A DNA stretch of 64,000 nt. It comes from Gordonia humi (GTDB taxonomy: Bacteria; Actinomycetota; Actinomycetes; Mycobacteriales; Mycobacteriaceae). The stretch is from contig NZ_JACIFP010000001.1 of assembly GCF_014197435.1 (NCBI RefSeq), positions 1,674,001 to 1,738,000 on the forward strand, given 5' to 3'. The position numbers and the translations under genes are program-made. Positions 1-64,000 of this stretch are shown here, piece by piece. The notes under the pieces are model-generated. The model searched no databases. It saw only the letters and a list, made by a program, of their open reading frames with translations, and had not been told where the DNA came from. The stretch's first letter is position 1, and every line of letters starts with the position of its first letter.

Positions 1-1592
1 CGGTACACCGATGCCGCGCCGCCGGACTCGAGGTCGGCGACGACGGCGAGCCGCTGAGCCAGCGCGAGATCGAGGGGGCCGGGCACGGTGACGGTGAAGT
101 CGGCCTGCACCAGGAAGTAGTCGATCGGCTCGGGCAGGGCCCGCGTCATCGCGGCGAGGAGGTCGGGATGGTCGTCGGCGTCGGGGTCGCGAGCCAGGAG
201 AGCGCGTCCGACCGAGGTCAGCGAACCGTGTGCGACGAGTCCGAGTTCGGTGGCCTCCCGGACGGTCTCGCCGACGACCCGGGTGGTGAGGCGGCGCAGC
301 TGTCGCGGGTGCCGCCAGCCGAGGAGGCCGGTGAGCGCGCCGACGGTCACCGGCACCGCGGGGGCCGCCTCGGTGAGCGGCGCGAGGATCGTCCGGCGCA
401 CGACGGGGGCGTTCGCGTCGAACGACTCGGCCGCCAGCGCTCCGATGATCGATCCCTCGCGGTCGGTCTCGCCGACCTGCCAGGGGCGGCGCGGCAGGTC
501 GAGCCACGCCAGCGTGAGATCGGCCCAACGCCGCGGCGCGTCGTAGTGGGTCCAGGCGTCCGACGACGAGGTCGGCGCGAACACCTCGTCGCCGCCGAGG
601 AGATCCACCGAGTCGGGGATTCCGGCGTCGATGAGGCGGACCGCCGCGGTCAACTCCACCAGGAGTCCGACCCGTGGCACCGACAGACCGGTGGTCTTGG
701 CCAGGCGCCGCAGCTCCCGCACCCCCATCCCTCCGGCGCGCAGGACGGCGGCGGGCGCCTCGCCGAGCGCATCGAGCAGATCACCGGTGTGCCGCAGGAG
801 TTCGAGCGCCTCGCCCGCTCCGGCCGCATCGACGGCTGCCGCGTCGAACCGGGAGGGTTCGCCGTCGAGCGACGGCGCGCGCAGGTTCGCGGTGAGCAGC
901 GGGGGTTCGGCACGTAGGATCTGGCCGACCTGCGGTGGGAGTTCGACGGTCTGCTCGTCCACCCGGGCCAGCAGATCGGCGGCGAGCAACCGCGGCACCG
1001 GGGCGGCGGGGTCGGCGTCGGGCGCCGCGTCGCGAGAACGGCCGAGGGCCGGACCCCGCGAGAGAGTGGTGATCAGTTCGCGGGGCCGTTCGTCGAGTGC
1101 TTCGATGCGCGCGGAGACGTCCTCGGGCTGGAGCAGTGCGATCGGTGCGACGAGGTGTGCCGCCCGCCAGGGGAGTGCGGCCGGAAGGTGGATGCCCGCG
1201 ACCCAGGCGGCGGCCTTCTTCTCGGTGGAGGCGGGCCAGATCAGTGCGCGATCGGACAGCAGAGCCAGTCGGGCGTCGACGTCGCCACGCAGCGCCCGGC
1301 GGCCGAGCCGCGCGACGATGTCGTCTCGGCTCACCGGGCCGAGCAGATCGTGATGCACCGAATCGGCGGCCGCGTCGAGGAACGCCTCGACGACCGCGAC
1401 GGCGAGCAGATCCAGGTGCTCGCCGGCCAGAGCGATCGACGCCGCCGACATCGAGCGCTGAGCGAGGACGCCGGTGCCGCGCGGCGGCGGCGACGCGAGA
1501 TCGGGGCGTCGAACCAGGAGTTCGACGAGTCGCTCGTCGCTGCGGCTCGCCAATTCGTCGGCACAACTGCGCAGCGGATGGTCCGGACTCAT
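1..1592 (-). CDS. Helicase-associated protein, Rv0862c-like (3' end cut by window edge)
   Basis: About 530 codons are visible and the frame is open to position 1, so the C-terminus is missing. The protein resembles the mycobacterial Rv0862c family, which carries an XPB/Ssl2-type N-terminal domain and is usually encoded beside an XPB-like DNA helicase. A role in DNA repair or helicase regulation is inferred only. The visible part is Ala/Leu/Asp-rich and shows no P-loop. I chose ATG 1592 (protein begins [10 protein letters not shown]) because a TAGCAT hexamer ends exactly 7 nt upstream, which fits a leaderless transcript. ATG 1601 is in frame but overlaps that hexamer. The gene is divergent from the small gene at 1662, as in M. 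tuberculosis. Confidence 0.8.
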
Positions 1593-1599
1593 TCGATCC

Positions 1600-1605
1600 A
1601 TGCTA
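1600..1605 (-). promoter_or_regulatory. Candidate -10 (TAGCAT) of leaderless helicase-associated gene
   Basis: A TANNNT hexamer lies 7 nt before ATG 1592. No Shine-Dalgarno sequence is visible, so leaderless transcription is inferred. Confidence 0.45.
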
Positions 1606-1661
1606 CCGACCGGTGTCGGAAGTGCCGGGTGCGTAGGTGTTCCGTCCGTGGTCATGGCAGA

Positions 1662-1850
1662 ATGAGCCACGTGGCTAAGAAGAATGGATACGTGGACAAC
1701 GGCTGGCCCGCAGAGACCGGTGACGACCACGCAGTGACCGAGTTCCTCGCGCACCTGTCGGGTGCCCTCTCGCCGTTCGGCGACACGCAGTTCCCGCTGC
1801 CGACAGACGAGCTTCCGTACGTGCACGCGAAGACCGCCGTCAACCGCTGA
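1662..1850 (+). CDS. Small conserved protein, Rv0863-like (62 aa)
   Basis: A 62-residue soluble protein beginning [15 protein letters not shown] and ending HAKTAVNR. It has no signal peptide, membrane segment or enzymatic motif. Its position directly beside and divergent from the Rv0862c-like gene matches Rv0863 of M. tuberculosis, so it is a conserved hypothetical of unknown function. GTG 1671 in the same frame (fourth residue) is an alternative start. A strong hairpin terminator follows the stop within about 20 nt, so it is a single-gene transcript. The moa genes that follow Rv0863 in M. tuberculosis are absent here. Confidence 0.7.
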
Positions 1851-1870
1851 TCCGCTTCTAGCGAATACCT

Positions 1871-1905
1871 ACGAAGACCCCCGCTCGCGGAGCGGGGGTC
1901 TTCGT
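1871..1905 (+). terminator. Terminator after the Rv0863-like gene
   Basis: Perfect 16-bp inverted repeat (arms 1871-1886 and 1890-1905) with a 3-nt GCG loop, just after the stop at 1850. The arms contain CCCCCGCTC/GAGCGGGGG. Confidence 0.8.
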
Positions 1906-2015
1906 CATGCGGGTACACGCCGCAGGCGTCGGTTCACGCTCTTCGTCGGACGCGGGGCGCGAGCAGACGCCTCGGGCGTGCCCGTCCTGCCCGTGACGCG
2001 CCCGGTGTCGAGATG

Positions 2016-2053
2016 CGTATGAGGCCCCCGCTCGCGAGCGGGGGCCTCATACG
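2016..2053 (-). terminator. Terminator after the rpf gene
   Basis: A perfect 38-nt palindrome (2016-2034 mirrored by 2035-2053) with a GC-rich core. It sits 11 nt beyond the rpf stop on the minus strand and could also act in the other direction. Between this and the hairpin at 1871-1905 (about 110 nt) I see nothing else. Confidence 0.75.
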
Positions 2054-2064
2054 TGACGGTCAGA

Positions 2065-2908
<844 letters not shown>

Positions 2909-3109
2909 GCCGATAGGGGCTATTCGTTTCGGGTGTCGATCACCTGGTGGATGACCGCCCTGAACAATACGGTGCGGTCGGGGGAGAATTCACGGCCTTG
3001 TCGATGCGGGTTTCGAGGGGGCGAACAAGGCGTATCGGACACGGTCCGGTGTTGCCGCAGTTCACACGGCTGACACCCGGTCTGTAGCCGGTTCGTTATA
3101 CGACTGTTA

Positions 3110-3125
3110 TGTGATAAGGATCACG
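3110..3125 (-). promoter_or_regulatory. Candidate CRP/GlxR-type site upstream of rpf
   Basis: TGTGATAAGGATCACG matches the TGTGA-N6-TCACA consensus at 9 of 10 defined positions. It lies about 200 nt upstream of the riboswitch 5' end. M. tuberculosis rpfA is a known CRP (Rv3676) target, so the assignment fits. The DNA from 2909 to 3156 otherwise holds only the rpf promoter region; I could not place a convincing -10. Confidence 0.55.
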
Positions 3126-3156
3126 GTCAGATTGAGGCGGTGGCCACCCGAATCCG

Positions 3157-3666
3157 TCACGATCGCGCGCGTCGAGCCTCCAGGGCTCGGAAAGTCGACG
3201 CGTGGAAGACGAGCGGTTCGACGTTCGGGTCGCTGCTGAGCGCGTGGATGCGCAGCAGTACCACCCGATGGTCGCCGGCGGGGACCTCCTGCAGCACCGA
3301 GCACTCGAGGTGGGCCGCGGCTCCGGCCAGGAAGAGCGCGCCGGAGGGGGTCGCCGAACGGTGCACGTCCTCGAACCGAGACTTGGTCGGGCCGGCGAGC
3401 CGACGGCACTCGTCGCCCTGATGCGCGGCGAACACGCTGACGCCGAGACGGTCCGCGGACCGCAGCAGCGGCCAGGTCGACGATTCGTCACGTACGCACA
3501 CCGATACCAGGGCAGGTTCGAGTGAGACCGTCGCGAACGAGCTGGCCGACATGCCGACGTCCCCCTCGCCCGTGCGACGGCAGACGGCGACCACGCCGGT
3601 CGGGAAGCAGCTGTACGCGCGCTTGAGGGCGGCTTCGTCGGACACCGGCGTCAGGTCGGGCGTCAT
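3157..3666 (-). CDS. Flavin reductase-like protein (FMN-binding split barrel)
   Basis: A 169-aa protein of the flavin-reductase/HpaC-HsaB fold. The N-terminal pattern YSCFPTGVVAV, the segment VGMSASSFATVSLEPALVSVCV and the Val-rich strands after residue 120 are typical. Such proteins bind FMN and supply reduced flavin to two-component monooxygenases, or act as haem- or F420-type oxidoreductases. The partner cannot be told from context. The start at 3666 (MTPDLTPVSD) overlaps the stop of the upstream membrane-protein gene (ATGA), so the two are probably translationally coupled. No homologue sits here in M. tuberculosis, where mo-cofactor genes occupy the position. Confidence 0.8.
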   Translation of the reverse strand: MTPDLTPVSDEAALKRAYSCFPTGVVAVCRRTGEGDVGMSASSFATVSLEPALVSVCVRDESSTWPLLRSADRLGVSVFAAHQGDECRRLAGPTKSRFEDVHRSATPSGALFLAGAAAHLECSVLQEVPAGDHRVVLLRIHALSSDPNVEPLVFHASTFRALEARRARS

Positions 3667-3872
3667 CGGCTGCGTCGCCCCGACAGCAACGCGAACACGA
3701 GCCCGAGGACGAAACCGAGCGGAGCGCACAACGCCAGCAGGTACAGCGTGGTGACGATCGCCGTATTGCTGTCGCGGACCACCGGCAGCAGAAGTGCGAG
3801 CGCGGCGACCATTCCGATACCGAACAGGATCACCGCAGCGGCCAGTAGGCGGGGGGACTTCTGGGTCTGCAT
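3663..3872 (-). CDS. Small two-TM membrane protein (69 aa)
   Basis: A 69-residue protein beginning MQTQKSPRLLAAAV with two hydrophobic segments (about residues 8-28 and 38-62) and a basic C-terminus GRRSR. I do not recognise the family. It is co-transcribed with, and overlaps by ATGA, the flavin-reductase gene downstream. A membrane-anchoring or transport role is possible but unproven. ATG 3872 was chosen over the upstream in-frame start at 3926 because the first 18 residues of the longer form are not membrane-protein-like. Confidence 0.55.
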   Translation of the reverse strand: MQTQKSPRLLAAAVILFGIGMVAALALLLPVVRDSNTAIVTTLYLLALCAPLGFVLGLVFALLSGRRSR

Positions 3873-3895
3873 GCAGTCCACGGTAATCCAGGCGG

Positions 3896-3901
3896 TAGAA
3901 T
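3896..3901 (+). promoter_or_regulatory. Candidate -10 (TAGAAT) of the cold-shock gene
   Basis: The TAGAAT hexamer would give a 5' leader of roughly 80 nt before the start at 3989. The leader holds a GCCTCGC/GCGAGGC hairpin (3918-3924 with 3938-3944), a plausible temperature-sensitive structure; this is inference. Confidence 0.35.
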
Positions 3902-3988
3902 CGGACACGATGCGCCTGCCTCGCACTGCCAGCGACGGCGAGGCGCTTACGTGTTATTCAGGCAGAGAAACCAATGAGGGTGAGTGCT

Positions 3989-4411
3989 GTGCCAAGCGGC
4001 CGAGTGAAGTGGTACGACGCCGACAAGGGCTTCGGATTCCTGTCGCAGGACGACGGTGAGGACGTGTACGTCCGAGCGTCGGCGATCAGCGACGACGCGT
4101 CCGAGCTGAAGGCCGGACAACGAGTCGAGTTCGACATGGCGGCCGGTCGACGCGGTCCGCAGGCGCTGCGAGTCACCGTCCTCGAACCCGCACCGAGCGT
4201 GGTCAAGAACAACCGCGAAGCGCGACGCGAGAAGCGTCCGGAGACCAAGCGGATGAGCCCGGACGAGCTTCACGGCCTCGTCGCCGACCTCATCACGCTG
4301 CTCGAGGGCACCGTGCAGCCGGGACTGCGCAACGGCCGATACCCGGACCGCAAGACGGCACAGCGGATCTCCGAGGTGGTGCGCGGCGTGACCCGCGAAC
4401 TCGACCGCTGA
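3989..4411 (+). CDS. cspB: Cold-shock domain protein (CspB/Rv0871-like, 140 aa)
   Basis: Residues 1-65 form a cold-shock domain: [15 protein letters not shown] carries the RNP1-type aromatic patch, and [10 protein letters not shown] is the RNP2-type strand. A basic linker and a helical C-terminal tail (about residues 85-140) follow. The long tail matches the Rv0871 type and not the 67-aa classical Csp. It binds single-stranded nucleic acid and probably acts as an RNA chaperone. GTG 3989 is preferred because GAGGG stands 8 nt upstream; ATG 3974 in the same frame lacks a good ribosome site. In M. tuberculosis cspB also lies between rpfA and the DUF2771 gene. Confidence 0.88.
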
Positions 4412-4499
4412 CGCGCGATCGCGTGGACGGAGACGGAGCGCGAACGGCCGATGTGTCGCCGCCGGTGCGCCGGTCTCCGTCCCGACTCCGCCGGATACT

Positions 4500-5096
4500 C
4501 TACCGGCGCACGTCGGGCAGTTCGGTGGTGTTTCCCACGGTGAATCCGTCCGGGACGGTGTCGATGGTGAACGTGCCGCGCATCAGGATCTCGCCGTCGA
4601 CCGACTCCACGCCCTGCGGAGCGTCCTGGAACACCGTGGACGGCGACCAGATCTCGATGCCCAGGAGCACCGCGTCGGGCTCGCTGAGGAACTTCTTGGT
4701 GTACAGGGTGTCACTCGGGGAGAACTCGACCACGCGTTGTACGCCGCGCGGCGTCGCGTACTGGGCCACCGACCACCACGGGCCGTCGGCCACCTCAGGA
4801 GGCACGGTCACCCGGACCGGGTCACCGATCGGCGCCGCGATGTGGACGATGTTCTGCGGCAACTGCTGGACCGAGCGCGGATCGACCGGATCGCAGTCGG
4901 TCAGATCCACCGAACACCAGTAGCCGGGGGCGACGCGTTCGAGGCTGTCGCCCGCCTGCACCGACACGGTCGGCATCGCGTCGCCGTCGTCGTCGGTGAG
5001 AACGAGGACGGTGGTGAGCGCGGCGATCGCCACGACCACCACCGCGACGGCCGCGGCCAGGATCGTCAACGGCTTCTTGTCTCCGGGGTGCAACAC
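4500..5096 (-). CDS. DUF2771 membrane-anchored protein (Rv0875c-like)
   Basis: A 198-aa protein with a cytoplasmic stub HPGDKKPLT, one hydrophobic helix (about residues 11-33) and an extracytoplasmic beta-rich domain. A Cys pair lies in GYWCSVDLTDCDP (about residues 59-67). It fits the DUF2771 family, represented by Rv0875c. The lone N-terminal helix makes it a signal anchor or signal peptide without a lipobox. It is immediately downstream of the MFS gene (34-nt gap) and probably co-transcribed, an arrangement shared with M. tuberculosis. Function is unknown; an envelope role is likely. Confidence 0.8.
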   Translation of the reverse strand: MLHPGDKKPLTILAAAVAVVVVAIAALTTVLVLTDDDGDAMPTVSVQAGDSLERVAPGYWCSVDLTDCDPVDPRSVQQLPQNIVHIAAPIGDPVRVTVPPEVADGPWWSVAQYATPRGVQRVVEFSPSDTLYTKKFLSEPDAVLLGIEIWSPSTVFQDAPQGVESVDGEILMRGTFTIDTVPDGFTVGNTTELPDVRR

Positions 5097-5130
5097 GAGG
5101 ATTCCTTAGCGGGCGAGGGGACGGGGCTGG

Positions 5131-7026
5131 TCAGTGTTCGGTGCGGCGAGTGGGTGCGCCGCTGGGCGGGGGCTGTGCGGCGAACGGGACGGTCGGTTCG
5201 GCCTGGTCGGGGCGACGTCCGCCGAATCCTGGGACCATCGTGGACCCGCGGCTCGACAGGAACGTCTGGACGAAGCCGATGCCGACGAGGACGGCGACCA
5301 CGGTGAACCCGATCCAGATGTCGGTCGGCAGCACCACGCCGAGCGACGCCCCGAGCACCCAGCAGAGCTGCAGGACGGTCTCCGAGCGGCCGAACGCCGA
5401 GGCGCGCGACTCGTCGGGCAGATCGTCTTGGATCGACGAGTCCATGCAGACCTTGGCGATCGCCGACGTCGCCGAACCGGTGAAACCGGCGACCACCACC
5501 AGCAGCAGCAAACCGAAGATCGCCGCCAGCACACAGGCGACGAAGGTCGCGGCGGTCGCCAACACCACGATGCGCGTGGGGTTCTTGAGCTCGAGTCGGG
5601 TGCCGAGCCCGTTGCCGATGAAGTTGCCGACGCCGGCGGCCGCACCGACCGCGCCCAGCATCAACATCTGCTGCCATCCCGACGTGTCGGGCTGAGCCTT
5701 CGCATAGAACGCGATGTACAGCGTGAGGAACCCGGTGAGGATGCGGATGGTGCCGTTGCCCCAGAGACCGACGATCACCGTGCGGCCCAGCGGCTGGCGC
5801 ATCTTGGCGGCGAGCTCCTTGGAGAAACTCGGCGACTTGCCCGCCGCGGTGTCGGAGGACGGTTCGCCGTGATAGGTCAGGGTGGTCGGGACCTCGCCCT
5901 CGGTCACTTCGACCCACGCCGGGATCTTCATGCAGAAGTACGCGCCGGCCGCGGCCACCAGGCACAGCCAGATCATCGCACCCGGCAGATGGAACGGCAG
6001 CGCCTTCGCCACGAACTCGAGAGCACCGGCGATCGCGCCGCCGACCATGGTGCCCGCCACCAGACCGAACACGGTGAGGCGCGAGTTGACGCGCACCAGG
6101 TCGATCGACGGTGGAAGCACACGGGGGGCGACGGCCGACTTGAGCACGCCGAACGACTTCGACAGCACCATCAGCCCGAGCGCGCACGGATAGAGCACCC
6201 AGGGTTTGTACTCGAGCTGCTGTTTCACCGGATCCCATGACGAGTTCACGATGATCAGCAGGCCGAGCACGACGCGGAGTCCGAACGTGGTCGCCATCGC
6301 GATCCGTCTACCGTGCTGGAGCCGGTCCAGGATGGGGCCGATGAGCGGGGCGATGAACGCGAACGGAGCGATCGTGATCGCCAGGTACAGACCGACACTG
6401 ACCTTCGAGTCGCCGGTCGCGGCGGCGAAGAACAGCGTGTTCGCCAGGGCGATGGCCATCGCCGCGTCGACTGCCGTGTTCGCGATCACCGGCAGAGTCA
6501 GTGCGGTGAGACCGGATCGGTCGGCGCCGTCCGCGGTCGCCGCGCGGTGCACCATCTTGGCGCCGAGCTCGGTGAAGTACTTGGACCGGCGCGCCATCAC
6601 ACGCATCACGGTGACCTTCTCCGGCGGGACGTACTCGGCGTCTCCGGACAGCCGTCCACGCCCGCGTCGACGGCCCGAGTCGTCGATCGCCTCGGTACGG
6701 GCGTCGTCCTCATGCGGGGACAGCGGCGGAAGGTGGGGGTTGTGCGTGCGCGGCGGGAGATAGGCCCCGCTGGCGGGGCGGGTCTCGTCGTTCGGATGCT
6801 GGTCGTTCGGACGGTGGCCGGGATTCGCCTGCTGCGGCGCGTCGAATCGCCGCGTGGGCGTGCGCGGCTGACGACGAGGACCGTCGGCGGGGTAGTTCGC
6901 CTGACCGGGGTGCGGGGCAGGGCGACGCGGACGTCGGGCCTGCTGGTCTGCTCCAGGGGGCGTCCCCTGTGGGGGACGCGGGCGACCGCCGGGCCCGCGG
7001 TCGCCACGAGATCCACGGGTGTTCAC
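5131..7026 (-). CDS. MFS transporter with long disordered N-terminus (Rv0876c-like)
   Basis: A 631-aa major-facilitator protein. Residues 1-135 are a low-complexity cytoplasmic extension rich in Pro, Arg and Gln. It is followed by about 12 hydrophobic helices between residues 165 and 590, with a loop at about 385-415. MFS hallmarks include LIGPILDRLQHGRRIAM after TM2. The substrate is unknown. The start codon is GTG. The gene is divergent from the DUF3027 gene and followed by DUF2771, which is the Rv0877/Rv0876c/Rv0875c order. The intergenic promoter region to 7115 is under 90 nt. The Pro/Arg tail may mediate protein contacts; that is inference. Confidence 0.87.
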   Translation of the reverse strand: MNTRGSRGDRGPGGRPRPPQGTPPGADQQARRPRRPAPHPGQANYPADGPRRQPRTPTRRFDAPQQANPGHRPNDQHPNDETRPASGAYLPPRTHNPHLPPLSPHEDDARTEAIDDSGRRRGRGRLSGDAEYVPPEKVTVMRVMARRSKYFTELGAKMVHRAATADGADRSGLTALTLPVIANTAVDAAMAIALANTLFFAAATGDSKVSVGLYLAITIAPFAFIAPLIGPILDRLQHGRRIAMATTFGLRVVLGLLIIVNSSWDPVKQQLEYKPWVLYPCALGLMVLSKSFGVLKSAVAPRVLPPSIDLVRVNSRLTVFGLVAGTMVGGAIAGALEFVAKALPFHLPGAMIWLCLVAAAGAYFCMKIPAWVEVTEGEVPTTLTYHGEPSSDTAAGKSPSFSKELAAKMRQPLGRTVIVGLWGNGTIRILTGFLTLYIAFYAKAQPDTSGWQQMLMLGAVGAAAGVGNFIGNGLGTRLELKNPTRIVVLATAATFVACVLAAIFGLLLLVVVAGFTGSATSAIAKVCMDSSIQDDLPDESRASAFGRSETVLQLCWVLGASLGVVLPTDIWIGFTVVAVLVGIGFVQTFLSSRGSTMVPGFGGRRPDQAEPTVPFAAQPPPSGAPTRRTEH

Positions 7027-7114
7027 CCCTACGATTGTTCCTTATCGGCCCGACATCGCCGCGCATGCCGTGCCTGACGTGCGTCGAGGGGCCCGACTAT
7101 TGCACACTGGACAG

Positions 7115-7891
7115 GTGAGTGTTGCTATCTCTTCCTCCCGACTCGTCGACGCCGTCGACGTCGCCCGTGCCGCCCTCCTCGCCGAGGGCGAGACTCCGGG
7201 TGCTCACATCGGAGTCTCCGCCGAGGGCGACTACGCGGCCACGCACTACTTCGATGCGCAGCTGCCCGGTTACCGAGGCTGGCAGTGGTGCGTCGTCGTG
7301 GCCGGTGCGCCGGATTCGTCGGAGATCACGGTCAGCGAGGTCGCACTGCTGCCCGCCGCCGACGCGCTGCTCGCTCCCGACTGGGTGCCGTGGGTGCAGC
7401 GGGTGGCCCCGGGAGATCTCGGCCCCGGCGATCTGCTGGCCGCTCCGGCCGACGATCCGCGGCTCGTGCCGAACCAGATCGACACCCAGGACGTCAGCCT
7501 GATCGACCAGGACGAGATCGGTCAGGTCGACACCGAGATCGGTCTCGGCCGCAAGCGGCTGCTGTCGATCGACGGGCGTGCCGAGGCCGCCCAGCGCTGG
7601 TACGACGGCGACTACGGCCCGGCGTCGCCGATGGCCCGCAACGCTCGCCACTCGTGCGGCACCTGTGGCTTCTTTCTGCCGATCGCCGGTGCGCTGCATT
7701 CGGGATTCGGCGTGTGCGCCAACGAGTTCGCCGCCGACGGTCGCGCCGTGTCCGCCGAGTACGGCTGCGGTGCGCACTCGGACGTTCCGGCCCCCGCGGG
7801 CAACGGCAGCCCCGCCTACGACGCCTACGACGACGGCGCCGTGGAAGTCGTGGCGCTGCCCGCCGGATCCGATGGCTCCGGCGACGCCTGA
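7115..7891 (+). CDS. DUF3027 protein (Rv0877-like) with Cys cluster
   Basis: A 258-aa soluble protein of the DUF3027 family, orthologous by position to Rv0877. A C-terminal cluster CGTCGF (about residues 185-190), then VCANEF and YGCGAHS, supplies four Cys and a His that could bind zinc. The N-terminal half contains the conserved HYFDAQLPGYRGWQW stretch. I chose GTG 7115 because it gives the family length; the frame is open upstream to 7019. The stop lies 20 nt inside the following ATPase gene, so the two are co-transcribed. Function is unknown. A transcription-related role has been suggested for the family, but nothing here proves it. Confidence 0.85.
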   Translation: MSVAISSSRLVDAVDVARAALLAEGETPGAHIGVSAEGDYAATHYFDAQLPGYRGWQWCVVVAGAPDSSEITVSEVALLPAADALLAPDWVPWVQRVAPGDLGPGDLLAAPADDPRLVPNQIDTQDVSLIDQDEIGQVDTEIGLGRKRLLSIDGRAEAAQRWYDGDYGPASPMARNARHSCGTCGFFLPIAGALHSGFGVCANEFAADGRAVSAEYGCGAHSDVPAPAGNGSPAYDAYDDGAVEVVALPAGSDGSGDA

Positions 7892-10541
7892 TCCGTTCGG
7901 CACCGCTGAGCTGCGGGCGGCCACGCTCGCCGGTTGGCGTGCCTCGCCCACTCGGATGGCCGAGGACGCGGCCGCCGAACGCGAGCTCTCCGACATCGGT
8001 TACCGCGGCCGGATCCTGACCGAGCTCGCCGCCAACGCCGCGGACGCCGCCGTCGACGACGGACATCTGGCGATCCGCCTCGACGGTGACGCGATCGGCT
8101 TCGCCAACACCGGCGTCCCGCTGACCCGCGACGGTGTGGAATCCCTCACCGCGTTGCGGGTGTCGCCGAAATCGCACGCCGGAGCACAGACCGTCGGGCG
8201 GTTCGGGGTGGGCTTCCGCTCCACCGCGTTCGCCGACCGGGTCGTGATCGCATCCGTGGACGGATCCATCGAGTTCGACCGCGCGCGCAGCGTCGCCGAG
8301 GTCGGATCGGCCGATGTCCCCGCGCAGCGCCTGGCGTGGCCGTCGGACGTGCGGCCGCCCGCCGGGTTCGCGACCGAGGTGATCGTGCACGCCGGACACG
8401 GGGCCGCCGAACTCTTCGCGACCTTCGCCGATCAGGTTCCGGATCTGCTGCTGGAGCTGCCGGCGCTCGGCCGCATCGATGTCGGTGCGAGCACGTTCGT
8501 CCGCACCGACGACGGCGACGAGATCGTGATCACCCGCGACGACGAGCCGGCCGCGCGGTGGCTCGTCGCGCGCGGGGAGCAGACGATGTGGATGGCTCGG
8601 CTCGAGGTCGCACCCGAGTCCCGGTCCGTCGTTCCCCTCACCGACGACGTCCTGCGCAGCCCGACCGCGACCGGCGTGCATCTCGGGCTGCCCGCCCGCG
8701 TCGTCGCACGTCTTCCGCTCACCCCGGATCGGCGGGCGATTCACCCCGACGCCGACATCGCGGCCGCGGCGGCCGGATACGCCGACCTCGTCGCGCTGGC
8801 CCCAGACGCGCAGAAGCACCTGCTGATCCCACGGCCGACGCTGGCGGCCGAGCCGGCCGCGGCGCGACTGCACGAGGCGATCCTCGCCGACCTCGCCGCG
8901 GCCCGCTGGGTGCCGACGTGCGGCGGCGACGTCGTCGCTCCCGATCGGGCGTGGGTGCTGCCCGGGCTGCCCGACGAACTCGGCGAGGTCCTCGCCGACG
9001 TCCTCGACCCGCTCGCACATCCGGACGTCTCCGATCGGGTGTCGGCGTCCGCGCTGGTCCGACTCGGCGGCCGCGAACTCGGTCTCGCCGACCTCGCCGA
9101 CGAGTTGGGGGCGGTGTCGCGCCCGCCGCCGTGGTGGGGCCGGCTGTACACGGCCCTCGCCGCACTGGTCCACACCGGCGACGACGCCGCTGAACTCGGT
9201 GCGCTGCCGATCCCACGCACGGATGGACGCACCCATGTGGGAGCCCGCGGGCTGTTCGTGCTCGACGGCTTCGACGGTTCGGACGCCGCGCCCGACTGGC
9301 TGCCGCTCGTCGACCCGGACGCCTACGACCCGCTTCTGGACCGACTCGGGCTGGAGCACCGCGACATCGCCGAAGCGCTCGCCGATCCCGCGCTCCAGGC
9401 GGCCGTCGACGCCGCGGACTCGCACGCCGATCTCGCGGCCACCGTCCTGGGGCTGGCGGTCCTCGGCGACCTCGAGACGGTCCCCGGACTCGGCCGACTG
9501 GAGTTGCGCGCCGACGACGGCGACGATTGGCCCGCCGACGAGCTCCTGCTTCCGGACGCACCGCTGCTCCCGGTCCTGGACGATTCGCCGTTCGGCACCG
9601 TCGACGCCGCTCTCGTCCGCCGGTACGGCGGAAAGGCGCTGCGCGCGATCGGCGTCGGCTGGGGGTTCGCCGTCGTGCACGACGACCTGCCCACCGGACC
9701 GGACCACGACCTGCCCGACGAAGCGCAGTGGTGGGACGGTTTCGACGTGCCGCCGGAGACGCTCGACGCGGTGCGCGACCTCGACCTCGTCGACCCGGAA
9801 CGGTGGCGCGACGCCCTCGCACTGCTCGTCGAGGAGCCCCGCACCGCGGGACTGGTCGAATCGGGATACACACGGTGGTGGCTGCGGCGGTACGCCGAGA
9901 TCGACGCGGTGTCGTTGCGACACCTGCGCTCGCCCGACGACGAACGGTTCACCGGCCTCTTCGACGCGCTGCCCGGCGTCCCCGCCGCGCTGCTCGTCGG
10001 CGACGGGCCCGACGACGCCGACGACGCACAGGTCTGGCTCGACCGGCTCGGTTCGGATCGTGCCGTGCCTGCGGGCGTCGCCGCCCGCGCGCACGCAGCG
10101 CTCGTCGCGGCGGTCCGAGACGGTCGCGTGCGAGTCGACGACCTGGCGTCGGTCGACGGTGTGCGCACCCTCGCGGGCACGGTCACGGACGCGCCGATCG
10201 TCGTCGACCGTCCGTGGTGGACCACCGTCGTCCCGGCCGACCGAGCGGTGCTGCCGGGCCCCGTCGTGGACGCCGCCGACGCCGCGATCCTCGCCGACGT
10301 CCTCGACGCCGACCTCGCCTCGCAGGTGTGTCGCGCGGTGGTCGTCGGCGACGGGGAGACGGTCGACGCCGACTGTCCGGAAGCGGTCGCGCTCACCGCA
10401 CGGTGGGGCAGACAGGTCGTCGGCCGCGTCGTCGTGCACGCCGATCTGACTGTCGCGGTGGACGTCGACGGCGTCGAACGCGAGGTCGGTGTCCCCTATT
10501 GGGAGGACAGCGGCGGCACGGTGCACCTCCGATCGGATTGA
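7872..10541 (+). CDS. Sacsin-N-type HATPase protein (889 aa)
   Basis: An 889-residue protein whose first 200 residues form a GHKL/HSP90-type ATP-binding domain: ELAANAADAA is the N-box, GDAIGFANTGVPL the next nucleotide contact, and VGRFGVGFRS the glycine-rich lid. This resembles the sacsin N-terminal ATPase family. The remaining ~650 residues are Asp/Ala/Leu-rich with no recognised domain or membrane segment. Start ATG 7872 overlaps the DUF3027 stop by 20 nt, implying coupling. A chaperone-like, ATP-driven clamp is the family expectation; the client is unknown. The very high Asp content gives long spurious open frames on the opposite strand. Confidence 0.83.
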   Translation: MAPATPDPFGTAELRAATLAGWRASPTRMAEDAAAERELSDIGYRGRILTELAANAADAAVDDGHLAIRLDGDAIGFANTGVPLTRDGVESLTALRVSPKSHAGAQTVGRFGVGFRSTAFADRVVIASVDGSIEFDRARSVAEVGSADVPAQRLAWPSDVRPPAGFATEVIVHAGHGAAELFATFADQVPDLLLELPALGRIDVGASTFVRTDDGDEIVITRDDEPAARWLVARGEQTMWMARLEVAPESRSVVPLTDDVLRSPTATGVHLGLPARVVARLPLTPDRRAIHPDADIAAAAAGYADLVALAPDAQKHLLIPRPTLAAEPAAARLHEAILADLAAARWVPTCGGDVVAPDRAWVLPGLPDELGEVLADVLDPLAHPDVSDRVSASALVRLGGRELGLADLADELGAVSRPPPWWGRLYTALAALVHTGDDAAELGALPIPRTDGRTHVGARGLFVLDGFDGSDAAPDWLPLVDPDAYDPLLDRLGLEHRDIAEALADPALQAAVDAADSHADLAATVLGLAVLGDLETVPGLGRLELRADDGDDWPADELLLPDAPLLPVLDDSPFGTVDAALVRRYGGKALRAIGVGWGFAVVHDDLPTGPDHDLPDEAQWWDGFDVPPETLDAVRDLDLVDPERWRDALALLVEEPRTAGLVESGYTRWWLRRYAEIDAVSLRHLRSPDDERFTGLFDALPGVPAALLVGDGPDDADDAQVWLDRLGSDRAVPAGVAARAHAALVAAVRDGRVRVDDLASVDGVRTLAGTVTDAPIVVDRPWWTTVVPADRAVLPGPVVDAADAAILADVLDADLASQVCRAVVVGDGETVDADCPEAVALTARWGRQVVGRVVVHADLTVAVDVDGVEREVGVPYWEDSGGTVHLRSD

Positions 10542-10603
10542 CGCTACCGTGGGTACGGACAATCCCGAGTACGAAAGAGTGAAGCCATGCCGGTGGACCG
10601 CCG

Positions 10604-11197
10604 ATGAAGCCGTTCGGCATAGACCACAGGGTCACCGACGCGGTGGTCTCCGGGCGGTCGGAGCCGTGGACCTCACTCCTGCAGTTCATCACCGTGTGGG
10701 GAGACACCCTGACGTTGTCGCTGGTGGTGATCGGCGTCGTGGTGCTCGCGTGGATGGCCGGCCGCATCGACTTCGCGGTGCTCATCGTCGTCGGATCCCT
10801 GTCGGGGTGGGCGATGATGGTGTTGCTGAAGGCGATCTTCGTGCGGGACCGGCCGCCGGTCGGCGACCGGCTCATCGATATCGGCGGACACTCGTTCCCG
10901 TCCGGGCACGCGATGCTCAGTGTGATCGTCTACGGGCTCACCGTGCTGATTCTGCACCGGCTGTATCCGGCGGTGCGAGCACATCCGTGGTGGCTCCTGA
11001 TCGGTCCGATCCTCGTGGCGCTCATCGGATTCAGCCGCATCTATCTGGGCGTTCACTGGCTCAGCGACGTCCTGTTCGGCTGGCTGTTCGGCGTCGTCTG
11101 GGTGTCGTTGTGCGTCGCCGCGCACATTCAGGGCTCCCGGCGCCGACAGGCTGCCCGGGCGGCCCGCCGTGCGGCGATGTCGAGCGGTCAGACCTGA
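10604..11197 (+). CDS. PAP2-family membrane phosphatase
   Basis: A 197-aa integral membrane phosphatase. The three PAP2 signature motifs are present in order: KAIFVRDRPP (about residues 82-91), PSGHAM (about 101-106) and SRIYLGVHWLSDV (about 144-156) with the catalytic His. Six hydrophobic segments span the protein and a basic tail follows. It probably dephosphorylates a lipid phosphate such as undecaprenyl-PP or phosphatidate at the outer membrane face. The start ATG overlaps the stop of a 6-codon upstream reading frame (10587-10607, encoding MPVDRR). It lies 62 nt after the sacsin-type gene and may share its transcript. Confidence 0.87.
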   Translation: MKPFGIDHRVTDAVVSGRSEPWTSLLQFITVWGDTLTLSLVVIGVVVLAWMAGRIDFAVLIVVGSLSGWAMMVLLKAIFVRDRPPVGDRLIDIGGHSFPSGHAMLSVIVYGLTVLILHRLYPAVRAHPWWLLIGPILVALIGFSRIYLGVHWLSDVLFGWLFGVVWVSLCVAAHIQGSRRRQAARAARRAAMSSGQT

Positions 11198-11281
11198 TCC
11201 TTCGCGCAGGCGGTACCTGTGCGCGGGGCCGACCCGCTATAGACGTCGGCGTCGCGCACACGTACGGTCTGCGCGACGGCG

Positions 11282-11329
11282 CCTACTCGAGCCCCTGCCT
11301 ACTCGAGCCCCTGCCTACTCGAGGCCCTC
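11282..11329. repeat. 16-bp tandem repeat at the 3' end of the DUF2530 gene
   Basis: Two exact copies and one near copy of CCTACTCGAGCCCCTG. The third unit contains the stop codon and last codons (Gly-Leu-Glu) of the DUF2530 gene at 11315; the two other units repeat the same reverse-strand stop context beyond it. Confidence 0.8.
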
Positions 11330-11563
11330 CTGGGCGCCGCGTGAGCCGCGTCGTACCGCCGCCTTCTGAATGAACACGATCGACGTGCCGAGGGCGCCGA
11401 CGGCCAGACCCACCCAGCAGATCGGGAGAGCGCGGTCGCCGCCGAGGTCGGCGGCCCAGACGACGATCGTGGCGATCAGCCAGGCGAGCATTCCGGCGAC
11501 GATGACCGGTTCCGGTGCGCGCAGCGAAGCGGGAAGCTCCGGGATCGGTGTCTCATCGGTCAT
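11315..11563 (-). CDS. DUF2530 small membrane protein (Rv0879c-like)
   Basis: An 82-aa protein with two membrane helices (about residues 20-39 and 46-67). The motif VIVAGMLAWLIATIVVW fits DUF2530, and the C-terminus is basic. It corresponds in position to Rv0879c. It is convergent with the PAP2 gene and divergent from the NCS2 permease. Its last codons lie in a tandem repeat, so slippage could change the C-terminus or add backup stops. Function unknown. The 117 nt between the PAP2 stop and this gene's end hold the repeat and nothing else recognisable. Confidence 0.8.
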   Translation of the reverse strand: MTDETPIPELPASLRAPEPVIVAGMLAWLIATIVVWAADLGGDRALPICWVGLAVGALGTSIVFIQKAAVRRGSRGAQEGLE

Positions 11564-11642
11564 GACTTCAGGGTAGCTTTTTCCCAGTGGTGCGCAGAAC
11601 CGTGCACCGAACAGTCCCGCATCGCATGTGAAGGGTTGCCCG

Positions 11643-13103
11643 ATGACCGAACCCGCTGGGAAGCCGACCGGTGGCGTGATCGACCGCTATTTCAAGATCT
11701 CCGAACGCGGTTCGACGATCACTCGCGAGCTACGAGGCGGCCTCGTCACGTTCTTCGCGATGGCCTACATCATCGTCTTGAACCCGATCATCATCGGCGG
11801 CAACGCCGAGACCAAGACCAACATCGACGCGTTCGGACACGCGCTCGATCCGAACCAGGTGACCGCGGTGACCGCGCTGGTCGCGGGCGTCATGTCGGTC
11901 CTGTTCGGCGTGGTGGCCAACTTCCCGTTCGCCTTCGCCGCCGGACTGGGCATCAACAGCCTGCTCGCGGTGACGATCGCCCCGCAGATGAGCTGGCCGG
12001 CGGCGATGGGACTGGTGGTGATCGACGGCATCATCATCGTGCTGCTCGGTCTGACCGGTGTGCGCACGGCGGTGTTCAACGCGGTGCCCAACGAGCTCAA
12101 GGCGGCGATCGCGGCGGGCATCGGTGCGTTCATCGCCCTCGTGGGCCTGGCCAACGCGGGCTTCGTCACACACGGTCCGGAACACGGTCCGCCCGTCCAG
12201 CTGGGTGTCGACGGCTCCATCGCCACGGTTCCCACCTTGATCTTCTGCATCGGCGTGCTCGTGATGGGCGTCCTCGTGGTCCGCAGGGTTCCCGGCGGAC
12301 TTCTCCTGGGCATCGTGCTGATGACCGTCGTGTCGATCATCGCCCAGGCGTTCCTCGATCTGAAGCCCGGTGAGAAGGGCGGATGGGCCATGAACGTGCC
12401 GGGTCTGCCCGACGGCGTCGGCGGGCTGCCCAATCTGTCGCTGGTCGGCGACGTTGACCTCTTCGGCGCGTTCACCGGAGCTTTCGAACACGTCAGCATC
12501 CTGATCGCATGCGTGTTCGTGTTCACCCTCGTGCTGTCGAACTTCTTCGACGCGATGGGCACCATGACCGGTCTGGGCAAAGAGGCGGGACTCACCGACA
12601 AGGAGGGCAATCTGCCCGGCATCGGCAAGGCGCTGGCCGTCGAAGGTGTCGGCGCGGTGGTCGGCGGTGCGGCGTCGGCGTCGTCGAACACGGTCTTCGT
12701 CGAATCGTCCTCCGGCATCGCCGAAGGCGCCCGCACAGGTTTGGCCAACGTCGTGACCGGTGTGCTGTTCCTGGCCGCCATGTTCTTCACGCCGCTGTAC
12801 AAGATCGTGCCGATGGAGGCCGTCGCACCGGCGCTGATCGTCGTCGGAGCGTTGATGATGGCGCAGATCCGCGAGATCGACTTCAGCCGCTTCGACTATG
12901 CGCTCCCGGCGTTCCTGACCATCGTCGTCATGCCGTTCACGTACTCGATCGCCAACGGTCTCGGCGTCGGCTTCATCGCGTGGGTCGTGGCCCAGACCGC
13001 ACGCGGTGACATCAAGAAGGTGCATCCGCTGCTGTGGATCGTCGCAGCCCTGTTCATCGTCTACTTCGCTCGCGGGCCGATCGAGAACCTGATCAACTCG
13101 TAG
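11643..13103 (+). CDS. NCS2-family purine/xanthine permease (AzgA/PbuG type)
   Basis: A 486-aa permease with about 12-14 hydrophobic segments. Family signatures include RGGLVTFFAMAYIIVLNP near the N-terminus, FAAGLGINSLLAV, and the later SNTVFVESSSGIAEGARTGL segment that forms the nucleobase site. This is the AzgA/PbuG clade, which imports adenine, guanine or hypoxanthine with protons. ATG 11643 is chosen because AAGGG lies just upstream; GTG 11628 is an in-frame alternative. It is convergent with the Eis-like gene, only 15 nt away. No purine riboswitch is visible upstream. Confidence 0.9.
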   Translation: MTEPAGKPTGGVIDRYFKISERGSTITRELRGGLVTFFAMAYIIVLNPIIIGGNAETKTNIDAFGHALDPNQVTAVTALVAGVMSVLFGVVANFPFAFAAGLGINSLLAVTIAPQMSWPAAMGLVVIDGIIIVLLGLTGVRTAVFNAVPNELKAAIAAGIGAFIALVGLANAGFVTHGPEHGPPVQLGVDGSIATVPTLIFCIGVLVMGVLVVRRVPGGLLLGIVLMTVVSIIAQAFLDLKPGEKGGWAMNVPGLPDGVGGLPNLSLVGDVDLFGAFTGAFEHVSILIACVFVFTLVLSNFFDAMGTMTGLGKEAGLTDKEGNLPGIGKALAVEGVGAVVGGAASASSNTVFVESSSGIAEGARTGLANVVTGVLFLAAMFFTPLYKIVPMEAVAPALIVVGALMMAQIREIDFSRFDYALPAFLTIVVMPFTYSIANGLGVGFIAWVVAQTARGDIKKVHPLLWIVAALFIVYFARGPIENLINS

Positions 13104-13118
13104 AGCGGCGACACCGGA

Positions 13119-14330
13119 TCAGAAGAACGTTCCCGCGAACGGGGCGTGCTCTACGTCGAACAGCCGGGCCAGCCGGGTGAGCGAGGCGGGGGAGTCGACG
13201 TCGATGCGGCGGGCCTCGGCGAACTCGCGGGCGGCGATCCCGCCGAGGTACAGGCTCGACAGCACGGCGATGTCCATGCTCGCATTCGGGGCGTCGTCGG
13301 TGGGGGTGACGCTCGCGCGGCCGTCGACGACCTGCAGGCGATAGCGGCCGGCCCGGTCGGAGTAGTCGTCGCCGACCTCCAGCACCAGCGTGCCGTCGTC
13401 GGAGTAGGTGCGCAGTTCCAGTGCGGCGGCGACGTCCAGGATCGACACCCACAGGGTGTCCGGTCGGTCGACGACGCCGACTGCGCGCGCGTCGGTCAAC
13501 AGGTGCGGGAGGGCGTCGTCGACCGGGATCGATGCGTGGACCGACGAGATCAGGTCCAGGCTCGTCAGCACACGCCACAGATCGTCGTGCGCCTGCGGGG
13601 TGACGGCGACGAAGTCCTCGATCAACGCGGTCCGGTCGCGCGCGTCGATCCGGTACGCGGCGTATCCGTCCGGGTGCAGCAGGTAGTGCAGTCCCGAGGT
13701 CTGCGAGTTGCGGCGGAAGCTGCGGTCGGCCAGCAGCGACGGCCACCAGGGGGCGGGTCGTCCGATCGCGCCGTTGCGAGCGGCCGCCCAGCGCGCGTGG
13801 ACGACCGGCACATGCGCGGCCACCTCGTCGGGGGTGCCGTAGCGGACGTGCGAGTCGGGCGGAGCAGGGGAGCGGAACGTCGATGCGGCCGGCGCGATGT
13901 GCACTCGATGCGCGAATGCCGCCGGACCGAATCCGAACCGTTCGTAGATGGTGCCCTCGGAGGCGGTGAGGATCGCGAGCGGGTGTCCGCGCGCTCGCCA
14001 GTCGGCGTACTGGGCGTCGATCATGCGCCGCAGCATGCCGCGGCGACGATGTGTCGCCGACACCGAGACCCACGACAGGGCGGCCGCGTCGACGACGGCG
14101 CCGCCGGGCACCGTCAACGGCAGGTCGTAGTAGAGCGAGAAGGCGACGATCGTCGACGACCCGGGGACGGTTCCGACATCGCGGATCAGATAGGTGGCCT
14201 CGTCGGGGACCTTGGCGCGGAACTCGGTGATCTCGTCGCGGGGCAGCGGGCTCGGCAGGGCGAACGCGCGGGCGTCGAGTTCGATGATCTCCGGCCAGTC
14301 GGCGTCGCTCGCGTGCTTGATCGTCAACAT
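13119..14330 (-). CDS. Eis-family GNAT N-acetyltransferase
   Basis: A 403-aa protein of the Eis type. An N-terminal GNAT domain (residues 1-150) contains VSVSATHRRRGMLRRMI, the acetyl-CoA pyrophosphate loop. A second GNAT-like region follows, and a C-terminal sterol-carrier-type domain ends in HAPFAGTFF with the terminal carboxylate that Eis enzymes use as general base. Eis proteins acetylate amines, including aminoglycosides and lysines of host or self proteins; the natural substrate here is unknown. I chose ATG 14330 (MLTIKHASDADW) over the open upstream extension, which would overlap the divergent methyltransferase gene. Confidence 0.87.
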   Translation of the reverse strand: MLTIKHASDADWPEIIELDARAFALPSPLPRDEITEFRAKVPDEATYLIRDVGTVPGSSTIVAFSLYYDLPLTVPGGAVVDAAALSWVSVSATHRRRGMLRRMIDAQYADWRARGHPLAILTASEGTIYERFGFGPAAFAHRVHIAPAASTFRSPAPPDSHVRYGTPDEVAAHVPVVHARWAAARNGAIGRPAPWWPSLLADRSFRRNSQTSGLHYLLHPDGYAAYRIDARDRTALIEDFVAVTPQAHDDLWRVLTSLDLISSVHASIPVDDALPHLLTDARAVGVVDRPDTLWVSILDVAAALELRTYSDDGTLVLEVGDDYSDRAGRYRLQVVDGRASVTPTDDAPNASMDIAVLSSLYLGGIAAREFAEARRIDVDSPASLTRLARLFDVEHAPFAGTFF

Positions 14331-14391
14331 GTCCACGCGTTCCACTCTGCCATTTTGGGGATCGCGGTCGGCGTGTGCCACCGTATTCCGA

Positions 14392-15255
14392 GTGAGCGAA
14401 CGTCTAACCGTCGAGGTCATCGACATCACCGACCCGTCCGATCCGAGGGTCGACGACTTCCGCGACCTCAACTCGGTCGACCGTCGACCGGATCTGCCCG
14501 CGTTGCCGGGCGGCGCCGTCGGCAAGGCGCTGGTGATCGCGGAGGGGGTTCTCGTGGTGCAGCGGATGATCGCGTCGCGATTCGCCCCGCATGCCCTGTT
14601 CGGCGTCGACCGTCGCCTCGAGGAGTTGTCGGGCGACTTCGTCGAGGGCGCCGACGGCGTCCCGTTCTACCGGGCGTCGAAAGAGGTGATGGCACAGGTC
14701 ATCGGCTTTCACCTGAATCGAGGCGTCCTCGCCGCGGCGCGTCGACCGACGATGCTCGGTGTCGCCGATGTGATCGCCGGTGCGCGGACCGTCGCGGTGC
14801 TCGAAGGCGTCAACGACCACGAGAACATCGGCAGCGTCTTCCGTAACGCCGCAGGTCTGGACGTCGACGCGGTGATCTTCGGGACCGGCTGCGCCGATCC
14901 GCTGTACCGGCGTTGTGTCCGTGTCTCGATGGGCCACGCGCTGCTCGTTCCGTTCGCCAAGTCGGAGAACTGGCCGGGCGATCTGGAGCTGTTGCGGGAG
15001 AACGGATTCCGGACCGTCGCGATGACTCCGGGGGAGGGCAGCGTCCCGTTGCGGGAGGCGATCGCGCCGACCCGCGGGGGCGATGCGACGGGGACCAAGC
15101 TGGCCTTCCTCGTCGGTGCGGAGGGACCCGGGCTCGTCGAGCACACGATGCGACAGTGCGATGTGCGCGCTCACATCCCGATGAGCCGCGGTACCGATTC
15201 GCTCAATGTCGCGACCGCCGCCGCCGTCGCGTTCTACGAGGCCTTGAGTCGGTAG
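14392..15255 (+). CDS. TrmH/SpoU-family RNA 2'-O-methyltransferase (Rv0881-like)
   Basis: A 287-aa SPOUT methyltransferase. The knotted C-terminal domain shows motif 1 NDHENIGSVFRNAAGL with the catalytic Arg, motif 2 FLVGAEGPGL and motif 3 IPMSRGTDSLNVATAAAVAFYE. An N-terminal substrate-binding domain of about 100 residues precedes it. It matches Rv0881, an rRNA methyltransferase-like protein, and sits in the same order before SepH. The start is GTG 14392; the frame is open upstream but overlaps the divergent Eis gene. The exact RNA target is not determinable. Confidence 0.9.
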   Translation: MSERLTVEVIDITDPSDPRVDDFRDLNSVDRRPDLPALPGGAVGKALVIAEGVLVVQRMIASRFAPHALFGVDRRLEELSGDFVEGADGVPFYRASKEVMAQVIGFHLNRGVLAAARRPTMLGVADVIAGARTVAVLEGVNDHENIGSVFRNAAGLDVDAVIFGTGCADPLYRRCVRVSMGHALLVPFAKSENWPGDLELLRENGFRTVAMTPGEGSVPLREAIAPTRGGDATGTKLAFLVGAEGPGLVEHTMRQCDVRAHIPMSRGTDSLNVATAAAVAFYEALSR

Positions 15256-15274
15256 GACGGGCCTCGGGCGTGTC

Positions 15275-16117
15275 CTACAGCCGCCCGCGGAAACCGAAGT
15301 AGCGGGAGATCGGCCCGGGAGCGCGCGGTGTCGGCTCCGGGGCCGATTCGCTCGCTCGTGCCAGCGGCGTCGTCACTTCCGCGTCGTCGAGATCGTCGGC
15401 CGGTCGGGACGGTCCGGCCGCCGCGGCCTCGGCAGGAGGCGGCGCGACGGGTTCCGCGTCGGCGGCGGGCACCGACTCCGAGCCCGCGGAGAGAATCCGA
15501 TACGAGTACACCGGAATGCTCGTGAGAGCGGTGTCGTCGTCGCCGGGCGGCGGGGTGAAGCGGAATCCGAGCCACTGCCGGTTCGACTCCTCGGCGAGTT
15601 CGGCGGGATGGAACGGCAGATCGAGCGGATTCGGTTCCACACCGGGCAGATACTGCAGGGGCCGCTCGCCCGCCCAGAAGCCGTTCTCGAAGGGGAACGG
15701 GACGCCGTGATCGGCGCGGATCGTATCCGGCGACGCCGCGAACGCCCGCTGCAGGCGGCCGTTTTCCCAGCGTGCGAACACGCCGGTGGAGGCGACCGGG
15801 TCCAACGACAGGAGCAGGACCGTCTGTCCGAAGCCGAGACCGGTCACGAACTCGGTCAGTTCATCGGGGGCGACGGTCGACAACGACTTGCCGGCGAGCA
15901 CGGCGAGATCGCCGAAGTGAGCGGCGAACACCACGTCGTCGGCGGCGTCCGACAGTGCGGACAGGTCGGTCAGCGCACTCGCGGACGGGACGTCGTCGGC
16001 GTAGGCGGTCGCGATGAACGCGTCGGTGCGGTCGGGGTCGGCGACCGGCCCGCGCCGAAGCTGTTCGGCGGGATCGGGGCAGTCGACGAACCACAAGGCG
16101 GTGGTGTGGGCGAACAC
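15275..16117 (-). CDS. DUF6928-family protein (280 aa)
   Basis: A 280-aa soluble protein starting with GTG directly after the sepH stop, with GGAGA as ribosome site inside the sepH end. Residues 1-200 form a compact domain with FVDCPDPAEQLRRGP and WAGERPLQYLPG, which I recognise as the actinobacterial DUF6928 type. Residues 205-280 are a Pro/Ala-rich tail ending ISRYFGFRGRL. No catalytic signature is evident. The tight coupling to sepH suggests shared expression, not necessarily shared function. It is convergent with the SpoU gene (19-nt gap). Confidence 0.72.
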   Translation of the reverse strand: MFAHTTALWFVDCPDPAEQLRRGPVADPDRTDAFIATAYADDVPSASALTDLSALSDAADDVVFAAHFGDLAVLAGKSLSTVAPDELTEFVTGLGFGQTVLLLSLDPVASTGVFARWENGRLQRAFAASPDTIRADHGVPFPFENGFWAGERPLQYLPGVEPNPLDLPFHPAELAEESNRQWLGFRFTPPPGDDDTALTSIPVYSYRILSAGSESVPAADAEPVAPPPAEAAAAGPSRPADDLDDAEVTTPLARASESAPEPTPRAPGPISRYFGFRGRL

Positions 16118-16987
16118 TTACTCTCCGGGGTGACTCCGGACGCCCAACAGGACGTCCTCCCAGGCGGGGACGGTCGGCGTCGCACGCTTGCCGCTGCGAT
16201 GCCTCGGACCCTGCCCTTGCTGCGGTGACTCCTGACCGCGTTGCCCCCCGCCGTCGGAATCGTCGTCGAACTCGAGCTCGAGCGCTCCGGACTGGCGCTG
16301 TGTGATGGAGTCGGCGTCGACGGTCACCTGCTCGTGTCCGTCGGGCAACACCTCACGCTGCGGCGGCTCGGGCGGATGCGGGACCACTGAGAACGTCGAC
16401 CGCCGCGATGCGCGGGCCAGTTCGGGTTCGGTCAGTTCGACCGCGAAATCGTCCAGGGGCTCGGTGGTGCCGCCGTGTGAGCCCGGGGTGAACCGCCAGT
16501 GCGCGTAGTCGCGCTGGTCCTGAGGGCCCCAGCCGATCTGAACCACCCAGCGGCCGTCCTCCGGGCGCCATGCGTCCCATATCGTTTCGGCTGTCGAATT
16601 ACCGCGAAGGGCAAGGCATTCGGCGACGAGCTCGCCGAGTGTGTTGTCGCTGGGGCCGTCGATGCCTGCCGGATGCGAGGCCCGCGCGAGTTCGGCGGCG
16701 CGGGTTCGCTCCAACAGGACCGGGTGGGCGAATCGGTAGATCTTCTCGCTGCGTTCCCCGGTGACCTCGGCGAGTTCGTCCACGGTGGCGCCCGCACGGA
16801 CTCTGGCCTGGATCTCGCGGGGACTCAGCATGATTCCCGGTTCTACGGGGGCGGGTGGAGACGGGGTCGGCGAGATCGCTTCGCGCAGGGTGTCGTCGAC
16901 GGTGAGGGAGAACTCCTCGCCGGACTCGACGTCGACGCAGATCACCCCGCCGTCAGGATCGGCGTGTTGCGCCTTCAGCTTCCGCAC
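16118..16987 (-). CDS. sepH: Septation protein SepH (DUF3071)
   Basis: A 289-aa cell-division protein. The N-terminal DUF3071 domain (residues 1-170) contains the helix-turn-helix segment MLSPREIQARVRAGATVDELA and RSEKIYRFAHPVL, followed by the conserved WDAWRPEDGRWVVQIGW. The C-terminal ~110 residues are disordered, rich in Gln, Gly and Asp. SepH binds FtsZ and stimulates its assembly in Streptomyces and mycobacteria. The GTG start has AGGAGGGG a few bases upstream. The order matches Rv0883c next to serC. The 132 nt to serC hold only its promoter region. Confidence 0.92.
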   Translation of the reverse strand: MRKLKAQHADPDGGVICVDVESGEEFSLTVDDTLREAISPTPSPPAPVEPGIMLSPREIQARVRAGATVDELAEVTGERSEKIYRFAHPVLLERTRAAELARASHPAGIDGPSDNTLGELVAECLALRGNSTAETIWDAWRPEDGRWVVQIGWGPQDQRDYAHWRFTPGSHGGTTEPLDDFAVELTEPELARASRRSTFSVVPHPPEPPQREVLPDGHEQVTVDADSITQRQSGALELEFDDDSDGGGQRGQESPQQGQGPRHRSGKRATPTVPAWEDVLLGVRSHPGE

Positions 16988-17119
16988 TCGACCCCTCCTC
17001 TGCGTCCCCTCGTTCGCGATATCACTCTCCAGCGTAAGACACCGAGCCGGTGAGACAAGTGATGGACACGCAGCGAACGGGGAGTCCGCGGCGTGTCCAT
17101 CTACTCGAATGGGGTGAAG

Positions 17120-18322
<1,203 letters not shown>

Positions 18323-18348
18323 CTATGAACAGAACAGATGGACTCCGA

Positions 18349-18723
18349 TCACGGGGCGGGGACGTCATCGTCCGGTGCGGCCTTCGCCATGGGTTCGACG
18401 ATGTCGGTCAGCGTCCGCAGGAAGTCCTCCTCACCCAGGGTGTTGACCTTCCACACCACGGCCCGACTGCCGCCCGCGGTGATCGCGGAGACGAAGACGC
18501 GGTCGCCGACTCCCACGATCGTCACGTTCATCGCGACCCGGTTGCCGCCGAACGCGCTGTACCGCTCGAACACGCGGACCGCGCAGCGGACGTCGACGCC
18601 GCGCGGTTCGATGTTCGACCCGTCCTCGTAGGACGCCGACATGCTCGCGGACAGGACGCCGTCGTGTACGCGGCCGACGACGGCGTCGAAGTCTCCCCGG
18701 AAGATCCTCTCGTACTTCGCCAT
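18349..18723 (-). CDS. DUF6054-family small protein (124 aa)
   Basis: A 124-aa soluble alpha/beta protein starting MAKYERIFRGDFDAVVGRVHDG and containing RVAMNVTIVGVGDRVFVSAITAGGS. I place it in the DUF6054 family, whose function is unknown. It has no signal or membrane segment. It lies between yczE (22 nt upstream) and serC (92 nt downstream) on the same strand, so co-transcription with yczE is possible. No catalytic residues can be named. Confidence 0.7.
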   Translation of the reverse strand: MAKYERIFRGDFDAVVGRVHDGVLSASMSASYEDGSNIEPRGVDVRCAVRVFERYSAFGGNRVAMNVTIVGVGDRVFVSAITAGGSRAVVWKVNTLGEEDFLRTLTDIVEPMAKAAPDDDVPAP

Positions 18724-18745
18724 GGCGTCAGTATCGCAGCGCGTT

Positions 18746-19387
18746 TCAGACCGGGTCGGTCACCCGATCGGGTGCGGTGTCGTCGCCGGACACGGCCGCC
18801 GTCACGTGCAGGACGCGAGCGAACCACTGGATCAACGGACCGACGCCGACCGCGTACAGCACGGTGCCGATCCCGAAGGTGCCGCCGAGTGCGACGCCGA
18901 TCACCACGACGGTCACCTCCAGCACGGTGCGGATCAGGCGGACCGACCATCCGGTGCGTGCGACGAGGCCGGTCATCAGACCGTCCCGCGGCCCGGGGCC
19001 GAGGCGCGCGCCGATGTAGAGGACGGTCGCGAACGCGTTGAGCACGATGCCACCGAGCATCATCGGGACGGCGAGTCGCCATCCGGGCGCCGCCGGGAGG
19101 TGCGGGGCCACCGCGTCGAAGGCGAGACCGACGACGATCACATTGGAGACGGTGCCCAGCCCGGGCATCTGCCTCAGCGGAATCCAGGCGAGCAGGGCGA
19201 CGGCGCCGAGGACGATCGACACCACGCCGATCGACAGGTGCACGTGTTCGGCGACGCCCTCGTGCAGCACGTCCCACGGGATGTTGCCCAGCCCGGCGCG
19301 CAGCACCACAGCCATCGACGCGCCGTAGAGGAACAGCCCGATGTACAGGCTCGACAGGCGTCCGGTCCACGACAGCGCAGTGCTCAT
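18746..19387 (-). CDS. yczE: YczE-family integral membrane protein
   Basis: A 213-aa membrane protein with about five to six hydrophobic segments and the YczE/YitT hallmark YGASMAVVLRAGLGNIPWDVL near the N-terminus. Later it has LYIGARLGPGPRDGLMTGL. Members of this family are regularly encoded divergently from a MocR-type regulator, as here (gene at 19450), and are presumed transporters or sensors; substrate unknown. The 62-nt intergenic region holds an inverted repeat that is a likely regulator site. Confidence 0.83.
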   Translation of the reverse strand: MSTALSWTGRLSSLYIGLFLYGASMAVVLRAGLGNIPWDVLHEGVAEHVHLSIGVVSIVLGAVALLAWIPLRQMPGLGTVSNVIVVGLAFDAVAPHLPAAPGWRLAVPMMLGGIVLNAFATVLYIGARLGPGPRDGLMTGLVARTGWSVRLIRTVLEVTVVVIGVALGGTFGIGTVLYAVGVGPLIQWFARVLHVTAAVSGDDTAPDRVTDPV

Positions 19388-19392
19388 GACAC

Positions 19393-19427
19393 CTATGGTT
19401 CCTCCGTACTGGCCTTGGAATCCATAG
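19393..19427. promoter_or_regulatory. Inverted repeat between yczE and yczR
   Basis: CTATGGTTCC (19393-19402) and GGAATCCATAG (19417-19427) face each other in the short divergent intergenic region. This is a reasonable operator for the adjacent MocR-type regulator; the assignment is inference. Confidence 0.5.
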
Positions 19428-19449
19428 CCAGTTGCGCAACACTGGACCC

Positions 19450-20922
19450 ATGGTCACTCCGACTGGTGCGATCGGCGCACACGCCCTGGCGCGACGTCTC
19501 GGCGCCTGGCGGCCGACCGGGCCGCGACCGTTGTACCTCGCACTGGCCGACGGGCTGCGTGTGCTGCTGCTCGACGGCCGGGTCCCGGTCGGAACGGCGG
19601 TGCCAAGCGAGCGGGCGCTCGCCGACGCCCTCGAGGTCAGTCGGACCACGGTCGCCGGTGCGTACGCCGTTCTGCGGGACGGGGGCCACCTTCAGTCGCG
19701 TCAGGGCGCGCGGAGTGTGCTGGTGCTGCCCGTCGACGTCCCGGCCGAGCCGTTCGACAACGGCAGTGAGGCGGATCGACACCGACTCAACATCGCCGCG
19801 CCGTCCGCACCCGATCAGGTGGTGCACGAGGCCTACCGGTACGCGCTCGACGCCGCCCCCGCCTACCTGACCGGTCCGGGTGTGTATCCGCAAGGGCTGC
19901 GCGGACTCGCCGAGACCGTCGCCCGGCGATACGTCGACCGGGGTCTGCCGACGCGACCCGAACAGATCCTGGTGACCGCGGGCGCCCAACACGGGCTGCG
20001 CGTGGTCCTCGACACCCTGGTCGCGGCGGGGGAGCGGGTTGTCGTCGAGTCGCCGACGTATTCGGGGACGCTGCAAGCGATCTCGCGTGCGCGGGCACGC
20101 GCGGTGGCATTGCCGCTCGACGCCGAGCACGGGTGGGACCTGGACCATCTCGAATCCATCCTCCGGCTGCAGCGGCCCCGGCTGGTGTGCCTGATCGTCG
20201 ACTTCCACAATCCCACCGGGCTGCTGCTCGACATCGCCGGTCGGATCCGGCTCGGCGAACTGTCGGCACGCTACGGTGTGCCGATCGTGATCGACGAGAC
20301 GCTCGTCGAACTCGGTCTCGACCGCGACGCGCCGCCGCCGGTCGCCTCGTTCGCGCCGCCGGGCGCCCAGATCATCACTCTCGGCTCGACCAGCAAGACC
20401 GTCTGGAGCGGGCTGCGCGTCGGCTGGATCCGCACGGCGACGCCGCCCGACGCGTTCGCCGTCGCCCGGTACGACCTCGGCGTGTCCGGCGCGGTGATGG
20501 ATCAGTTGGCGGCGGCGTACGCGCTGGAGCGCCTCGGTGAGTTCCTGCCCGACCGGCTGGCCTCGTTGCGCACCTCGCGCGCCGTCGCCCGGGAGGCGAT
20601 CGACGACGCGCTGCCGGGTGCGACGACGATCCCCGGGGTGGGCGGACTGTGTCTGTGGGTGCGGCTGCCGCGACCCGCGGCGACGGCGACCGCGGCCGCC
20701 GCGGCCGACCTCGGTGTGCGGTTGACGCCCGGCAGCGGTTTCACCGTCGTCGGAGGCCTCGATCGCTTCATCCGGATCCCGTACACGCTGCCCGTCGTCG
20801 AGCTGCGCGCGGCTGTCGACCTCGTCGGGCAGGCGTATCGTCGTGTGGTCGGCGACGCCGGGACATCGAGCCGTGCGGGGTCCGAGGTCCCGGACGGGCT
20901 CGCGACCCGCCTCGTCGTCTGA
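19450..20922 (+). CDS. yczR: MocR-type (GntR/aminotransferase) regulator, YczR-like
   Basis: A 490-aa fusion regulator. Residues 30-100 are a GntR winged helix-turn-helix (VPSERALADALEVSRTTVAGAY). Residues 130-470 are a fold-type I aminotransferase domain with VDFHNPTGLLL and the PLP-lysine motif GSTSKTVWSGLRVGW. MocR regulators sense PLP or an adduct and control adjacent genes. The divergent YczE gene makes this the YczR subfamily. The frame opens with TTG at 19432, but ATG 19450 (MVTPTGAIG) is the better start. Its downstream neighbour is pdxH, so a link to vitamin B6 status is possible but unproven. Confidence 0.87.
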   Translation: MVTPTGAIGAHALARRLGAWRPTGPRPLYLALADGLRVLLLDGRVPVGTAVPSERALADALEVSRTTVAGAYAVLRDGGHLQSRQGARSVLVLPVDVPAEPFDNGSEADRHRLNIAAPSAPDQVVHEAYRYALDAAPAYLTGPGVYPQGLRGLAETVARRYVDRGLPTRPEQILVTAGAQHGLRVVLDTLVAAGERVVVESPTYSGTLQAISRARARAVALPLDAEHGWDLDHLESILRLQRPRLVCLIVDFHNPTGLLLDIAGRIRLGELSARYGVPIVIDETLVELGLDRDAPPPVASFAPPGAQIITLGSTSKTVWSGLRVGWIRTATPPDAFAVARYDLGVSGAVMDQLAAAYALERLGEFLPDRLASLRTSRAVAREAIDDALPGATTIPGVGGLCLWVRLPRPAATATAAAAADLGVRLTPGSGFTVVGGLDRFIRIPYTLPVVELRAAVDLVGQAYRRVVGDAGTSSRAGSEVPDGLATRLVV

Positions 20923-20977
20923 CCCGAGTGCCGGGTCGTACGGCGGCGCTGACCGGCGACGGCGGCCGTAGGCGGCA

Positions 20978-20983
20978 TACCAT
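20978..20983 (+). promoter_or_regulatory. Candidate -10 (TACCAT) of leaderless pdxH
   Basis: TANNNT hexamer 8 nt before GTG 20992; no Shine-Dalgarno sequence is seen. Confidence 0.4.
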
Positions 20984-20991
20984 CTACTCTC

Positions 20992-21678
20992 GTGAACGGG
21001 CAGGTCGAATTGCACAGCATGCGGGTCGGATACGGCGCCTCCGATGGGACGGGGCGCGACGGCGTCGCGGCGAATCTCGATGTCGATTGGCTCACCGGTG
21101 ATCCGCCGTGGCGCGCGCTGTTCGGCGACTGGTTGGCCGCCGCGATCGGCGCGGGAGTGGCCGAGCCCAACGCCATGATCGTCGGCACCGTCGACGCCGA
21201 CGGCCGACCGGCCACCCGCACGGTCCTGTGCAAGGGCGTCAGCGACGAGGGCATCGTCTTCTTCACCGGATACGACTCCGACAAGGGGCGGGCGCTGGCC
21301 GCGAATCCGTACGCGTCGGCGACGTTCCCGTGGATCGCGATGGAGAGGCAGATCCATGTGCGCGGTCGCGTGGTCAAGGTGTCGGGCGACGAGACGCAGG
21401 CGTACTGGAACTCGCGGCCGCGCGGGTCGCAGGTGTCGGCCAGCGCCTCCGACCAGTCGCGGCCGATAGCCTCACGGGAGGCGTTGGAGGCCAAGGCCGC
21501 CGACGTGGCCCGTCGACTGGGCGAGGACGCTCCGGTCCCGGTGCCGGAGAACTGGGGCGGTTACCGGATCGAGCCGGACGTCGTCGAGTTCTGGCAGGGT
21601 CGTGCCGATCGGTTGCACAACCGGGTGCGCGCCGTGCGCGACGGCGACGCCTGGCGTGTGGAACGGCTGCAGCCCTAG
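20992..21678 (+). CDS. pdxH: Pyridoxine/pyridoxamine 5'-phosphate oxidase
   Basis: A 228-aa FMN enzyme that oxidises PNP/PMP to PLP in vitamin B6 salvage. Visible motifs are RPATRTVLCKGVSDEGIVFFTGYDS (FMN binding), FPWIAMERQIHVRGRV, the signature YWNSRPRGSQVSASASDQS, and the C-terminal EFWQGRADRLHNR with a terminal RLQP. Length is normal. The start is GTG 20992, directly after a TACCAT hexamer. The stop codon overlaps the first base of the following MFS gene (TAGTG), so the two form an operon. Confidence 0.95.
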   Translation: MNGQVELHSMRVGYGASDGTGRDGVAANLDVDWLTGDPPWRALFGDWLAAAIGAGVAEPNAMIVGTVDADGRPATRTVLCKGVSDEGIVFFTGYDSDKGRALAANPYASATFPWIAMERQIHVRGRVVKVSGDETQAYWNSRPRGSQVSASASDQSRPIASREALEAKAADVARRLGEDAPVPVPENWGGYRIEPDVVEFWQGRADRLHNRVRAVRDGDAWRVERLQP

Positions 21679-22964
21679 TGCCCAAGATCCTCGCCGACAC
21701 CACACCGCTGAAGAACAGGAACTTCTCCCGGCTGTGGTGGGCCAACATCGTCACGGTCATCGGCGCGCAGCTGACCGTCGTCGCCGTACCCGCGCAGATC
21801 TACGCGATCACCGGCAGTTCGGCATACGTCGGCCTGACCGGAGTGTTCGGCCTGGTTCCGCTCATCGTGTTCGGGTTGTGGGGCGGGGCGCTGGCCGACA
21901 CGTTCGACCGGCGGCGGATCCTGTCGGTCACGACTCTGGGCCTGATCGGGACGGCGGTGCTGTTCTGGGCGCAGGCCGCATTCGGCTGGAACAACGTGTG
22001 GATCCTCCTCGCGGTGTTCTCGCTCCAGCAGGCGTTCTTCGCGGTGAATCAGCCGACGCGCACGGCGATACTGCCGCGCATCCTCGACGAGCGTGAACTG
22101 CCCGCGGCGAATTCGTTGAACTTCACCGTCACACAGGCCGGAGCGATCGCCGGTCCGCTCGTCGGCGGCGCGCTGATCCCGATCCTCGGCTTCTCGCTCC
22201 TCTATCTGGTGGACGCGGTCTGTCTGTTCGCGACGCTGTGGGCCGTCGTCCGACTGCCCGCGCTGCCGCCGCTGCTGCCCGAGGGCGTCAAGCCGACGAC
22301 GCCGGGCGTGCGATCGGTGATCGACGGACTGCTGTATCTGAAGACGCAGCCGGTGCTGTTGATGTCCTTCGTCGTGGATCTGATCGCGATGATCTTCGGT
22401 ATGCCGCGCGCACTGTTCCCCCAGATGGCGCACGAGGACTTCGGCGGTCCGACCGACGGCGGCATCGCATTCGCCCTGCTGTTCATCGCCATTCCGGCGG
22501 GCGCCGTCGTCGGCGGCGTGCTGTCGGGCTGGGTGTCGCGGGTGACGCGACAGGGGCGTGCCGTGGTGATCTGCATCCTGATCTGGGGCGGCTCGGTCGC
22601 CGTCGCGGGCGTGCTGCTGCTGTTCGCGAACGGGTCCCCGCTGCCGGTCCTGCCGCTCGTGGTCCTGGTGCTCATGGTGGGCGGAGCCGCGGACATGATC
22701 TCCGGTGCGTTCCGGCAGACGATGCTGCTGTCGGCCGCCAACGACGAGGTCCGAGGCCGCATTCAGGGGGTGTTCATGGTCGTGGTCGCGGGTGGTCCGC
22801 GTATCGCCGACGTCCTGCACGGCGGCGCCGCGGCGGTGGCGGGCACCGCGATCACCGTGGCGGGCGGCGGCGTCCTCACCGTGGTCGGCACCGTGCTCGC
22901 GGTGCTCGCAGTCCCGGTGTTCTGGCGCTACCGGGTCGCGATGCGGGAGAAGACGGTGGATTAG
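21678..22964 (+). CDS. MFS exporter (EntS/MFS_3-like)
   Basis: A 428-aa MFS protein with 12 predicted helices. It starts with GTG overlapping the pdxH stop. The N-terminus PLKNRNFSRLWWANIVTVIGAQLT and the loop GGALADTFDRRRILSVTT are typical of the MFS_3/transmembrane-effector clade, which includes EntS-like siderophore exporters and macrolide pumps. The late segment NDEVRGRIQGVFMVV is also characteristic. The substrate cannot be assigned. The tight coupling to pdxH could suggest a B6-vitamer exporter, but the siderophore cluster 20 kb away leaves a siderophore role open. Confidence 0.85.
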   Translation: MPKILADTTPLKNRNFSRLWWANIVTVIGAQLTVVAVPAQIYAITGSSAYVGLTGVFGLVPLIVFGLWGGALADTFDRRRILSVTTLGLIGTAVLFWAQAAFGWNNVWILLAVFSLQQAFFAVNQPTRTAILPRILDERELPAANSLNFTVTQAGAIAGPLVGGALIPILGFSLLYLVDAVCLFATLWAVVRLPALPPLLPEGVKPTTPGVRSVIDGLLYLKTQPVLLMSFVVDLIAMIFGMPRALFPQMAHEDFGGPTDGGIAFALLFIAIPAGAVVGGVLSGWVSRVTRQGRAVVICILIWGGSVAVAGVLLLFANGSPLPVLPLVVLVLMVGGAADMISGAFRQTMLLSAANDEVRGRIQGVFMVVVAGGPRIADVLHGGAAAVAGTAITVAGGGVLTVVGTVLAVLAVPVFWRYRVAMREKTVD

Positions 22965-22977
22965 GCGGAACGGCGAC

Positions 22978-23982
22978 TCAGTCGTTCACCTCGTCGCGCT
23001 GCCACGGAAGGTTCGCGCGACGACTCGTGTGAACCGGGCAGTAGTGGATCGGGTTGTCGCGTTCGGCGCCCGACGGCAGATTCCGAGTCGGCGTCTCGAG
23101 AAGGGGAGCGTCGACGGCGACGCGACCGGTGAGACGGTCGTCGGCGTCGCGGGCCCGCGGGTGACGACGGTACCGCGGAGGAAGCAGTCCGATCGCGGCG
23201 TTCACCGCCCGCCCGAACAGGCGGAACCGTCGCTGGTCCTTCGCGGTCCAGGTCAGGCCCATCATCTCCCGGACCGGCTCGTCGTACAGACCGGTGGTGA
23301 TCCACTGGAACACCCGTTGGATCACCACGACCTGTCGACGCCACAACCAGTTCGGCAGCCAGGCCCGCGCCCACGGCGGGGCGGGCAGAGAGGTGATGTC
23401 CAGGACGGTGCGGACGGCGTCGTGGTCGCGCAGCACCCGAGTGCACATGTGCTCCCAGTACTCGAGAAACTCCTCGTAGGTGTCCGGGCAGGGTCGCATC
23501 GAGATGCCGTAGGCGGCGTACCAGTTCTTCGACTCGTCGAAGAGGGCCCGCTTGTCGGCCTCGGAGATCGGTGGCCCGAACGCCTCCGCGCAGCGGATGT
23601 TGCCGTACCAGAAGGTGGCGTGCGCCCAGTAGAAGACGTCCGGGTCGAGCGCGTGGTAGCGGCCGCCGTCGTCCATCGTGCCCTTGATCGTCAGGTGATA
23701 GTCGCGCACCTGCCTCCCCGTTTCGGGCGTCTGATCGAAGACGACGCCCGAGATCGGATACAGCGACCGCATCAACCGCTCCCACCGCTCGCCGAAGAAG
23801 TCGGAGTGGTCCCACACGCCTGCCGCGAGCTTCGGGTGCATGTTCTGCATCGATCCCGACCACAGGCCCATCAGCATGCCGCGCCAGTCACCGAAGAAGC
23901 GCCAGGTGACCGAGTCCGGGCCGAGCGGCGGCAACGCGGGCGACTCGGTGTCGGGTGCGTGATCGGGCAACAGCTCTGTCAT
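22978..23982 (-). CDS. MpaB/Lcp-type DUF2236 oxygenase-family protein
   Basis: A 334-aa protein of the MpaB/DUF2236 family, related to latex-clearing oxygenases and fungal MpaB. Seen are TWRFFGDWRGMLMGLWSGSMQNMHPKLA, the haem-ligand-type region DVFYWAHATFWYGNI with a conserved His, and YEEFLEYWEHMCTRVL. Members are haem-dependent or diiron-like oxygenases acting on hydrophobic compounds. A hydrophobic stretch in the second half suggests membrane association. The start codon sits inside an 8+8-bp inverted repeat, so transcription and initiation may be repressor-controlled. It is convergent with the MFS gene (13-nt gap). Confidence 0.8.
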   Translation of the reverse strand: MTELLPDHAPDTESPALPPLGPDSVTWRFFGDWRGMLMGLWSGSMQNMHPKLAAGVWDHSDFFGERWERLMRSLYPISGVVFDQTPETGRQVRDYHLTIKGTMDDGGRYHALDPDVFYWAHATFWYGNIRCAEAFGPPISEADKRALFDESKNWYAAYGISMRPCPDTYEEFLEYWEHMCTRVLRDHDAVRTVLDITSLPAPPWARAWLPNWLWRRQVVVIQRVFQWITTGLYDEPVREMMGLTWTAKDQRRFRLFGRAVNAAIGLLPPRYRRHPRARDADDRLTGRVAVDAPLLETPTRNLPSGAERDNPIHYCPVHTSRRANLPWQRDEVND

Positions 23983-24008
23983 GAGACGAAATTCTAGATA
24001 CGTCTCAT
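23981..24008. promoter_or_regulatory. 28-bp palindrome over the start of the MpaB-type gene (TetR-like operator)
   Basis: ATGAGACG (23981-23988) and CGTCTCAT (24001-24008) are perfect arms around a 12-nt AT-rich spacer. The left arm overlaps the start codon of the oxygenase gene. A TAGAAT hexamer on the minus strand (23991-23996) lies in the spacer, 8 nt from the start. The geometry fits a TetR-family operator; no such regulator is encoded nearby. Confidence 0.55.
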
Positions 24009-24049
24009 TGGGAATGCAACGGATCCGATGTCCGGCCGGCGGGCGGGTG

Positions 24050-24934
24050 TCAGCCGGTGACGAAGCGGACGCGGTCGCCGGCGACGAGCTGTGCCGCTCG
24101 CGGGAGAGACGTCGGCGTCACGACGGCGACCACCGGATAGCCGCCGGTCACCGGATGGTCGGCGAGGAAGACGACGGGCTGCCCGCTCGGCGGAATCTGG
24201 ACGCCGCCCAGCGGTACGCCCTCGGACGCCGATTCGGCTTGACCGAGATGCACGGGCCGACGGTCGTCGTGGCCCTCGGGTCGGTCCAGTCGGACGCCGA
24301 TCCGATTGCTCGCCGGGTTCACCACCCAGACTCCCTCGGCGAGGACGCCCGGATCGACGAGCCGATAGGCCCGCGGGCCGTATCGGACGGTCAGCGCGAT
24401 CGACGGCGCCGTCGGACACGGCGCCGGCGGTGCGAGCATCACGGCAGGCCAGCCCGACGACAGGCGTCCGACGGGCAGTTCGTCTCCCACGGCGAGCGGA
24501 GCGGGTCCGAGTCCGGACAGCGTGTCGGTCGACCGGGAGTCGAGCTCGGGGACGACGTCGAAGCCGCCTCGGACGGCCACGTAGTTACGGCACCCGTGGC
24601 GCGGCGCCGTCACCGACAGGCGTCGGCCGTTCTCCAGGGGAATCGCCGCATGGCTGCCGACCTCTCGGCCGTCCACTCGGACGACGGTCGACGGACCCGT
24701 GACGGCGACGAGTGCGGTGCCGTGCACCGTCGCCGAGAACCCGCCGAGCGTCACCTCGACGCAGGCGGCCTCCTCCCGGTTGCCGACGAGCCGGTTGGCG
24801 AGCCCGAACGACTCGAGGTCCGCGGCACCCGAGCGGGGCACGCCCAGGTGGGCCAGTCCGGGGCGGCCCAGATCTTGAATCGTCGACAGCGGACCGGTCG
24901 AGGCGACGACGAACTCGGCGTGCGGGCCCGTCAT
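24050..24934 (-). CDS. pxpC: 5-oxoprolinase subunit PxpC (KipA/biotin-dependent carboxylase type)
   Basis: A 294-aa protein of the allophanate-hydrolase subunit 2/KipA family. Motifs include STIQDLGRPGLAHLGVPRSGAAD near the N-terminus, NYVAVRGGF, NPASNRIGVRLDRP and the final VTPTSLPRAAQLVAGDRVRF. With PxpA and PxpB it forms the ATP-dependent 5-oxoprolinase that opens pyroglutamate. ATG 24934 overlaps the pxpB stop (ATGA). PxpA is not visible in the window, so it is either elsewhere or this is a KipIA-type pair. Confidence 0.87.
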   Translation of the reverse strand: MTGPHAEFVVASTGPLSTIQDLGRPGLAHLGVPRSGAADLESFGLANRLVGNREEAACVEVTLGGFSATVHGTALVAVTGPSTVVRVDGREVGSHAAIPLENGRRLSVTAPRHGCRNYVAVRGGFDVVPELDSRSTDTLSGLGPAPLAVGDELPVGRLSSGWPAVMLAPPAPCPTAPSIALTVRYGPRAYRLVDPGVLAEGVWVVNPASNRIGVRLDRPEGHDDRRPVHLGQAESASEGVPLGGVQIPPSGQPVVFLADHPVTGGYPVVAVVTPTSLPRAAQLVAGDRVRFVTG

Positions 24935-25611
24935 GACGCCTCGCCGTCGACGAAGCGGACGGCGGTCCCGGCGGCGAGCAGGGCGGGCGGGTTGGCCGCG
25001 GAGTTCCACATCTGCAGTGCGGTGCGCCCCAGCAACTGCCATCCGCCCGGGCTCTCGCGGGGATAGACGGCGCTGTATCCCGCCGCCACGGCCACCGATC
25101 CGGCCGGAACCGCGGGGCGAGACTGGTCGTGTCGACCGATCGCGGCCAGCGTCCGGATGTCGATTATGTCACTTGTGACATCGGGTACCAGATAACCGAA
25201 TCCGGGCGCGAAACCCATGAACTGCACGCGCCAGAGGACCGCGGTGTGGGCGCGCACCAGCTCGTCGGTCGAGCACCCCGCGGCGGTCGCGGCGTCGGTC
25301 AGGTCGGGTCCGTCGTAGACCGTGGAGACGACGATCGGCGCTGTCGACGAGGCGTCGTCGGATGCTCCTCGATCATCGGAGGCCAGCACGTCATGGACTG
25401 CTCGACGTACTCCGAGTTCGTTGATACCCGTGCCGGGAAGCGCCTCCACCAGCACGGTTTCCGCGGCCGCGATCACATCTGCCACCGAGAGTGACCCGGC
25501 AGCCGCGGCGGCTCGCAGGGCGTCCGCCACACGGGCGGCGGTGCGGGGCGGATCGTCGCGCCCGCTGAAGTCGAGGAGGAGGCCGTCGTCGCCCGCCGGG
25601 TACTCTCGCAT
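24931..25611 (-). CDS. pxpB: 5-oxoprolinase subunit PxpB (KipI-like)
   Basis: A 226-aa protein of the allophanate-hydrolase subunit 1/KipI family. The signature MGFAPGFGYLVPD (about residues 131-143), RPAVPAGSVAVAAGYSAVYPRESPGGWQLLG and VYDGPDLTDAA are all present. It works with PxpC. A TACGGT hexamer lies 6 nt before the ATG, so the operon is probably leaderless. It is divergent from gltA across a 171-nt region. Confidence 0.87.
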   Translation of the reverse strand: MREYPAGDDGLLLDFSGRDDPPRTAARVADALRAAAAAGSLSVADVIAAAETVLVEALPGTGINELGVRRAVHDVLASDDRGASDDASSTAPIVVSTVYDGPDLTDAATAAGCSTDELVRAHTAVLWRVQFMGFAPGFGYLVPDVTSDIIDIRTLAAIGRHDQSRPAVPAGSVAVAAGYSAVYPRESPGGWQLLGRTALQMWNSAANPPALLAAGTAVRFVDGEAS

Positions 25612-25617
25612 GCAGTC

Positions 25618-25623
25618 ACCGTA
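25618..25623 (-). promoter_or_regulatory. Candidate -10 (TACGGT) of leaderless pxpBC
   Basis: TANNNT hexamer 6 nt before ATG 25611 on the minus strand. Confidence 0.4.
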
Positions 25624-25734
25624 CCGAGGTGTGCGTAAGCTGAGCGTGCGACGAGAAAAGTCGTCGGCTGCACATGTGAGGATCCCGTCGTCAACCCGGG
25701 GACCCTCGTTGGGCAGTCGAGTCGAAAGCCGACT

Positions 25735-25754
25735 AAGTTGTTACCGAACAACTT
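25735..25754. promoter_or_regulatory. 20-bp palindrome upstream of gltA
   Basis: AAGTTGTT and AACAACTT are perfect 8-bp arms around ACCG, 28 nt before the gltA start. It is a candidate regulator site in the leader or promoter. The region 25612-25782 holds this and a weaker hairpin near 25650. Confidence 0.45.
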
Positions 25755-25782
25755 GCTCACCCGCGATTGCTAAGGGGTTTGT

Positions 25783-27093
<1,311 letters not shown>

Positions 27094-27097
27094 AACC

Positions 27098-27463
27098 ATG
27101 GCTGAGAACACCAAGCCCGAAGTCGAGTTCCCGGAGGGCCCTGCCCCCACCGAACTCGAAGTCACCGACATCATCATCGGCGACGGCGCGCAGGCACAGC
27201 CCGGCGGCATGGTCGACGTGCACTACGTGGGCGTCGAATTCGAGACCGGCGAGCAGTTCGACTCGTCGTGGGACCGCGGTCAGAGCGCCAACTTCCCGCT
27301 CGAAGCCCTCATCCCCGGCTGGCAGAAGGGCATCCCCGGTATGAAGGTCGGCGGCCGCCGTCGCCTCGTCGTGCCGCCCGAGCTGGCCTACGGTCCCGAA
27401 GGCGCGGGTCACCGGCTCTCCGGTAAGACGCTGATCTTCGTGATCGACCTGCTCGGCGCCTGA
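27098..27463 (+). CDS. FKBP-type peptidyl-prolyl isomerase
   Basis: A 121-aa cytoplasmic single-domain FKBP. The family core is complete: DVHYVGVEFETGEQFDSSWDRG, PLEALIPGWQKGIPGMKVGGRRRLVVPPELAYG and IFVIDLLGA. It accelerates prolyl cis-trans isomerisation in folding. No signal peptide is present. It starts 4 nt after gltA and ends just before a strong terminator, so gltA-fkbP is a two-gene operon. The functional link to citrate synthase is unknown. Confidence 0.93.
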   Translation: MAENTKPEVEFPEGPAPTELEVTDIIIGDGAQAQPGGMVDVHYVGVEFETGEQFDSSWDRGQSANFPLEALIPGWQKGIPGMKVGGRRRLVVPPELAYGPEGAGHRLSGKTLIFVIDLLGA

Positions 27464-27475
27464 GATCCTCTCGAC

Positions 27476-27508
27476 CAGACCGCCCTGCCCGTCCGGCAGG
27501 GCGGTCTG
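27476..27508 (+). terminator. Terminator of the gltA-FKBP operon
   Basis: A perfect 14-bp stem CAGACCGCCCTGCC/GGCAGGGCGGTCTG with a 5-nt loop, followed by TTCGTGTTT. It begins 12 nt after the FKBP stop. Confidence 0.85.
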
Positions 27509-27610
27509 TTCGTGTTTCCACCACGTGCTGGGCACGGCATCGCCCAGCGGACCCGCCGTCGGTTCGTACGCGGCATCGACCCGACACGAGCGCCCGCGGA
27601 CGACGATGGG

Positions 27611-27616
27611 TACTCT
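27611..27616 (+). promoter_or_regulatory. Candidate -10 (TACTCT) of leaderless echA6
   Basis: TANNNT hexamer 6 nt before ATG 27623. Confidence 0.4.
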
Positions 27617-27622
27617 CCCTCC

Positions 27623-28354
27623 ATGATCGTGAGTACGACTGACGGCCCCGTGACCACCATCGAGCTGGCCCGCGAGGCCAAGCGCAACGCACTCGACTAC
27701 GACATGCTGCGGGATCTGTCGCAGGCGTTCACCGACGCGGTGGACGCCGGAGCGCGCGTCATCGTACTGACCGGCCGCGGCACCGTGTTCAGCGCCGGCG
27801 CCGACCTGTCCGGGCCGGTGTACGATCCGGAGTTCCCCGAGCGACTCGTCGCCGTGATCGAGCAGATCGAGAAGACGCCGGTCCCGGTGATCGCCGCGGT
27901 CAACGGTCCGGCGCTCGGCGGCGGTCTGCAACTCGCGATGGCCGCCGATCTCCGAGTCATGGCTCCCGAGGCGATCGCCGGGATCCCGGCGGCCAAGATC
28001 GGCGTGGCACTGGATGAATGGACCATCCGCCGTCTCGTCTCACTGGTCGGCGGCGGTCCGGCGCGCGGCATCCTGATCGGCTGCGAGCCGATCTCGGCCG
28101 ACCGCGCCTACGATCTCGGGTTCGCCAACAAGATCGGCGACCTCGCCGACGCCGCGCACTGGGCGTCGACCATCGCAGGGTTCGCCCCGCTCACGCTGCG
28201 CCACTACAAGATGGTCCTCACCGGCGACGGCGCGCGCGACGAGGCGCCCGCGGACCGCCACGACGCGATGATCGCGGCGTGGACGAGCGACGACGCCAAG
28301 GAGGCGCGGCGGGCCCGCGAGGAGAAGCGGTTCCCGGTGTTCACCGGCAAGTAG
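27623..28354 (+). CDS. echA6: EchA6-like enoyl-CoA hydratase-fold protein
   Basis: A 243-aa crotonase-fold protein, closely similar along its length to M. tuberculosis EchA6 (Rv0905), which is also 243 aa. Shared segments include IVLTGRGTVFSAGADLSG, NGPALGGGLQLAMAADLRV and IRRLVSLVGGGPAR. EchA6 binds long-chain acyl-CoA and feeds mycolic-acid FAS-II; it lacks hydratase activity. Its catalytic Glu positions are not obviously conserved here either. The start ATG 27623 follows a TACTCT hexamer. In M. tuberculosis echA6 precedes Rv0906 and ctpE; here two minus-strand genes intervene. Confidence 0.87.
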   Translation: MIVSTTDGPVTTIELAREAKRNALDYDMLRDLSQAFTDAVDAGARVIVLTGRGTVFSAGADLSGPVYDPEFPERLVAVIEQIEKTPVPVIAAVNGPALGGGLQLAMAADLRVMAPEAIAGIPAAKIGVALDEWTIRRLVSLVGGGPARGILIGCEPISADRAYDLGFANKIGDLADAAHWASTIAGFAPLTLRHYKMVLTGDGARDEAPADRHDAMIAAWTSDDAKEARRAREEKRFPVFTGK

Positions 28355-28360
28355 CGGGCG

Positions 28361-29668
28361 TCAGCTCCCCAGCACCGTGTCCAGATACGGATTCGCGAAC
28401 ACGCGCTGCGGGTCGAAACGGTCGCGGACCGCGCGGAACTCGTCGAAGCGCGGGTAGAGCGCGCGGAGGCTCTCGGCGTCGCGGGTGTGCATCTTGCCCC
28501 AGTGGGGTCGGCCGCCGCGGCCCACCATGATCTCCTCGACGTCGCGGAAATACGCCCGCGACGCCGCGGGATCGTCGCGGTGGAAGCGGTGCACGGCGAT
28601 GTAGCCCGAAGCTCGTCCGCTCGCGGTGGACAGCATGAGGTCGTCGGCTGCGGCCGTGCGCACCTCGATCGGGAAACTGACGTTGTGACGTCGGCGCTCG
28701 ATCATCGCCCGCACTTCGCGCAGCGCGTCGGGAACATCCGCCAACGGCAGCGCGTACTCCATCTCGCGGAACCGGACGTCGCGGTCGGAGATGAAGATCT
28801 TGTCCGACCGGTCGGTGTACGTGCGCGCCGACAGAGCGCGCCCGACCACCTGGTTGATCGACCGGACCGTGCGGGGAGCGCGCGCGCCCGCCTCGCACAA
28901 GAGGCCGAGGAGTCGGTTGGCGAGCAGTTCGTCGTCGATGTATCGGCGCAGGGAGCTCGGCCCGCGGCGCGGCGTGTCGGCGGGCAGCCGGGTGTTGGCC
29001 TTCGTGATCGTCGCGGTCGTGTGCGGGAACCAGTAGAACTCGTAGTGGTCGTACCGGGCGGCGTTGTCGGCGAATCCGTCGATCACGTCGTCGACGTGGC
29101 CGGTGCCCTCGTCGGCACGGACGGCGAACGCGTCGACGCACTGCAGGGTGATCTCGGTGAGCACGCCGAGGGCTCCGAGCCCCAGCGCTGCGGCCTTCAG
29201 ATCGGGATCGTCCTCGCCGACTCGGATCACCTCGCCCGAGCCGTCGACCAGCTGCACCTCCCGGATCTGGGTGGATATGCCGCCGAAGCGCGCGCCGGTG
29301 CCGTGGGTGCCGGTCGACGTGGCGCCGGCGAGCGTCTGCCGGTCGATGTCGCCGAGGTTCTCCATCGCCAGCCCCAACGGCTCCAGGATCGCAGGCACCT
29401 CGTGCAGGTGGGTGCCCGCGGCGAGAGTGACGCGCTTGCGGTCGAGGTCCACCGAGCGCACACCGCGCAGCCGGGACAGGTTCACCTGGATCCCGGGTGC
29501 GACCGCGATCTCGGTGAAGCTGTGGCCCGCGCCGACCGGCTTGACCGGTGTGCCGTTCTCGGCGGCCTTGCGCACGTGAGCCGCGAGTTCGTCGACGCTG
29601 TTCGGCGTGACGACCTCGGCCGGGGTGCAGGAGGCGGTTCCGCCCCAGTTGGTCCAGACGCCGGTCAC
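28361..29668 (-). CDS. FAD-linked sugar-1,4-lactone oxidase (D-arabinono/L-gulono type)
   Basis: A 435-aa VAO-family flavoprotein. The FAD domain has PVKPVGAGHSFTEIA and GATSTGTHGTGARFGG; the ALO domain ends in HRFHRDDPAASRAYF, GRPHWGKMHTRD and FDEFRAVRDRFDP. It resembles actinobacterial L-gulono- or D-arabinono-1,4-lactone oxidase/dehydrogenase and alditol oxidase. GTG 29668 overlaps the upstream stop (GTGA) and has AAGGGAA 9 nt before it; GTG 29677 is an alternative. It is coupled to the racemase-fold gene. It is convergent with echA6, 6 nt apart. Confidence 0.88.
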   Translation of the reverse strand: MTGVWTNWGGTASCTPAEVVTPNSVDELAAHVRKAAENGTPVKPVGAGHSFTEIAVAPGIQVNLSRLRGVRSVDLDRKRVTLAAGTHLHEVPAILEPLGLAMENLGDIDRQTLAGATSTGTHGTGARFGGISTQIREVQLVDGSGEVIRVGEDDPDLKAAALGLGALGVLTEITLQCVDAFAVRADEGTGHVDDVIDGFADNAARYDHYEFYWFPHTTATITKANTRLPADTPRRGPSSLRRYIDDELLANRLLGLLCEAGARAPRTVRSINQVVGRALSARTYTDRSDKIFISDRDVRFREMEYALPLADVPDALREVRAMIERRRHNVSFPIEVRTAAADDLMLSTASGRASGYIAVHRFHRDDPAASRAYFRDVEEIMVGRGGRPHWGKMHTRDAESLRALYPRFDEFRAVRDRFDPQRVFANPYLDTVLGS

Positions 29669-30897
29669 AGGAAGCACTTCCCTTCGCCTCGATAGGTGGG
29701 GACCACGTCGACCACGTTCTTCGCCCCGGACGCGTCGTGCGCGATCAGGGCGACGCGGTCGGCACGTTCACAGACCTCGCCGGACTTGGTGTGGCGGAAC
29801 CACACGCGGTCGCCGATCGACAGATCGCGGGCGGCGTCGCCCGACAGCGGGGTCTGCACCTCGCCCGCCGACTCGGTGCCGACGTACTCCAGACCCTCGG
29901 GCCATACCGGTCTCGGGAGTCGGTCCGGTCCGGGCGGACCGGACGCGATCCATCCGCCGCCGCCGCAGGTGACGAAGCCGTCGGCGGGACGACGCAGCAC
30001 GTCGAGCCCGAATCCCATCGCGGGCGCCGGCCGGAAGCGGCGGTAGTTGTCGAACAAGTGGCCGCCGAACAGGCCGGAGCCCGCCGCGATGTCGGTGACC
30101 GACGCGTCCTTGGCCGTCTCCTCGAGGGAGCCGGTGCCGCCCGCGTTGACCAACTCCAGATCGGTGATGTGACGCAGGGCGGCGATCACCCGGCCGCGTC
30201 GGCGACGGATCTCGCGCATCGACAGTGACTGCATGGCGGTGACCGCCGCGTTCATCGCGTGCTTGCCGATCACCGCGTTGCCGACACCCGCGACCTGCGC
30301 TTCGTACGACATCACGCCGACGAGATCGAAGCCGGGCCGGGCGACGATGACGCGCGCGAGCGCCGTCGCCTGGGCGACGGTGTGGATCGGGGAGCGGCGC
30401 ACCCCCACGTGCACGCGGCCGCCCGCGACGCGCAGGGAGGCGTCGAGGTCGATGGCGACGCGGACGGTCGGGCGCCTGTCCGGGGTGACGACCGAGTCGA
30501 TCAGGTCGAGCTGGGCCTCGTCGTCGACGAGCAGTGTGACGCGCCGGCAGGCGAGATCGTCGGCGAGCAGAGCGGTGAGCGCCTCGCGTCGGCAGGTCGG
30601 ATATCCGAGGAGGACGTCGGCCACGCCCGACTGCGTCGCGAGCCAGTGCGCTTCGGCGACGTCGTAGGCCAGCACGCCCGCGTAGCCGTCTTCGGCGAGC
30701 ACCTTCTCGATCATCGATCGCACCCGCAACGACTTCGAGGCGACGCGGATCGGTCGACCCGCCGCGCGGCGTCGCAGGTCGGCGATATTGTGGTCGAGCG
30801 CGTCGAGATCGAGGGCTAGAACGGGCGAGTCCAGGCCCGCACGCCGCACCGCGTCGTCGATGCCGGCCCAGTCGGGCCGATACTCGCCGCCTGTCAT
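29665..30897 (-). CDS. PLP alanine-racemase-fold enzyme (D-amino acid deaminase/aldolase-like)
   Basis: A 410-aa fold-type III PLP enzyme. The PLP-lysine lies in RPIRVASKSLRVRSMIEK (about residues 48-65), and LELVNAGGTGSLEETAKD plus DIAAGSGLFGGHLFD form the phosphate cup. The C-terminal beta domain has GDRVWFRHTKSGEVCERADRV, like D-threonine aldolase and D-serine deaminase. The substrate is unknown. I chose ATG 30897 (AGAGG about 8 nt upstream) over ATG 30954. Its stop overlaps the lactone-oxidase start, so the pair is an operon; a conserved association of these two families in actinobacteria is my recollection. Confidence 0.8.
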   Translation of the reverse strand: MTGGEYRPDWAGIDDAVRRAGLDSPVLALDLDALDHNIADLRRRAAGRPIRVASKSLRVRSMIEKVLAEDGYAGVLAYDVAEAHWLATQSGVADVLLGYPTCRREALTALLADDLACRRVTLLVDDEAQLDLIDSVVTPDRRPTVRVAIDLDASLRVAGGRVHVGVRRSPIHTVAQATALARVIVARPGFDLVGVMSYEAQVAGVGNAVIGKHAMNAAVTAMQSLSMREIRRRRGRVIAALRHITDLELVNAGGTGSLEETAKDASVTDIAAGSGLFGGHLFDNYRRFRPAPAMGFGLDVLRRPADGFVTCGGGGWIASGPPGPDRLPRPVWPEGLEYVGTESAGEVQTPLSGDAARDLSIGDRVWFRHTKSGEVCERADRVALIAHDASGAKNVVDVVPTYRGEGKCFL

Positions 30898-31060
30898 CAG
30901 TTCGTACCTCTCGTCGGCTTGAATGGATCGATCGATCAACTTCAGATAGATCATGACACAGGCCCCCGTTCGCTGTCGCCCGTTTGGACCTCACGCCCCC
31001 GCATCGATCGTGCCCGTCGGCGTCTGCGCCCGGTGCGGGCGAGCGTCCGGGCGCCTCGGC

Positions 31061-31066
31061 TAGCCT
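31061..31066 (+). promoter_or_regulatory. Candidate -10 (TAGCCT) of leaderless MBL gene
   Basis: TANNNT hexamer 7 nt before GTG 31074. Confidence 0.4.
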
Positions 31067-31073
31067 GGCAGTC

Positions 31074-32150
31074 GTGACCTTGATCCCTGGACCGTTGCGC
31101 GCCATGGGTGCGTCGTCGGATGCGATCGCCGCCGCCACCGCGGACTCGCCTAATCTCTCCGGCGGCGTGTTCGCCAATCGGGAGGCCGCGGCCGTCGTCG
31201 ACGGCGGGCCGGGTCCCGGCGCGCTCATCGACATGATCCGGCGTCCGGGCAGCCCGTCCGGGGTGATTCCGGTGCTGCGTCCCGTCGCTCCCGCGGCGCC
31301 CGCGGAACTGTCGATCACCTGGCTCGGGCACGCCAGCGAGATCGTCGACGTCGACGGAGTGCGCGTGCTGTGCGATCCCGTGCTGAGTGCGCGGTGCTCG
31401 CCGTCGCAGATCGTCGGACCCAAGCGGATGCACGGCGCGCCGGTGCGCGCGCGTGAGTTGCCGCCCGTCGACGTCGTGCTGATCAGCCACGACCACTACG
31501 ACCACCTCGACACCGGTACCGTCACCGCGATCGCGAAGACGCAGCCGAATGCGGTGTTCGTCGCCCCGCTCGGAGTGGATGCGCACCTGGTGTCGTGGGG
31601 TGTGGACGCGGCGCGGATCCGCACGGCCGACTGGCACGGCGACGTCGCGCTCGAGGTTCGGGGCACGACGATCACCTTCGGCGCCGTTCCGGCGCGACAC
31701 TTCTCAGGGCGCGGTTTCACGAGAAACCAGACATTGTGGGTGAGCTGGACGATCACCGGACCGTCGCACTCGGTGTTCTTCTCCGGCGACACCGGATTCA
31801 CCGAGTCGTACCGCGAGGTGGGGGAGAGTCACGGGCCGTTCGACGTCACGCTCATCGCGATCGGCGCCTACGACGACCTGTGGCCGGACATCCATCTGAA
31901 CCCCGAAGAGGCTGTGACCGTGCACGATCTCGTGAACGGGGGCGGCCGCGGATCGCTCATGATCCCGATCCATTGGGGTACTTTCAACCTTGCGCGGCAT
32001 TCGTGGGGCGACCCCGTCCAGCGTCTGCTGCCGGCGGCCGAATCGGCTGGGATCGACGTGTGCGTCCCCCGCCCCGGTTCCACCCTCGACGTGATCGACC
32101 GCGCCGGGACCGCCTTCGACGATCCGACCTGGTGGGAGCGACACGTATGA
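31074..32150 (+). CDS. MBL-fold metallohydrolase (Rv0906/NAPE-PLD-like)
   Basis: A 358-aa metallo-beta-lactamase-fold protein. The metal motif is SHDHYDHLD (HxHxDH), followed by [23 protein letters not shown] with the bridging Asp, and [15 protein letters not shown] with the last His. The pattern matches the NAPE-PLD/UlaG-like clade and Rv0906. The natural substrate, perhaps a phospholipid or lactone, is unknown. It starts at GTG 31074 after a TAGCCT hexamer and overlaps the CtpE start (ATGA), so the two are coupled. Confidence 0.86.
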
Positions 32151-34705
32151 GCACGACGACCGACCGGCTGCCCGGTCTCACTTCGGCCGAGGTCGCCGAG
32201 CGCAAGGCCGCCGGGCAGGCCAACGTCACCCCCGACAAGTCGGGTCGCAGCGTCGCCGACATCGTCAAGGCGAACGTCTTCACCCGCATCAACGCGATCC
32301 TCGGTGTGCTGTTCGCGATCGTCGCATTCACCGGTTCGTTCATCAACGGTCTGTTCGGTCTGCTGATCATCGCGAACAGCGGCATCGGCATCATCCAGGA
32401 GGTCCGCGCCAAGAAGACGCTCGACCGCCTGGCGATCGTCGGCCAGGCGCGTCCGATGGTGCGGCGCGACGGCGTCGCGCAGGAGGTGCCGTCCGCCGAG
32501 GTGGTGCTCGGCGACATCATCGAGCTCGGGCCCGGCGACCAGATCGTCGTCGACGGCGAGACCGTCGAGTCCGAGGCCCTCGACATCGACGAGTCGCTGC
32601 TGACCGGCGAGGCCGACGCCGTCGACAAGGACCTGGGCGACGAGATCATGTCCGGCAGCTTCGTGGTGTCCGGATCGGGTGCGTACCGGGCCACCAAGGT
32701 CGGCGCCGACGCCTATGCGGCCAAGCTCGCCGCCGAGGCCAGCAAGTTCACGATGGTCTCGTCCGAACTCCGGTCGGGCATCGACAAGATCCTCAAGGTC
32801 ATCACGTGGCTGCTGATCCCGGCCGGTGTACTGACCATCGTCAATCAGCTCTTCATCAGTGAGAACGGCCTCAAGACCGCGTTGCTCGGCATGGTGGCGG
32901 CGCTTGTGCCGATGGTGCCCGAGGGTCTGGTCCTGATGACCTCGATCGCCTTCGCGGTCGGCGTCATCCGGCTCGGCCAACGCCAGTGTCTGGTCAACGA
33001 GCTGCCCGCGATCGAGGGGCTGGCCCGCGTCGACGTGGTGTGCACCGACAAGACCGGAACGCTCACCGAGAACGGTATGCGTCTCTCGGAGATCCGCGTG
33101 GTCGACGACTCCGTCGACCCCGCCCTCGTACAGACGGCGATGGCCGCGGTGGCCGCCGCCGACCCGCGCCCGAACGCCAGCATCCAGGCCGTCGCCGAGG
33201 CGTACCCGGACGCGCCGGGATGGTCGACGTCCGCGGTGCTGCCGTTCAGCTCGGCCAACAAGTTCTCCGGCATCTCGTTCGTCGACGCCGACGGCGCCGA
33301 CCGGGGCAACTGGCTGATCGGCGCACCCGACGTCCTCCTCGACCCCGAGTCGCGGATCGCCGAGCTCGCACAGGAACTCGGCTCGACCGGCCTGCGCATC
33401 CTGCTCGTGGCCACCTGTGACGTCCTCGTCGACACGGAACCGTCCCGTACCGATGGCGCCGGTCGACCCGGCTCAGGGGCGTCGGAGTCGAGATCCAACC
33501 TGCCGGGCGAGATCACCCCCGTCGGGCTGATCGTCTTGGAACAGCGGGTGCGTCCGGACGCCCGCGACACCATCGAATACTTCGAATCGCAGAACGTCGA
33601 GGTCAAGGTGATCTCCGGCGACAACGCGCTCTCGGTGGGGGCGGTCGCGTCGTCGCTCGGCCTCGGCGATCCGGAGCACGCCGTCGACGCCCGCAAACTG
33701 CCGACCGAGCAGGAGGAGCTCGCCCGGGTGGTGGAGGGAGCCGAGGCGTTCGGGCGAGTCCGTCCGGACCAGAAGCGCGCCATGGTCACCGCGCTGCAGG
33801 GGGAGGGCCACACCGTCGCGATGACCGGCGACGGTGTGAACGACGTCCTCGCGCTCAAAGACGCCGACATCGGTGTCGCGATGGGGTCCGGATCGTCGGC
33901 AGCCCGTTCGGTGGCCCAGATCGTCTTGCTGGACAACAAGTTCGCCACCCTGCCGTACGTGGTGGGCGAGGGACGACGCGTCATCGGAAACATCGAGCGC
34001 GTCTCCAATCTGTTCCTGACCAAGACCGTGTACGCGGTGCTGCTCGCCCTGCTCGTCGGCGTCGGCGGCCTCGTCGTGAAGGCACTCGACCTCGCGCCGA
34101 TCAGCTACCCGTTCCAGCCGATCCACGTCACGATCTCCGCGTGGTTCACGATCGGCGTGCCCGCGTTCATCCTGTCGCTGGCACCGAACAACGAACGCGC
34201 GAAGGAAGGTTTCGTCCGCCGCGTCCTGACCCAGGCGATACCGAACGGGCTGATCATCGGTCTGGCCACCTTCATCTGCTTCATGTTCGTCAACCGGGAC
34301 TACTCGGCGGCCGTCGCGAGCTACACCGGCGACGTCCTGCTCGCGCCGTCGGACACCTCCGCCGCGATCATCGGCGCGTCGCAGGCGATCGGCGCGCAGC
34401 AGACGCAGGCGGCCACGGCGACCCTCGCGGTGATGATCGCGTGCGCGGTGTACGTGCTGGCCGTGGTCGCCCGTCCGTACACATGGTGGAAGTACCTGCT
34501 GATCGCCGTCTCGGTGCTCGCCTACGTGCTGATCTTCACGGTTCCGTTCAGCCAGCGCATGTTCCACCTCGACTCGTCGAACGGTGGGATGATGCTCGTC
34601 GCGCTCGTCTGCGCGGCGGTCGGCTGTGCTGCCATCGAGATCTCGAGCCGGGTGCTCGGCCGGGTGCTCGAGCGTCGTCGGGCGGCGGACCTGCAGGACG
34701 CGTGA
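32147..34705 (+). CDS. ctpE: P-type cation ATPase, CtpE-like, with a repeat-derived insert
   Basis: An 852-aa P-type ATPase. The A domain has [10 protein letters not shown]; the phosphorylation motif is DKTGTLTE (about residue 303); the hinge is [19 protein letters not shown]-terminal, middle and C-terminal membrane helices are present, with [10 protein letters not shown] in TM4. It corresponds to CtpE (Rv0908), a calcium-uptake ATPase of mycobacteria. At about residues 429-455 a Ser/Gly/Arg-rich stretch ([17 protein letters not shown]) interrupts the nucleotide domain. The DNA below it carries a dispersed repeat (33461-33496), yet the frame stays intact. It may be tolerated as a surface loop. 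Confidence 0.9.
33461..33496 (+). repeat. Dispersed repeat copy inside ctpE
   Basis: The sequence starts GGTCGACCCGGCTCAGGGG and ends CGGAGTCGAGATCC, matching the copies at 60852-60871 and 40311-40352 at both ends. Confidence 0.55.
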
Positions 34706-34706
34706 C

Positions 34707-34712
34707 TATACT
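34707..34712 (+). promoter_or_regulatory. Candidate -10 (TATACT) of leaderless antitoxin gene
   Basis: Near-consensus TATACT lies 7 nt before ATG 34720, right after the ctpE stop. Confidence 0.45.
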
Positions 34713-34719
34713 TCGCCGC

Positions 34720-34977
34720 ATGGACCTCAAAGGAATCGTTGACAAGGCCAAGAACGCGCTGAAATCGAACCCGGACCTGATCGAGAAGGGCGGCGACGCC
34801 GTCGACAAGGCCACCGGCGGAAAGTTCGCTTCGCAGGTCGACAAGGCGCAGGACGCCGCTCGCAAGGCGGTCGGCGCCGAGAACAAGGACGCCGCGAAGG
34901 GCGGCGACCCGAAGGTCGGCGACCCCAAGGGCGAGGCCCCCAAGAACGACGGCGTGAACAAGAACGACCAGAACTGA
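34720..34977 (+). CDS. Antitoxin, Rv0909/MT0933_antitox family
   Basis: An 85-aa, very Lys/Asp/Gly-rich protein. Residues 1-50 (MDLKGIVDKAKNALKSNPD, then DAVDKATGGKFASQVDKAQDAARK) match the MT0933/Rv0909 antitoxin family. The rest is a low-complexity charged tail. In M. tuberculosis the cognate toxin Rv0910 follows immediately. Here the toxin-like gene lies 619 nt away, separated by a glycosylase gene on the other strand. A TATACT hexamer 7 nt upstream suggests its own leaderless promoter. Confidence 0.75.
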   Translation: MDLKGIVDKAKNALKSNPDLIEKGGDAVDKATGGKFASQVDKAQDAARKAVGAENKDAAKGGDPKVGDPKGEAPKNDGVNKNDQN

Positions 34978-34988
34978 GCGACCGACCC

Positions 34989-35027
34989 CGGACCGGGCCC
35001 GTCGACTCAGTCGGCGGGCCCGGTCCG
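34989..35027. terminator. Bidirectional terminator between antitoxin and glycosylase genes
   Basis: Perfect 13-bp arms CGGACCGGGCCCG/CGGGCCCGGTCCG with a 13-nt loop lie between two convergent genes. The right arm overlaps the last codons of the glycosylase gene. Confidence 0.75.
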
Positions 35028-35597
35028 CGTCGTTCCGGCCTTCGGATGCCGTCGATACACCGACACCGACGGCTCGCCGTCGATCCAGAAGCGCCACGGT
35101 TCGTCGGCGAACAGTCGGACGCCCACGCGCGGGCCCGAGCAGATCGTCGTCGGGTGTTCCAGATGCGGGCCGAGGTGCACGCCGTCGTCGACGGTGAGAT
35201 CGGTGCCCAGATCGGCCTTGGTGATGCCCAGCGCCTTGGCGAGGTTGCCGGGGCCGCGACCGAGCAGATCGTCGTCCACCATCGCCTGACGCCGTTGATG
35301 CGCGAGGTCGACTCCGTCGACGATCCGGCCGGCGCGGATCAGCACCGCCGATCCCTCGCCTTCGGGACTGGTGACCACGTTCGCGCAGTGATGACCGTGG
35401 ATCTGGTAGACGTACAACCGCATCTCGGGTCCGTAGATCGTCGCCGACCTGGGCGTTCTGGTGTAGGCGTGCGACGCCGGGTCTCGCGGCCCGTCGTACG
35501 CCTCCACTTCGGTGATCATCGCCGACACGCCGTGTGAACGTAGGACGCGACCGAGTAGCAGGCGCGCGTCGCCGCAGACGCTAGGCTCTGTTCCCAT
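35007..35597 (-). CDS. mpg: 3-methyladenine DNA glycosylase (AAG/MPG family)
   Basis: A 196-aa base-excision-repair glycosylase. Seen are ITEVEAYDGPRDPASHAY with the catalytic Glu, YGPEMRLYVYQIHGHHCANVV, and GRGPGNLAKALGI. It removes alkylated and deaminated purines. ATG 35597 is proposed; its CAT overlaps the ATG of the divergent SRPBCC gene. A longer frame to 35618 exists but would run into that gene's promoter. M. tuberculosis keeps mpg elsewhere (Rv1688), so this gene was inserted between the Rv0909- and Rv0910-like genes here. Confidence 0.88.
   Translation of the reverse strand: MGTEPSVCGDARLLLGRVLRSHGVSAMITEVEAYDGPRDPASHAYTRTPRSATIYGPEMRLYVYQIHGHHCANVVTSPEGEGSAVLIRAGRIVDGVDLAHQRRQAMVDDDLLGRGPGNLAKALGITKADLGTDLTVDDGVHLGPHLEHPTTICSGPRVGVRLFADEPWRFWIDGEPSVSVYRRHPKAGTTRTGPAD
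35582..35587 (+). promoter_or_regulatory. Candidate -10 (TAGGCT) of the leaderless SRPBCC gene
   Basis: TANNNT hexamer 8 nt before ATG 35596. Confidence 0.4.
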
Positions 35598-36033
35598 GGC
35601 CAAGACGAGTGACTCCATTCATGTCGATCTGTCGCCCGAGGATACCTTCGCGGCGGCCGCCGACCTGTCCCGCTACGAGGAGTGGCTGGTGCTGCACGAC
35701 GGTTGGCGCAGCCCCCTCCCGGCCGCCGATCAGATCGGCAGAGGACTCACGGTGTCGTCGGTGGTCAAGGCGAAGGGCACCCGGGTGCGGTTCGCGTGGG
35801 AGATCGAGAAGTTCGACCGTCCGCGCGAAGTGGTGCTGAAGGGCGCGGGCAAGGGCGGGGTGAAGGCCAAGATCGATCTGACGATCAAGCCCGACGGTGA
35901 CGGCTCGCAGATCGGATTCCTCATCGACCTCGGTGGACTGCCCCTCATGGGGCCGGTCGGAAAGGCCGCGGCGATGGCGGTGAAGGGCGACATCCACACC
36001 TCGCTGGAGAAGTTCGCCGCACTCTTCGCCTGA
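35596..36033 (+). CDS. SRPBCC protein, Rv0910-like (toxin of MT0933-type pair)
   Basis: A 145-aa SRPBCC/START-fold protein: HVDLSPEDTFAAAADLSRYEEWLVLHDGWRS, then VRFAWEIEKFDRPREVVLKG and a C-terminal helix HTSLEKFAALFA. It is the same family as Rv0910, described as the toxin partner of Rv0909. The fold binds hydrophobic ligands, so a lipid-linked role is also possible. Its ATG overlaps the divergent glycosylase start codon. The antitoxin-like gene lies beyond that glycosylase. It is followed by the iron-box promoter at 36145. Confidence 0.8.
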   Translation: MAKTSDSIHVDLSPEDTFAAAADLSRYEEWLVLHDGWRSPLPAADQIGRGLTVSSVVKAKGTRVRFAWEIEKFDRPREVVLKGAGKGGVKAKIDLTIKPDGDGSQIGFLIDLGGLPLMGPVGKAAAMAVKGDIHTSLEKFAALFA

Positions 36034-36144
36034 GCGCAGACCTCGCCTCACGCACAGACGGGGTCTGTGCGGCGCCCGATCGAAATCGCGACGACGACCG
36101 CGTCGAGACACCGTGTGTCTCAGCGGATCCGCCTCTAGCCAACC

Positions 36145-36174
36145 CTGACACTATTGGTTAGGCTCACCTATATT
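36145..36174 (+). promoter_or_regulatory. Iron-regulated promoter of the ABC/ACP/acyltransferase operon
   Basis: CTGACA (36145-36150, five of six bases of TTGACA), an 18-nt spacer and TATATT (36169-36174) form a near-consensus promoter 47 nt before the ABC ATPase start. The IdeR-type box fills the spacer. Confidence 0.6.
36153..36171 (+). promoter_or_regulatory. IdeR/DtxR-type iron box
   Basis: ATTGGTTAGGCTCACCTAT matches the mycobacterial IdeR consensus TTAGGTTAGGCTAACCTAA at 15 of 19 positions by my alignment. It lies between the -35 and -10 elements, where binding of iron-loaded IdeR would block transcription. Confidence 0.7.
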
Positions 36175-36221
36175 AGTGTTACCTGCTGTTGGTGAATGTC
36201 GTCTATTGAAGGGACTGCGGG

Positions 36222-37175
36222 ATGCCTGCGCCCATCGCGATCTCTGTCGAGAATCTGACCAAGACGTACGGCAGCGTCACCGCGCTGGACGGGGTCTCGT
36301 TCGAGGTCCCGCAGGGAGAGATCCTCGGACTGCTCGGGCCGAACGGCAGCGGGAAGACGACGACGGTCACGCTTCTGTCGACACTGCAGCGTCCGAGCGC
36401 GGGCAGCGCACGGATCTCCGGGCACGACGTGGTCGCCGAGGCGGCGAAGGTCCGCGAGCTGATCTCCCTGACCGGACAGTACGCATCGATGGACGAGAGT
36501 CTCACCGCGGCGGAGAACCTGTCGGTGTTCGGACGTCTCACCGGACTGCGCGGCGGCGCCCTGCGGAGCCGCATCGACGATCTCGTCGACCAATTCGATC
36601 TCGCCGATGTGCGCTCCCGCCGTGTCGGAGCGCTCTCGGGCGGCATGCGACGCCGTGTCGACATCGCGAGCGCCCTCATCACGCGTCCGGAGGTCCTGTT
36701 CCTCGACGAACCGACCACCGGGCTCGACCCCCGCAGCCGCGCCGCGGTGTGGGACACCGTCGCGGGACTGCGCGCCGACGGCATCACCGTGCTGCTCACC
36801 ACCCAGTACCTGGAGGAGGCCGACCGTCTCGCCGACACCATCGTCATGCTCAACTCGGGCGCGATCGTCGCATCGGGGACTCCCGGCGAATTGAAGCGCC
36901 AGGCCGGGGCGGCGGTGTGCGAGATGAGCCTGGTTCGACGTGACGATCTCCCGCGCACGCTCGACGCACTGAGCCGAGTGGACGTCATCGAGTCCGACGA
37001 TCCGTCGACCGTCACACATCCCCGGGTCGTCGTGCGCGCACCCGACGGCAAGTCGACGGTGCTCGACGTGATCGCCGCACTCGACGCCGCGCAGATCGAC
37101 GTCGTCGACATCGGTCTGCGCCAACCGTCGCTCGACGAAGTGTTCCTGCAACTCACCGGGGTCGGTGCGCCGTGA
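36222..37175 (+). CDS. ABC-2 exporter ATPase (DrrA-like)
   Basis: A 317-aa ATPase of the DrrA daunorubicin-resistance type. Walker A is GPNGSGKTT (about residues 39-47), the signature is LSGGMRRRVDIA, Walker B is VLFLDEPTTGLDP, and the C-terminal regulatory region is about 80 residues. It powers the two permeases that follow with GTGA and ATGA overlaps. It is the first gene behind an iron-box promoter and shares an operon with an acyl carrier protein and an acyltransferase. Export of an acylated, iron-related product is therefore a reasonable inference. Confidence 0.9.
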   Translation: MPAPIAISVENLTKTYGSVTALDGVSFEVPQGEILGLLGPNGSGKTTTVTLLSTLQRPSAGSARISGHDVVAEAAKVRELISLTGQYASMDESLTAAENLSVFGRLTGLRGGALRSRIDDLVDQFDLADVRSRRVGALSGGMRRRVDIASALITRPEVLFLDEPTTGLDPRSRAAVWDTVAGLRADGITVLLTTQYLEEADRLADTIVMLNSGAIVASGTPGELKRQAGAAVCEMSLVRRDDLPRTLDALSRVDVIESDDPSTVTHPRVVVRAPDGKSTVLDVIAALDAAQIDVVDIGLRQPSLDEVFLQLTGVGAP

Positions 37176-37972
37176 CGGCGACTCTCGTCGCGGCGCAGAC
37201 TCAGACGCCGCGACGCTCGGTCGGACTGGTCTCGGCGACGGCGACTCTGGCCGGACAGAAGATCTCGGCGGCGGTCCGCGGCGGCGACGCGGTGTTCGCG
37301 ATGTTGAGTCCCATCGTGTTCTTCCTCTGCTTCTACGTCCCGCTGCACCGGCGATTCGAGGTGGCGGGCGGTGACTACGCGCAATTCCTCATGCCGATCA
37401 TCTTTCTGCAGACCGGGATCTTCACGGCGATCACCGCGACAGAAGTGGCCGGGGCCGATGCGCGCGCCGGCGTCAGAGAACGCTTGATGAGTCTGCCGAT
37501 TCCGCGGATCGCACCGATCCTCGGCCGGATGGTGTGGATCGTCGCGCGCATGTGCCTGGCGATCTGCGGCGGGCTGATCGTCGGGTTCTCCCTCGGTTTC
37601 CGCTTCCACGGCTCGGCGGGGGAGACGATCGGATTCCTGCTGTTGGTCGTCGTGTTCGGACTGGCCCTCAGTCTGCTCACCGATGCCGCGGGCACGGTCG
37701 CCGCGAGTTCGCTCGCCGTCGCGAGCCTACTGATGATCCCGCAGCTCATCCTCATCATGGCCTCCACCGGCCTGGTGCCGGCCGCGAGCTTCCCCGGCTG
37801 GATCCAGCCGTTCGTCCGGAACCAGCCGCTGTCGGTGTTCGCCGACGCGTTGCGCGCCCTGTCGACCGGAGCCGACCTCGATCCGACCGCGGTGATCTGC
37901 TGGGCGGTCGGACTCCTCGTGGCGGGCGGGATCGCCGCCATCGCCGTCGCACGGAAGCAGGCCACCCGATGA
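37172..37972 (+). CDS. ABC-2 type permease
   Basis: A 266-aa membrane protein with six hydrophobic segments, of the DrrB/ABC-2 type. Seen are VFFLCFYVPLHRRF, the cytoplasmic loop GADARAGVRERLMSLPI before TM3, and the pre-TM6 motif PGWIQPFVRNQPLSVFADALR. It starts with GTG overlapping the ATPase stop and pairs with the following permease to form a heterodimeric exporter channel. Confidence 0.88.
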   Translation: MTATLVAAQTQTPRRSVGLVSATATLAGQKISAAVRGGDAVFAMLSPIVFFLCFYVPLHRRFEVAGGDYAQFLMPIIFLQTGIFTAITATEVAGADARAGVRERLMSLPIPRIAPILGRMVWIVARMCLAICGGLIVGFSLGFRFHGSAGETIGFLLLVVVFGLALSLLTDAAGTVAASSLAVASLLMIPQLILIMASTGLVPAASFPGWIQPFVRNQPLSVFADALRALSTGADLDPTAVICWAVGLLVAGGIAAIAVARKQATR

Positions 37973-38772
37973 CCGCAGTGGACCAGACCTGGCAGGCGCG
38001 ACGGACCGTCGGACCTCTCGTCCAGACCGTCGTGCACACCGCGACGCTTCTACGATCGTGGAGCCGTGACCCGGGCATCGTCGTGCAGTCCGTGGCCTTC
38101 CCGGCGTTCATGCTGTTGATGTTCCAGCTGGTGTTCGGAAAGTCGGTCACCGCACTGGGCTCCGGCGAGAGCGTCTACGGCAACACCGGGCTGGTCGCGT
38201 TGGTCGGGGCGCTGTACGGCACCATCGCCACGGCCATGACCCTCATCGCCGAACGCGACAGCGGACTGTTGTCGCGGATGTGGACGCTCCCGGTGTCCCG
38301 CTGGGGCTTCATCGCGGGCCGGCTCACCGCGGAGGCCGTCCGCACCGGGCTGGCGACGATCATCTTGTTCGCCGTCGCGGCGACCATGGGCTTCCGCTTC
38401 GAACAGGGCGTCGCCTCGGCGTTCGGCGCGTGGATCGTCCCGATGATCTTCGCTGTCGGCGTCGCCGCACCCGTGATCGCGCTGGCGACCGTGGCATCGG
38501 GCATCCAGTCGGTGCAGTTGCTCGGCGGCGTCTTCCTGTTCCTACTGTTCTTCAACAGCGGCTTCGCGCCGGTGTCGGAGTACCCGGGCTGGTTGCAGCC
38601 CGTGGTCCGCAACCAGCCGATGAGTCCGGCGATCGATGCGATCCGAGGCCTCACCGAGGGCGGGGCCGTCGCCGGTCCGCTGGTGGCGACGATCGTGTGG
38701 ACCATCGGTCTGCTCGCCGTTTTCGGGCCCTTGGCCGTGCGCGGATACCGTCGCGCGTCGCAGGGCTCCTGA
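37969..38772 (+). CDS. ABC-2 type permease (second subunit)
   Basis: A 267-aa ABC-2 permease starting at ATG 37969, which overlaps the previous stop (ATGA). The frame is open far upstream, but only this start fits the operon. Features are SVAFPAFMLLMFQLVFGKSV, AERDSGLLSRMWTLPVSRWGFI and PGWLQPVVRNQPMSPAIDAIRGL, matching its partner's closing motif. Six membrane helices are predicted. A 48-nt gap leads to the ACP gene. Confidence 0.88.
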   Translation: MTAVDQTWQARRTVGPLVQTVVHTATLLRSWSRDPGIVVQSVAFPAFMLLMFQLVFGKSVTALGSGESVYGNTGLVALVGALYGTIATAMTLIAERDSGLLSRMWTLPVSRWGFIAGRLTAEAVRTGLATIILFAVAATMGFRFEQGVASAFGAWIVPMIFAVGVAAPVIALATVASGIQSVQLLGGVFLFLLFFNSGFAPVSEYPGWLQPVVRNQPMSPAIDAIRGLTEGGAVAGPLVATIVWTIGLLAVFGPLAVRGYRRASQGS

Positions 38773-38820
38773 TCCTCTGCCGCTGACCCCTCAGCGCTGA
38801 CCCTCAACAAGGAGTAATCG

Positions 38821-39069
38821 ATGTCCGACACCGTGCGCGAGTCCCTACAGCAGATCCTCGACGAGGACCTCGACCTACCCGTCGACGGGATCACCGAGGA
38901 GTCTCGCCTCGTCGACGACCTCGGCATGGACTCGGTGGCGTTCGCCATCGGTGTCGTCGCCATCGAGGAGAAGCTCGGTGTGAAGCTCGCCGAGCGCGAG
39001 ATCTTCGACGCGAAGACCGTCGGTGACCTCGAAGAGGTCGTCCGCGCGAAACTGGCTCTCACGCCGTGA
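38821..39069 (+). CDS. Free-standing acyl carrier protein
   Basis: An 82-aa ACP. The phosphopantetheine site is GMDSVAFAIG with Ser38. The acidic helix ESRLVDDL and the C-terminal TVGDLEEVVRAK complete the fold. It is not a FabD-linked housekeeping ACP: it lies in an iron-box operon between ABC-2 permeases and an acyltransferase, reminiscent of MbtL in the second mycobactin locus. It probably carries an acyl chain for the next gene product. AAGGAG stands just before the ATG. The downstream gene starts inside its stop (GTGA). Confidence 0.9.
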   Translation: MSDTVRESLQQILDEDLDLPVDGITEESRLVDDLGMDSVAFAIGVVAIEEKLGVKLAEREIFDAKTVGDLEEVVRAKLALTP

Positions 39070-40295
39070 CCGCTCCCGGAGTCGCCGAGTTCGGGCCGAC
39101 GGACTTCACCTTCCTGCACACCGACGGGCCGGGCGCGCCGAGTCACTGGGGCATGCTGCTGGAACTGGGCGACGGAGATCCGCTGACGCTCGACGCCGTG
39201 CGTGCCCGGGCGGCCGAACGCATCGCCGGGTACGAGCTGTTCCGGATCGGAGTGCGCGGTGGACGCGACGACGCGCCGGAGATCGTCGTCGCCGACGATG
39301 TGGACGTGGCGGCACACGTCACCGAAGAGCGGTTCGACGACGTTCACGCGAGCGTCGCGGCGATCCTCGAACAGCCGTTGCCGCAGCCGAATCCGTACTG
39401 GCGGTTGACTCTGCTGACGTCGACCGATTCCCAATACTTGCTGCTCACCGTGCATCACAGTCTGTCGGACGGGATCGCCGGCGCCGCGTTCGCGGCTCTC
39501 CTCGCCGATTCCGACGACCTGTCGAGTTTCGATCGCTTCGCCACCTCGCCCCGCTTCCGCGTCGGCGCCCCCGACGAGGACAGGCTGGCCGCCGCGCGCG
39601 CGGCGTTCGAGCAGCAGTGGGCCGACGGCGTCGAGGGGCGCGGCTGGCCGACGCTCACCGACGGCGGCCGACGCGAGACAGCCGTGTTCTCGGCGTCGAC
39701 CCGCGATCTGCGGCGAGCCGCCCGCGCCCACGAAGCGTCGGTCCACGAGTTCCTCGTCGCGGCCATCGGCAGTGCATTGAGCATCGCTCCGCCGACGGGT
39801 ACGACGGCACGGAACATCCGCGTGAACCTGCCGGTGACCCTCGACCCGTCGTTCCGGCACACCGGCAACGCCGTCGCCGTCGCACTGCTCAACCTGCCCG
39901 GTGAGGTGTCGGATCTGGACGCGCAGATCGCGCGGGCCCGGGACGAGCTGAAGCTCATCGAGGAGCGCGATCTGGGACTGGCCCTGGCCGCGACCGACGA
40001 CGGACCCGACATCGCATGGGCCGATATGCGGCAGATCGTCGCCTCGTCGATGGAGCGGATGAGTCCGGACGTGCACATCGGCATCAACCCGGGGTTCACA
40101 CAGGTCCGTTCGGTCCTGGGCCGACCGATCACACGATTGACCGCGTTCTCGCCGCTCATCGGCTACTCGCTGTCGGTGACCGGTCTGATCCTCGGCGCAC
40201 GCACGACGCTCGGCGTGATCGCCGACCCGGATGCTCTGCCGGGATACGCTGCGCGTCTGGTCGAGGTGCTCGGCGAGGTGATCGGGCAGGCGTAG
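39066..40295 (+). CDS. WS/DGAT-like acyltransferase
   Basis: A 409-aa protein of the wax-ester-synthase/condensation superfamily. The catalytic motif HHSLSDG (His130-Gly136) matches HHxxxDG. The start FGPTDFTFLHTDGPGAPSHWG is typical of WS/DGAT N-termini, and the C-terminal half resembles the WSD1 C-terminal domain (RNIRVNLPVTL, PITRLTAFSPLIGYSLSVTGL). No signal peptide or TM helix is seen. With the ACP directly upstream, acyl transfer from ACP to an alcohol or amine is likely; the acceptor is unknown. Confidence 0.83.
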   Translation: MTAPGVAEFGPTDFTFLHTDGPGAPSHWGMLLELGDGDPLTLDAVRARAAERIAGYELFRIGVRGGRDDAPEIVVADDVDVAAHVTEERFDDVHASVAAILEQPLPQPNPYWRLTLLTSTDSQYLLLTVHHSLSDGIAGAAFAALLADSDDLSSFDRFATSPRFRVGAPDEDRLAAARAAFEQQWADGVEGRGWPTLTDGGRRETAVFSASTRDLRRAARAHEASVHEFLVAAIGSALSIAPPTGTTARNIRVNLPVTLDPSFRHTGNAVAVALLNLPGEVSDLDAQIARARDELKLIEERDLGLALAATDDGPDIAWADMRQIVASSMERMSPDVHIGINPGFTQVRSVLGRPITRLTAFSPLIGYSLSVTGLILGARTTLGVIADPDALPGYAARLVEVLGEVIGQA

Positions 40296-40310
40296 GAGCT
40301 GTGCCGCGAG

Positions 40311-40352
40311 GGTTTCGACTCCGGCTCCCCTGCGGCGTCGAACGGCTCGACC
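40311..40352 (-). repeat. Dispersed repeat copy downstream of the iron-box operon
   Basis: Read on the minus strand it starts GGTCGAG and ends CGGAGTCGAAACC, like the copies at 60852 and 33461. It lies in the 233-nt gap 40296-40528. The gap also holds an 11-bp inverted repeat (40385-40395/40413-40423) that may be a terminator; no gene is seen. Confidence 0.5.
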
Positions 40353-40528
40353 AGCCGTGGTCTTGCTCGCGTGGATGGAACCTCTGCTCGGAGCCGACCT
40401 CGTATAGTGACCGGCTCCGAGCACACGTCCCGTCTGCGCGCGGTGATCGCGGTACCGGTCGAGTCCGATGTCGATAGCATCGAACCGTTGTCGGGGCACC
40501 GGGCCTCGACTCGGAGGTGTTGTGACAC

Positions 40529-41467
40529 ATGATCATCGTGGGTGGTGAAGCACTCGTCGACCTGGTGCCGACCGTGGCCGGCGACGGATCGGCGGCGCTG
40601 CGACCGGCATTGGGCGGCGGTCCGTTCAATGCGGCGATCGCCATGGCCCGACTCGGCGCCGATACCGGGTTCCTGTCGCGGATCTCGACCGACGGCTTCG
40701 GGAACTCCCTGGCCGCGCGTCTGCGCGATGAGGGAGTGGACCTCGACCTCGTGCAGCGCGGGGACGAGCTGACGACGCTCGCCGTGACCGACACCTCCGA
40801 TCCCGGCGCGGTCCGCTACGGCTTCTACGTGAACGGCACCGCGGACCGGCTCGTCGCCGATCCCGGGCCGCTGCCCGACGACGTCCGCGCGGTGGTGCTC
40901 GGCACGTTGTCGATGGTCTTGGAACCGGGAGCGTCGGTGTACGACGCCGTGCTTGCGCGCGAATCCGCGGCTGGGCGGGTGACCGTCGTCGACCCGAACA
41001 TCCGCGCCGCAGTCATCGATGACCCGGCCGCGTACCGTGCCCGCTTCGTTGAGCGGCTGGCCCACACCACGATCGTGAAGGCCTCGATCGACGACATCGC
41101 CTGGCTGGCCGACGTCGCGGAGGAGTCGACGCTCGACGACGTGCTTCCCGTGGTGCGGTCCTGGATCGAGGCGGGCGCGGAGGCCGTCGTCGTGACGCTG
41201 GGCGCGGACGGGATCGCGGCGGTCACCTCGTCCGGCGTCGTCCGATCTCCAGGTGTGAAAGCCGAGGTCGTCGACACCATCGGCGCCGGTGACACCGTTC
41301 TCGGCGCGCTGCTCGCTCGACTCCACCTGGAACACGAGCTGACGGTCGGCGGTGTGCGGGCGATGTCGTCGGACGCGTGGGCCGACGTGCTCGGCTTCGC
41401 CGTCAGAGCCGCGGCCGTCACCGTCTCGCGGCCGGGTGCCGATCCGCCGCGGATCACGGATCTCTGA
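40529..41467 (+). CDS. PfkB-family carbohydrate kinase (fructokinase-like)
   Basis: A 312-aa ribokinase-fold sugar kinase. Seen are GGEALVDLVP, GGGPFNAAIAMARLGAD (PfkB signature 1 region) and VDTIGAGDTVLGALL with the catalytic Asp (signature 2). It phosphorylates a sugar such as fructose. GGAGG is present upstream of the ATG. It stands alone between the iron operon and the HNH gene, and no sugar transporter is adjacent. The 184 nt from the stop to 41651 hold only the next promoter. Confidence 0.85.
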   Translation: MIIVGGEALVDLVPTVAGDGSAALRPALGGGPFNAAIAMARLGADTGFLSRISTDGFGNSLAARLRDEGVDLDLVQRGDELTTLAVTDTSDPGAVRYGFYVNGTADRLVADPGPLPDDVRAVVLGTLSMVLEPGASVYDAVLARESAAGRVTVVDPNIRAAVIDDPAAYRARFVERLAHTTIVKASIDDIAWLADVAEESTLDDVLPVVRSWIEAGAEAVVVTLGADGIAAVTSSGVVRSPGVKAEVVDTIGAGDTVLGALLARLHLEHELTVGGVRAMSSDAWADVLGFAVRAAAVTVSRPGADPPRITDL

Positions 41468-41604
41468 GAGGGCTTCGGCACCGTCGGCCGTCCACTCGCG
41501 GACGCGGCATCGCGGACGAACGGGCGAGAATCGATGTGACAGGGGACGGGGTCTGGTCTTCCTATTGCAGGCCGCTTCGCCGTGCTTCCTGTCTGAAACA
41601 CCCC

Positions 41605-41634
41605 TTGACTAAGGGTGACACATCTCACTATAAT
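41605..41634 (+). promoter_or_regulatory. Near-consensus sigma-A promoter of the HNH gene
   Basis: TTGACT (41605-41610), an 18-nt spacer and a perfect TATAAT (41629-41634). This is the most canonical promoter in the window. Confidence 0.75.
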
Positions 41635-41649
41635 CGAATGTACGTTCGA
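41634..41649 (+). promoter_or_regulatory. LexA/SOS box over the HNH gene start site
   Basis: TCGAATGTACGTTCGA differs at one position from the mycobacterial SOS box TCGAAC-N4-GTTCGA. It overlaps the -10 and the expected transcription start, so LexA would repress. 13E12-type genes of M. tuberculosis are known LexA targets. Confidence 0.72.
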
Positions 41650-41651
41650 TC

Positions 41652-43271
41652 ATGGGGGTTGGGATGCACACCACGTTGGGGGACCAGAAAGCCTCGACGA
41701 TCGCGGTCGAGGATGGTGCGATCATCGTTCGGATCGCGATGCCGGAGACGGCGCAGGGTGCTGATGTCGATCAGGCGGCGTTGTTGCAGTTCGCGGCGCG
41801 GTCGGATTCGTTTCAGGGTTTCATCCTGTGGCAGCGGTACGTCGCGGTCTACCGGGTGTGGGAGGGCAAGGTCGCTGCCGCCGTCGATGCGGCGTCGGAG
41901 GTCGGTGTGGACTCGTTCTCGCGGGTCTACGATCCGCTGTGCCAGACCGCGGCCTCGTATGCGGTGTTGACCGGTAGTAGGCAGTTCACTGCGGAGCGGT
42001 TCGTTGATCGGGCGATCTCGATGGTGGAGCGTGTCCCCGAACTGGGCACGCTGATGCGTGATGGGGTGGTGACGCCGGGCTGGTTTCACGCCGCGTTGGC
42101 GCAGACCGAGGGTGTGCTCGATGAGGATGTTCTCGCGGTGATCGATCACGAGGCCGCGGCGCGGTTGCGGGAGATGGGTGCTCTGTCGGCGAGCCGCGTG
42201 GTGATGACGGTCAACGGTGTCGTCGCAGAGTACGACGTTGATGCGGCGCTGGCTGCTCGGGAGGCGGCCAAGGTCGGGAAGAAGGTCGTCACGGCTCCGG
42301 TCGATGCGGAACTGTCGGAGTTATCGGTCACTGCTGCCGCCGAGGATGTCGAACTCGCGTCGAAGTCACTCGACGCTGTTGTCGACGGGGTGTGCGAGGA
42401 CGATCCGCGGAGTAAGCAGGTGCGTCGCTCGGATGCGGCGATCGCTCGTCTGCGTGGTGTGCCGTTCACCTGTCGGTGTGGTGAGGATGACTGTCCGGCT
42501 CGGTTGTCGGAGGAGGAGATCGCCGGGCGTGCGAGCAAGATCGTGCTGCATGTGATCGCCCGCCGCGAAACCCTGGAGGGTGATTCGGAGACGCCGGCGT
42601 TCCTCGACGGGTTCGGTCCGATCTCGGCCGAGCATGCTCGCGAGGTCGCGCAGCGGGGTGACACCACCGCCCGCACCTTGGATGTGGGTGAGCTGATGAA
42701 CGGGACCGCGCAGGCCGCCGACGGGTACCGGCCGACGGCGGCGTGCGATACCGCGGTGCGTGCACTGCACGGTGAGTGCTCGGTGATCGGATGTGTCGAG
42801 GCCGCGTGGAACTGCGACTTGGACCATGTCCAGGAATACGATCATGCGGATCCGGCGGCTGGTGGTCCGACGTGTCCGTGCAATCTCGTCCCGCGCTGTC
42901 GGTTCCATCATGGGCTGAAGACTCATGTTCGCGGGTGGGTCGATGATCTGATCGTTGATGCGACTGGTGTGGTGTGGACGGAGATCACGACGCCGGAGGG
43001 GATCACGGTGCGGGCTCGGGCGTTGAATTCGTGGTTGGTGCCGGAGTTGGGGTTGTTGCCGTGTTCGCATCCGGGTCGGGTGGTTGATGTCGATGCGGTT
43101 GATGTCGATGCGGTTGATGTGGGTTCGGGGCCGGTGCGTTCGTTGACGCGGACGCGGGCCAAGCATCGGTATCGGATGAGGATCCGGGCGGCGAACCGCC
43201 GCGCCCGTGCGGGTGTGCCGATGCCGATGCCGAACGCGGAATTCGCGGACTGGGGCGAACCGCCCTTCTGA
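41652..43271 (+). CDS. DUF222/HNH endonuclease (13E12 repeat family)
   Basis: A 539-aa 13E12-family protein. An N-terminal DUF222 domain (about residues 30-300) precedes an HNH nuclease domain: CSVIGCVEAAWNCDLDHVQEYDHADP, then GPTCPCNLVPRCRFHHGLKTH. The C-terminus has a VDAVDVDAVDV repeat and a basic tail. Its G+C looks lower than that of its neighbours, with more T-ending codons, as expected for a mobile or multicopy family. ATG 41652 is given; ATG 41664 (MHTTLGDQ) is an alternative. An SOS box sits in the promoter. It lies at the left border of the siderophore cluster. Confidence 0.88.
   Translation: MGVGMHTTLGDQKASTIAVEDGAIIVRIAMPETAQGADVDQAALLQFAARSDSFQGFILWQRYVAVYRVWEGKVAAAVDAASEVGVDSFSRVYDPLCQTAASYAVLTGSRQFTAERFVDRAISMVERVPELGTLMRDGVVTPGWFHAALAQTEGVLDEDVLAVIDHEAAARLREMGALSASRVVMTVNGVVAEYDVDAALAAREAAKVGKKVVTAPVDAELSELSVTAAAEDVELASKSLDAVVDGVCEDDPRSKQVRRSDAAIARLRGVPFTCRCGEDDCPARLSEEEIAGRASKIVLHVIARRETLEGDSETPAFLDGFGPISAEHAREVAQRGDTTARTLDVGELMNGTAQAADGYRPTAACDTAVRALHGECSVIGCVEAAWNCDLDHVQEYDHADPAAGGPTCPCNLVPRCRFHHGLKTHVRGWVDDLIVDATGVVWTEITTPEGITVRARALNSWLVPELGLLPCSHPGRVVDVDAVDVDAVDVGSGPVRSLTRTRAKHRYRMRIRAANRRARAGVPMPMPNAEFADWGEPPF
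43083..43123 (+). repeat. 15-bp tandem repeat in the HNH gene
   Basis: GTTGATGTCGATGCG is repeated twice, with a third partial copy, encoding Val-Asp-Val-Asp-Ala units. Confidence 0.7.
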
Positions 43272-43329
43272 CCCGGCGGCGGGCGGCCACAGCGTCGCGG
43301 ACGAGTGCGAGTTCTGCGGTCGCCCAGTC

Positions 43330-44736
43330 CTATGCGTCTACGGCCCGTAGCGACGTCAGCGGCGTATCCGCCGTATCCGGCAGTCCCGCGGTCAGTCTTT
43401 CGGCCGCATCGGCCACCCGCTCCGCGTACCGCTCGTCGAGCACGTCGGTTCGATACTCCAGCTCGAGGTGGACGGCGTCGTGCTCGTCGAACTCGAAGGA
43501 GATGCTCAACGGGTAATGGACGACGTCTTTGAACACGGTCTCGCACGTGACATGCGCGCCTGCGGGGATCGGTACGCCGCGCAGGGGCGCGTTCTTGACG
43601 AGCGTCATGATCTCGGCGACGGGGAATCGTCCGCCCGCGCCGCGCAGCGCGGTGAGGACGGTGCCGTAGTCGACCGATGAGTGCTCCATCGCCTCGAAGA
43701 CCGTCGCGACCGCGGAACGGAGGGCGTCGCCGACGGTTCCGGCGAGCCCGAAGCGGAAGCGCATCGGGACGATGTTGCCCGAGTAGCCGACCTCGTCGAC
43801 GGTCTCAGCGGGTCCTCTGTTGTCGGCGGGCACCAGGATCACGAAGTCGTCGGCGCCGGTCACGGCGTACACGGTGAGCGCCGAGACGGCGACGAACAGC
43901 GAATTCGGCGTCGCGTCCACCTCCCGCGCGAAGGCGATCAGCCGAGCGACGACGTCGTCGGACAGACGACGATGCAGCAGTGCTCCGCGGCCCTCGCCCA
44001 TCACCGACACCCAGCTCTCCTCCGGTGTGGTCGACGGCAGTTCGCCCGACAGCGGATAGCGGATGCCCTCGGCAGCCCATGTGGCCCACGCGTGCCGCAC
44101 GGCGGCGTCGGCGTGCGCGCCCGTGCGCGCGGACGGATCGACCGCGGTGCCGCCGCCCGACCAGGACGCCGCCTCGCCCGAGACCAGGGCGGTCAGGACG
44201 GGAGGCAGGATGGTCTCGTCCCCGCCGATGTGGTGGATCACCAGGAGCATCGACACCGTTCCGTCGTCGAGTCGACGGATGCGGACCCGCCACGGCTGCT
44301 CGCGTGTCAACTCGAACGGGGCCTGCGCGACGAGCTGTGGCGACGCGGCGACGTCGGCGGCGATGTCACCGAACTCCCACACCCGGCCGGGCACCGTCCA
44401 GCGGCCCTCGCGAGGTGCGGGCACCCGGCGCGGAGCGTCGCCGGACACCTCGATCACGGAGCCCACCACCCGCGACGACGCGATCGTCCGCTCCGTCGAC
44501 GTCACGATCTGCTCGATCGTGTACGGCGCCCCGAACGTCAGCGCGACGGCGAAATTGTGCGAGTCGGACTCCGGATCGATCTCGTAGATCTTCCACATCC
44601 GGCGCTCGGCGATCCCGAGCGAACCGTCGGCGGCGACGGACTCGGGGGCGGCATCGGGCTCGGCGGGTGCTTCGATGCCCGCGGCAGCCAATCGCTGCCG
44701 CATCAGGTCGCGTTGGGCGTCGGACAGGATGCTCAT
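43330..44736 (-). CDS. Free-standing NRPS condensation domain (1)
   Basis: A 468-aa condensation domain with no carrier protein attached. The active site reads HHIGGDE (His168-Glu174), so the usual final Gly is Glu while the catalytic His169 and Asp173 remain. [13 protein letters not shown] and the latch region follow. An N-terminal helical extension of about 35 residues is linked to the core at [13 protein letters not shown]. The ATG overlaps the acylase stop (ATGA). Free-standing C domains such as VibH join an aryl-carrier thioester to a free amine; here the likely acceptor is the N-hydroxydiamine unit. It is the last gene of the operon. Confidence 0.85.
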
Positions 44737-46958
44737 GAGATCTCCTCCGAAGCGCACGTCGCTGCCAGCGCGTCCCAATCGGTGACGACGTCGATCAGCT
44801 CGCCGCGCGCCCACGTCGACAACTGGTCTTGGAAATGGTCGGACGACGGGTCGCCGCTCGCACCGAGTGGAACGATCCAACGACTGGCGTCCCGATCGGC
44901 GACGTCCCACACGTAGCGGGCCACCGAACCGAGACGGCACACGTGGGCGAAGCCGACGGCGCTCGCGTTGGCGAACACGCACTCGGCGTCGCCGCCGAGA
45001 GGCGCGGGTTCGGGGCGCACCAGCTTCGACAGCTCCGGGAACGACGCGGTGACACCGGCGAAGTCCATACCGTGAAACGGTGCCAGCCGGTGGACGTCGC
45101 CCCAGGCGGTCGTCGTGCCGGTGAACTCCGCCGCCACCTGCTCCAGTGCGCGCGCGGCGACGGCGGGCACGTCCAGTCCGATGCGCGGAGCCCCGGCGAC
45201 CACGGCGTCGAGCCCGGCCGCGATCCGTGTGCCCGCGACGAAGTACGGGGCCGTCCACGACGGGAAGCCGTTCGGTTCGGCGAGTGGCGCGAGCGCATCG
45301 TCAGCGGTGATCGCGACGACGAGGCGGCTGCGGAACTCGGCGAACAGGAACGCGTCGACGCTGTCGGCGTTCATCGCGCCGTCCCACGCGCGCAGGCGCC
45401 GGCGTAGCGCGACTGCGTCGTCGCTCAGGCCCGCGAGTCCGTCGAGGAGAGCGATCACCGACGCCGCCGGGCCGTTCGCCACGTCGCGGTGGATGGCGGC
45501 GCACTGATCCGCCGACACGGAGTCGGTCGCCGCGAGCAGTTCGCCGATCCGTGCGGCTCGAGCGACGGGGGAGCATTCGGTGGTGATCGGCTGCATCGGA
45601 GGGCAGTCCGGAATCCTCTGGTTGGCTATCACCGCGAAGCCCGACACCTCGGCGTCGTAGCCGGTCAGCGACGTATCGGCGTAGCCCTGCCAGGCGTAGC
45701 GTTCGTCCCATCCCGGTACCGGAAGCCAGTAGTTCTCATCGGCGCGCTGGGGGAGACGACCGACCGTATGCGCCACGACGCGCCCCGACGAGTCGCCGAC
45801 GACGATCCGATTCGCCGGCTCGCCCCATCCGGTGAGCGCGCGCTCCACCTCGGCGATCGAGGATGCGAACAGCAGATCGAGAACGGCGTCGAAGGTCGAC
45901 GCCGCATCGGTGAGCATCGGCGTCCGCAGGCTCATCGACCACGCGTCGTCCGGGCCGCCGAACACGATGGAACCGTTCGGGGTCTCGATGATCTCCACCT
46001 CCGCCGCATCGCCGCCGCGGACTCGGATCCGCTCGATCCAGGCGTCACAGGTCTGCTCGCCGTCAGGGGTGCGCACCACGACGACTCCGCCGTCGCGCCG
46101 CATCTGTTCGACGTACACGTCCTGCTGGTCGGCCATCGCGTTCGTGATGCCCCACGCGACCGACCCGGCGTGTGCGAAGTGCGGCAGCCCCGGAACGCCC
46201 GCGAACGCGAAACCGACGACGTCGAACTCGTCGCACGCCAGATGGCACTGCTGGTAGACGCCGGGGATCTCGATGAACCGGTGCGGGTCACCGGCGATCA
46301 GGGGGCCGCCGATCGACGACGCGACGCCCCACGCGTTGCTGCCGGAGATCGCGTCGCCGAGCGGCGGAACGTCGAGTTCGACGTCGTCGGCTCCGCCGAC
46401 CGGCACCAGGCGCAGCAGCTCGTCGATGAACTCCGTCGTGGGCATCGCGGGTGCGCGGCTCGGTGCGGGTTCGCTCGCCTCGGTGTTGAGCAGCGACAAC
46501 GCCTCCGGCCCCAGCCTCCGGCACGCGTGCAGACGCCACAGTTTGGTCGCGAATCGCCCGAACATCAGGTGCTGCACGAGAAAGACGGCGATCGGCGTCC
46601 ACGGACTCCACGCGCTCGGCCGGTGATCGAACTCGTCGAACTCGACGGCGGTCGCCTGCTCGTGCGACCGGTTCACACCGTCGGCGTAGGCGCGCAGCAG
46701 GCTCCGGGTGCGCGACGACGACGCGTCGTGAATCCGCCGGGCGGCACGGTCGAGCTGGGCTCGTCGGACGAACTGATCCCATTCGACGGCCGCGGGACCG
46801 AACACCTCCGCGGTGCGGCCCTCGGCGCGCAGACGCAGGAATTCGATCTGCCAGGCGCGGTCGACGCCGGTTGCGCAGCCCTGCGCGTAGATCGTCTCGG
46901 CGGCCGAAGCCGCCCTGATGTGCGGGATGCCGTGGGAGTCGCGGAGGATGGATGTCAT
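44733..46958 (-). CDS. Penicillin acylase-family Ntn hydrolase
   Basis: A 741-aa penicillin-amidase family protein. The autocatalytic cleavage and nucleophile site is SGSNAW with Ser207, preceded by a 200-residue alpha part ([22 protein letters not shown]). The beta part has [18 protein letters not shown] and [13 protein letters not shown]. Unlike PvdQ and secreted penicillin acylases it has no signal peptide, so it appears cytoplasmic. In a siderophore operon it may trim or exchange an acyl group, or hydrolyse the ferri-siderophore amide. Substrate unknown. It is separated by 88 nt from the upstream C-domain gene, the largest gap in the operon. Confidence 0.87.
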
Positions 46959-47046
46959 GGGAGGGTCTTTCGTGGTGAGCTACCCGTCGGTCGAGTAGCC
47001 AGTGGGACTGAGCGCGTCCGCGCCTACCGGCTCGGACTACTCGATA

Positions 47047-48441
47047 TCAGCGGGGAGAACGGGAAGCGGGCGCAGCGGTCCTCAGCGCCGCGTCGATCAG
47101 ATCGTGCAGTCGTTCCACGGTGCCCGCGTCGAACAGCTCGACGCGGTAGCCGATCTGCACTTCGGTGCGATCCGGGTGCATGAACGCTTCGACGGTCACA
47201 GGCAGCGCGAGGCGGCCCTTGTCGGCGAGTTCCCACGTCATCGACGCTCCGGGGAGCGCGATGCCGTCGATCTTCTGGTCGAGGAACAGGACCAGCGAGT
47301 CGAACGGGTGGGCGGCCGGATCACCGGTCACTCGGCGTGCGATCTCGACGATCTCGTCGAACGGGAACTCGCGGTGTGCGAACGCCTCGTCGGTGACGGC
47401 GCGGACGTGCCGCACCAGATCGTCGAAGCCGACGCCGTCGTCCGGGCGGATGCGCAGCGCGATCGGGTTGCTGAAGTTCCCGATCAACGCCTGCGCACCG
47501 TCCTCCTCGCGGTTGGCGACGGTGGTGCCGATCAGCACATCGTCGCGGCCGGACAGCTCGCGCACCGCGAGGTAGTAGGCGGTCAGGAACACCGAGAACG
47601 GCGGCGTCCGCAGCTCGGCGGCCCACGAGCGCAGACCGGCCTCCGCCGCTGGACTCAGGGTCCGGTCCACGCGTGCGCTGACCTCCGACCCGCGTTCCGG
47701 AGCATGGTCGTACGGCAGTGCCGCAAGCGCGACGTCGCCGCGGAACCGTTCCTCCCAGAATGCGATGTCACCGCTGTGGTCGGCGGCGTCGAACCGGTCG
47801 CGTTCGGCTTCGGCGAAGTCGGCGACCTGCGGCGACAACGCGTCCACCGTGATCTCGCCCGCGCGGGCCTGCTCGTAGAAGCGCCCGACGTCGCGTGCCA
47901 TCGCGGGCAACGTCATGCCGTCCCACACGATGTGCTGCATCGCGATCACCACCGCGAGCCGTGGTGCCCCGTCGACCGTCGGCATCGTCACGAACGTGAA
48001 CCGGATCGACGACTCGGTCTCCAGGTCGAAGACCTCCGTCGCGGCGTCGGCGACGATACTCCGCAGCCGGGCGTCCGGATCGGTGGCGTCGGTCAGATCG
48101 ACGGTCACCACGGTGGGCCCGAGCTCGGCGTGGATCCGCTGAAACGGTTCGTCGTCGCCCGCGTGGTAGGTGGTCCGCAGGATCTCGTGCCGTTCCACCA
48201 CCGCCAGCAGCGCCCGCTGCAGGGCGTCCGCGTCGACGTCGCCGGTATAGGTGAACGTGAGGCAGATGTTGTTCGCCGTGCTGTCGGGGACGCGCTGCTG
48301 ATGCGACCACACCAGCCGTTGCGCGAACGACATCCGAGCGCGCTCCCGATCGCGGCGCGGTCGGACGCCGCCGTCGACGGCGATCCCCGCATCGGACAGA
48401 CGCGAGGCCATCGCCGCGCGAAGGTCGTCCAGGGTGGTCAT
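47047..48441 (-). CDS. Free-standing NRPS condensation domain (2)
   Basis: A 464-aa condensation domain without carrier or adenylation domain. The motif is QHIVWDG (Gln169-Gly175): the first His is Gln, while the catalytic His170 and Asp174 are kept. MSFAQRLVWSHQQ is the C1 motif, and IGNFSNPIALRIRPD with HREFPFDEIVEI the later core motifs. ATG 48441 overlaps the NRPS stop. Two separate C domains suggest two amide bonds or a cyclisation/dimerisation step. Confidence 0.87.
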   Translation of the reverse strand: MTTLDDLRAAMASRLSDAGIAVDGGVRPRRDRERARMSFAQRLVWSHQQRVPDSTANNICLTFTYTGDVDADALQRALLAVVERHEILRTTYHAGDDEPFQRIHAELGPTVVTVDLTDATDPDARLRSIVADAATEVFDLETESSIRFTFVTMPTVDGAPRLAVVIAMQHIVWDGMTLPAMARDVGRFYEQARAGEITVDALSPQVADFAEAERDRFDAADHSGDIAFWEERFRGDVALAALPYDHAPERGSEVSARVDRTLSPAAEAGLRSWAAELRTPPFSVFLTAYYLAVRELSGRDDVLIGTTVANREEDGAQALIGNFSNPIALRIRPDDGVGFDDLVRHVRAVTDEAFAHREFPFDEIVEIARRVTGDPAAHPFDSLVLFLDQKIDGIALPGASMTWELADKGRLALPVTVEAFMHPDRTEVQIGYRVELFDAGTVERLHDLIDAALRTAAPASRSPR

Positions 48442-51400
48442 CGGTCGTCGGCTCCCACCAGTGCACCGGCGGGAGCCGCCACACCCGCCACCTCCAGGAA
48501 GATCTCGGCGACCTGAGCCAACTGCCCGGGCACCTGCTCGCGCTCTTCGAGCAGTGTCGCGAAGCCGCGCACGGTCCGGGCCTTGAACACCGCGGTGATC
48601 CCCACCCCCTCCACCGCGAGCAGGCTGCGGATGTTCGCGACGAACGTCGTCGCCAGAATCGAGTTGGCGCCGGCGTCGAAGAAGTCGGTGGTCACGCCGA
48701 GGCGCTCCACACCGAGGACCTGCTCGGCGATATAGGCGACGGCCGCCTCCACACCGGTCTCGGGGGCGACGTACTCGCCGACCGCACTGCCCGCGACGGC
48801 GCGCCGGAGCCCGGCCCGGATCGCGGCGCGGTCGATCTTGCCGTTCGCCGTCAACGGGACCTCGTCCACCACATGCACCACCTCGGGAACCATGTAGTCG
48901 GGCAGTGCATCGTCCAGTGCCGCGGTGACCGCATCGGCTGAGCCGCCTGCGACCGCCAGCGCGAGTCGACCGTCGATGAGGGCCGCAACCGCTTCATCGA
49001 CACCGTCGACCGCGCGAGCCGCCGATTCGACCTCACCGAGCTCCACGCGATAGCCGCGGATCTTGATCTGATGGTCGGCGCGACCGAGGAATTCGATGGT
49101 CCCGTCCGGCAGATAGCGCGCCAGGTCGCCGGTCCGATACCAGCGGACGCCGCCGACGGTGACGAACCGGTCGGTGGTGGCATCCGGGGCGCCGCGGTAG
49201 CCGTCGGCCACCCCCGCGCCGCCGATCCACAGCTCGCCGGTCACCCAGTCGGGTGCGTCCTCGCCGCGTTCGTTCACCACGCGGCACGACGTGCCCGCCA
49301 TCGGACGGCCGTACGGCACGGTGTCCCAGGCGGTGGGGAAGGCGTCGGTCACCTCGTAGACGGTCGAATGGATCGCCGTCTCGGTGGTGCCGCCGAGTCC
49401 GGCGAAACGCAGTCCGGGAACGGTGGCGCGGGCGCGGCGGCCGAGATCGGCGTCGACGCGGTCGCCGCCGGTGATCACCGTGCGCAGGCTCGCGAGTTGA
49501 TCGGCCGACGCCGTGTCCAGCAGCATGCCGATGAGGCCGGGTGCGGCGTTGAGGACGCTCACGCGGTGCGCGGCGATCCGCGCCGCCCACGTCTGCGCGT
49601 CCCGGGCGGCGTCGCCGTCGACGCACACGATCGCGCCGCCGAGGGCGAGCGGGGCGAACACGTCGAACACCGACAGGTCGAATTCGAGCGCCGACAGTCC
49701 GATCGTGCGATCGTCGGCGGTGAGCGAGAACTCGTCGACGATCGCGTCGATCGTGTTCGCGGCCGCGGCGTGGCTCACCTCGACGCCCTTCGGCTCGCCG
49801 GTGGAACCGGAGGTGAACAGTACGTAGGCGAGGTCGGACGGAGTGCGGGCCGGGAGAGCGTCCAGCGGCTGCGCCGACGTCGCGGCGGCGAAACCGTCCT
49901 GGTCGAGCACCGCCTTCACGTCGCCGCGTTCCAGGATCTTCTCGCGCCGGGCAGCGGGCTGGTCGACGCCGACGGGCAGGTAGACCGCACCCGCGGCGAG
50001 GGCGCCGAGAACGGCGATCACCTGGGTGTGCCCCTTGGGCAGCACCACGGCGACGGTGTCGCCGGGCGTGACACCGTCGGCGACGAGCGCACCGGCGACG
50101 GCTCGTGCTTGCGCGGCGACGTCGCCGTACGAGAGTTCGATGCCGTCGGCGGTCACCACGCAGACCCGGTCGGGATCGTTCGCGGCGACGGCGAAGAACC
50201 GCTCGTGCAGCGTCCGCGGCTCGCTCACGGCGGGAGTGGACGTCACGGCGTCGCGCACCGCGCGCTGGGCGGGCGGCAGGGCGATCGACAGATCGGCGTT
50301 CCAGTCGGCGCCGTCGGCCACCAGCCCGGTCAGCAGGGTCTGGAACTCGGCGAACATCGCGTCCATCACGCCCTCGGGCAGTGCGTCGCGACGGACGTCC
50401 CAGTTGACCAGCAGACCGCCGTCGAGCTCGACGACCTGCGCGTCGAGGTCCACCTGCGGTCCCTGCGACAGGATCCACACGGGTTCGCCGAACAGGGTGC
50501 GGACGCGGTCGGAGAACAGTTCGCCGAAGCCCAGCCCCGAGGTGAACACCACCGACGGGGTGACCGGAGCGCCGCGCAGCTGCCCCAGGTCGCGCAGTAC
50601 GTCGAGCCCCTCGTAGGCGGCGTGGCCGGCGCAGTCGTGCAGCTCGCGTTGGAGGCGACGACTGCGTTCGATCATGGACTCGGGGGTGCGCGCGTCCGCG
50701 TCGATCAGCACCGAGTTGGTGAAGTCGCCGACCACCTGGTCGATGTTGGGATGGGTGGGTTCGCGGTTGAACAGCGGCACGTTCAGCAGGAACCGCTGCT
50801 GCGTCGACCAGCGGGCGATGACCTCGGAGAAGATCGTCGCGAACGTGACGGCGGGGGTGATGCCGTTGTCGTAGGCGATCGAGTACAGGCGGTCCTTCTC
50901 GGCGGCGTTCAGCTGGTGGTGGTAGCGGACGCTGCGGTCGGGTTCGGCGCGGCGGTCCTCCGGAACGGTCGGCAGGGTCGGGGTGTCCGGGAGCGTCGGC
51001 TCCTTGGCCTGCCACCAGGTGCGGGCGCCGTCGTACTCGTCGGCGGACACGTGCCCGCCGCGCTCGGCGAGGTACGCGCGGAAGGTGTACTCGGTGGAGG
51101 GCAGCGGGGCGTCGGTCTCGTACGCGGTGGCCAGATCGTCGAGGACGCGGCGGTAGCTCATCGCGTCGGCGGCCAGCATGTCGACGTCCAGGTGCAGGCG
51201 GTGCCGTCCGTCCGGAAGGAGGGTCAGGACGAACTCGACGACGCTGCCCGCAGCGGTGTCGAGCAGCTGATGGCTCATCCGGTCGCGGGTGCGCTCGGTC
51301 TCGGCGTCGACGTCTCCGCCTCGGCGCAGGTCGACGACGCTGAAGACCGGTGTCGGCGGGGCGTCGAGGATTCGCTGGCGGCCGGTGTCGCCGAACGCCG

Positions 51401-51845
51401 CTCGCAGCATCTCGTGCCGGTCGACGACGTGGCCGACGGCCCGCTCCAGACGCGCGGCGTCGATGCCCGCGCCGTCGAACTCGGCGAACAGGTGCGCGGC
51501 GACGCCGCCGAGCGCCTGCCCGTCCTGGCGTCCCACCCAGTAGGCGTGCTGCATGGTGGCCAGACCGAACTCGGGGTCGTCGTCGGCGGCCGCGGCGGGT
51601 GCGGGCGCCGGTTCGGGCTCGGCGGTCTCGGCACCGAGCAGGTGCGCCCACGCCTCGATCGTCGGGGTCTCCGCCAACTGCGAACTGCGCACGCGGTGGC
51701 CGGCGCGTCGCCACCGGCTGGTCAGCTTGATGACCAGCAGCGAGTGCATGCCGTGGCGCACCAGATCGTCGGTGTCGTCGATGGTGTCGGGATCGACGTC
51801 GAGCAACTCTGTGACGTCGGCGCGGATCTGTTCGAGGGAAATCAC
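48438..51845 (-). CDS. NRPS, ArCP-Cy-A-PCP (MbtB-like oxazoline synthetase)
   Basis: A 1135-aa NRPS. Residues 1-72 are an aryl-carrier-type domain with phosphopantetheine Ser35 in GMHSLLV. Residues 95-520 are a heterocyclisation domain with DMLAADAMS (Asp222, Asp227, Ser230), the DxxxxDxxS motif. Residues 540-1040 are an adenylation domain with FTSGSTGEPKG and YRTGDLARYLPDG. Residues 1050-1115 are a PCP with GANSILA. No thioesterase is present. The order equals MbtB, which makes phenyloxazoline from salicylate and Ser/Thr. My hand-read specificity code D-L-F-N-I-G-L-I-H looks Thr-like. No aryl-AMP ligase is in the window. Confidence 0.92.
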   Translation of the reverse strand: MISLEQIRADVTELLDVDPDTIDDTDDLVRHGMHSLLVIKLTSRWRRAGHRVRSSQLAETPTIEAWAHLLGAETAEPEPAPAPAAAADDDPEFGLATMQHAYWVGRQDGQALGGVAAHLFAEFDGAGIDAARLERAVGHVVDRHEMLRAAFGDTGRQRILDAPPTPVFSVVDLRRGGDVDAETERTRDRMSHQLLDTAAGSVVEFVLTLLPDGRHRLHLDVDMLAADAMSYRRVLDDLATAYETDAPLPSTEYTFRAYLAERGGHVSADEYDGARTWWQAKEPTLPDTPTLPTVPEDRRAEPDRSVRYHHQLNAAEKDRLYSIAYDNGITPAVTFATIFSEVIARWSTQQRFLLNVPLFNREPTHPNIDQVVGDFTNSVLIDADARTPESMIERSRRLQRELHDCAGHAAYEGLDVLRDLGQLRGAPVTPSVVFTSGLGFGELFSDRVRTLFGEPVWILSQGPQVDLDAQVVELDGGLLVNWDVRRDALPEGVMDAMFAEFQTLLTGLVADGADWNADLSIALPPAQRAVRDAVTSTPAVSEPRTLHERFFAVAANDPDRVCVVTADGIELSYGDVAAQARAVAGALVADGVTPGDTVAVVLPKGHTQVIAVLGALAAGAVYLPVGVDQPAARREKILERGDVKAVLDQDGFAAATSAQPLDALPARTPSDLAYVLFTSGSTGEPKGVEVSHAAAANTIDAIVDEFSLTADDRTIGLSALEFDLSVFDVFAPLALGGAIVCVDGDAARDAQTWAARIAAHRVSVLNAAPGLIGMLLDTASADQLASLRTVITGGDRVDADLGRRARATVPGLRFAGLGGTTETAIHSTVYEVTDAFPTAWDTVPYGRPMAGTSCRVVNERGEDAPDWVTGELWIGGAGVADGYRGAPDATTDRFVTVGGVRWYRTGDLARYLPDGTIEFLGRADHQIKIRGYRVELGEVESAARAVDGVDEAVAALIDGRLALAVAGGSADAVTAALDDALPDYMVPEVVHVVDEVPLTANGKIDRAAIRAGLRRAVAGSAVGEYVAPETGVEAAVAYIAEQVLGVERLGVTTDFFDAGANSILATTFVANIRSLLAVEGVGITAVFKARTVRGFATLLEEREQVPGQLAQVAEIFLEVAGVAAPAGALVGADDR

Positions 51846-51887
51846 GTCAACTCCTAGTCGGGGCTTGTTGTGTCGGTCGCGGGTTCC

Positions 51888-53279
51888 TCACCGCTGCTCC
51901 GCCGGATCGAGTCGGTCGGAGTCGGGGGCGGCGTGCGGATCGGCGTGCGAAGGAATCGGCGGCGCGACACCGAATGTCGTGAAGGCCGTGTGCTTCGGCA
52001 GCCGGTACACCTCGCGTCCGGCGACGGTGTTGAGGATGCGGGCGTTGCGGACCGCGCCGATGTCGAGATTCGGCGCGGACACGCCGTGGGTGTGGGTCTC
52101 GGCGTTGACCATGAACAATCGGTCGGCGAGCGCGCCGTCGGCGGCCACGGAGTGATTCGCGGCGATCACCCGGCGACCGCGGGAGTCGCGGTGCAGCAGC
52201 GATTCGATCGGTGCGAGGAACGGTTGCGCGCGTTCGCGGTATCCGGTCGCGGTGATCACCAGATCGGTGTCGTGCGTCAATGCGGCCCCGGTGTCCAGGT
52301 GGCGTCCGCGGACGGTGACCCGGTCGGTGTCGTCGATGCCGTCGACGGCCACGCCGTTGCGCAGTTCGACAGGTGCGAGGTGATCGAGCAGTTGCCGTCG
52401 GTAGAGCAGGTCGTGGATGCGGTCGAGGGTGTCCGTGGAGATCCCCTTGTGGAACTGCCAGTGTCCCGGACGGACTCGATCGCGGGTGGCCTCGGGCAGC
52501 GAATGGAAGTAGTCCATGTACGCCGGTGTCGTCATCTCCAACGAGAGCTTGGTGAAGTCGAGCGGTGCGAACCACGGCGTCCGCGTCCACCACGTCACGG
52601 CGGGGCCGCCGTCGATGTTGGCCTCGAGCAGGTCGACGACGATCTCCGCGCCCGACTGTCCGGACCCGATGACGGTCACCGCATCGGCGGCTTGCGCGTC
52701 GTCGCGACGGTACAGATAGTCGCTGCTGTGCACCACCGCGGGCGAGTCCGGGGACATGACCGACGGGGTGAACGGTTCGGTGCCGACGCCGACCACCACG
52801 GTGCGCGCATGCACCACCGACCGGGTTCCGTGCGAGGAGACGAGGACGTCGAAACGTTCGGCGGCATCGTCCCAGTGGATCTCGTCGACGGTCGTGGAGA
52901 ACCGGAGCGAGTCCAGTCGCGACACCGCCCACTTCAGGTAGGCCTCGTATTCGCGTCGCGTGGGGAAGAACTGCTCGCGCACCAGGAACGGGTACAGCCG
53001 ATCGGTGTCGGCGAGGTAGGCCAGGAACGACATCGGATGTCTCGGGTCGACCAGCGTCACCAGGTCGGACAGGAAGCTGACCTGGAGGGTCGCCTCCTCG
53101 AACAGCAGCCCCGGGTGCCACGCGAACTCGTCCACCGAATCGACCACGACGACGTCCACGTCGTCGACGGTCGAGGCCATCGCGGCGAGCCCGAGATTGA
53201 ACGGACCGCAGCCGACCGCCAGCACATCCAGTGTGCGGCCGCCGACAGCGAGAGCGTCGAGGGAGTCGGCGTCAGTCAT
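51888..53279 (-). CDS. N-hydroxylating monooxygenase (SidA/IucD/DesB family)
   Basis: A 463-aa FAD/NADPH N-monooxygenase. Seen are GCGPFNLGLAAMA for FAD, EFAWHPGLLFEEATLQVSFLSDL, the NADPH loop VTVIGSGQSGAEIVVDLL and LVITATGYRE. The family hydroxylates the terminal amine of lysine, ornithine or a diamine. Adjacent decarboxylase and IucA/IucC genes favour cadaverine or putrescine, as in DesB. It starts 8 nt inside the decarboxylase stop region, so the genes are translationally coupled. Confidence 0.92.
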   Translation of the reverse strand: MTDADSLDALAVGGRTLDVLAVGCGPFNLGLAAMASTVDDVDVVVVDSVDEFAWHPGLLFEEATLQVSFLSDLVTLVDPRHPMSFLAYLADTDRLYPFLVREQFFPTRREYEAYLKWAVSRLDSLRFSTTVDEIHWDDAAERFDVLVSSHGTRSVVHARTVVVGVGTEPFTPSVMSPDSPAVVHSSDYLYRRDDAQAADAVTVIGSGQSGAEIVVDLLEANIDGGPAVTWWTRTPWFAPLDFTKLSLEMTTPAYMDYFHSLPEATRDRVRPGHWQFHKGISTDTLDRIHDLLYRRQLLDHLAPVELRNGVAVDGIDDTDRVTVRGRHLDTGAALTHDTDLVITATGYRERAQPFLAPIESLLHRDSRGRRVIAANHSVAADGALADRLFMVNAETHTHGVSAPNLDIGAVRNARILNTVAGREVYRLPKHTAFTTFGVAPPIPSHADPHAAPDSDRLDPAEQR

Positions 53280-54783
53280 GTACTCGCACCTTGTCCGCGA
53301 TCTCGTAGTCGGCGTTCTCGGACTCCACCTCGAGTGCGTGGCGCAGGAGTTCGTTGAACAACTCGTCGATGTCGGTCCGGGTGGAGGTCGGATTGAGCAG
53401 CGTCAGCTTGAGGCACGTCGACGGCTCGGCCTCGCCCGAGATCCGGACACGGGTGCGGCCGATCAGAGCGGTGCCGGAACTGATCAGGCGGCGTCGGACT
53501 TCCGCGTTCACCGGGTCCAGGTCCTGGCATCGGTAGCGGAAGACGACGGTGGTCAAGGTGACCGGCGCGACCAGTTCGAGCTGCGGCTCGGCGATGATGC
53601 GGTCCTGGGCGTGCTGGGCGAGCGCGTGGCACGCCTCGAGCATCTCGCCGAGCCCCGACCGCCCGTAGGCCAGGAACGTGGTCAGGACCTTGAGCACGTC
53701 CGGGCGGCGGGTGGTCTGCAGGGTGAGACCGAGACGACCGCCGAACCCGGCCTCCTCGTCGTCCTCGGGGTTGAGATAGTCGACGTTCCTGTCGAACGAG
53801 GAGAACCGTTCCTCGTCACGCAGCAGCAGCAGGCTCGCCGCGGCGGGCTGCCAGCCGATCTTGTGCAGGTCGAGGGTCACCGAGTCGGCGCGATCGAGGC
53901 CGTGCACGAGGTGGGCGAGGCGGTCGGAGAACAGTGCGCCGAAACCGTAGGCGGCGTCGATGTGCAGCCAGACGCCGTGGCGGGCGGCGATGTCGGCGAT
54001 CTCCGGCAGCGGGTCGACGGTGCCGAAGTCGGTGGTGCCCGCGGTCGCGACGATCGCGACCGGCGTCCCGTCGGTGTCCGTGATCGCCGCGTCGAGCGCG
54101 GCCGGGATCATCCGGTGATGTTCGTCGACGTCCACGGCGACGACCGCGGCCTCGCCGAGTCCGAGCGTCGCACAGGCCCGGTTGATCGAGAAGTGCGCGA
54201 CGCGCGAGCACAGGACGACGGGTCGGGGGAGTGCGGCCACGCCGTGGTGGCGGGTGTCGATCTGCAGTCGCGCGGCGGCGTGGTCACGGGCGATCAGCAT
54301 GGCGAGCAGGTTCGAGAACGAGCCCCCGGGGCCGAAGACGCCGCCGGCCGACGGGCCGAAGCCCGCGAGGTCGGCGAGCGCGGCGATCGTCCACTTCTCG
54401 ATCGCGAGGGTCGCCGGCCCCGAATCGTAGGTGTCGAGGGACGCGTTGGTCGCGCTGGCCAGCGCGTCGGCGGTCACCGAGACCGTCAACGGAGGCGGCT
54501 GCAGGTGCGCTGCGGTCAGTCGATGGGTCAGATCGAGCCCGTAGGCGGCGACGATCCCGGCGACCCGCGCGAGGGCGTCGTCGGCGCCCATCCCGTCGGC
54601 GGGCATCCTTTCGGGACCGAGTTCGGCGGCGACGGCGGCCAGCATCTCCTGCGGGGCGCCGTAGGGCAGGGGCGATCCGTGATGTCGGTCGGTGACGGCG
54701 GCCGCGACGCGGGCCATCTGGTCGCCGATCTGCGACCAACCGATACCGGGGGTCGCGAATCGGCTGAGGTCGTCATGAGACAC
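53272..54783 (-). CDS. PLP-dependent lysine/ornithine decarboxylase (DesA-like)
   Basis: A 503-aa group II PLP decarboxylase. The PLP-lysine is in SVTLDLHKIGWQPAAAS, and the cofactor pocket has VWLHIDAAYGFGALFSD and VATAGTTDFGTVDPLPEI. It would make cadaverine from lysine, or a homologous diamine, as first step of a desferrioxamine-type pathway. The gene overlaps those on both sides (10-11 nt). Lysine versus ornithine or 2,4-diaminobutyrate cannot be settled by eye. Confidence 0.9.
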   Translation of the reverse strand: MSHDDLSRFATPGIGWSQIGDQMARVAAAVTDRHHGSPLPYGAPQEMLAAVAAELGPERMPADGMGADDALARVAGIVAAYGLDLTHRLTAAHLQPPPLTVSVTADALASATNASLDTYDSGPATLAIEKWTIAALADLAGFGPSAGGVFGPGGSFSNLLAMLIARDHAAARLQIDTRHHGVAALPRPVVLCSRVAHFSINRACATLGLGEAAVVAVDVDEHHRMIPAALDAAITDTDGTPVAIVATAGTTDFGTVDPLPEIADIAARHGVWLHIDAAYGFGALFSDRLAHLVHGLDRADSVTLDLHKIGWQPAAASLLLLRDEERFSSFDRNVDYLNPEDDEEAGFGGRLGLTLQTTRRPDVLKVLTTFLAYGRSGLGEMLEACHALAQHAQDRIIAEPQLELVAPVTLTTVVFRYRCQDLDPVNAEVRRRLISSGTALIGRTRVRISGEAEPSTCLKLTLLNPTSTRTDIDELFNELLRHALEVESENADYEIADKVRVHD

Positions 54784-56566
54784 GGTGGGCCCCTTGTGAG
54801 TCGGCGATGGGATTGATCAGTCGGTGGTCGGCGGCGAGGATGGCGCCGTAGGAGTCGCCCACGTTCACCATCCGGCGGTTGTCGCCGAGTTGCAGTGCGT
54901 TCATGTGCACGGCGGGGAACGTCGGGGCGAACAGGTCCCAGCGAGCGAAGCGGTCGGCCAGGTCCGGGTGCGCCGCGACGAACTCGTGGACGCTGGCGGC
55001 GACGATCGCCCAGAAGTCGGCGTCGTCGAGCAGCCCGCTGCGGTGGGTGAGTGCGGCGAGCGGCCGGAAGAAGTCGTCGAAAACGTCCGAGAGGACGCCG
55101 AGATTCCGGATCTCGTCGGGTTCGGTGGTCAATGCGCGACTGCACGACGGCGGGAGATCGTCGGGTCGGTCGAAGACGCAGACCTCCTCGCCGACGTCCT
55201 TGAGGATCGCGCGGACCGGCACGCTGTCGCGCAGCACCAGGATGAGGTTCTCACCGTGCGGGGAGAACTTCAGTCGGTGCCGGTAGAGCAGGTAGGCGAT
55301 CGGATGGAGATAGGTGCGCAGATAGCGGGCGAGCCACTCGCCGGCGGGCAGGCCCGACCGCGCGATGAACTCGCCGATCAACGGGGCGCCCTCGTGGTCG
55401 ACGTGCAGCAGTGAGGCCATCGTCGCGAGCTGCTCGTCGTCGTCGATGCGCGGCACCGGACTCTGTCGCCAGAGTGCGGAGAGGAGTTTGCGGTACTCGG
55501 AGCCGGGTCGGGTGATCGCGGTGAACGTCGGGTTGCGGTACCCGACGGCGGCCACTTCGTAGAGGAGTTCGAAGCCGGTCTCGCGCAGGTAGGCGTCGTC
55601 GCCGATCCGTGAACGGACCCAGTCGTTGATGAGCGGGGTGGTGCGCATGTAGTCGGCCGACATTCCGCGGGTGAATCCCATGTTCACGATCGACAGCGCC
55701 GTCTTGACGTAGTGACGGGTCGGCGTGGTCGCGTTGAACTGGGTGCGGATCGACTGCTGCGGCTGGTACTCGTCCGGCGATGCGCCGAGGATCACCAGTC
55801 GCCGTTCGGCGATGTCCGCGGCGTACAGGCGGGCGGCCTTCTCGGTCCACTGCCACGGATGCACGGGCAGAAACGTGTACGCGCCGGGATCGAGTCCCTG
55901 GAACAGCAGGACGTCCGAGAACTTCTCGACGACGTCGTCGCCGAGTTCGTCACGGACGAGGTCGGCGTAATCGACATCGCCCATCGTGGCGACGTCGCAG
56001 TCCTCGGCGCGGGCGGCCACCCAGATCAGCCGGAACCGGCCGCCGGACTCGGGTGCGTAGGCGGCCACGTCGTGTGCGCTGAATCCGAGGCGTCCGGCGT
56101 TGGCGACGAAGCACGGATGCCCCTCGGTCATCGTCTTCTCGATGGTCTGGAAGTCGGCGACGGCGAGATCGGCGGCGCGGATCCGCTTGGCGTCGGTGCG
56201 GTCGGCGCCGATCGCGACGGTGTGGATCAGTTCCTCCAGATACTCCGGCAGCGCGTCGACGGCGATGCCCAGCTGCGCGCGGACGTCGACGACGAGGTCG
56301 ACCGCCCGTACCGGCAGCTCGTGTCCGCCGCGAGTCCGGCGCAGAGACTCCTCGTCGACCGCCCAGCTGTCCAGGGACAACAGGTCGGCGGTGAACCCGT
56401 ACTCGGTGCGCTGGTCGTCGGAGAGCAGACTGAAATGTCCGGGAGAGGTCTCCAGCGGGGTAAGCGCGCGTTCGTGACAGAACTCCGCGATCACCTTGGC
56501 CGCGATCCGGCGGTCGTACACGTCCCGCAGCGATCCGGCGGCGACGTCGGTCTCCGCGGTGCTCAT
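54773..56566 (-). CDS. IucA/IucC-family NIS synthetase (DesD-like)
   Basis: A 597-aa NRPS-independent siderophore synthetase. Motifs are [34 protein letters not shown] and the C-terminal FhuF-like domain ([18 protein letters not shown]). Such enzymes adenylate a carboxylate and couple it to an N-hydroxy-amine, joining or macrocyclising acylated hydroxydiamine units. The ATG overlaps the GNAT stop. Together with decarboxylase, monooxygenase and GNAT it completes a des-type set. Confidence 0.93.
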
Positions 56567-57147
56567 CGGTCGCTCACGCGTCGGCCGCCGTCGGTCACGC
56601 GGACGAAGTCGTCGAGGGTGCAGTGGCTCAGCCGGGCGATCTTGTCGGCCACCGGATGATCGCCCGCCACCACGAATCCGACGGCGGCGTTTAGCGCCTG
56701 GACGTCGGCGTTGTCCACATCGGGTTCGACGACGACGCGTCGCGCTCCGGCCTCACCGAACGCGGTACGCATGATGTGGAGCATCACCTCACCGGTGAAT
56801 CCGGAGATCGGGGCCTCGGCGGGAGCGACGAGCAGGTGCATGCCGATGTCGCCCTCGGCGTGGACGTATCCGGTGCCGGGCTCCGCGAGGTCGCTGGTGA
56901 GCGGGTCGTACAGCTCGAACATGAACTCGGCGCGATCGTCGACGCGGCCGATGCGCAGACCGTGCGGTCGGACCGCCGAGGCCTGGGTGTCGGCGATGAA
57001 CGCGTGCACCTCGTCGAGGGTGGCCGACAGCATGTCCCAGTACCGCGACTTGGGATGCGTCAGCCAGCGGTGCACGGTCGCGGCATCGCGATCGGCGTCC
57101 ATGGTGACAGACACCAGGGGCGACGTCGATACGGAATCAGAAGTCAT
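56563..57147 (-). CDS. GNAT hydroxamate acyltransferase (IucB/DesC/MbtK family)
   Basis: A 194-aa GNAT of the IucB/AlcB/MbtK group. The [10 protein letters not shown] substrate helix and [21 protein letters not shown] (acyl-CoA and substrate region) are typical. It transfers succinyl, acetyl or a long-chain acyl group to the N-hydroxyamine, forming the hydroxamate. It is the first gene of the 14-kb operon. The iron boxes upstream at 57194-57231 may control it as well as the divergent importer. Confidence 0.88.
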
Positions 57148-57193
57148 TCGACCACTCGCTTCGGAGATCGGAACGGATACACCGCGGGGATTC

Positions 57194-57212
57194 TTAGGTT
57201 AGGCTACCTCAC
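57194..57212 (+). promoter_or_regulatory. IdeR-type iron box 1
   Basis: TTAGGTTAGGCT is an exact match to the first 12 consensus positions; overall 15 of 19 by my alignment. It abuts box 2 with no gap. Confidence 0.75.
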
Positions 57213-57231
57213 TTAGGTTAGGCTAACGCAC
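57213..57231 (+). promoter_or_regulatory. IdeR-type iron box 2
   Basis: TTAGGTTAGGCTAAC is exact over 15 positions; overall 16 of 19. It ends at the base before ATG 57232 and includes a TAGGCT hexamer (57219-57224), placed 7 nt from the start codon. Confidence 0.8.
57219..57224 (+). promoter_or_regulatory. Candidate -10 (TAGGCT) of the leaderless irt-like operon
   Basis: The hexamer lies inside iron box 2 and leaves exactly 7 nt to ATG 57232; no space remains for a Shine-Dalgarno sequence. Confidence 0.5.
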
Positions 57232-59115
57232 ATGGATTCGACGATGGTGTCTGAGGCCCACGAGCCGGGCGAGTGGAGCCTGGCGAGCACCTCGCAGACA
57301 CGCGCTCCCGACCAGGTGGCGTTGCGTGCACAGGCCAGGCGAGACAAGGCCGCGGCCAAGGAGCTCTTGGCGCCGGTGAGCTCGGCGATCTCGGCGGCGA
57401 GTGTGCTCGTCGCGATCTCCGCGATCGCCTCGGTGGTGCCGTTCATCCTCGTCGTCGAGATCTGCCGCGAACTGCTGAAGGCCGACACCGACACCGGAAC
57501 CGTCACGGCGCTGGTGATCGCGGCGTTCGCCGTCGCGGTGTTCCGCGGGCTGCTGCAGATCATCGGACTGGTCGCCACGCACCGGATCGACGCGGGCTTC
57601 CAACTCACGCTGCGTCGTCGCCTGGCGGCCAAGGCGAGCAGGCTGCCGCTCGGCTGGTTCACCGAGCGCACGTCCGGAGACGTCAAGCGTCTGCTGTCCG
57701 ATGACGTCGAGGCGTTGCACTATCTCGTCGCGCACGTTCGGCTCGAGTACGTGAACGCGACGGTGTCGCCGCTGGTGATCCTCGTGTACCTGTTCGTCGC
57801 CGATTGGCGCCTGGCCTTGGTGACGCTGATCCCGGTGATCGGATACGCGGTCGCGCTCAAGGCCATGACGAGTCCCGAGTTCACCCGCCTGCTCGGCGGT
57901 TTCACCCGCGGCCAACGCGAGGTGGACAGCACCGCCGTGGAATTCGTCGACGGCATCGCGGTGATCCGCGCGTTCGGTCAGACGAGGAAGGCGTCGGCGG
58001 CGTTCTCGCGCGCCGTCGACCGGTACGCCGACGCGCTCGACGCGTGGAAGACGCCGATGACCAGGCTGCAGGCCATGGCCGACATGCTCCTCGCGCCGGT
58101 CTTCTCGATGCTCGTGGTGACCGCCGCCGCAGTCGGAATGGTGGCGCTGAACTGGATGGATCCGCTCGACCTCGTCCCGTTCCTGCTCGTCGGAGTCGGG
58201 CTCGGCGCGAGCTTCCTCGGCTTCGCCTACGCGGGTCAGGCGCTGCGCGAGGGGTCGGCCGCCGCTCGACGGATCGGCGAACTCGAAGCGCTGCCCGAAC
58301 TGGTCGAGCCGATCGGTGGAGATCCGATGGGCGATGTCGCGGGGGCGGTCCGTTTCTCCGGTGTCACCTTCGGCTACACGCCGGAGACGCCGGTGCTCAG
58401 CGGCGTCGACCTCGAGCTGGCGCCGGGCACGGTGACCGCGCTGGTCGGTCCGAGCGGTTCGGGGAAGACCACCCTGGCCCGACTGCTCGCCCGATTCCAC
58501 GACGTCGACGCGGGCACGGTCTCGATCGACGGACGCGACATCGCCTCGATGAGTCTGGCCGACTTGTACTCGACCGTCGGCTTCGTCTTCCAGGACGTGC
58601 ATCTGATCCGTGGCACCGTCGCCGACAATCTGCGTCTGGCGCGCCCGGATGCGAGCGCGGCCGATCTCGAGGACGCGGCACGCTTGGCGCAGATCCACGA
58701 TCGGATCACCGAACTCCCGCGCGGCTACGACTCCGAGATCGGGGTCGACGCGATCTTCTCCGGAGGCCAGGCGCAGCGGCTGTCGATCGCGCGCACACTG
58801 CTCTCCGGGAGCCGCGTGCTGGTGCTCGACGAGGCGACCGCCTTCGCCGATCCGGAGTCGGAGGCGGCCGTGCAGGACGCGCTGGCCTCGGTGATCGCCG
58901 ACCGTACGGTGCTGGTCATCGCGCACCGGCTGCATACGATCACCGACGTCGACCAGATCTTGGTGCTCGACGCGGGCAGGGTCGTACAGCGCGGCACGCA
59001 CGACGAACTCGTCGAGACCGACGGACTGTATCGACGCCTGTGGGCGTCGAACGAGAACGCGATGGCCGCGCTGGCCGAGAGCACGACGACCGACCGCGTG
59101 GAGGCGATCCGATGA
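57232..59115 (+). CDS. Siderophore ABC transporter, IrtA-like half (no SIP domain)
   Basis: A 627-aa fused TM/ATPase ABC half-transporter. Six membrane helices span residues 55-330. The ATPase has GPSGSGKTTLARLL, the degenerate signature SGGQAQRLSIA and VLVLDEATAFADPE. The adjacent second half and iron boxes identify it as the IrtAB-type ferri-siderophore importer. Mycobacterial IrtA carries an N-terminal FAD siderophore-reductase domain of about 270 residues; here only a 50-residue N-terminal stub is present. The ATG directly abuts iron box 2. The alternative start Met5 (57244) also lacks a ribosome site. Confidence 0.88.
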   Translation: MDSTMVSEAHEPGEWSLASTSQTRAPDQVALRAQARRDKAAAKELLAPVSSAISAASVLVAISAIASVVPFILVVEICRELLKADTDTGTVTALVIAAFAVAVFRGLLQIIGLVATHRIDAGFQLTLRRRLAAKASRLPLGWFTERTSGDVKRLLSDDVEALHYLVAHVRLEYVNATVSPLVILVYLFVADWRLALVTLIPVIGYAVALKAMTSPEFTRLLGGFTRGQREVDSTAVEFVDGIAVIRAFGQTRKASAAFSRAVDRYADALDAWKTPMTRLQAMADMLLAPVFSMLVVTAAAVGMVALNWMDPLDLVPFLLVGVGLGASFLGFAYAGQALREGSAAARRIGELEALPELVEPIGGDPMGDVAGAVRFSGVTFGYTPETPVLSGVDLELAPGTVTALVGPSGSGKTTLARLLARFHDVDAGTVSIDGRDIASMSLADLYSTVGFVFQDVHLIRGTVADNLRLARPDASAADLEDAARLAQIHDRITELPRGYDSEIGVDAIFSGGQAQRLSIARTLLSGSRVLVLDEATAFADPESEAAVQDALASVIADRTVLVIAHRLHTITDVDQILVLDAGRVVQRGTHDELVETDGLYRRLWASNENAMAALAESTTTDRVEAIR

Positions 59116-60875
59116 TCCGCAAGGCATTCACACTGGTACCCGCCGACAGACAGCGGCTGATTCCCCTCCACCTGGCGGCGACCGCCGTCTACGGCGTCGC
59201 GCAGGCCGCCGCCTTCGTCCTGCTGGTCCCTCTGCTGACCGCACTGTTCGACCGCCGGACCGGCGATGCCGGGATCTGGTTGGCGATCATGGCGGGCGTC
59301 GTCGCGGTGGCCGCCGTCGCCGGCTATCTGCAGTCGCTGCTCGGCCTGAGACTGGGCGTGGGCATGCTGCGCGGGGTGTCCCATCGGCTCGGCGACCACC
59401 TGAGCGCGCTGCCGTTGGGCTGGTTCACCGGCCGTACCACCGCGTCGATCACCCGCACCGTGGTGGCCGACGTCCGGGAGATCGTCGAGTTCCTCTCGCA
59501 TCTGCTCGCGGTGATGGTCAGCGGCGTCGTGGTCCCGATCGGCGTCGGCGTCGGCGTGATGTTCATCGACTGGCGTCTCGGCGTCATCATGCTGGTGTCG
59601 CTGCCGGTGATGTCGATCGTCGACCGTCTGGCCGGGCGTTCGTACCGCAGCGCCGACGATCGACTGCACGCCAGCGCGGCCGAGGTCGACGCTCGGGTCC
59701 TCGAGTTCACCACCGCGCAGCCGGTGCTGCGCGCGTTCGGGGCGGTCGGGGAGCGCAACCGCGCGCTCGAGTCGGCGCTGCAGCAGCATCGACGGGCGTC
59801 GAGCGGATTGATCGCGGCGAGCGTGCCCGGGCTGGCCGCATTCGCGATCGTCGTCCAGGTCGTGTTCCTGGTGCTCGTGTACGCGGTCACGGTGTGGGCG
59901 ACCGACGGCGACCTCGCCGCCGCGACGGCAGTCGGGCTGATCGTCGTCGTGTCCCGGTTCATCGATCCCGTGTCCCAGCTCGCGCAGGTGTCGACGTCGA
60001 CTCGGCGTGCCGCTGCGGCGATCGACCGTGTTCACGAGCTGCTCGACGTGCCGGAACTGGTCGATTCGGAGCAGGGTGTCGCGGCGACCCCGATCGACAA
60101 CGGCATCTGTTTCGACGGTGTCGCGTTCGGTTATCACGATGGCGTGCAGGTGGTACGCGAGGTGACGCTCGAGGTTCCCGCCGGCACGACGACGGCGATC
60201 GTCGGGCCGAGCGGTTCGGGTAAGACGACGCTGCTGCGGCTGGCCGCGCGGTTCCACCCGGTGGATGCGGGCGCCGTGCGGATCGGCGGTGTCGACGTCG
60301 CCGACATGGCGTTGGACGATCTGATGGCGCAGGTCTCGCCGGTGTTCCAAGACGTGTACCTGTTCAACCAGACCATCGAGGAGAACATCCGGATCGGCCG
60401 ACCCGATGCGACCGCCGACGAACTCCGCGAGGCCGCTCGGATCGCCGCGGTGGACGAGATCGTGGAGCGGCTGCCGGACGGCTGGGACACGGTCGTCGGC
60501 GAGCGTGGCGCGAACCTGTCCGGGGGCGAGCGCCAACGCGTCTCGATCGCCCGCGCGCTCCTCAAGGATGCGCCGATCGTTCTGCTCGACGAGGCGACGA
60601 GTGCCCTGGATCCGCACAACGAGGCCGTCGTCGTGCGGGGTCTGCGCGAACTGACCCGCGGCAAGACCGTCGTCGTGGTGGCGCACAAGCTCTCGACCGT
60701 CGCGCACGCCGACCAGATCGCGGTGCTCGACGACGGTGTGATCGTCGACCGAGGGACCCACGACGAACTCTCGGCGCGTCCCGGTCGCTACGCCGACTTC
60801 GTGGCCCAACGCGACCGCGCCGCCGGCTGGCGCCTCACGTCCTCCTCCGCCGGTCGAGCGGAGTCGAGACCCTGA
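59112..60875 (+). CDS. Siderophore ABC transporter, IrtB-like half
   Basis: A 587-aa ABC half-transporter. Six membrane helices (about residues 15-300) precede an ATPase with GPSGSGKTTLLRLAARFHP, LSGGERQRVSIARALL and IVLLDEATSALDPHNE. ATG 59112 overlaps the IrtA-like stop. It pairs with the previous gene as heterodimer, the IrtAB arrangement. The last codons (SSSAGRAESRP) are encoded by a dispersed repeat, so the C-terminus is probably acquired. Confidence 0.9.
   Translation: MIRKAFTLVPADRQRLIPLHLAATAVYGVAQAAAFVLLVPLLTALFDRRTGDAGIWLAIMAGVVAVAAVAGYLQSLLGLRLGVGMLRGVSHRLGDHLSALPLGWFTGRTTASITRTVVADVREIVEFLSHLLAVMVSGVVVPIGVGVGVMFIDWRLGVIMLVSLPVMSIVDRLAGRSYRSADDRLHASAAEVDARVLEFTTAQPVLRAFGAVGERNRALESALQQHRRASSGLIAASVPGLAAFAIVVQVVFLVLVYAVTVWATDGDLAAATAVGLIVVVSRFIDPVSQLAQVSTSTRRAAAAIDRVHELLDVPELVDSEQGVAATPIDNGICFDGVAFGYHDGVQVVREVTLEVPAGTTTAIVGPSGSGKTTLLRLAARFHPVDAGAVRIGGVDVADMALDDLMAQVSPVFQDVYLFNQTIEENIRIGRPDATADELREAARIAAVDEIVERLPDGWDTVVGERGANLSGGERQRVSIARALLKDAPIVLLDEATSALDPHNEAVVVRGLRELTRGKTVVVVAHKLSTVAHADQIAVLDDGVIVDRGTHDELSARPGRYADFVAQRDRAAGWRLTSSSAGRAESRP
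60852..60871 (+). repeat. Dispersed repeat copy at the 3' end of the IrtB-like gene
   Basis: GGTCGAGCGGAGTCGAGACC is an imperfect palindrome; related copies are at 33461 and 40311. It encodes the last residues before the stop at 60873-60875. The gap 60876-60975 holds nothing else recognisable. Confidence 0.6.
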
Positions 60876-60975
60876 CCCGTCCCGCCGGCGCCATAGACAC
60901 CCGCCGAACGTCATTCCCCCGCGGCTCTTCTCGGCCGTGACGGTGCGGGGTCGGAGTAGGACGTGATCGACGTCG

Positions 60976-61854
60976 TCATGAGACCCGTCGAGTTCGACCT
61001 CGTTCACTGGCGGAGCGGAGGGCGGTGGTGACGATGCCGTGGCCGGGACCGAACAGGTAGACGAGTCCGAAGGCGATTCCCTGCGTGAGGACGACCATTC
61101 CGCCGGGTGAGGTGTCTTGGTAGTAGGCGAGGTAGAGGCCGATGACGCTGCTGCCTGCTGCGATGGAGGGCGCGATGAGCAGCATCGTGTTGAATCTGTC
61201 GGTGAGAAGCCTCGCGGTGGCTCCCGGGATGATGAGCATGGCGACGACCAAGACGATACCCACGACCTGCAATGCCGTGACGGCGGTGAGTGCGAGGAGT
61301 CCGAGCAGGATCATGCCGAGGCGTCGCGGGTTGAGTCCGATCGCATGGGTGTGGACCGGGTCGAACGCGTACAGGGTGAAATCGCGTCGCTTCACGATGA
61401 GGACGATCGCGACGGTGGCTCCGAGAATCGCTATCTGAACGATGTCGGTCGTAGACGCGCCCAGGATGTTTCCGAAGACGATGTGGTTGAGGTCCGTCTG
61501 GCTGGGTGTGATGGAGATGAGGACTAGGCCGAGGGCGAACAGGGTGGTGAACACGATGCCGATGGCGGCGTCTTCTTTCACCCGTCCAGTGCTGCGAACA
61601 GCACCGATGAGTCCGACGGCGAGGATCCCGAAGACGACCGCGCCGATTGCGAACGGGATGCCGAGGATGTAGGCGAGGACGACTCCCGGAAGTACGGCAT
61701 GGGAGACTGCGTCGCCCATGAGCGACCATCCTACGAGTACGAGCCAGCAGGAGAGGAGGGCGCACACGATCGACGCGATGAGGGTCGCGATCAGTGCACG
61801 CGTCATGAACTGGTAGTCGAACGGGGCCAGAAGCAGGTCGACGAGCGCGATCAT
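60976..61854 (-). CDS. Mn/Zn/Fe-type ABC permease (MntB/SitC family)
   Basis: A 292-aa permease of the ABC-3 family with eight or nine helices. Seen are SCWLVLVGWSLMGDAVSHAVLPGVVLAYILG, HIVFGNILGAS and IPGATARLLTDRFNTMLLIAP. It forms the channel of a metal importer with the ATPase upstream. ATG 61854 overlaps the ATPase stop. The open frame continues upstream, but that part is antisense-like. It is convergent with the irt-like operon. Confidence 0.9.
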   Translation of the reverse strand: MIALVDLLLAPFDYQFMTRALIATLIASIVCALLSCWLVLVGWSLMGDAVSHAVLPGVVLAYILGIPFAIGAVVFGILAVGLIGAVRSTGRVKEDAAIGIVFTTLFALGLVLISITPSQTDLNHIVFGNILGASTTDIVQIAILGATVAIVLIVKRRDFTLYAFDPVHTHAIGLNPRRLGMILLGLLALTAVTALQVVGIVLVVAMLIIPGATARLLTDRFNTMLLIAPSIAAGSSVIGLYLAYYQDTSPGGMVVLTQGIAFGLVYLFGPGHGIVTTALRSASERGRTRRVS

Positions 61855-62648
61855 GGGTGTGGGTTCCTCGGATCGGGTCTGTTCAGGGGGTTGAGCGGGT
61901 CGAGTCCGAACGCCCTGGTGAGATTGTCGGGAGTGATCACGCGGTCCGGTCTGTCGTGCGCGAGGACTCGGTGCATGAGCAGTATTGCCTGGTCGGCGAG
62001 GTCGGGGAGGGCGTGCAGGTCGTGAGTGGAGACGAATATCGCGGCCCCGGCGTCGGCGAGTTCGCGTAGGAGAGTGCTGATGGTTGCTTCGGTGCGCTTG
62101 TCCACACCTGCGAACGGTTCGTCGAGGAGCATGACCGAGGCCTGCTGAGCGATGCCGCGTGCTACGAAGGCTCGTTTCCTCTGCCCGCCGGACAGTTGGC
62201 CGATCTGCCGGTTCTGGTAGGCGCCGAGTTCGACGCGGTCGATCGCCTCGTCGACGGCCTCGTTGTCGCTGCGACGTGGCCTGCGCATGACGCCGAGACG
62301 GCCGTATCGGCCGGTCATGACCACGTCGCGGACTGAGAGCGGGAACGTCCAGTCGATGTCCTCGGACTGTGGAACGTAACCGACCGAGCCATCGCGCCGC
62401 GCATACGACGGTGGCCCGCCATGGATCCGGACGGTGCCCGAGTCGGGGGTGATCAGCCCCATGATCGTTTTGAACAGGGTGGACTTTCCGGAACCGTTCA
62501 TGCCTATCAGACCGCACACGGTGCCTCGGTGCAGGCGAAGCGTGGCGTCGTCGAGCGCCACGATGTCGCCGTATCGCACGGTGACCGATCGGATGTCGAT
62601 CGCGGGCTCGTCGACACGCTCGGAGGCGATCACAGCATCACCGGTCAT
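61851..62648 (-). CDS. Mn/Zn/Fe-type ABC ATPase
   Basis: A 265-aa ABC ATPase of the MntA/ZnuC family. Walker A is GMNGSGKSTLFK, the signature LSGGQRKRAFVARGIAQ, Walker B MLLDEPFAGVDKRTE, and the His switch STHDLHALPDLAD. It overlaps the binding-protein stop at one end and the permease start at the other, so the three genes form one operon. Confidence 0.92.
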   Translation of the reverse strand: MTGDAVIASERVDEPAIDIRSVTVRYGDIVALDDATLRLHRGTVCGLIGMNGSGKSTLFKTIMGLITPDSGTVRIHGGPPSYARRDGSVGYVPQSEDIDWTFPLSVRDVVMTGRYGRLGVMRRPRRSDNEAVDEAIDRVELGAYQNRQIGQLSGGQRKRAFVARGIAQQASVMLLDEPFAGVDKRTEATISTLLRELADAGAAIFVSTHDLHALPDLADQAILLMHRVLAHDRPDRVITPDNLTRAFGLDPLNPLNRPDPRNPHP

Positions 62649-63567
62649 GGGTCGGCGATCCGGTCAACCCGGTCACGATCGTCCGTACGTCATGGCGGAT
62701 CAGATCCAGGTAGGTCGGGACCGGGCCGTCGTCGGTGGACAACGAGTCGACGTAGAGGGTGCCGCCGAACCGCGCTCCGGTGGCGGAGACCACTTGGCGC
62801 ATGGCCTTGTCGGAGACGGTGGATTCACAGAACACGGCTGGCGTGTTGCTTCTACGGACGAAGTCGATCGTCGCTCCGACCTGTTGGGGAGTCGCCTGCT
62901 GCTCGGCGTTGACGGGCCAGATGTAGCGCTCGGTCAAACCGGTGTCCCTGGCGAGGTACGAGAACGCGCCCTCGCAGCTCACCAGAGCCCGTTCGTTGGT
63001 GGGCAACCCGGCGACTGCTGCCACCAGGTCGTCGTGCACGTCTTGCAGCTTCGTCTTGTACTCGTCGGCGTTGGCGCGGTAGGCGGCCGCGCCGTCGGGG
63101 TCGAGGTCGGAGAAGGCTCCGACGATGTTGTCGACGTAGATCTGCGCGTTGAGCGGACTCATCCACGCATGCGGGTTGGGCTTGCCCGCATAGGCGTCGG
63201 AGGCGATGTCGATCGGCTCGACGCCGCCGCTGACGACGACATGTGGAACATCCAGGTCATCGACGAACTGCTCGAACCAGCGCTCCAGTCCCAGCCCGTT
63301 GTCGATGATCAGCGAGGCATCGGACGCGTGACGGATGTCCGACGGGGTCGGCTCGTACCCATGAACCTCGGCACCGGGTTTGGTGATCGACTCCACGTGC
63401 AGTCGATCGCCTGCGATCTCTGAGGCCATGTCCGCGAGCACCGTGAACGTGGTCAACACCACGGTTTTGCCGGAATCGCGGTCGGCCGACGGGGAGCATG
63501 CGATGACCGACGCCGCCAGTGCCGCAACCGCCAGAAGACCGGCTGGTCGAAATCGATAGTTCGTCAT
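62638..63567 (-). CDS. Metal-binding lipoprotein (SitA/MntC-like)
   Basis: A 309-aa cluster A-I solute-binding protein. A lipoprotein signal peptide ends in AASVIACSPSADRD, with the lipobox Cys about residue 22. The metal ligands are recognisable: HGYEPTPSDI (His), NPHAWMSPLNAQIYVDNI (His), CEGAFSYLA (Glu), and GTLYVDSLS (Asp). NPHAWMSP and the lack of a His-rich loop favour manganese or iron over zinc. ATG 63567 was chosen because it gives the signal peptide; the frame is open to 63744. A palindrome lies 15 nt upstream. Confidence 0.9.
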   Translation of the reverse strand: MTNYRFRPAGLLAVAALAASVIACSPSADRDSGKTVVLTTFTVLADMASEIAGDRLHVESITKPGAEVHGYEPTPSDIRHASDASLIIDNGLGLERWFEQFVDDLDVPHVVVSGGVEPIDIASDAYAGKPNPHAWMSPLNAQIYVDNIVGAFSDLDPDGAAAYRANADEYKTKLQDVHDDLVAAVAGLPTNERALVSCEGAFSYLARDTGLTERYIWPVNAEQQATPQQVGATIDFVRRSNTPAVFCESTVSDKAMRQVVSATGARFGGTLYVDSLSTDDGPVPTYLDLIRHDVRTIVTGLTGSPTHDR

Positions 63568-63581
63568 AGCATGACTATAAC

Positions 63582-63595
63582 TTCGGTGAGCCGAA
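63582..63595. promoter_or_regulatory. DtxR/MntR-type palindrome at the metal-transporter promoter
   Basis: TTCGGTGAGCCGAA is an inverted repeat (TTCGG-N4-CCGAA) in an AT-rich stretch just upstream of the lipoprotein gene. The layout resembles MntR-type operators; identity of the regulator is inferred. Confidence 0.5.
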
Positions 63596-63773
63596 AAATA
63601 AACGGACGAGCGCTCCGACTCCCGTTGAGCTGGTCTTCTCATGCGGTTTTTGAGGAGCGCACATCCGACTCCGATGGTCGAAGGCCTGCTGCACCCGATC
63701 TCGGTCATGTTCACGCTCCCGGGCGCTGATCCGCACAAGTTCACGGAGTGCTGTTGCCGCCGGTGCCCGGCCT

Positions 63774-64000
63774 CTATGAACGTAAGCCGTCGACTATTTC
63801 GTCTGTGTTCGATTTCATCATTCCGAGGTAGGTTCCGGCCTCTGTTCCCTCCTCGTCCAATGATTCAGTGTGTAGGGACTTCACCTTGATCGGCAGTCGT
63901 GCCTCCGATGCGAGAACTTGGGCCAGTCGGTCTGGTTGGGATGAGTCGACGAAGATCGCAGCGACTCTCGCGTCCCGAATCTTGTGCGCGAGTTGATCGA
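63774..64000 (-). CDS. Second metal-binding protein gene, C-terminal part (5' end beyond window)
   Basis: About 75 codons are visible, reading VAAIFVDSSQPDRLAQVLAS, then VKSLHTESLDEEGTEAGTYLGMM and KSNTDEIVDGLRS before the stop at 63774-63776. This aligns with the C-terminal domain of the neighbouring lipoprotein (FCESTVSDKAMRQV, YVDSLSTDDG, YLDLIRHDV) and of TroA/ZnuA-type binding proteins. It is on the same strand, 206 nt upstream of the lipoprotein gene. The 206 nt hold the promoter palindrome and no other gene I can support. Confidence 0.75.
   Translation of the reverse strand, partial: DQLAHKIRDARVAAIFVDSSQPDRLAQVLASEARLPIKVKSLHTESLDEEGTEAGTYLGMMKSNTDEIVDGLRS

What the first reader, a model, noticed from the sequence alone, without database searches (positions are those of the whole stretch)
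43330..57147. Hybrid hydroxamate-NIS/phenyloxazoline-NRPS siderophore operon, probably nocardichelin-like
One leftward operon holds a full des-type set (GNAT, IucA/IucC, PLP decarboxylase, N-monooxygenase) together with an MbtB-like ArCP-Cy-A-PCP NRPS and two free-standing C domains. Nearly all genes overlap. Seen: the domain motifs and overlaps. Known: nocardichelins combine an aryl-oxazoline with N-hydroxycadaverine/succinate and a fatty acyl group. Inferred: this operon makes a related mixed-ligand siderophore, with VibH-type C domains joining oxazoline and diamine.
Basis: partly seen in the sequence, partly recalled or inferred. Interest (0 to 1): 0.88.

Follow-up and report, generated by a model that had tools for sequence, protein, structure and literature searches.

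The report
Nocardichelin-type siderophore, N-hydroxypyrrole starter
A Gordonia bacterium carries genes for an iron-scavenging molecule of a known hybrid type, but the usual salicylate cap appears to be replaced by a rare nitrogen-oxygen ring (N-hydroxypyrrole) that has been described as a metal ligand in one copper-binding compound.

Summary
In detail: one leftward operon (57147-43330) encodes GNAT, IucA/IucC, PLP decarboxylase, N-monooxygenase, a carrier-Cy-A-PCP NRPS and two stand-alone C domains. The chassis is of the nocardichelin type, already in print. The phenyloxazoline part is probably wrong: no salicylate synthase was found in this genome, and just right of the window lies a six-gene set matching the chalkophomycin N-hydroxypyrrole-2-carboxylate pathway. 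In 59 Gordonia-genus genomes, all 5 with the N-oxygenase carry the NIS gene and none has salicylate synthase; all 17 other NIS-gene carriers have it. One relative (G081) has the same operon, lacks the six genes there, and has a salicylate synthase/ligase pair elsewhere. Predicted product: N-hydroxypyrrolyl-oxazoline, two N-hydroxycadaverines joined by succinate, and an unsaturated fatty acyl group, hexadentate for Fe(III). New variant of a known kind; no product has been measured.

The parts
56563..57147 (-). GNAT acyltransferase (DesC-like; PF13523), first gene of the operon
   Evidence: Pfam 113 bits; orthologue first in the operon in 5 relatives
54773..56566 (-). NIS synthetase (IucA/IucC family)
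   Evidence: PF04183 255.6 bits; the only PF04183 match in the genome at E 1e-3
53272..54783 (-). PLP decarboxylase (lysine/diamine type assumed, substrate not shown)
   Evidence: PF00282; best NCBIfam a diaminobutyrate decarboxylase far under its cut-off
51888..53279 (-). flavin N-monooxygenase (amine N-hydroxylase)
   Evidence: PF13434 339 bits
48438..51845 (-). NRPS carrier-Cy-A-PCP; A-domain letters D-L-F-N-I-G-L-I-H (Ser or Thr)
   Evidence: Pfam, motifs, letters read by hand from the alignment to PchE
47047..48441 (-). stand-alone condensation domain C1 (QHIVWDG), proposed to move the oxazolinyl group from the PCP to an amine
   Evidence: PF00668 200 bits; Gln-His-Ile motif also in the other rows of 39% identity or more
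44733..46958 (-).
   Evidence: PF01804 509.5 bits; PDB 35sz, glutaryl-7-ACA acylase and D-succinylase relatives; Ser207
43330..44736 (-). stand-alone condensation domain C2 (HHIGGDE), start overlapping the acylase gene
   Evidence: PF00668 60 bits; start and 4-base overlap
57194..57231 (.). two adjacent IdeR/DmdR-like iron boxes (4 and 3 mismatches to the recalled 19-base consensus) in the divergent promoter gap
   Evidence: boxes with 4 or fewer mismatches: none in 30 simulated 64-kb sequences; boxes lie before the GNAT gene in L009-L012 and L023 too
57232..59115 (+). ABC transporter half, divergent from the operon
   Evidence: PF00664+PF00005; orthologue in L009, L010, L023
59112..60875 (+). 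second ABC transporter half
   Evidence: PF00664+PF00005; start
38821..39066 (+). acyl carrier protein, proposed for the lipid tail (GMDS)
   Evidence: 65% to the ACP beside C2 in L012
39066..40295 (+). WS/DGAT-like acyltransferase, candidate fatty-acyl transferase
   Evidence: 61% to L012:18984-20381, which matches PF03007
36222..37972 (+). DrrAB-like ABC-2 exporter pair (36222-37175, 37172-37972) with an iron-box-like site at 36153; candidate siderophore exporter
   Evidence: Pfam; box; an ABC gene with a weak ABC-2 neighbour also follows the ligase gene in the Nocardia locus L013

Best explanation
This operon and its surroundings make a lipidated, hexadentate hybrid NIS/NRPS siderophore of nocardichelin build in which the salicylate cap is replaced by N-hydroxypyrrole-2-carboxylate. 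Proposed route: (1) L-proline is loaded on a small PCP by a prolyl A domain, N-oxygenated by a ChmG-like flavoenzyme, oxidised to N-hydroxypyrrole by a ChmH-like dehydrogenase and released by a ChmF-like hydrolase. (2) A ChmK-like ligase loads the free acid on the N-terminal carrier domain of the NRPS; the Cy domain condenses and cyclises it with Ser or Thr to an N-hydroxypyrrolyl-oxazoline. (3) Decarboxylase and N-monooxygenase make an N-hydroxydiamine, probably N-hydroxycadaverine; the GNAT succinylates it; DesG removes succinyl again to give free N-hydroxydiamine for capping. (4) MbtM, MbtN and the ACP supply an alpha,beta-unsaturated fatty acyl group, put on the hydroxylamine by C2 or the WS/DGAT-like enzyme. 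(5) The NIS synthetase joins succinyl to the second unit, and C1 joins the oxazoline to the free amine. Shown here: gene content, order, residues at the key position, linkage, co-occurrence. Inferred: all chemistry, the diamine, the chain, the metal and the regulation.
For: Right of the window, in L098 (G000:C1:1736000-1755999): ligase, A domain, PCP, two ACAD-fold enzymes, hydrolase, MbtM (694.6 bits, above its 621 cut-off), MbtN (661.6 bits, just under 700), PBP, FecCD. ACAD1's best solved relatives are two prolyl-carrier dehydrogenases, and it keeps their Glu; ACAD2 has Met at that place, as ChmG is reported to have. The same six functions were reconstituted for chalkophomycin (PMC11177257, sections 7 and 8). 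Gordonia genus, 59 genomes: N-oxygenase 5, IucA/C 22, salicylate synthase 38; 5 of 5 N-oxygenase carriers have IucA/C and no salicylate synthase, 17 of 17 other IucA/C carriers have it. In a second, partly overlapping set of 30 genomes exactly the 7 with the N-oxygenase lack it. Ligase pocket AFN[Y/F]TWNCPG in 7 of 7 linked ligases against HNF in 26 of 26 MbtA-like rows. G081 natural swap. In 5 of the 6 Gordonia/Jongsikchunia carriers this NRPS is the only match at E 1e-95 in the genome. Iron-box-like sites before both gene sets. Published nocardichelin formulas fit the chassis exactly.
Against: No product, expression or enzyme data. The starter genes are 11 kb from the operon here, with a Zn-type ABC operon between. 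ACAD2's best solved hits (3m9v/4kcf, E 7e-25) are hardly better than ordinary acyl-CoA dehydrogenases (8e-25), and its best NCBIfam model is a FadE16 one far under cut-off. The genome has a second MbtB-like NRPS (4.67 Mb), sister to the R. yunnanensis NRPS that stands next to the same set, so the starter may serve that NRPS instead or as well. G081 shows that an NRPS of this clade can occur without the set. A DHB pathway also exists in the genome. ChmK and ChmG themselves could not be fetched. Genome searches scored only a capped number of candidates per genome (32, 39), so an N-oxygenase could be missed. Co-occurrence counts are not corrected for kinship.
Confidence: 0.82

Rival explanations
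1. Ordinary nocardichelin-type siderophore with a hydroxyphenyl-oxazoline: salicylate or DHB from another pathway or from outside is loaded on the NRPS.
For: Similar chassis genes occur with salicylate synthase in Nocardia (L013, L014, L033) and in 17 Gordonia-genus genomes; G081, inside this NRPS clade, has salicylate synthase and an HNF-type ligase; a DHB set with ligase is at 0.588 Mb.
Against: No salicylate synthase over cut-off in this genome or in the 7 other N-oxygenase carriers. The linked ligase lacks the HNF pocket of 26 of 26 MbtA-like rows. The DHB ligase is 1.1 Mb away beside its own NRPS.
Confidence: 0.08
2. The six-gene N-hydroxypyrrole set feeds only the second NRPS cluster (4.67 Mb), another metallophore, and merely lies near the hybrid operon.
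For: The own 4.67-Mb NRPS is sister to the R. yunnanensis NRPS that is divergent from the same set, has similar neighbours (methyltransferase, PBP), and no stand-alone aryl-ligase match lies beside it.
Against: Five other carriers have no second match to this NRPS at E 1e-95 yet keep the set linked to the hybrid operon; in Gordonia sp. ABSL49_1 the ligase gene is directly divergent from the GNAT gene (L012); the set is followed by MbtM/MbtN lipid genes.
Confidence: 0.07
3. The starter is plain (not N-hydroxylated) pyrrole-2-carboxylate or another proline-derived acid.
For: Prolyl A domain, PCP and RedW/PigA-like dehydrogenase would suffice for pyrrole.
Against: A second ACAD-fold enzyme with Met at the Glu position is kept in the carriers' sets (20 of 20 rows), as are the hydrolase and ligase in the Gordonia/Jongsikchunia and R. 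yunnanensis sets, as in chm.
Confidence: 0.05

Closest known systems
Nocardichelins A/B and their proposed Gordonia rubripertincta CWB2 locus (PMC12161575, passages and section 14 read; ACS Chem Biol 2025 20:1435, Fisk et al., title seen only in the reference list of PMC13036778, paper not held)
   Same: NIS synthetase, des-type genes, DesG, MbtB-like Cy-A NRPS, lipid genes. The formulas C38H61N5O8, C40H65N5O8 and C42H69N5O8 (PMC6467163, passages read) equal salicylate + Ser + 2 N-hydroxycadaverine + succinate + 14:1/16:1/18:1.
   Different: No salicylate synthase; N-hydroxypyrrole set and a ligase with another pocket instead. The salicylate-type Gordonia loci (other than G081) have an NRPS only 45-47% identical, and C1 was not found in their fetched stretches.
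Chalkophomycin chmFGHIJK (PMC11177257)
   Same: Six matching functions, the same Glu/Met split of the two flavoenzymes, starter released and reloaded on an NRPS.
   Different: Here linked to NIS, DesG and lipid genes, with iron-box-like sites; no N-nitrosating gene was noticed in L098, though none was specifically searched for.
Desferrioxamine B, desABCD + desGH
   Same: Decarboxylase, N-monooxygenase, GNAT, NIS synthetase, DesG.
   Different: The neighbours of DesG are condensation domains, not DesH.
Mycobactin/nocobactin MbtB with MbtM/MbtN
   Same: NRPS architecture and lipid-tail enzymes.
   Different: No lysine-module NRPS or PKS in this operon; hydroxamates come from NIS-type genes.

Membership tests
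nocardichelin-type NIS/NRPS hybrid | IucA/IucC synthetase with diamine decarboxylase, N-monooxygenase and GNAT in one operon with a Cy-A NRPS | tested here: met
nocardichelin-type NIS/NRPS hybrid | salicylate supply (salicylate synthase plus MbtA-type ligase) | tested here: not met
   no TIGR03494 match over cut-off in the genome; ligase pocket differs
nocardichelin-type NIS/NRPS hybrid | lipid-tail genes (MbtM, MbtN, ACP, acyltransferase) | tested here: met
   MbtN match is slightly under its cut-off
nocardichelin-type NIS/NRPS hybrid | measured product | not testable with these tools
   no culture data
chalkophomycin-type N-hydroxypyrrole pathway | prolyl adenylase + carrier + two ACAD-fold enzymes + hydrolase + aryl-type ligase | tested here: met
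chalkophomycin-type N-hydroxypyrrole pathway | Glu in the dehydrogenase, Met in the N-oxygenase at the same position | tested here: met
   which alignment position is the catalytic Glu is recalled (PigA Glu244)
chalkophomycin-type N-hydroxypyrrole pathway | sequence kinship with ChmG/ChmK themselves | not tested
mycobactin | salicylate synthase in the genome, and N-hydroxylysine NRPS/PKS modules in the operon | tested here: not met
desferrioxamine B locus (desABCD+desGH) | DesH acetyltransferase beside DesG | tested here: not met
   both neighbours of DesG are condensation domains; DesH elsewhere in the genome not searched
VibH-type amide-forming C domain | catalytic HHxxxDG | tested here: inconclusive
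   C1 QHIVWDG, C2 HHIGGDE; second His and Asp kept in both

The most novel reading that the evidence does not exclude
One freely released N-hydroxypyrrole-2-carboxylate pool feeds two metallophore lines in this genome: the hybrid hydroxamate/oxazoline lipid siderophore here and the 4.67-Mb NRPS cluster. Across Gordonia the starter (salicylate or N-hydroxypyrrole) is an exchangeable gene cassette on one conserved hybrid chassis, which would give the first iron siderophores with an N-hydroxypyrrole ligand.
Probability: 0.45. Interest if true: 0.82.

Novelty: new variant of a known kind. Interest (0 to 1): 0.72.

Why it matters
Chalkophomycin (Cu) is described as the first case of N-hydroxypyrrole as a metal ligand (PMC11177257), and nocardichelins as the only NIS/NRPS hybrid siderophore family identified at that time (PMC12161575). 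This locus appears to join the two, and G081 plus the salicylate-type Gordonia offer natural controls for how a starter unit is exchanged and what it does to metal choice. Exact masses to look for follow from the model.

Tried and rejected
Rejected: salicylate cap (no synthase). 'Second ACAD is just another dehydrogenase': disfavoured by the Met residue and the chm parallel, though by score alone ordinary dehydrogenases match about as well as the N-oxygenases. The GC3 gene caller put a spurious 774-aa minus-strand ORF over the ACP/acyltransferase; corrected by homology. Genus-of-Lentzea hits of the N-oxygenase query (10 of 24 at E 1e-40) are 32-34% background ACADs without the neighbours, so E 1e-40 alone is too loose; the hits in the 8 carriers counted are at 1e-109 or better. 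Two further class-level hits (G401, G505; 4 of 394 genomes with G000 and G006, only 4 candidates scored per genome) have parts of the set but no ligase match in the fetched 38-39 kb, so they could not test the ligase pocket; they were not tested for salicylate synthase. The NRPS A-domain code was first read as Thr; since the Nocardia hybrid loci share the letters and nocardichelin formulas fit Ser, it is left as Ser or Thr. Roles of C1, C2 and the WS/DGAT-like enzyme remain unsettled: three enzymes for two steps. Structure prediction was not used; it would not have decided the starter.
Full report
Observation. The window lies in a genome of the genus Gordonia (G000:C1:1674001-1738000; genus inferred from its nearest named relatives). 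Translation and Pfam/NCBIfam scans confirm the leftward operon GNAT, IucA/IucC, PLP decarboxylase, N-monooxygenase, carrier-Cy-A-PCP NRPS, C domain, and a last C domain. Its best solved relatives are PDB 35sz (name only), glutaryl-7-ACA acylase and D-succinylase, and residue 207, where their beta chain begins, is Ser. It corresponds to DesG, proposed to take succinyl off N-hydroxy-N-succinylcadaverine (PMC12161575, passages read). Five of 7 junctions overlap.

Surroundings. Two iron-box-like sites (4 and 3 mismatches to a recalled consensus) lie in the divergent gap 57147-57232; a further one is at 36153, before a DrrAB-like exporter pair. On the right, one lies between the SIP and ligase genes and one before the PBP gene. 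No site with 4 or fewer mismatches appeared in 30 simulated 64-kb sequences. Sites lie before the GNAT gene in L009, L010, L011, L012 and L023 too. An ACP (38821-39066) and a WS/DGAT-like acyltransferase (39066-40295) are assigned to the cluster by orthology.

The starter genes. The genome has no salicylate synthase over the family cut-off. It has two good matches to the DHB-AMP ligase model, both under its cut-off: one in a DHB cluster at 0.588 Mb and one at 1742587-1744176, about 4.6 kb beyond the window. The stretch L098 there reads: SIP (minus strand); then ligase, A domain, PCP, ACAD1, ACAD2, alpha/beta hydrolase, MbtM, MbtN, PBP and FecCD on the plus strand. The A domain's relatives include the prolyl ligases 7thn and 6o6e, although linear gramicidin synthase and another peptide synthetase score higher; its letters D-L-F-Y-V-A-W-V-C were read by hand and resemble recalled proline codes. 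ACAD1 is closest to 4irn and 5zw0, prolyl-carrier dehydrogenases (AnaB and PigA by recall), and has Glu where they have it (W-E-R/W-E-K; PigA position 244, taken as catalytic by recall). ACAD2 has its best hits in 3m9v/4kcf (KijD3 by recall), closely followed by ordinary acyl-CoA dehydrogenases; a nitrososynthase (3mxl) and DnmZ are also among its hits. At the Glu position it has Met. Crooke et al. (PMC11177257; sections 7, 8 and 9 and passages read) showed that ChmJ, ChmI, ChmG (Met; structurally like KijD3), ChmH (Glu) and ChmF make N-hydroxypyrrole-2-carboxylic acid and that ChmK loads it on the first carrier of an NRPS. Homologous functions for all six are present here.

Does the set belong to the operon? 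The order ligase-A-PCP-ACAD1-ACAD2-hydrolase-MbtM-MbtN recurs, linked to the operon, in G. zhenghanii, G. liuliyuniae, J. kroppenstedtii, G. soli and Gordonia sp. ABSL49_1; in the last the ligase gene is directly divergent from the GNAT gene. In 59 Gordonia-genus genomes the N-oxygenase is in 5, IucA/C in 22, salicylate synthase over cut-off in 38. All 5 N-oxygenase carriers have IucA/C and lack salicylate synthase; all 17 other IucA/C carriers have it (Fisher P 3.8e-5, not corrected for kinship). Of 49 genomes behind named loci (50 given, L042 not held), 7 have the N-oxygenase. Of 30 of these 49 tested for salicylate synthase, 23 have it, and the 7 without it are exactly those 7. Four of the 7 appear, by identical coordinates, to be the same assemblies as four of the 5 genus carriers, so with the window genome there are 8 distinct carriers. 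These searches score a capped number of candidates per genome (32 and 39), so absence of the N-oxygenase is not absolute. In 5 of the 6 Gordonia/Jongsikchunia carriers the linked NRPS is the only match at E 1e-95 to the window NRPS; the window genome is the sixth and has five matches.

Ligase pocket. At the DhbE His234 region (position by recall) the 7 linked ligases read AFN(Y/F)TWNCPG; 26 of 26 MbtA-like rows from other loci read HNF (at least two of these rows come from one genome); the own DHB ligase reads SHNFPMSSPG. In all 39 rows were aligned: 8 linked (own ligase twice), 26 MbtA-like, the DHB ligase twice, and 3 rows of other ligases. This supports another substrate, but ChmK could not be fetched for comparison.

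A natural swap, and a result against a simple rule. G081 has the same operon, including NRPS (74%), C1, DesG and C2, inside the N-oxygenase carriers' clade on the NRPS tree (support 100) and on the IucA/C tree (92). No N-oxygenase was found in it. Its SIP gene is followed by MbtM with the six genes absent, and a ligase of the HNF type stands divergent to salicylate synthase about 340 kb away. So NRPS clade and starter are not locked together; the simplest reading is a cassette exchange. On the NRPS tree the label changes at least 4 times by parsimony, 2 forced by well-supported branches (FastTree).

Second consumer. The genome's other MbtB-like NRPS (4.67 Mb) is sister to the NRPS of R. yunnanensis, which stands directly divergent from a ligase-to-hydrolase set. 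Both clusters have a methyltransferase and a PBP; a large NRPS follows in the own cluster, and an ORF of similar size (2142 aa, not scanned) in R. yunnanensis. The free acid may therefore serve both NRPSs.

Product model. Nocardichelin A, B and a third compound have the formulas C40H65N5O8, C38H61N5O8 and C42H69N5O8 (PMC6467163, passages). Salicylate + Ser (oxazoline) + two N-hydroxycadaverines + succinate + 16:1, 14:1 or 18:1 acid gives exactly these. Replacing salicylate by N-hydroxypyrrole-2-carboxylate shifts each by -11.005 Da (C38H64N6O8 for 16:1 with Ser). Donors: N-hydroxypyrrole O and oxazoline N, plus two hydroxamates, six in all. The diamine, acyl chain and Ser/Thr choice are carried over from nocardichelin and not shown here.

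C domains. DesG-C2 adjacency is kept in the two salicylate-type Gordonia loci looked at in full (L127, L128), so C2 may take the place of DesH and recap the hydroxylamine freed by DesG; the WS/DGAT-like enzyme is the other candidate. C1 follows this NRPS type also in many Nocardia loci with no IucA/C in the fetched flanks, which fits a role in taking the oxazolinyl group from the PCP. C1 was not found in the fetched stretches of 16 of 16 salicylate-type Gordonia (L127, L128, L145-L158; L127 does not reach the NRPS, several are only 8-12 kb); G081, the seventeenth, has it.

Novelty. The nocardichelin chassis is in print (Fisk et al. 2025 seen only as a reference). Searches for hydroxypyrrole + siderophore (5 papers hold both, 3 listed), pyrrole-2-carbox/siderophore/Rhodococcus/oxazoline (14 listed), N-hydroxypyrrole + hydroxamate (0) and hydroxypyrrole with Gordonia, nocardichelin or IucA (none of the 14 listed holds hydroxypyrrole) showed no title or abstract reporting this combination in the open library. 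The JACS paper reports N-hydroxypyrrole gene sets in 97 organisms, some near siderophore transporters and NRPSs; its supplement was not read and may include these loci.

Noticed in passing
window 60976-63744 and L098:1775-5005: A ZnuA/ABC-3 metal-uptake operon stands between the exporter genes and the starter genes; in L010/L121 the SIP gene follows the exporter directly, without it.
   Followed up: partly
G000:C1:4656000-4690000 (L100, L101): Second MbtB-like NRPS cluster (methyltransferase, C-A-PCP-TE NRPS, PBP, further NRPS, an ABC half-transporter, MFS, OKR-type decarboxylase) with no stand-alone aryl ligase found beside it; NRPS sister to R. yunnanensis L067.
   Followed up: partly
G000:C1:576000-595999 (L099): DHB siderophore cluster: isochorismate synthase, isochorismatase, DHB-type ligase (under the model's cut-off), a 2423-aa NRPS-size ORF and a formyltransferase, with iron-box-like sites.
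   Followed up: partly
G000:C1:1262620-1282590 and 3075471-3078410: Further NRPS genes with similarity to the window NRPS (36-40%), i.e. more NRPS clusters in this genome.
   Followed up: no
L141/L142 (G505): Hydrolase-A-PCP-dehydrogenase-N-oxygenase set without a ligase match in an unnamed Actinomycetes genome, with an IucA/C match (45%) about 14 kb away: possibly another N-hydroxypyrrole/NIS pairing.
   Followed up: partly
L013, L014, L033: Nocardia hybrid loci (NRPS 67-69%, C1, C2, DesG, IucA/C) in genomes with salicylate synthase: likely true nocardichelin-type loci.
   Followed up: partly
L159:11247-13856 (G081): In G081 an MbtM homologue remains beside the SIP gene, but the MbtN query gave no match in this stretch; the next ORF (314 aa) was not identified.
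   Followed up: no
window 41652-43271: DUF222 protein between the operon end and the ACP/acyltransferase genes; probably unrelated.
   Followed up: no
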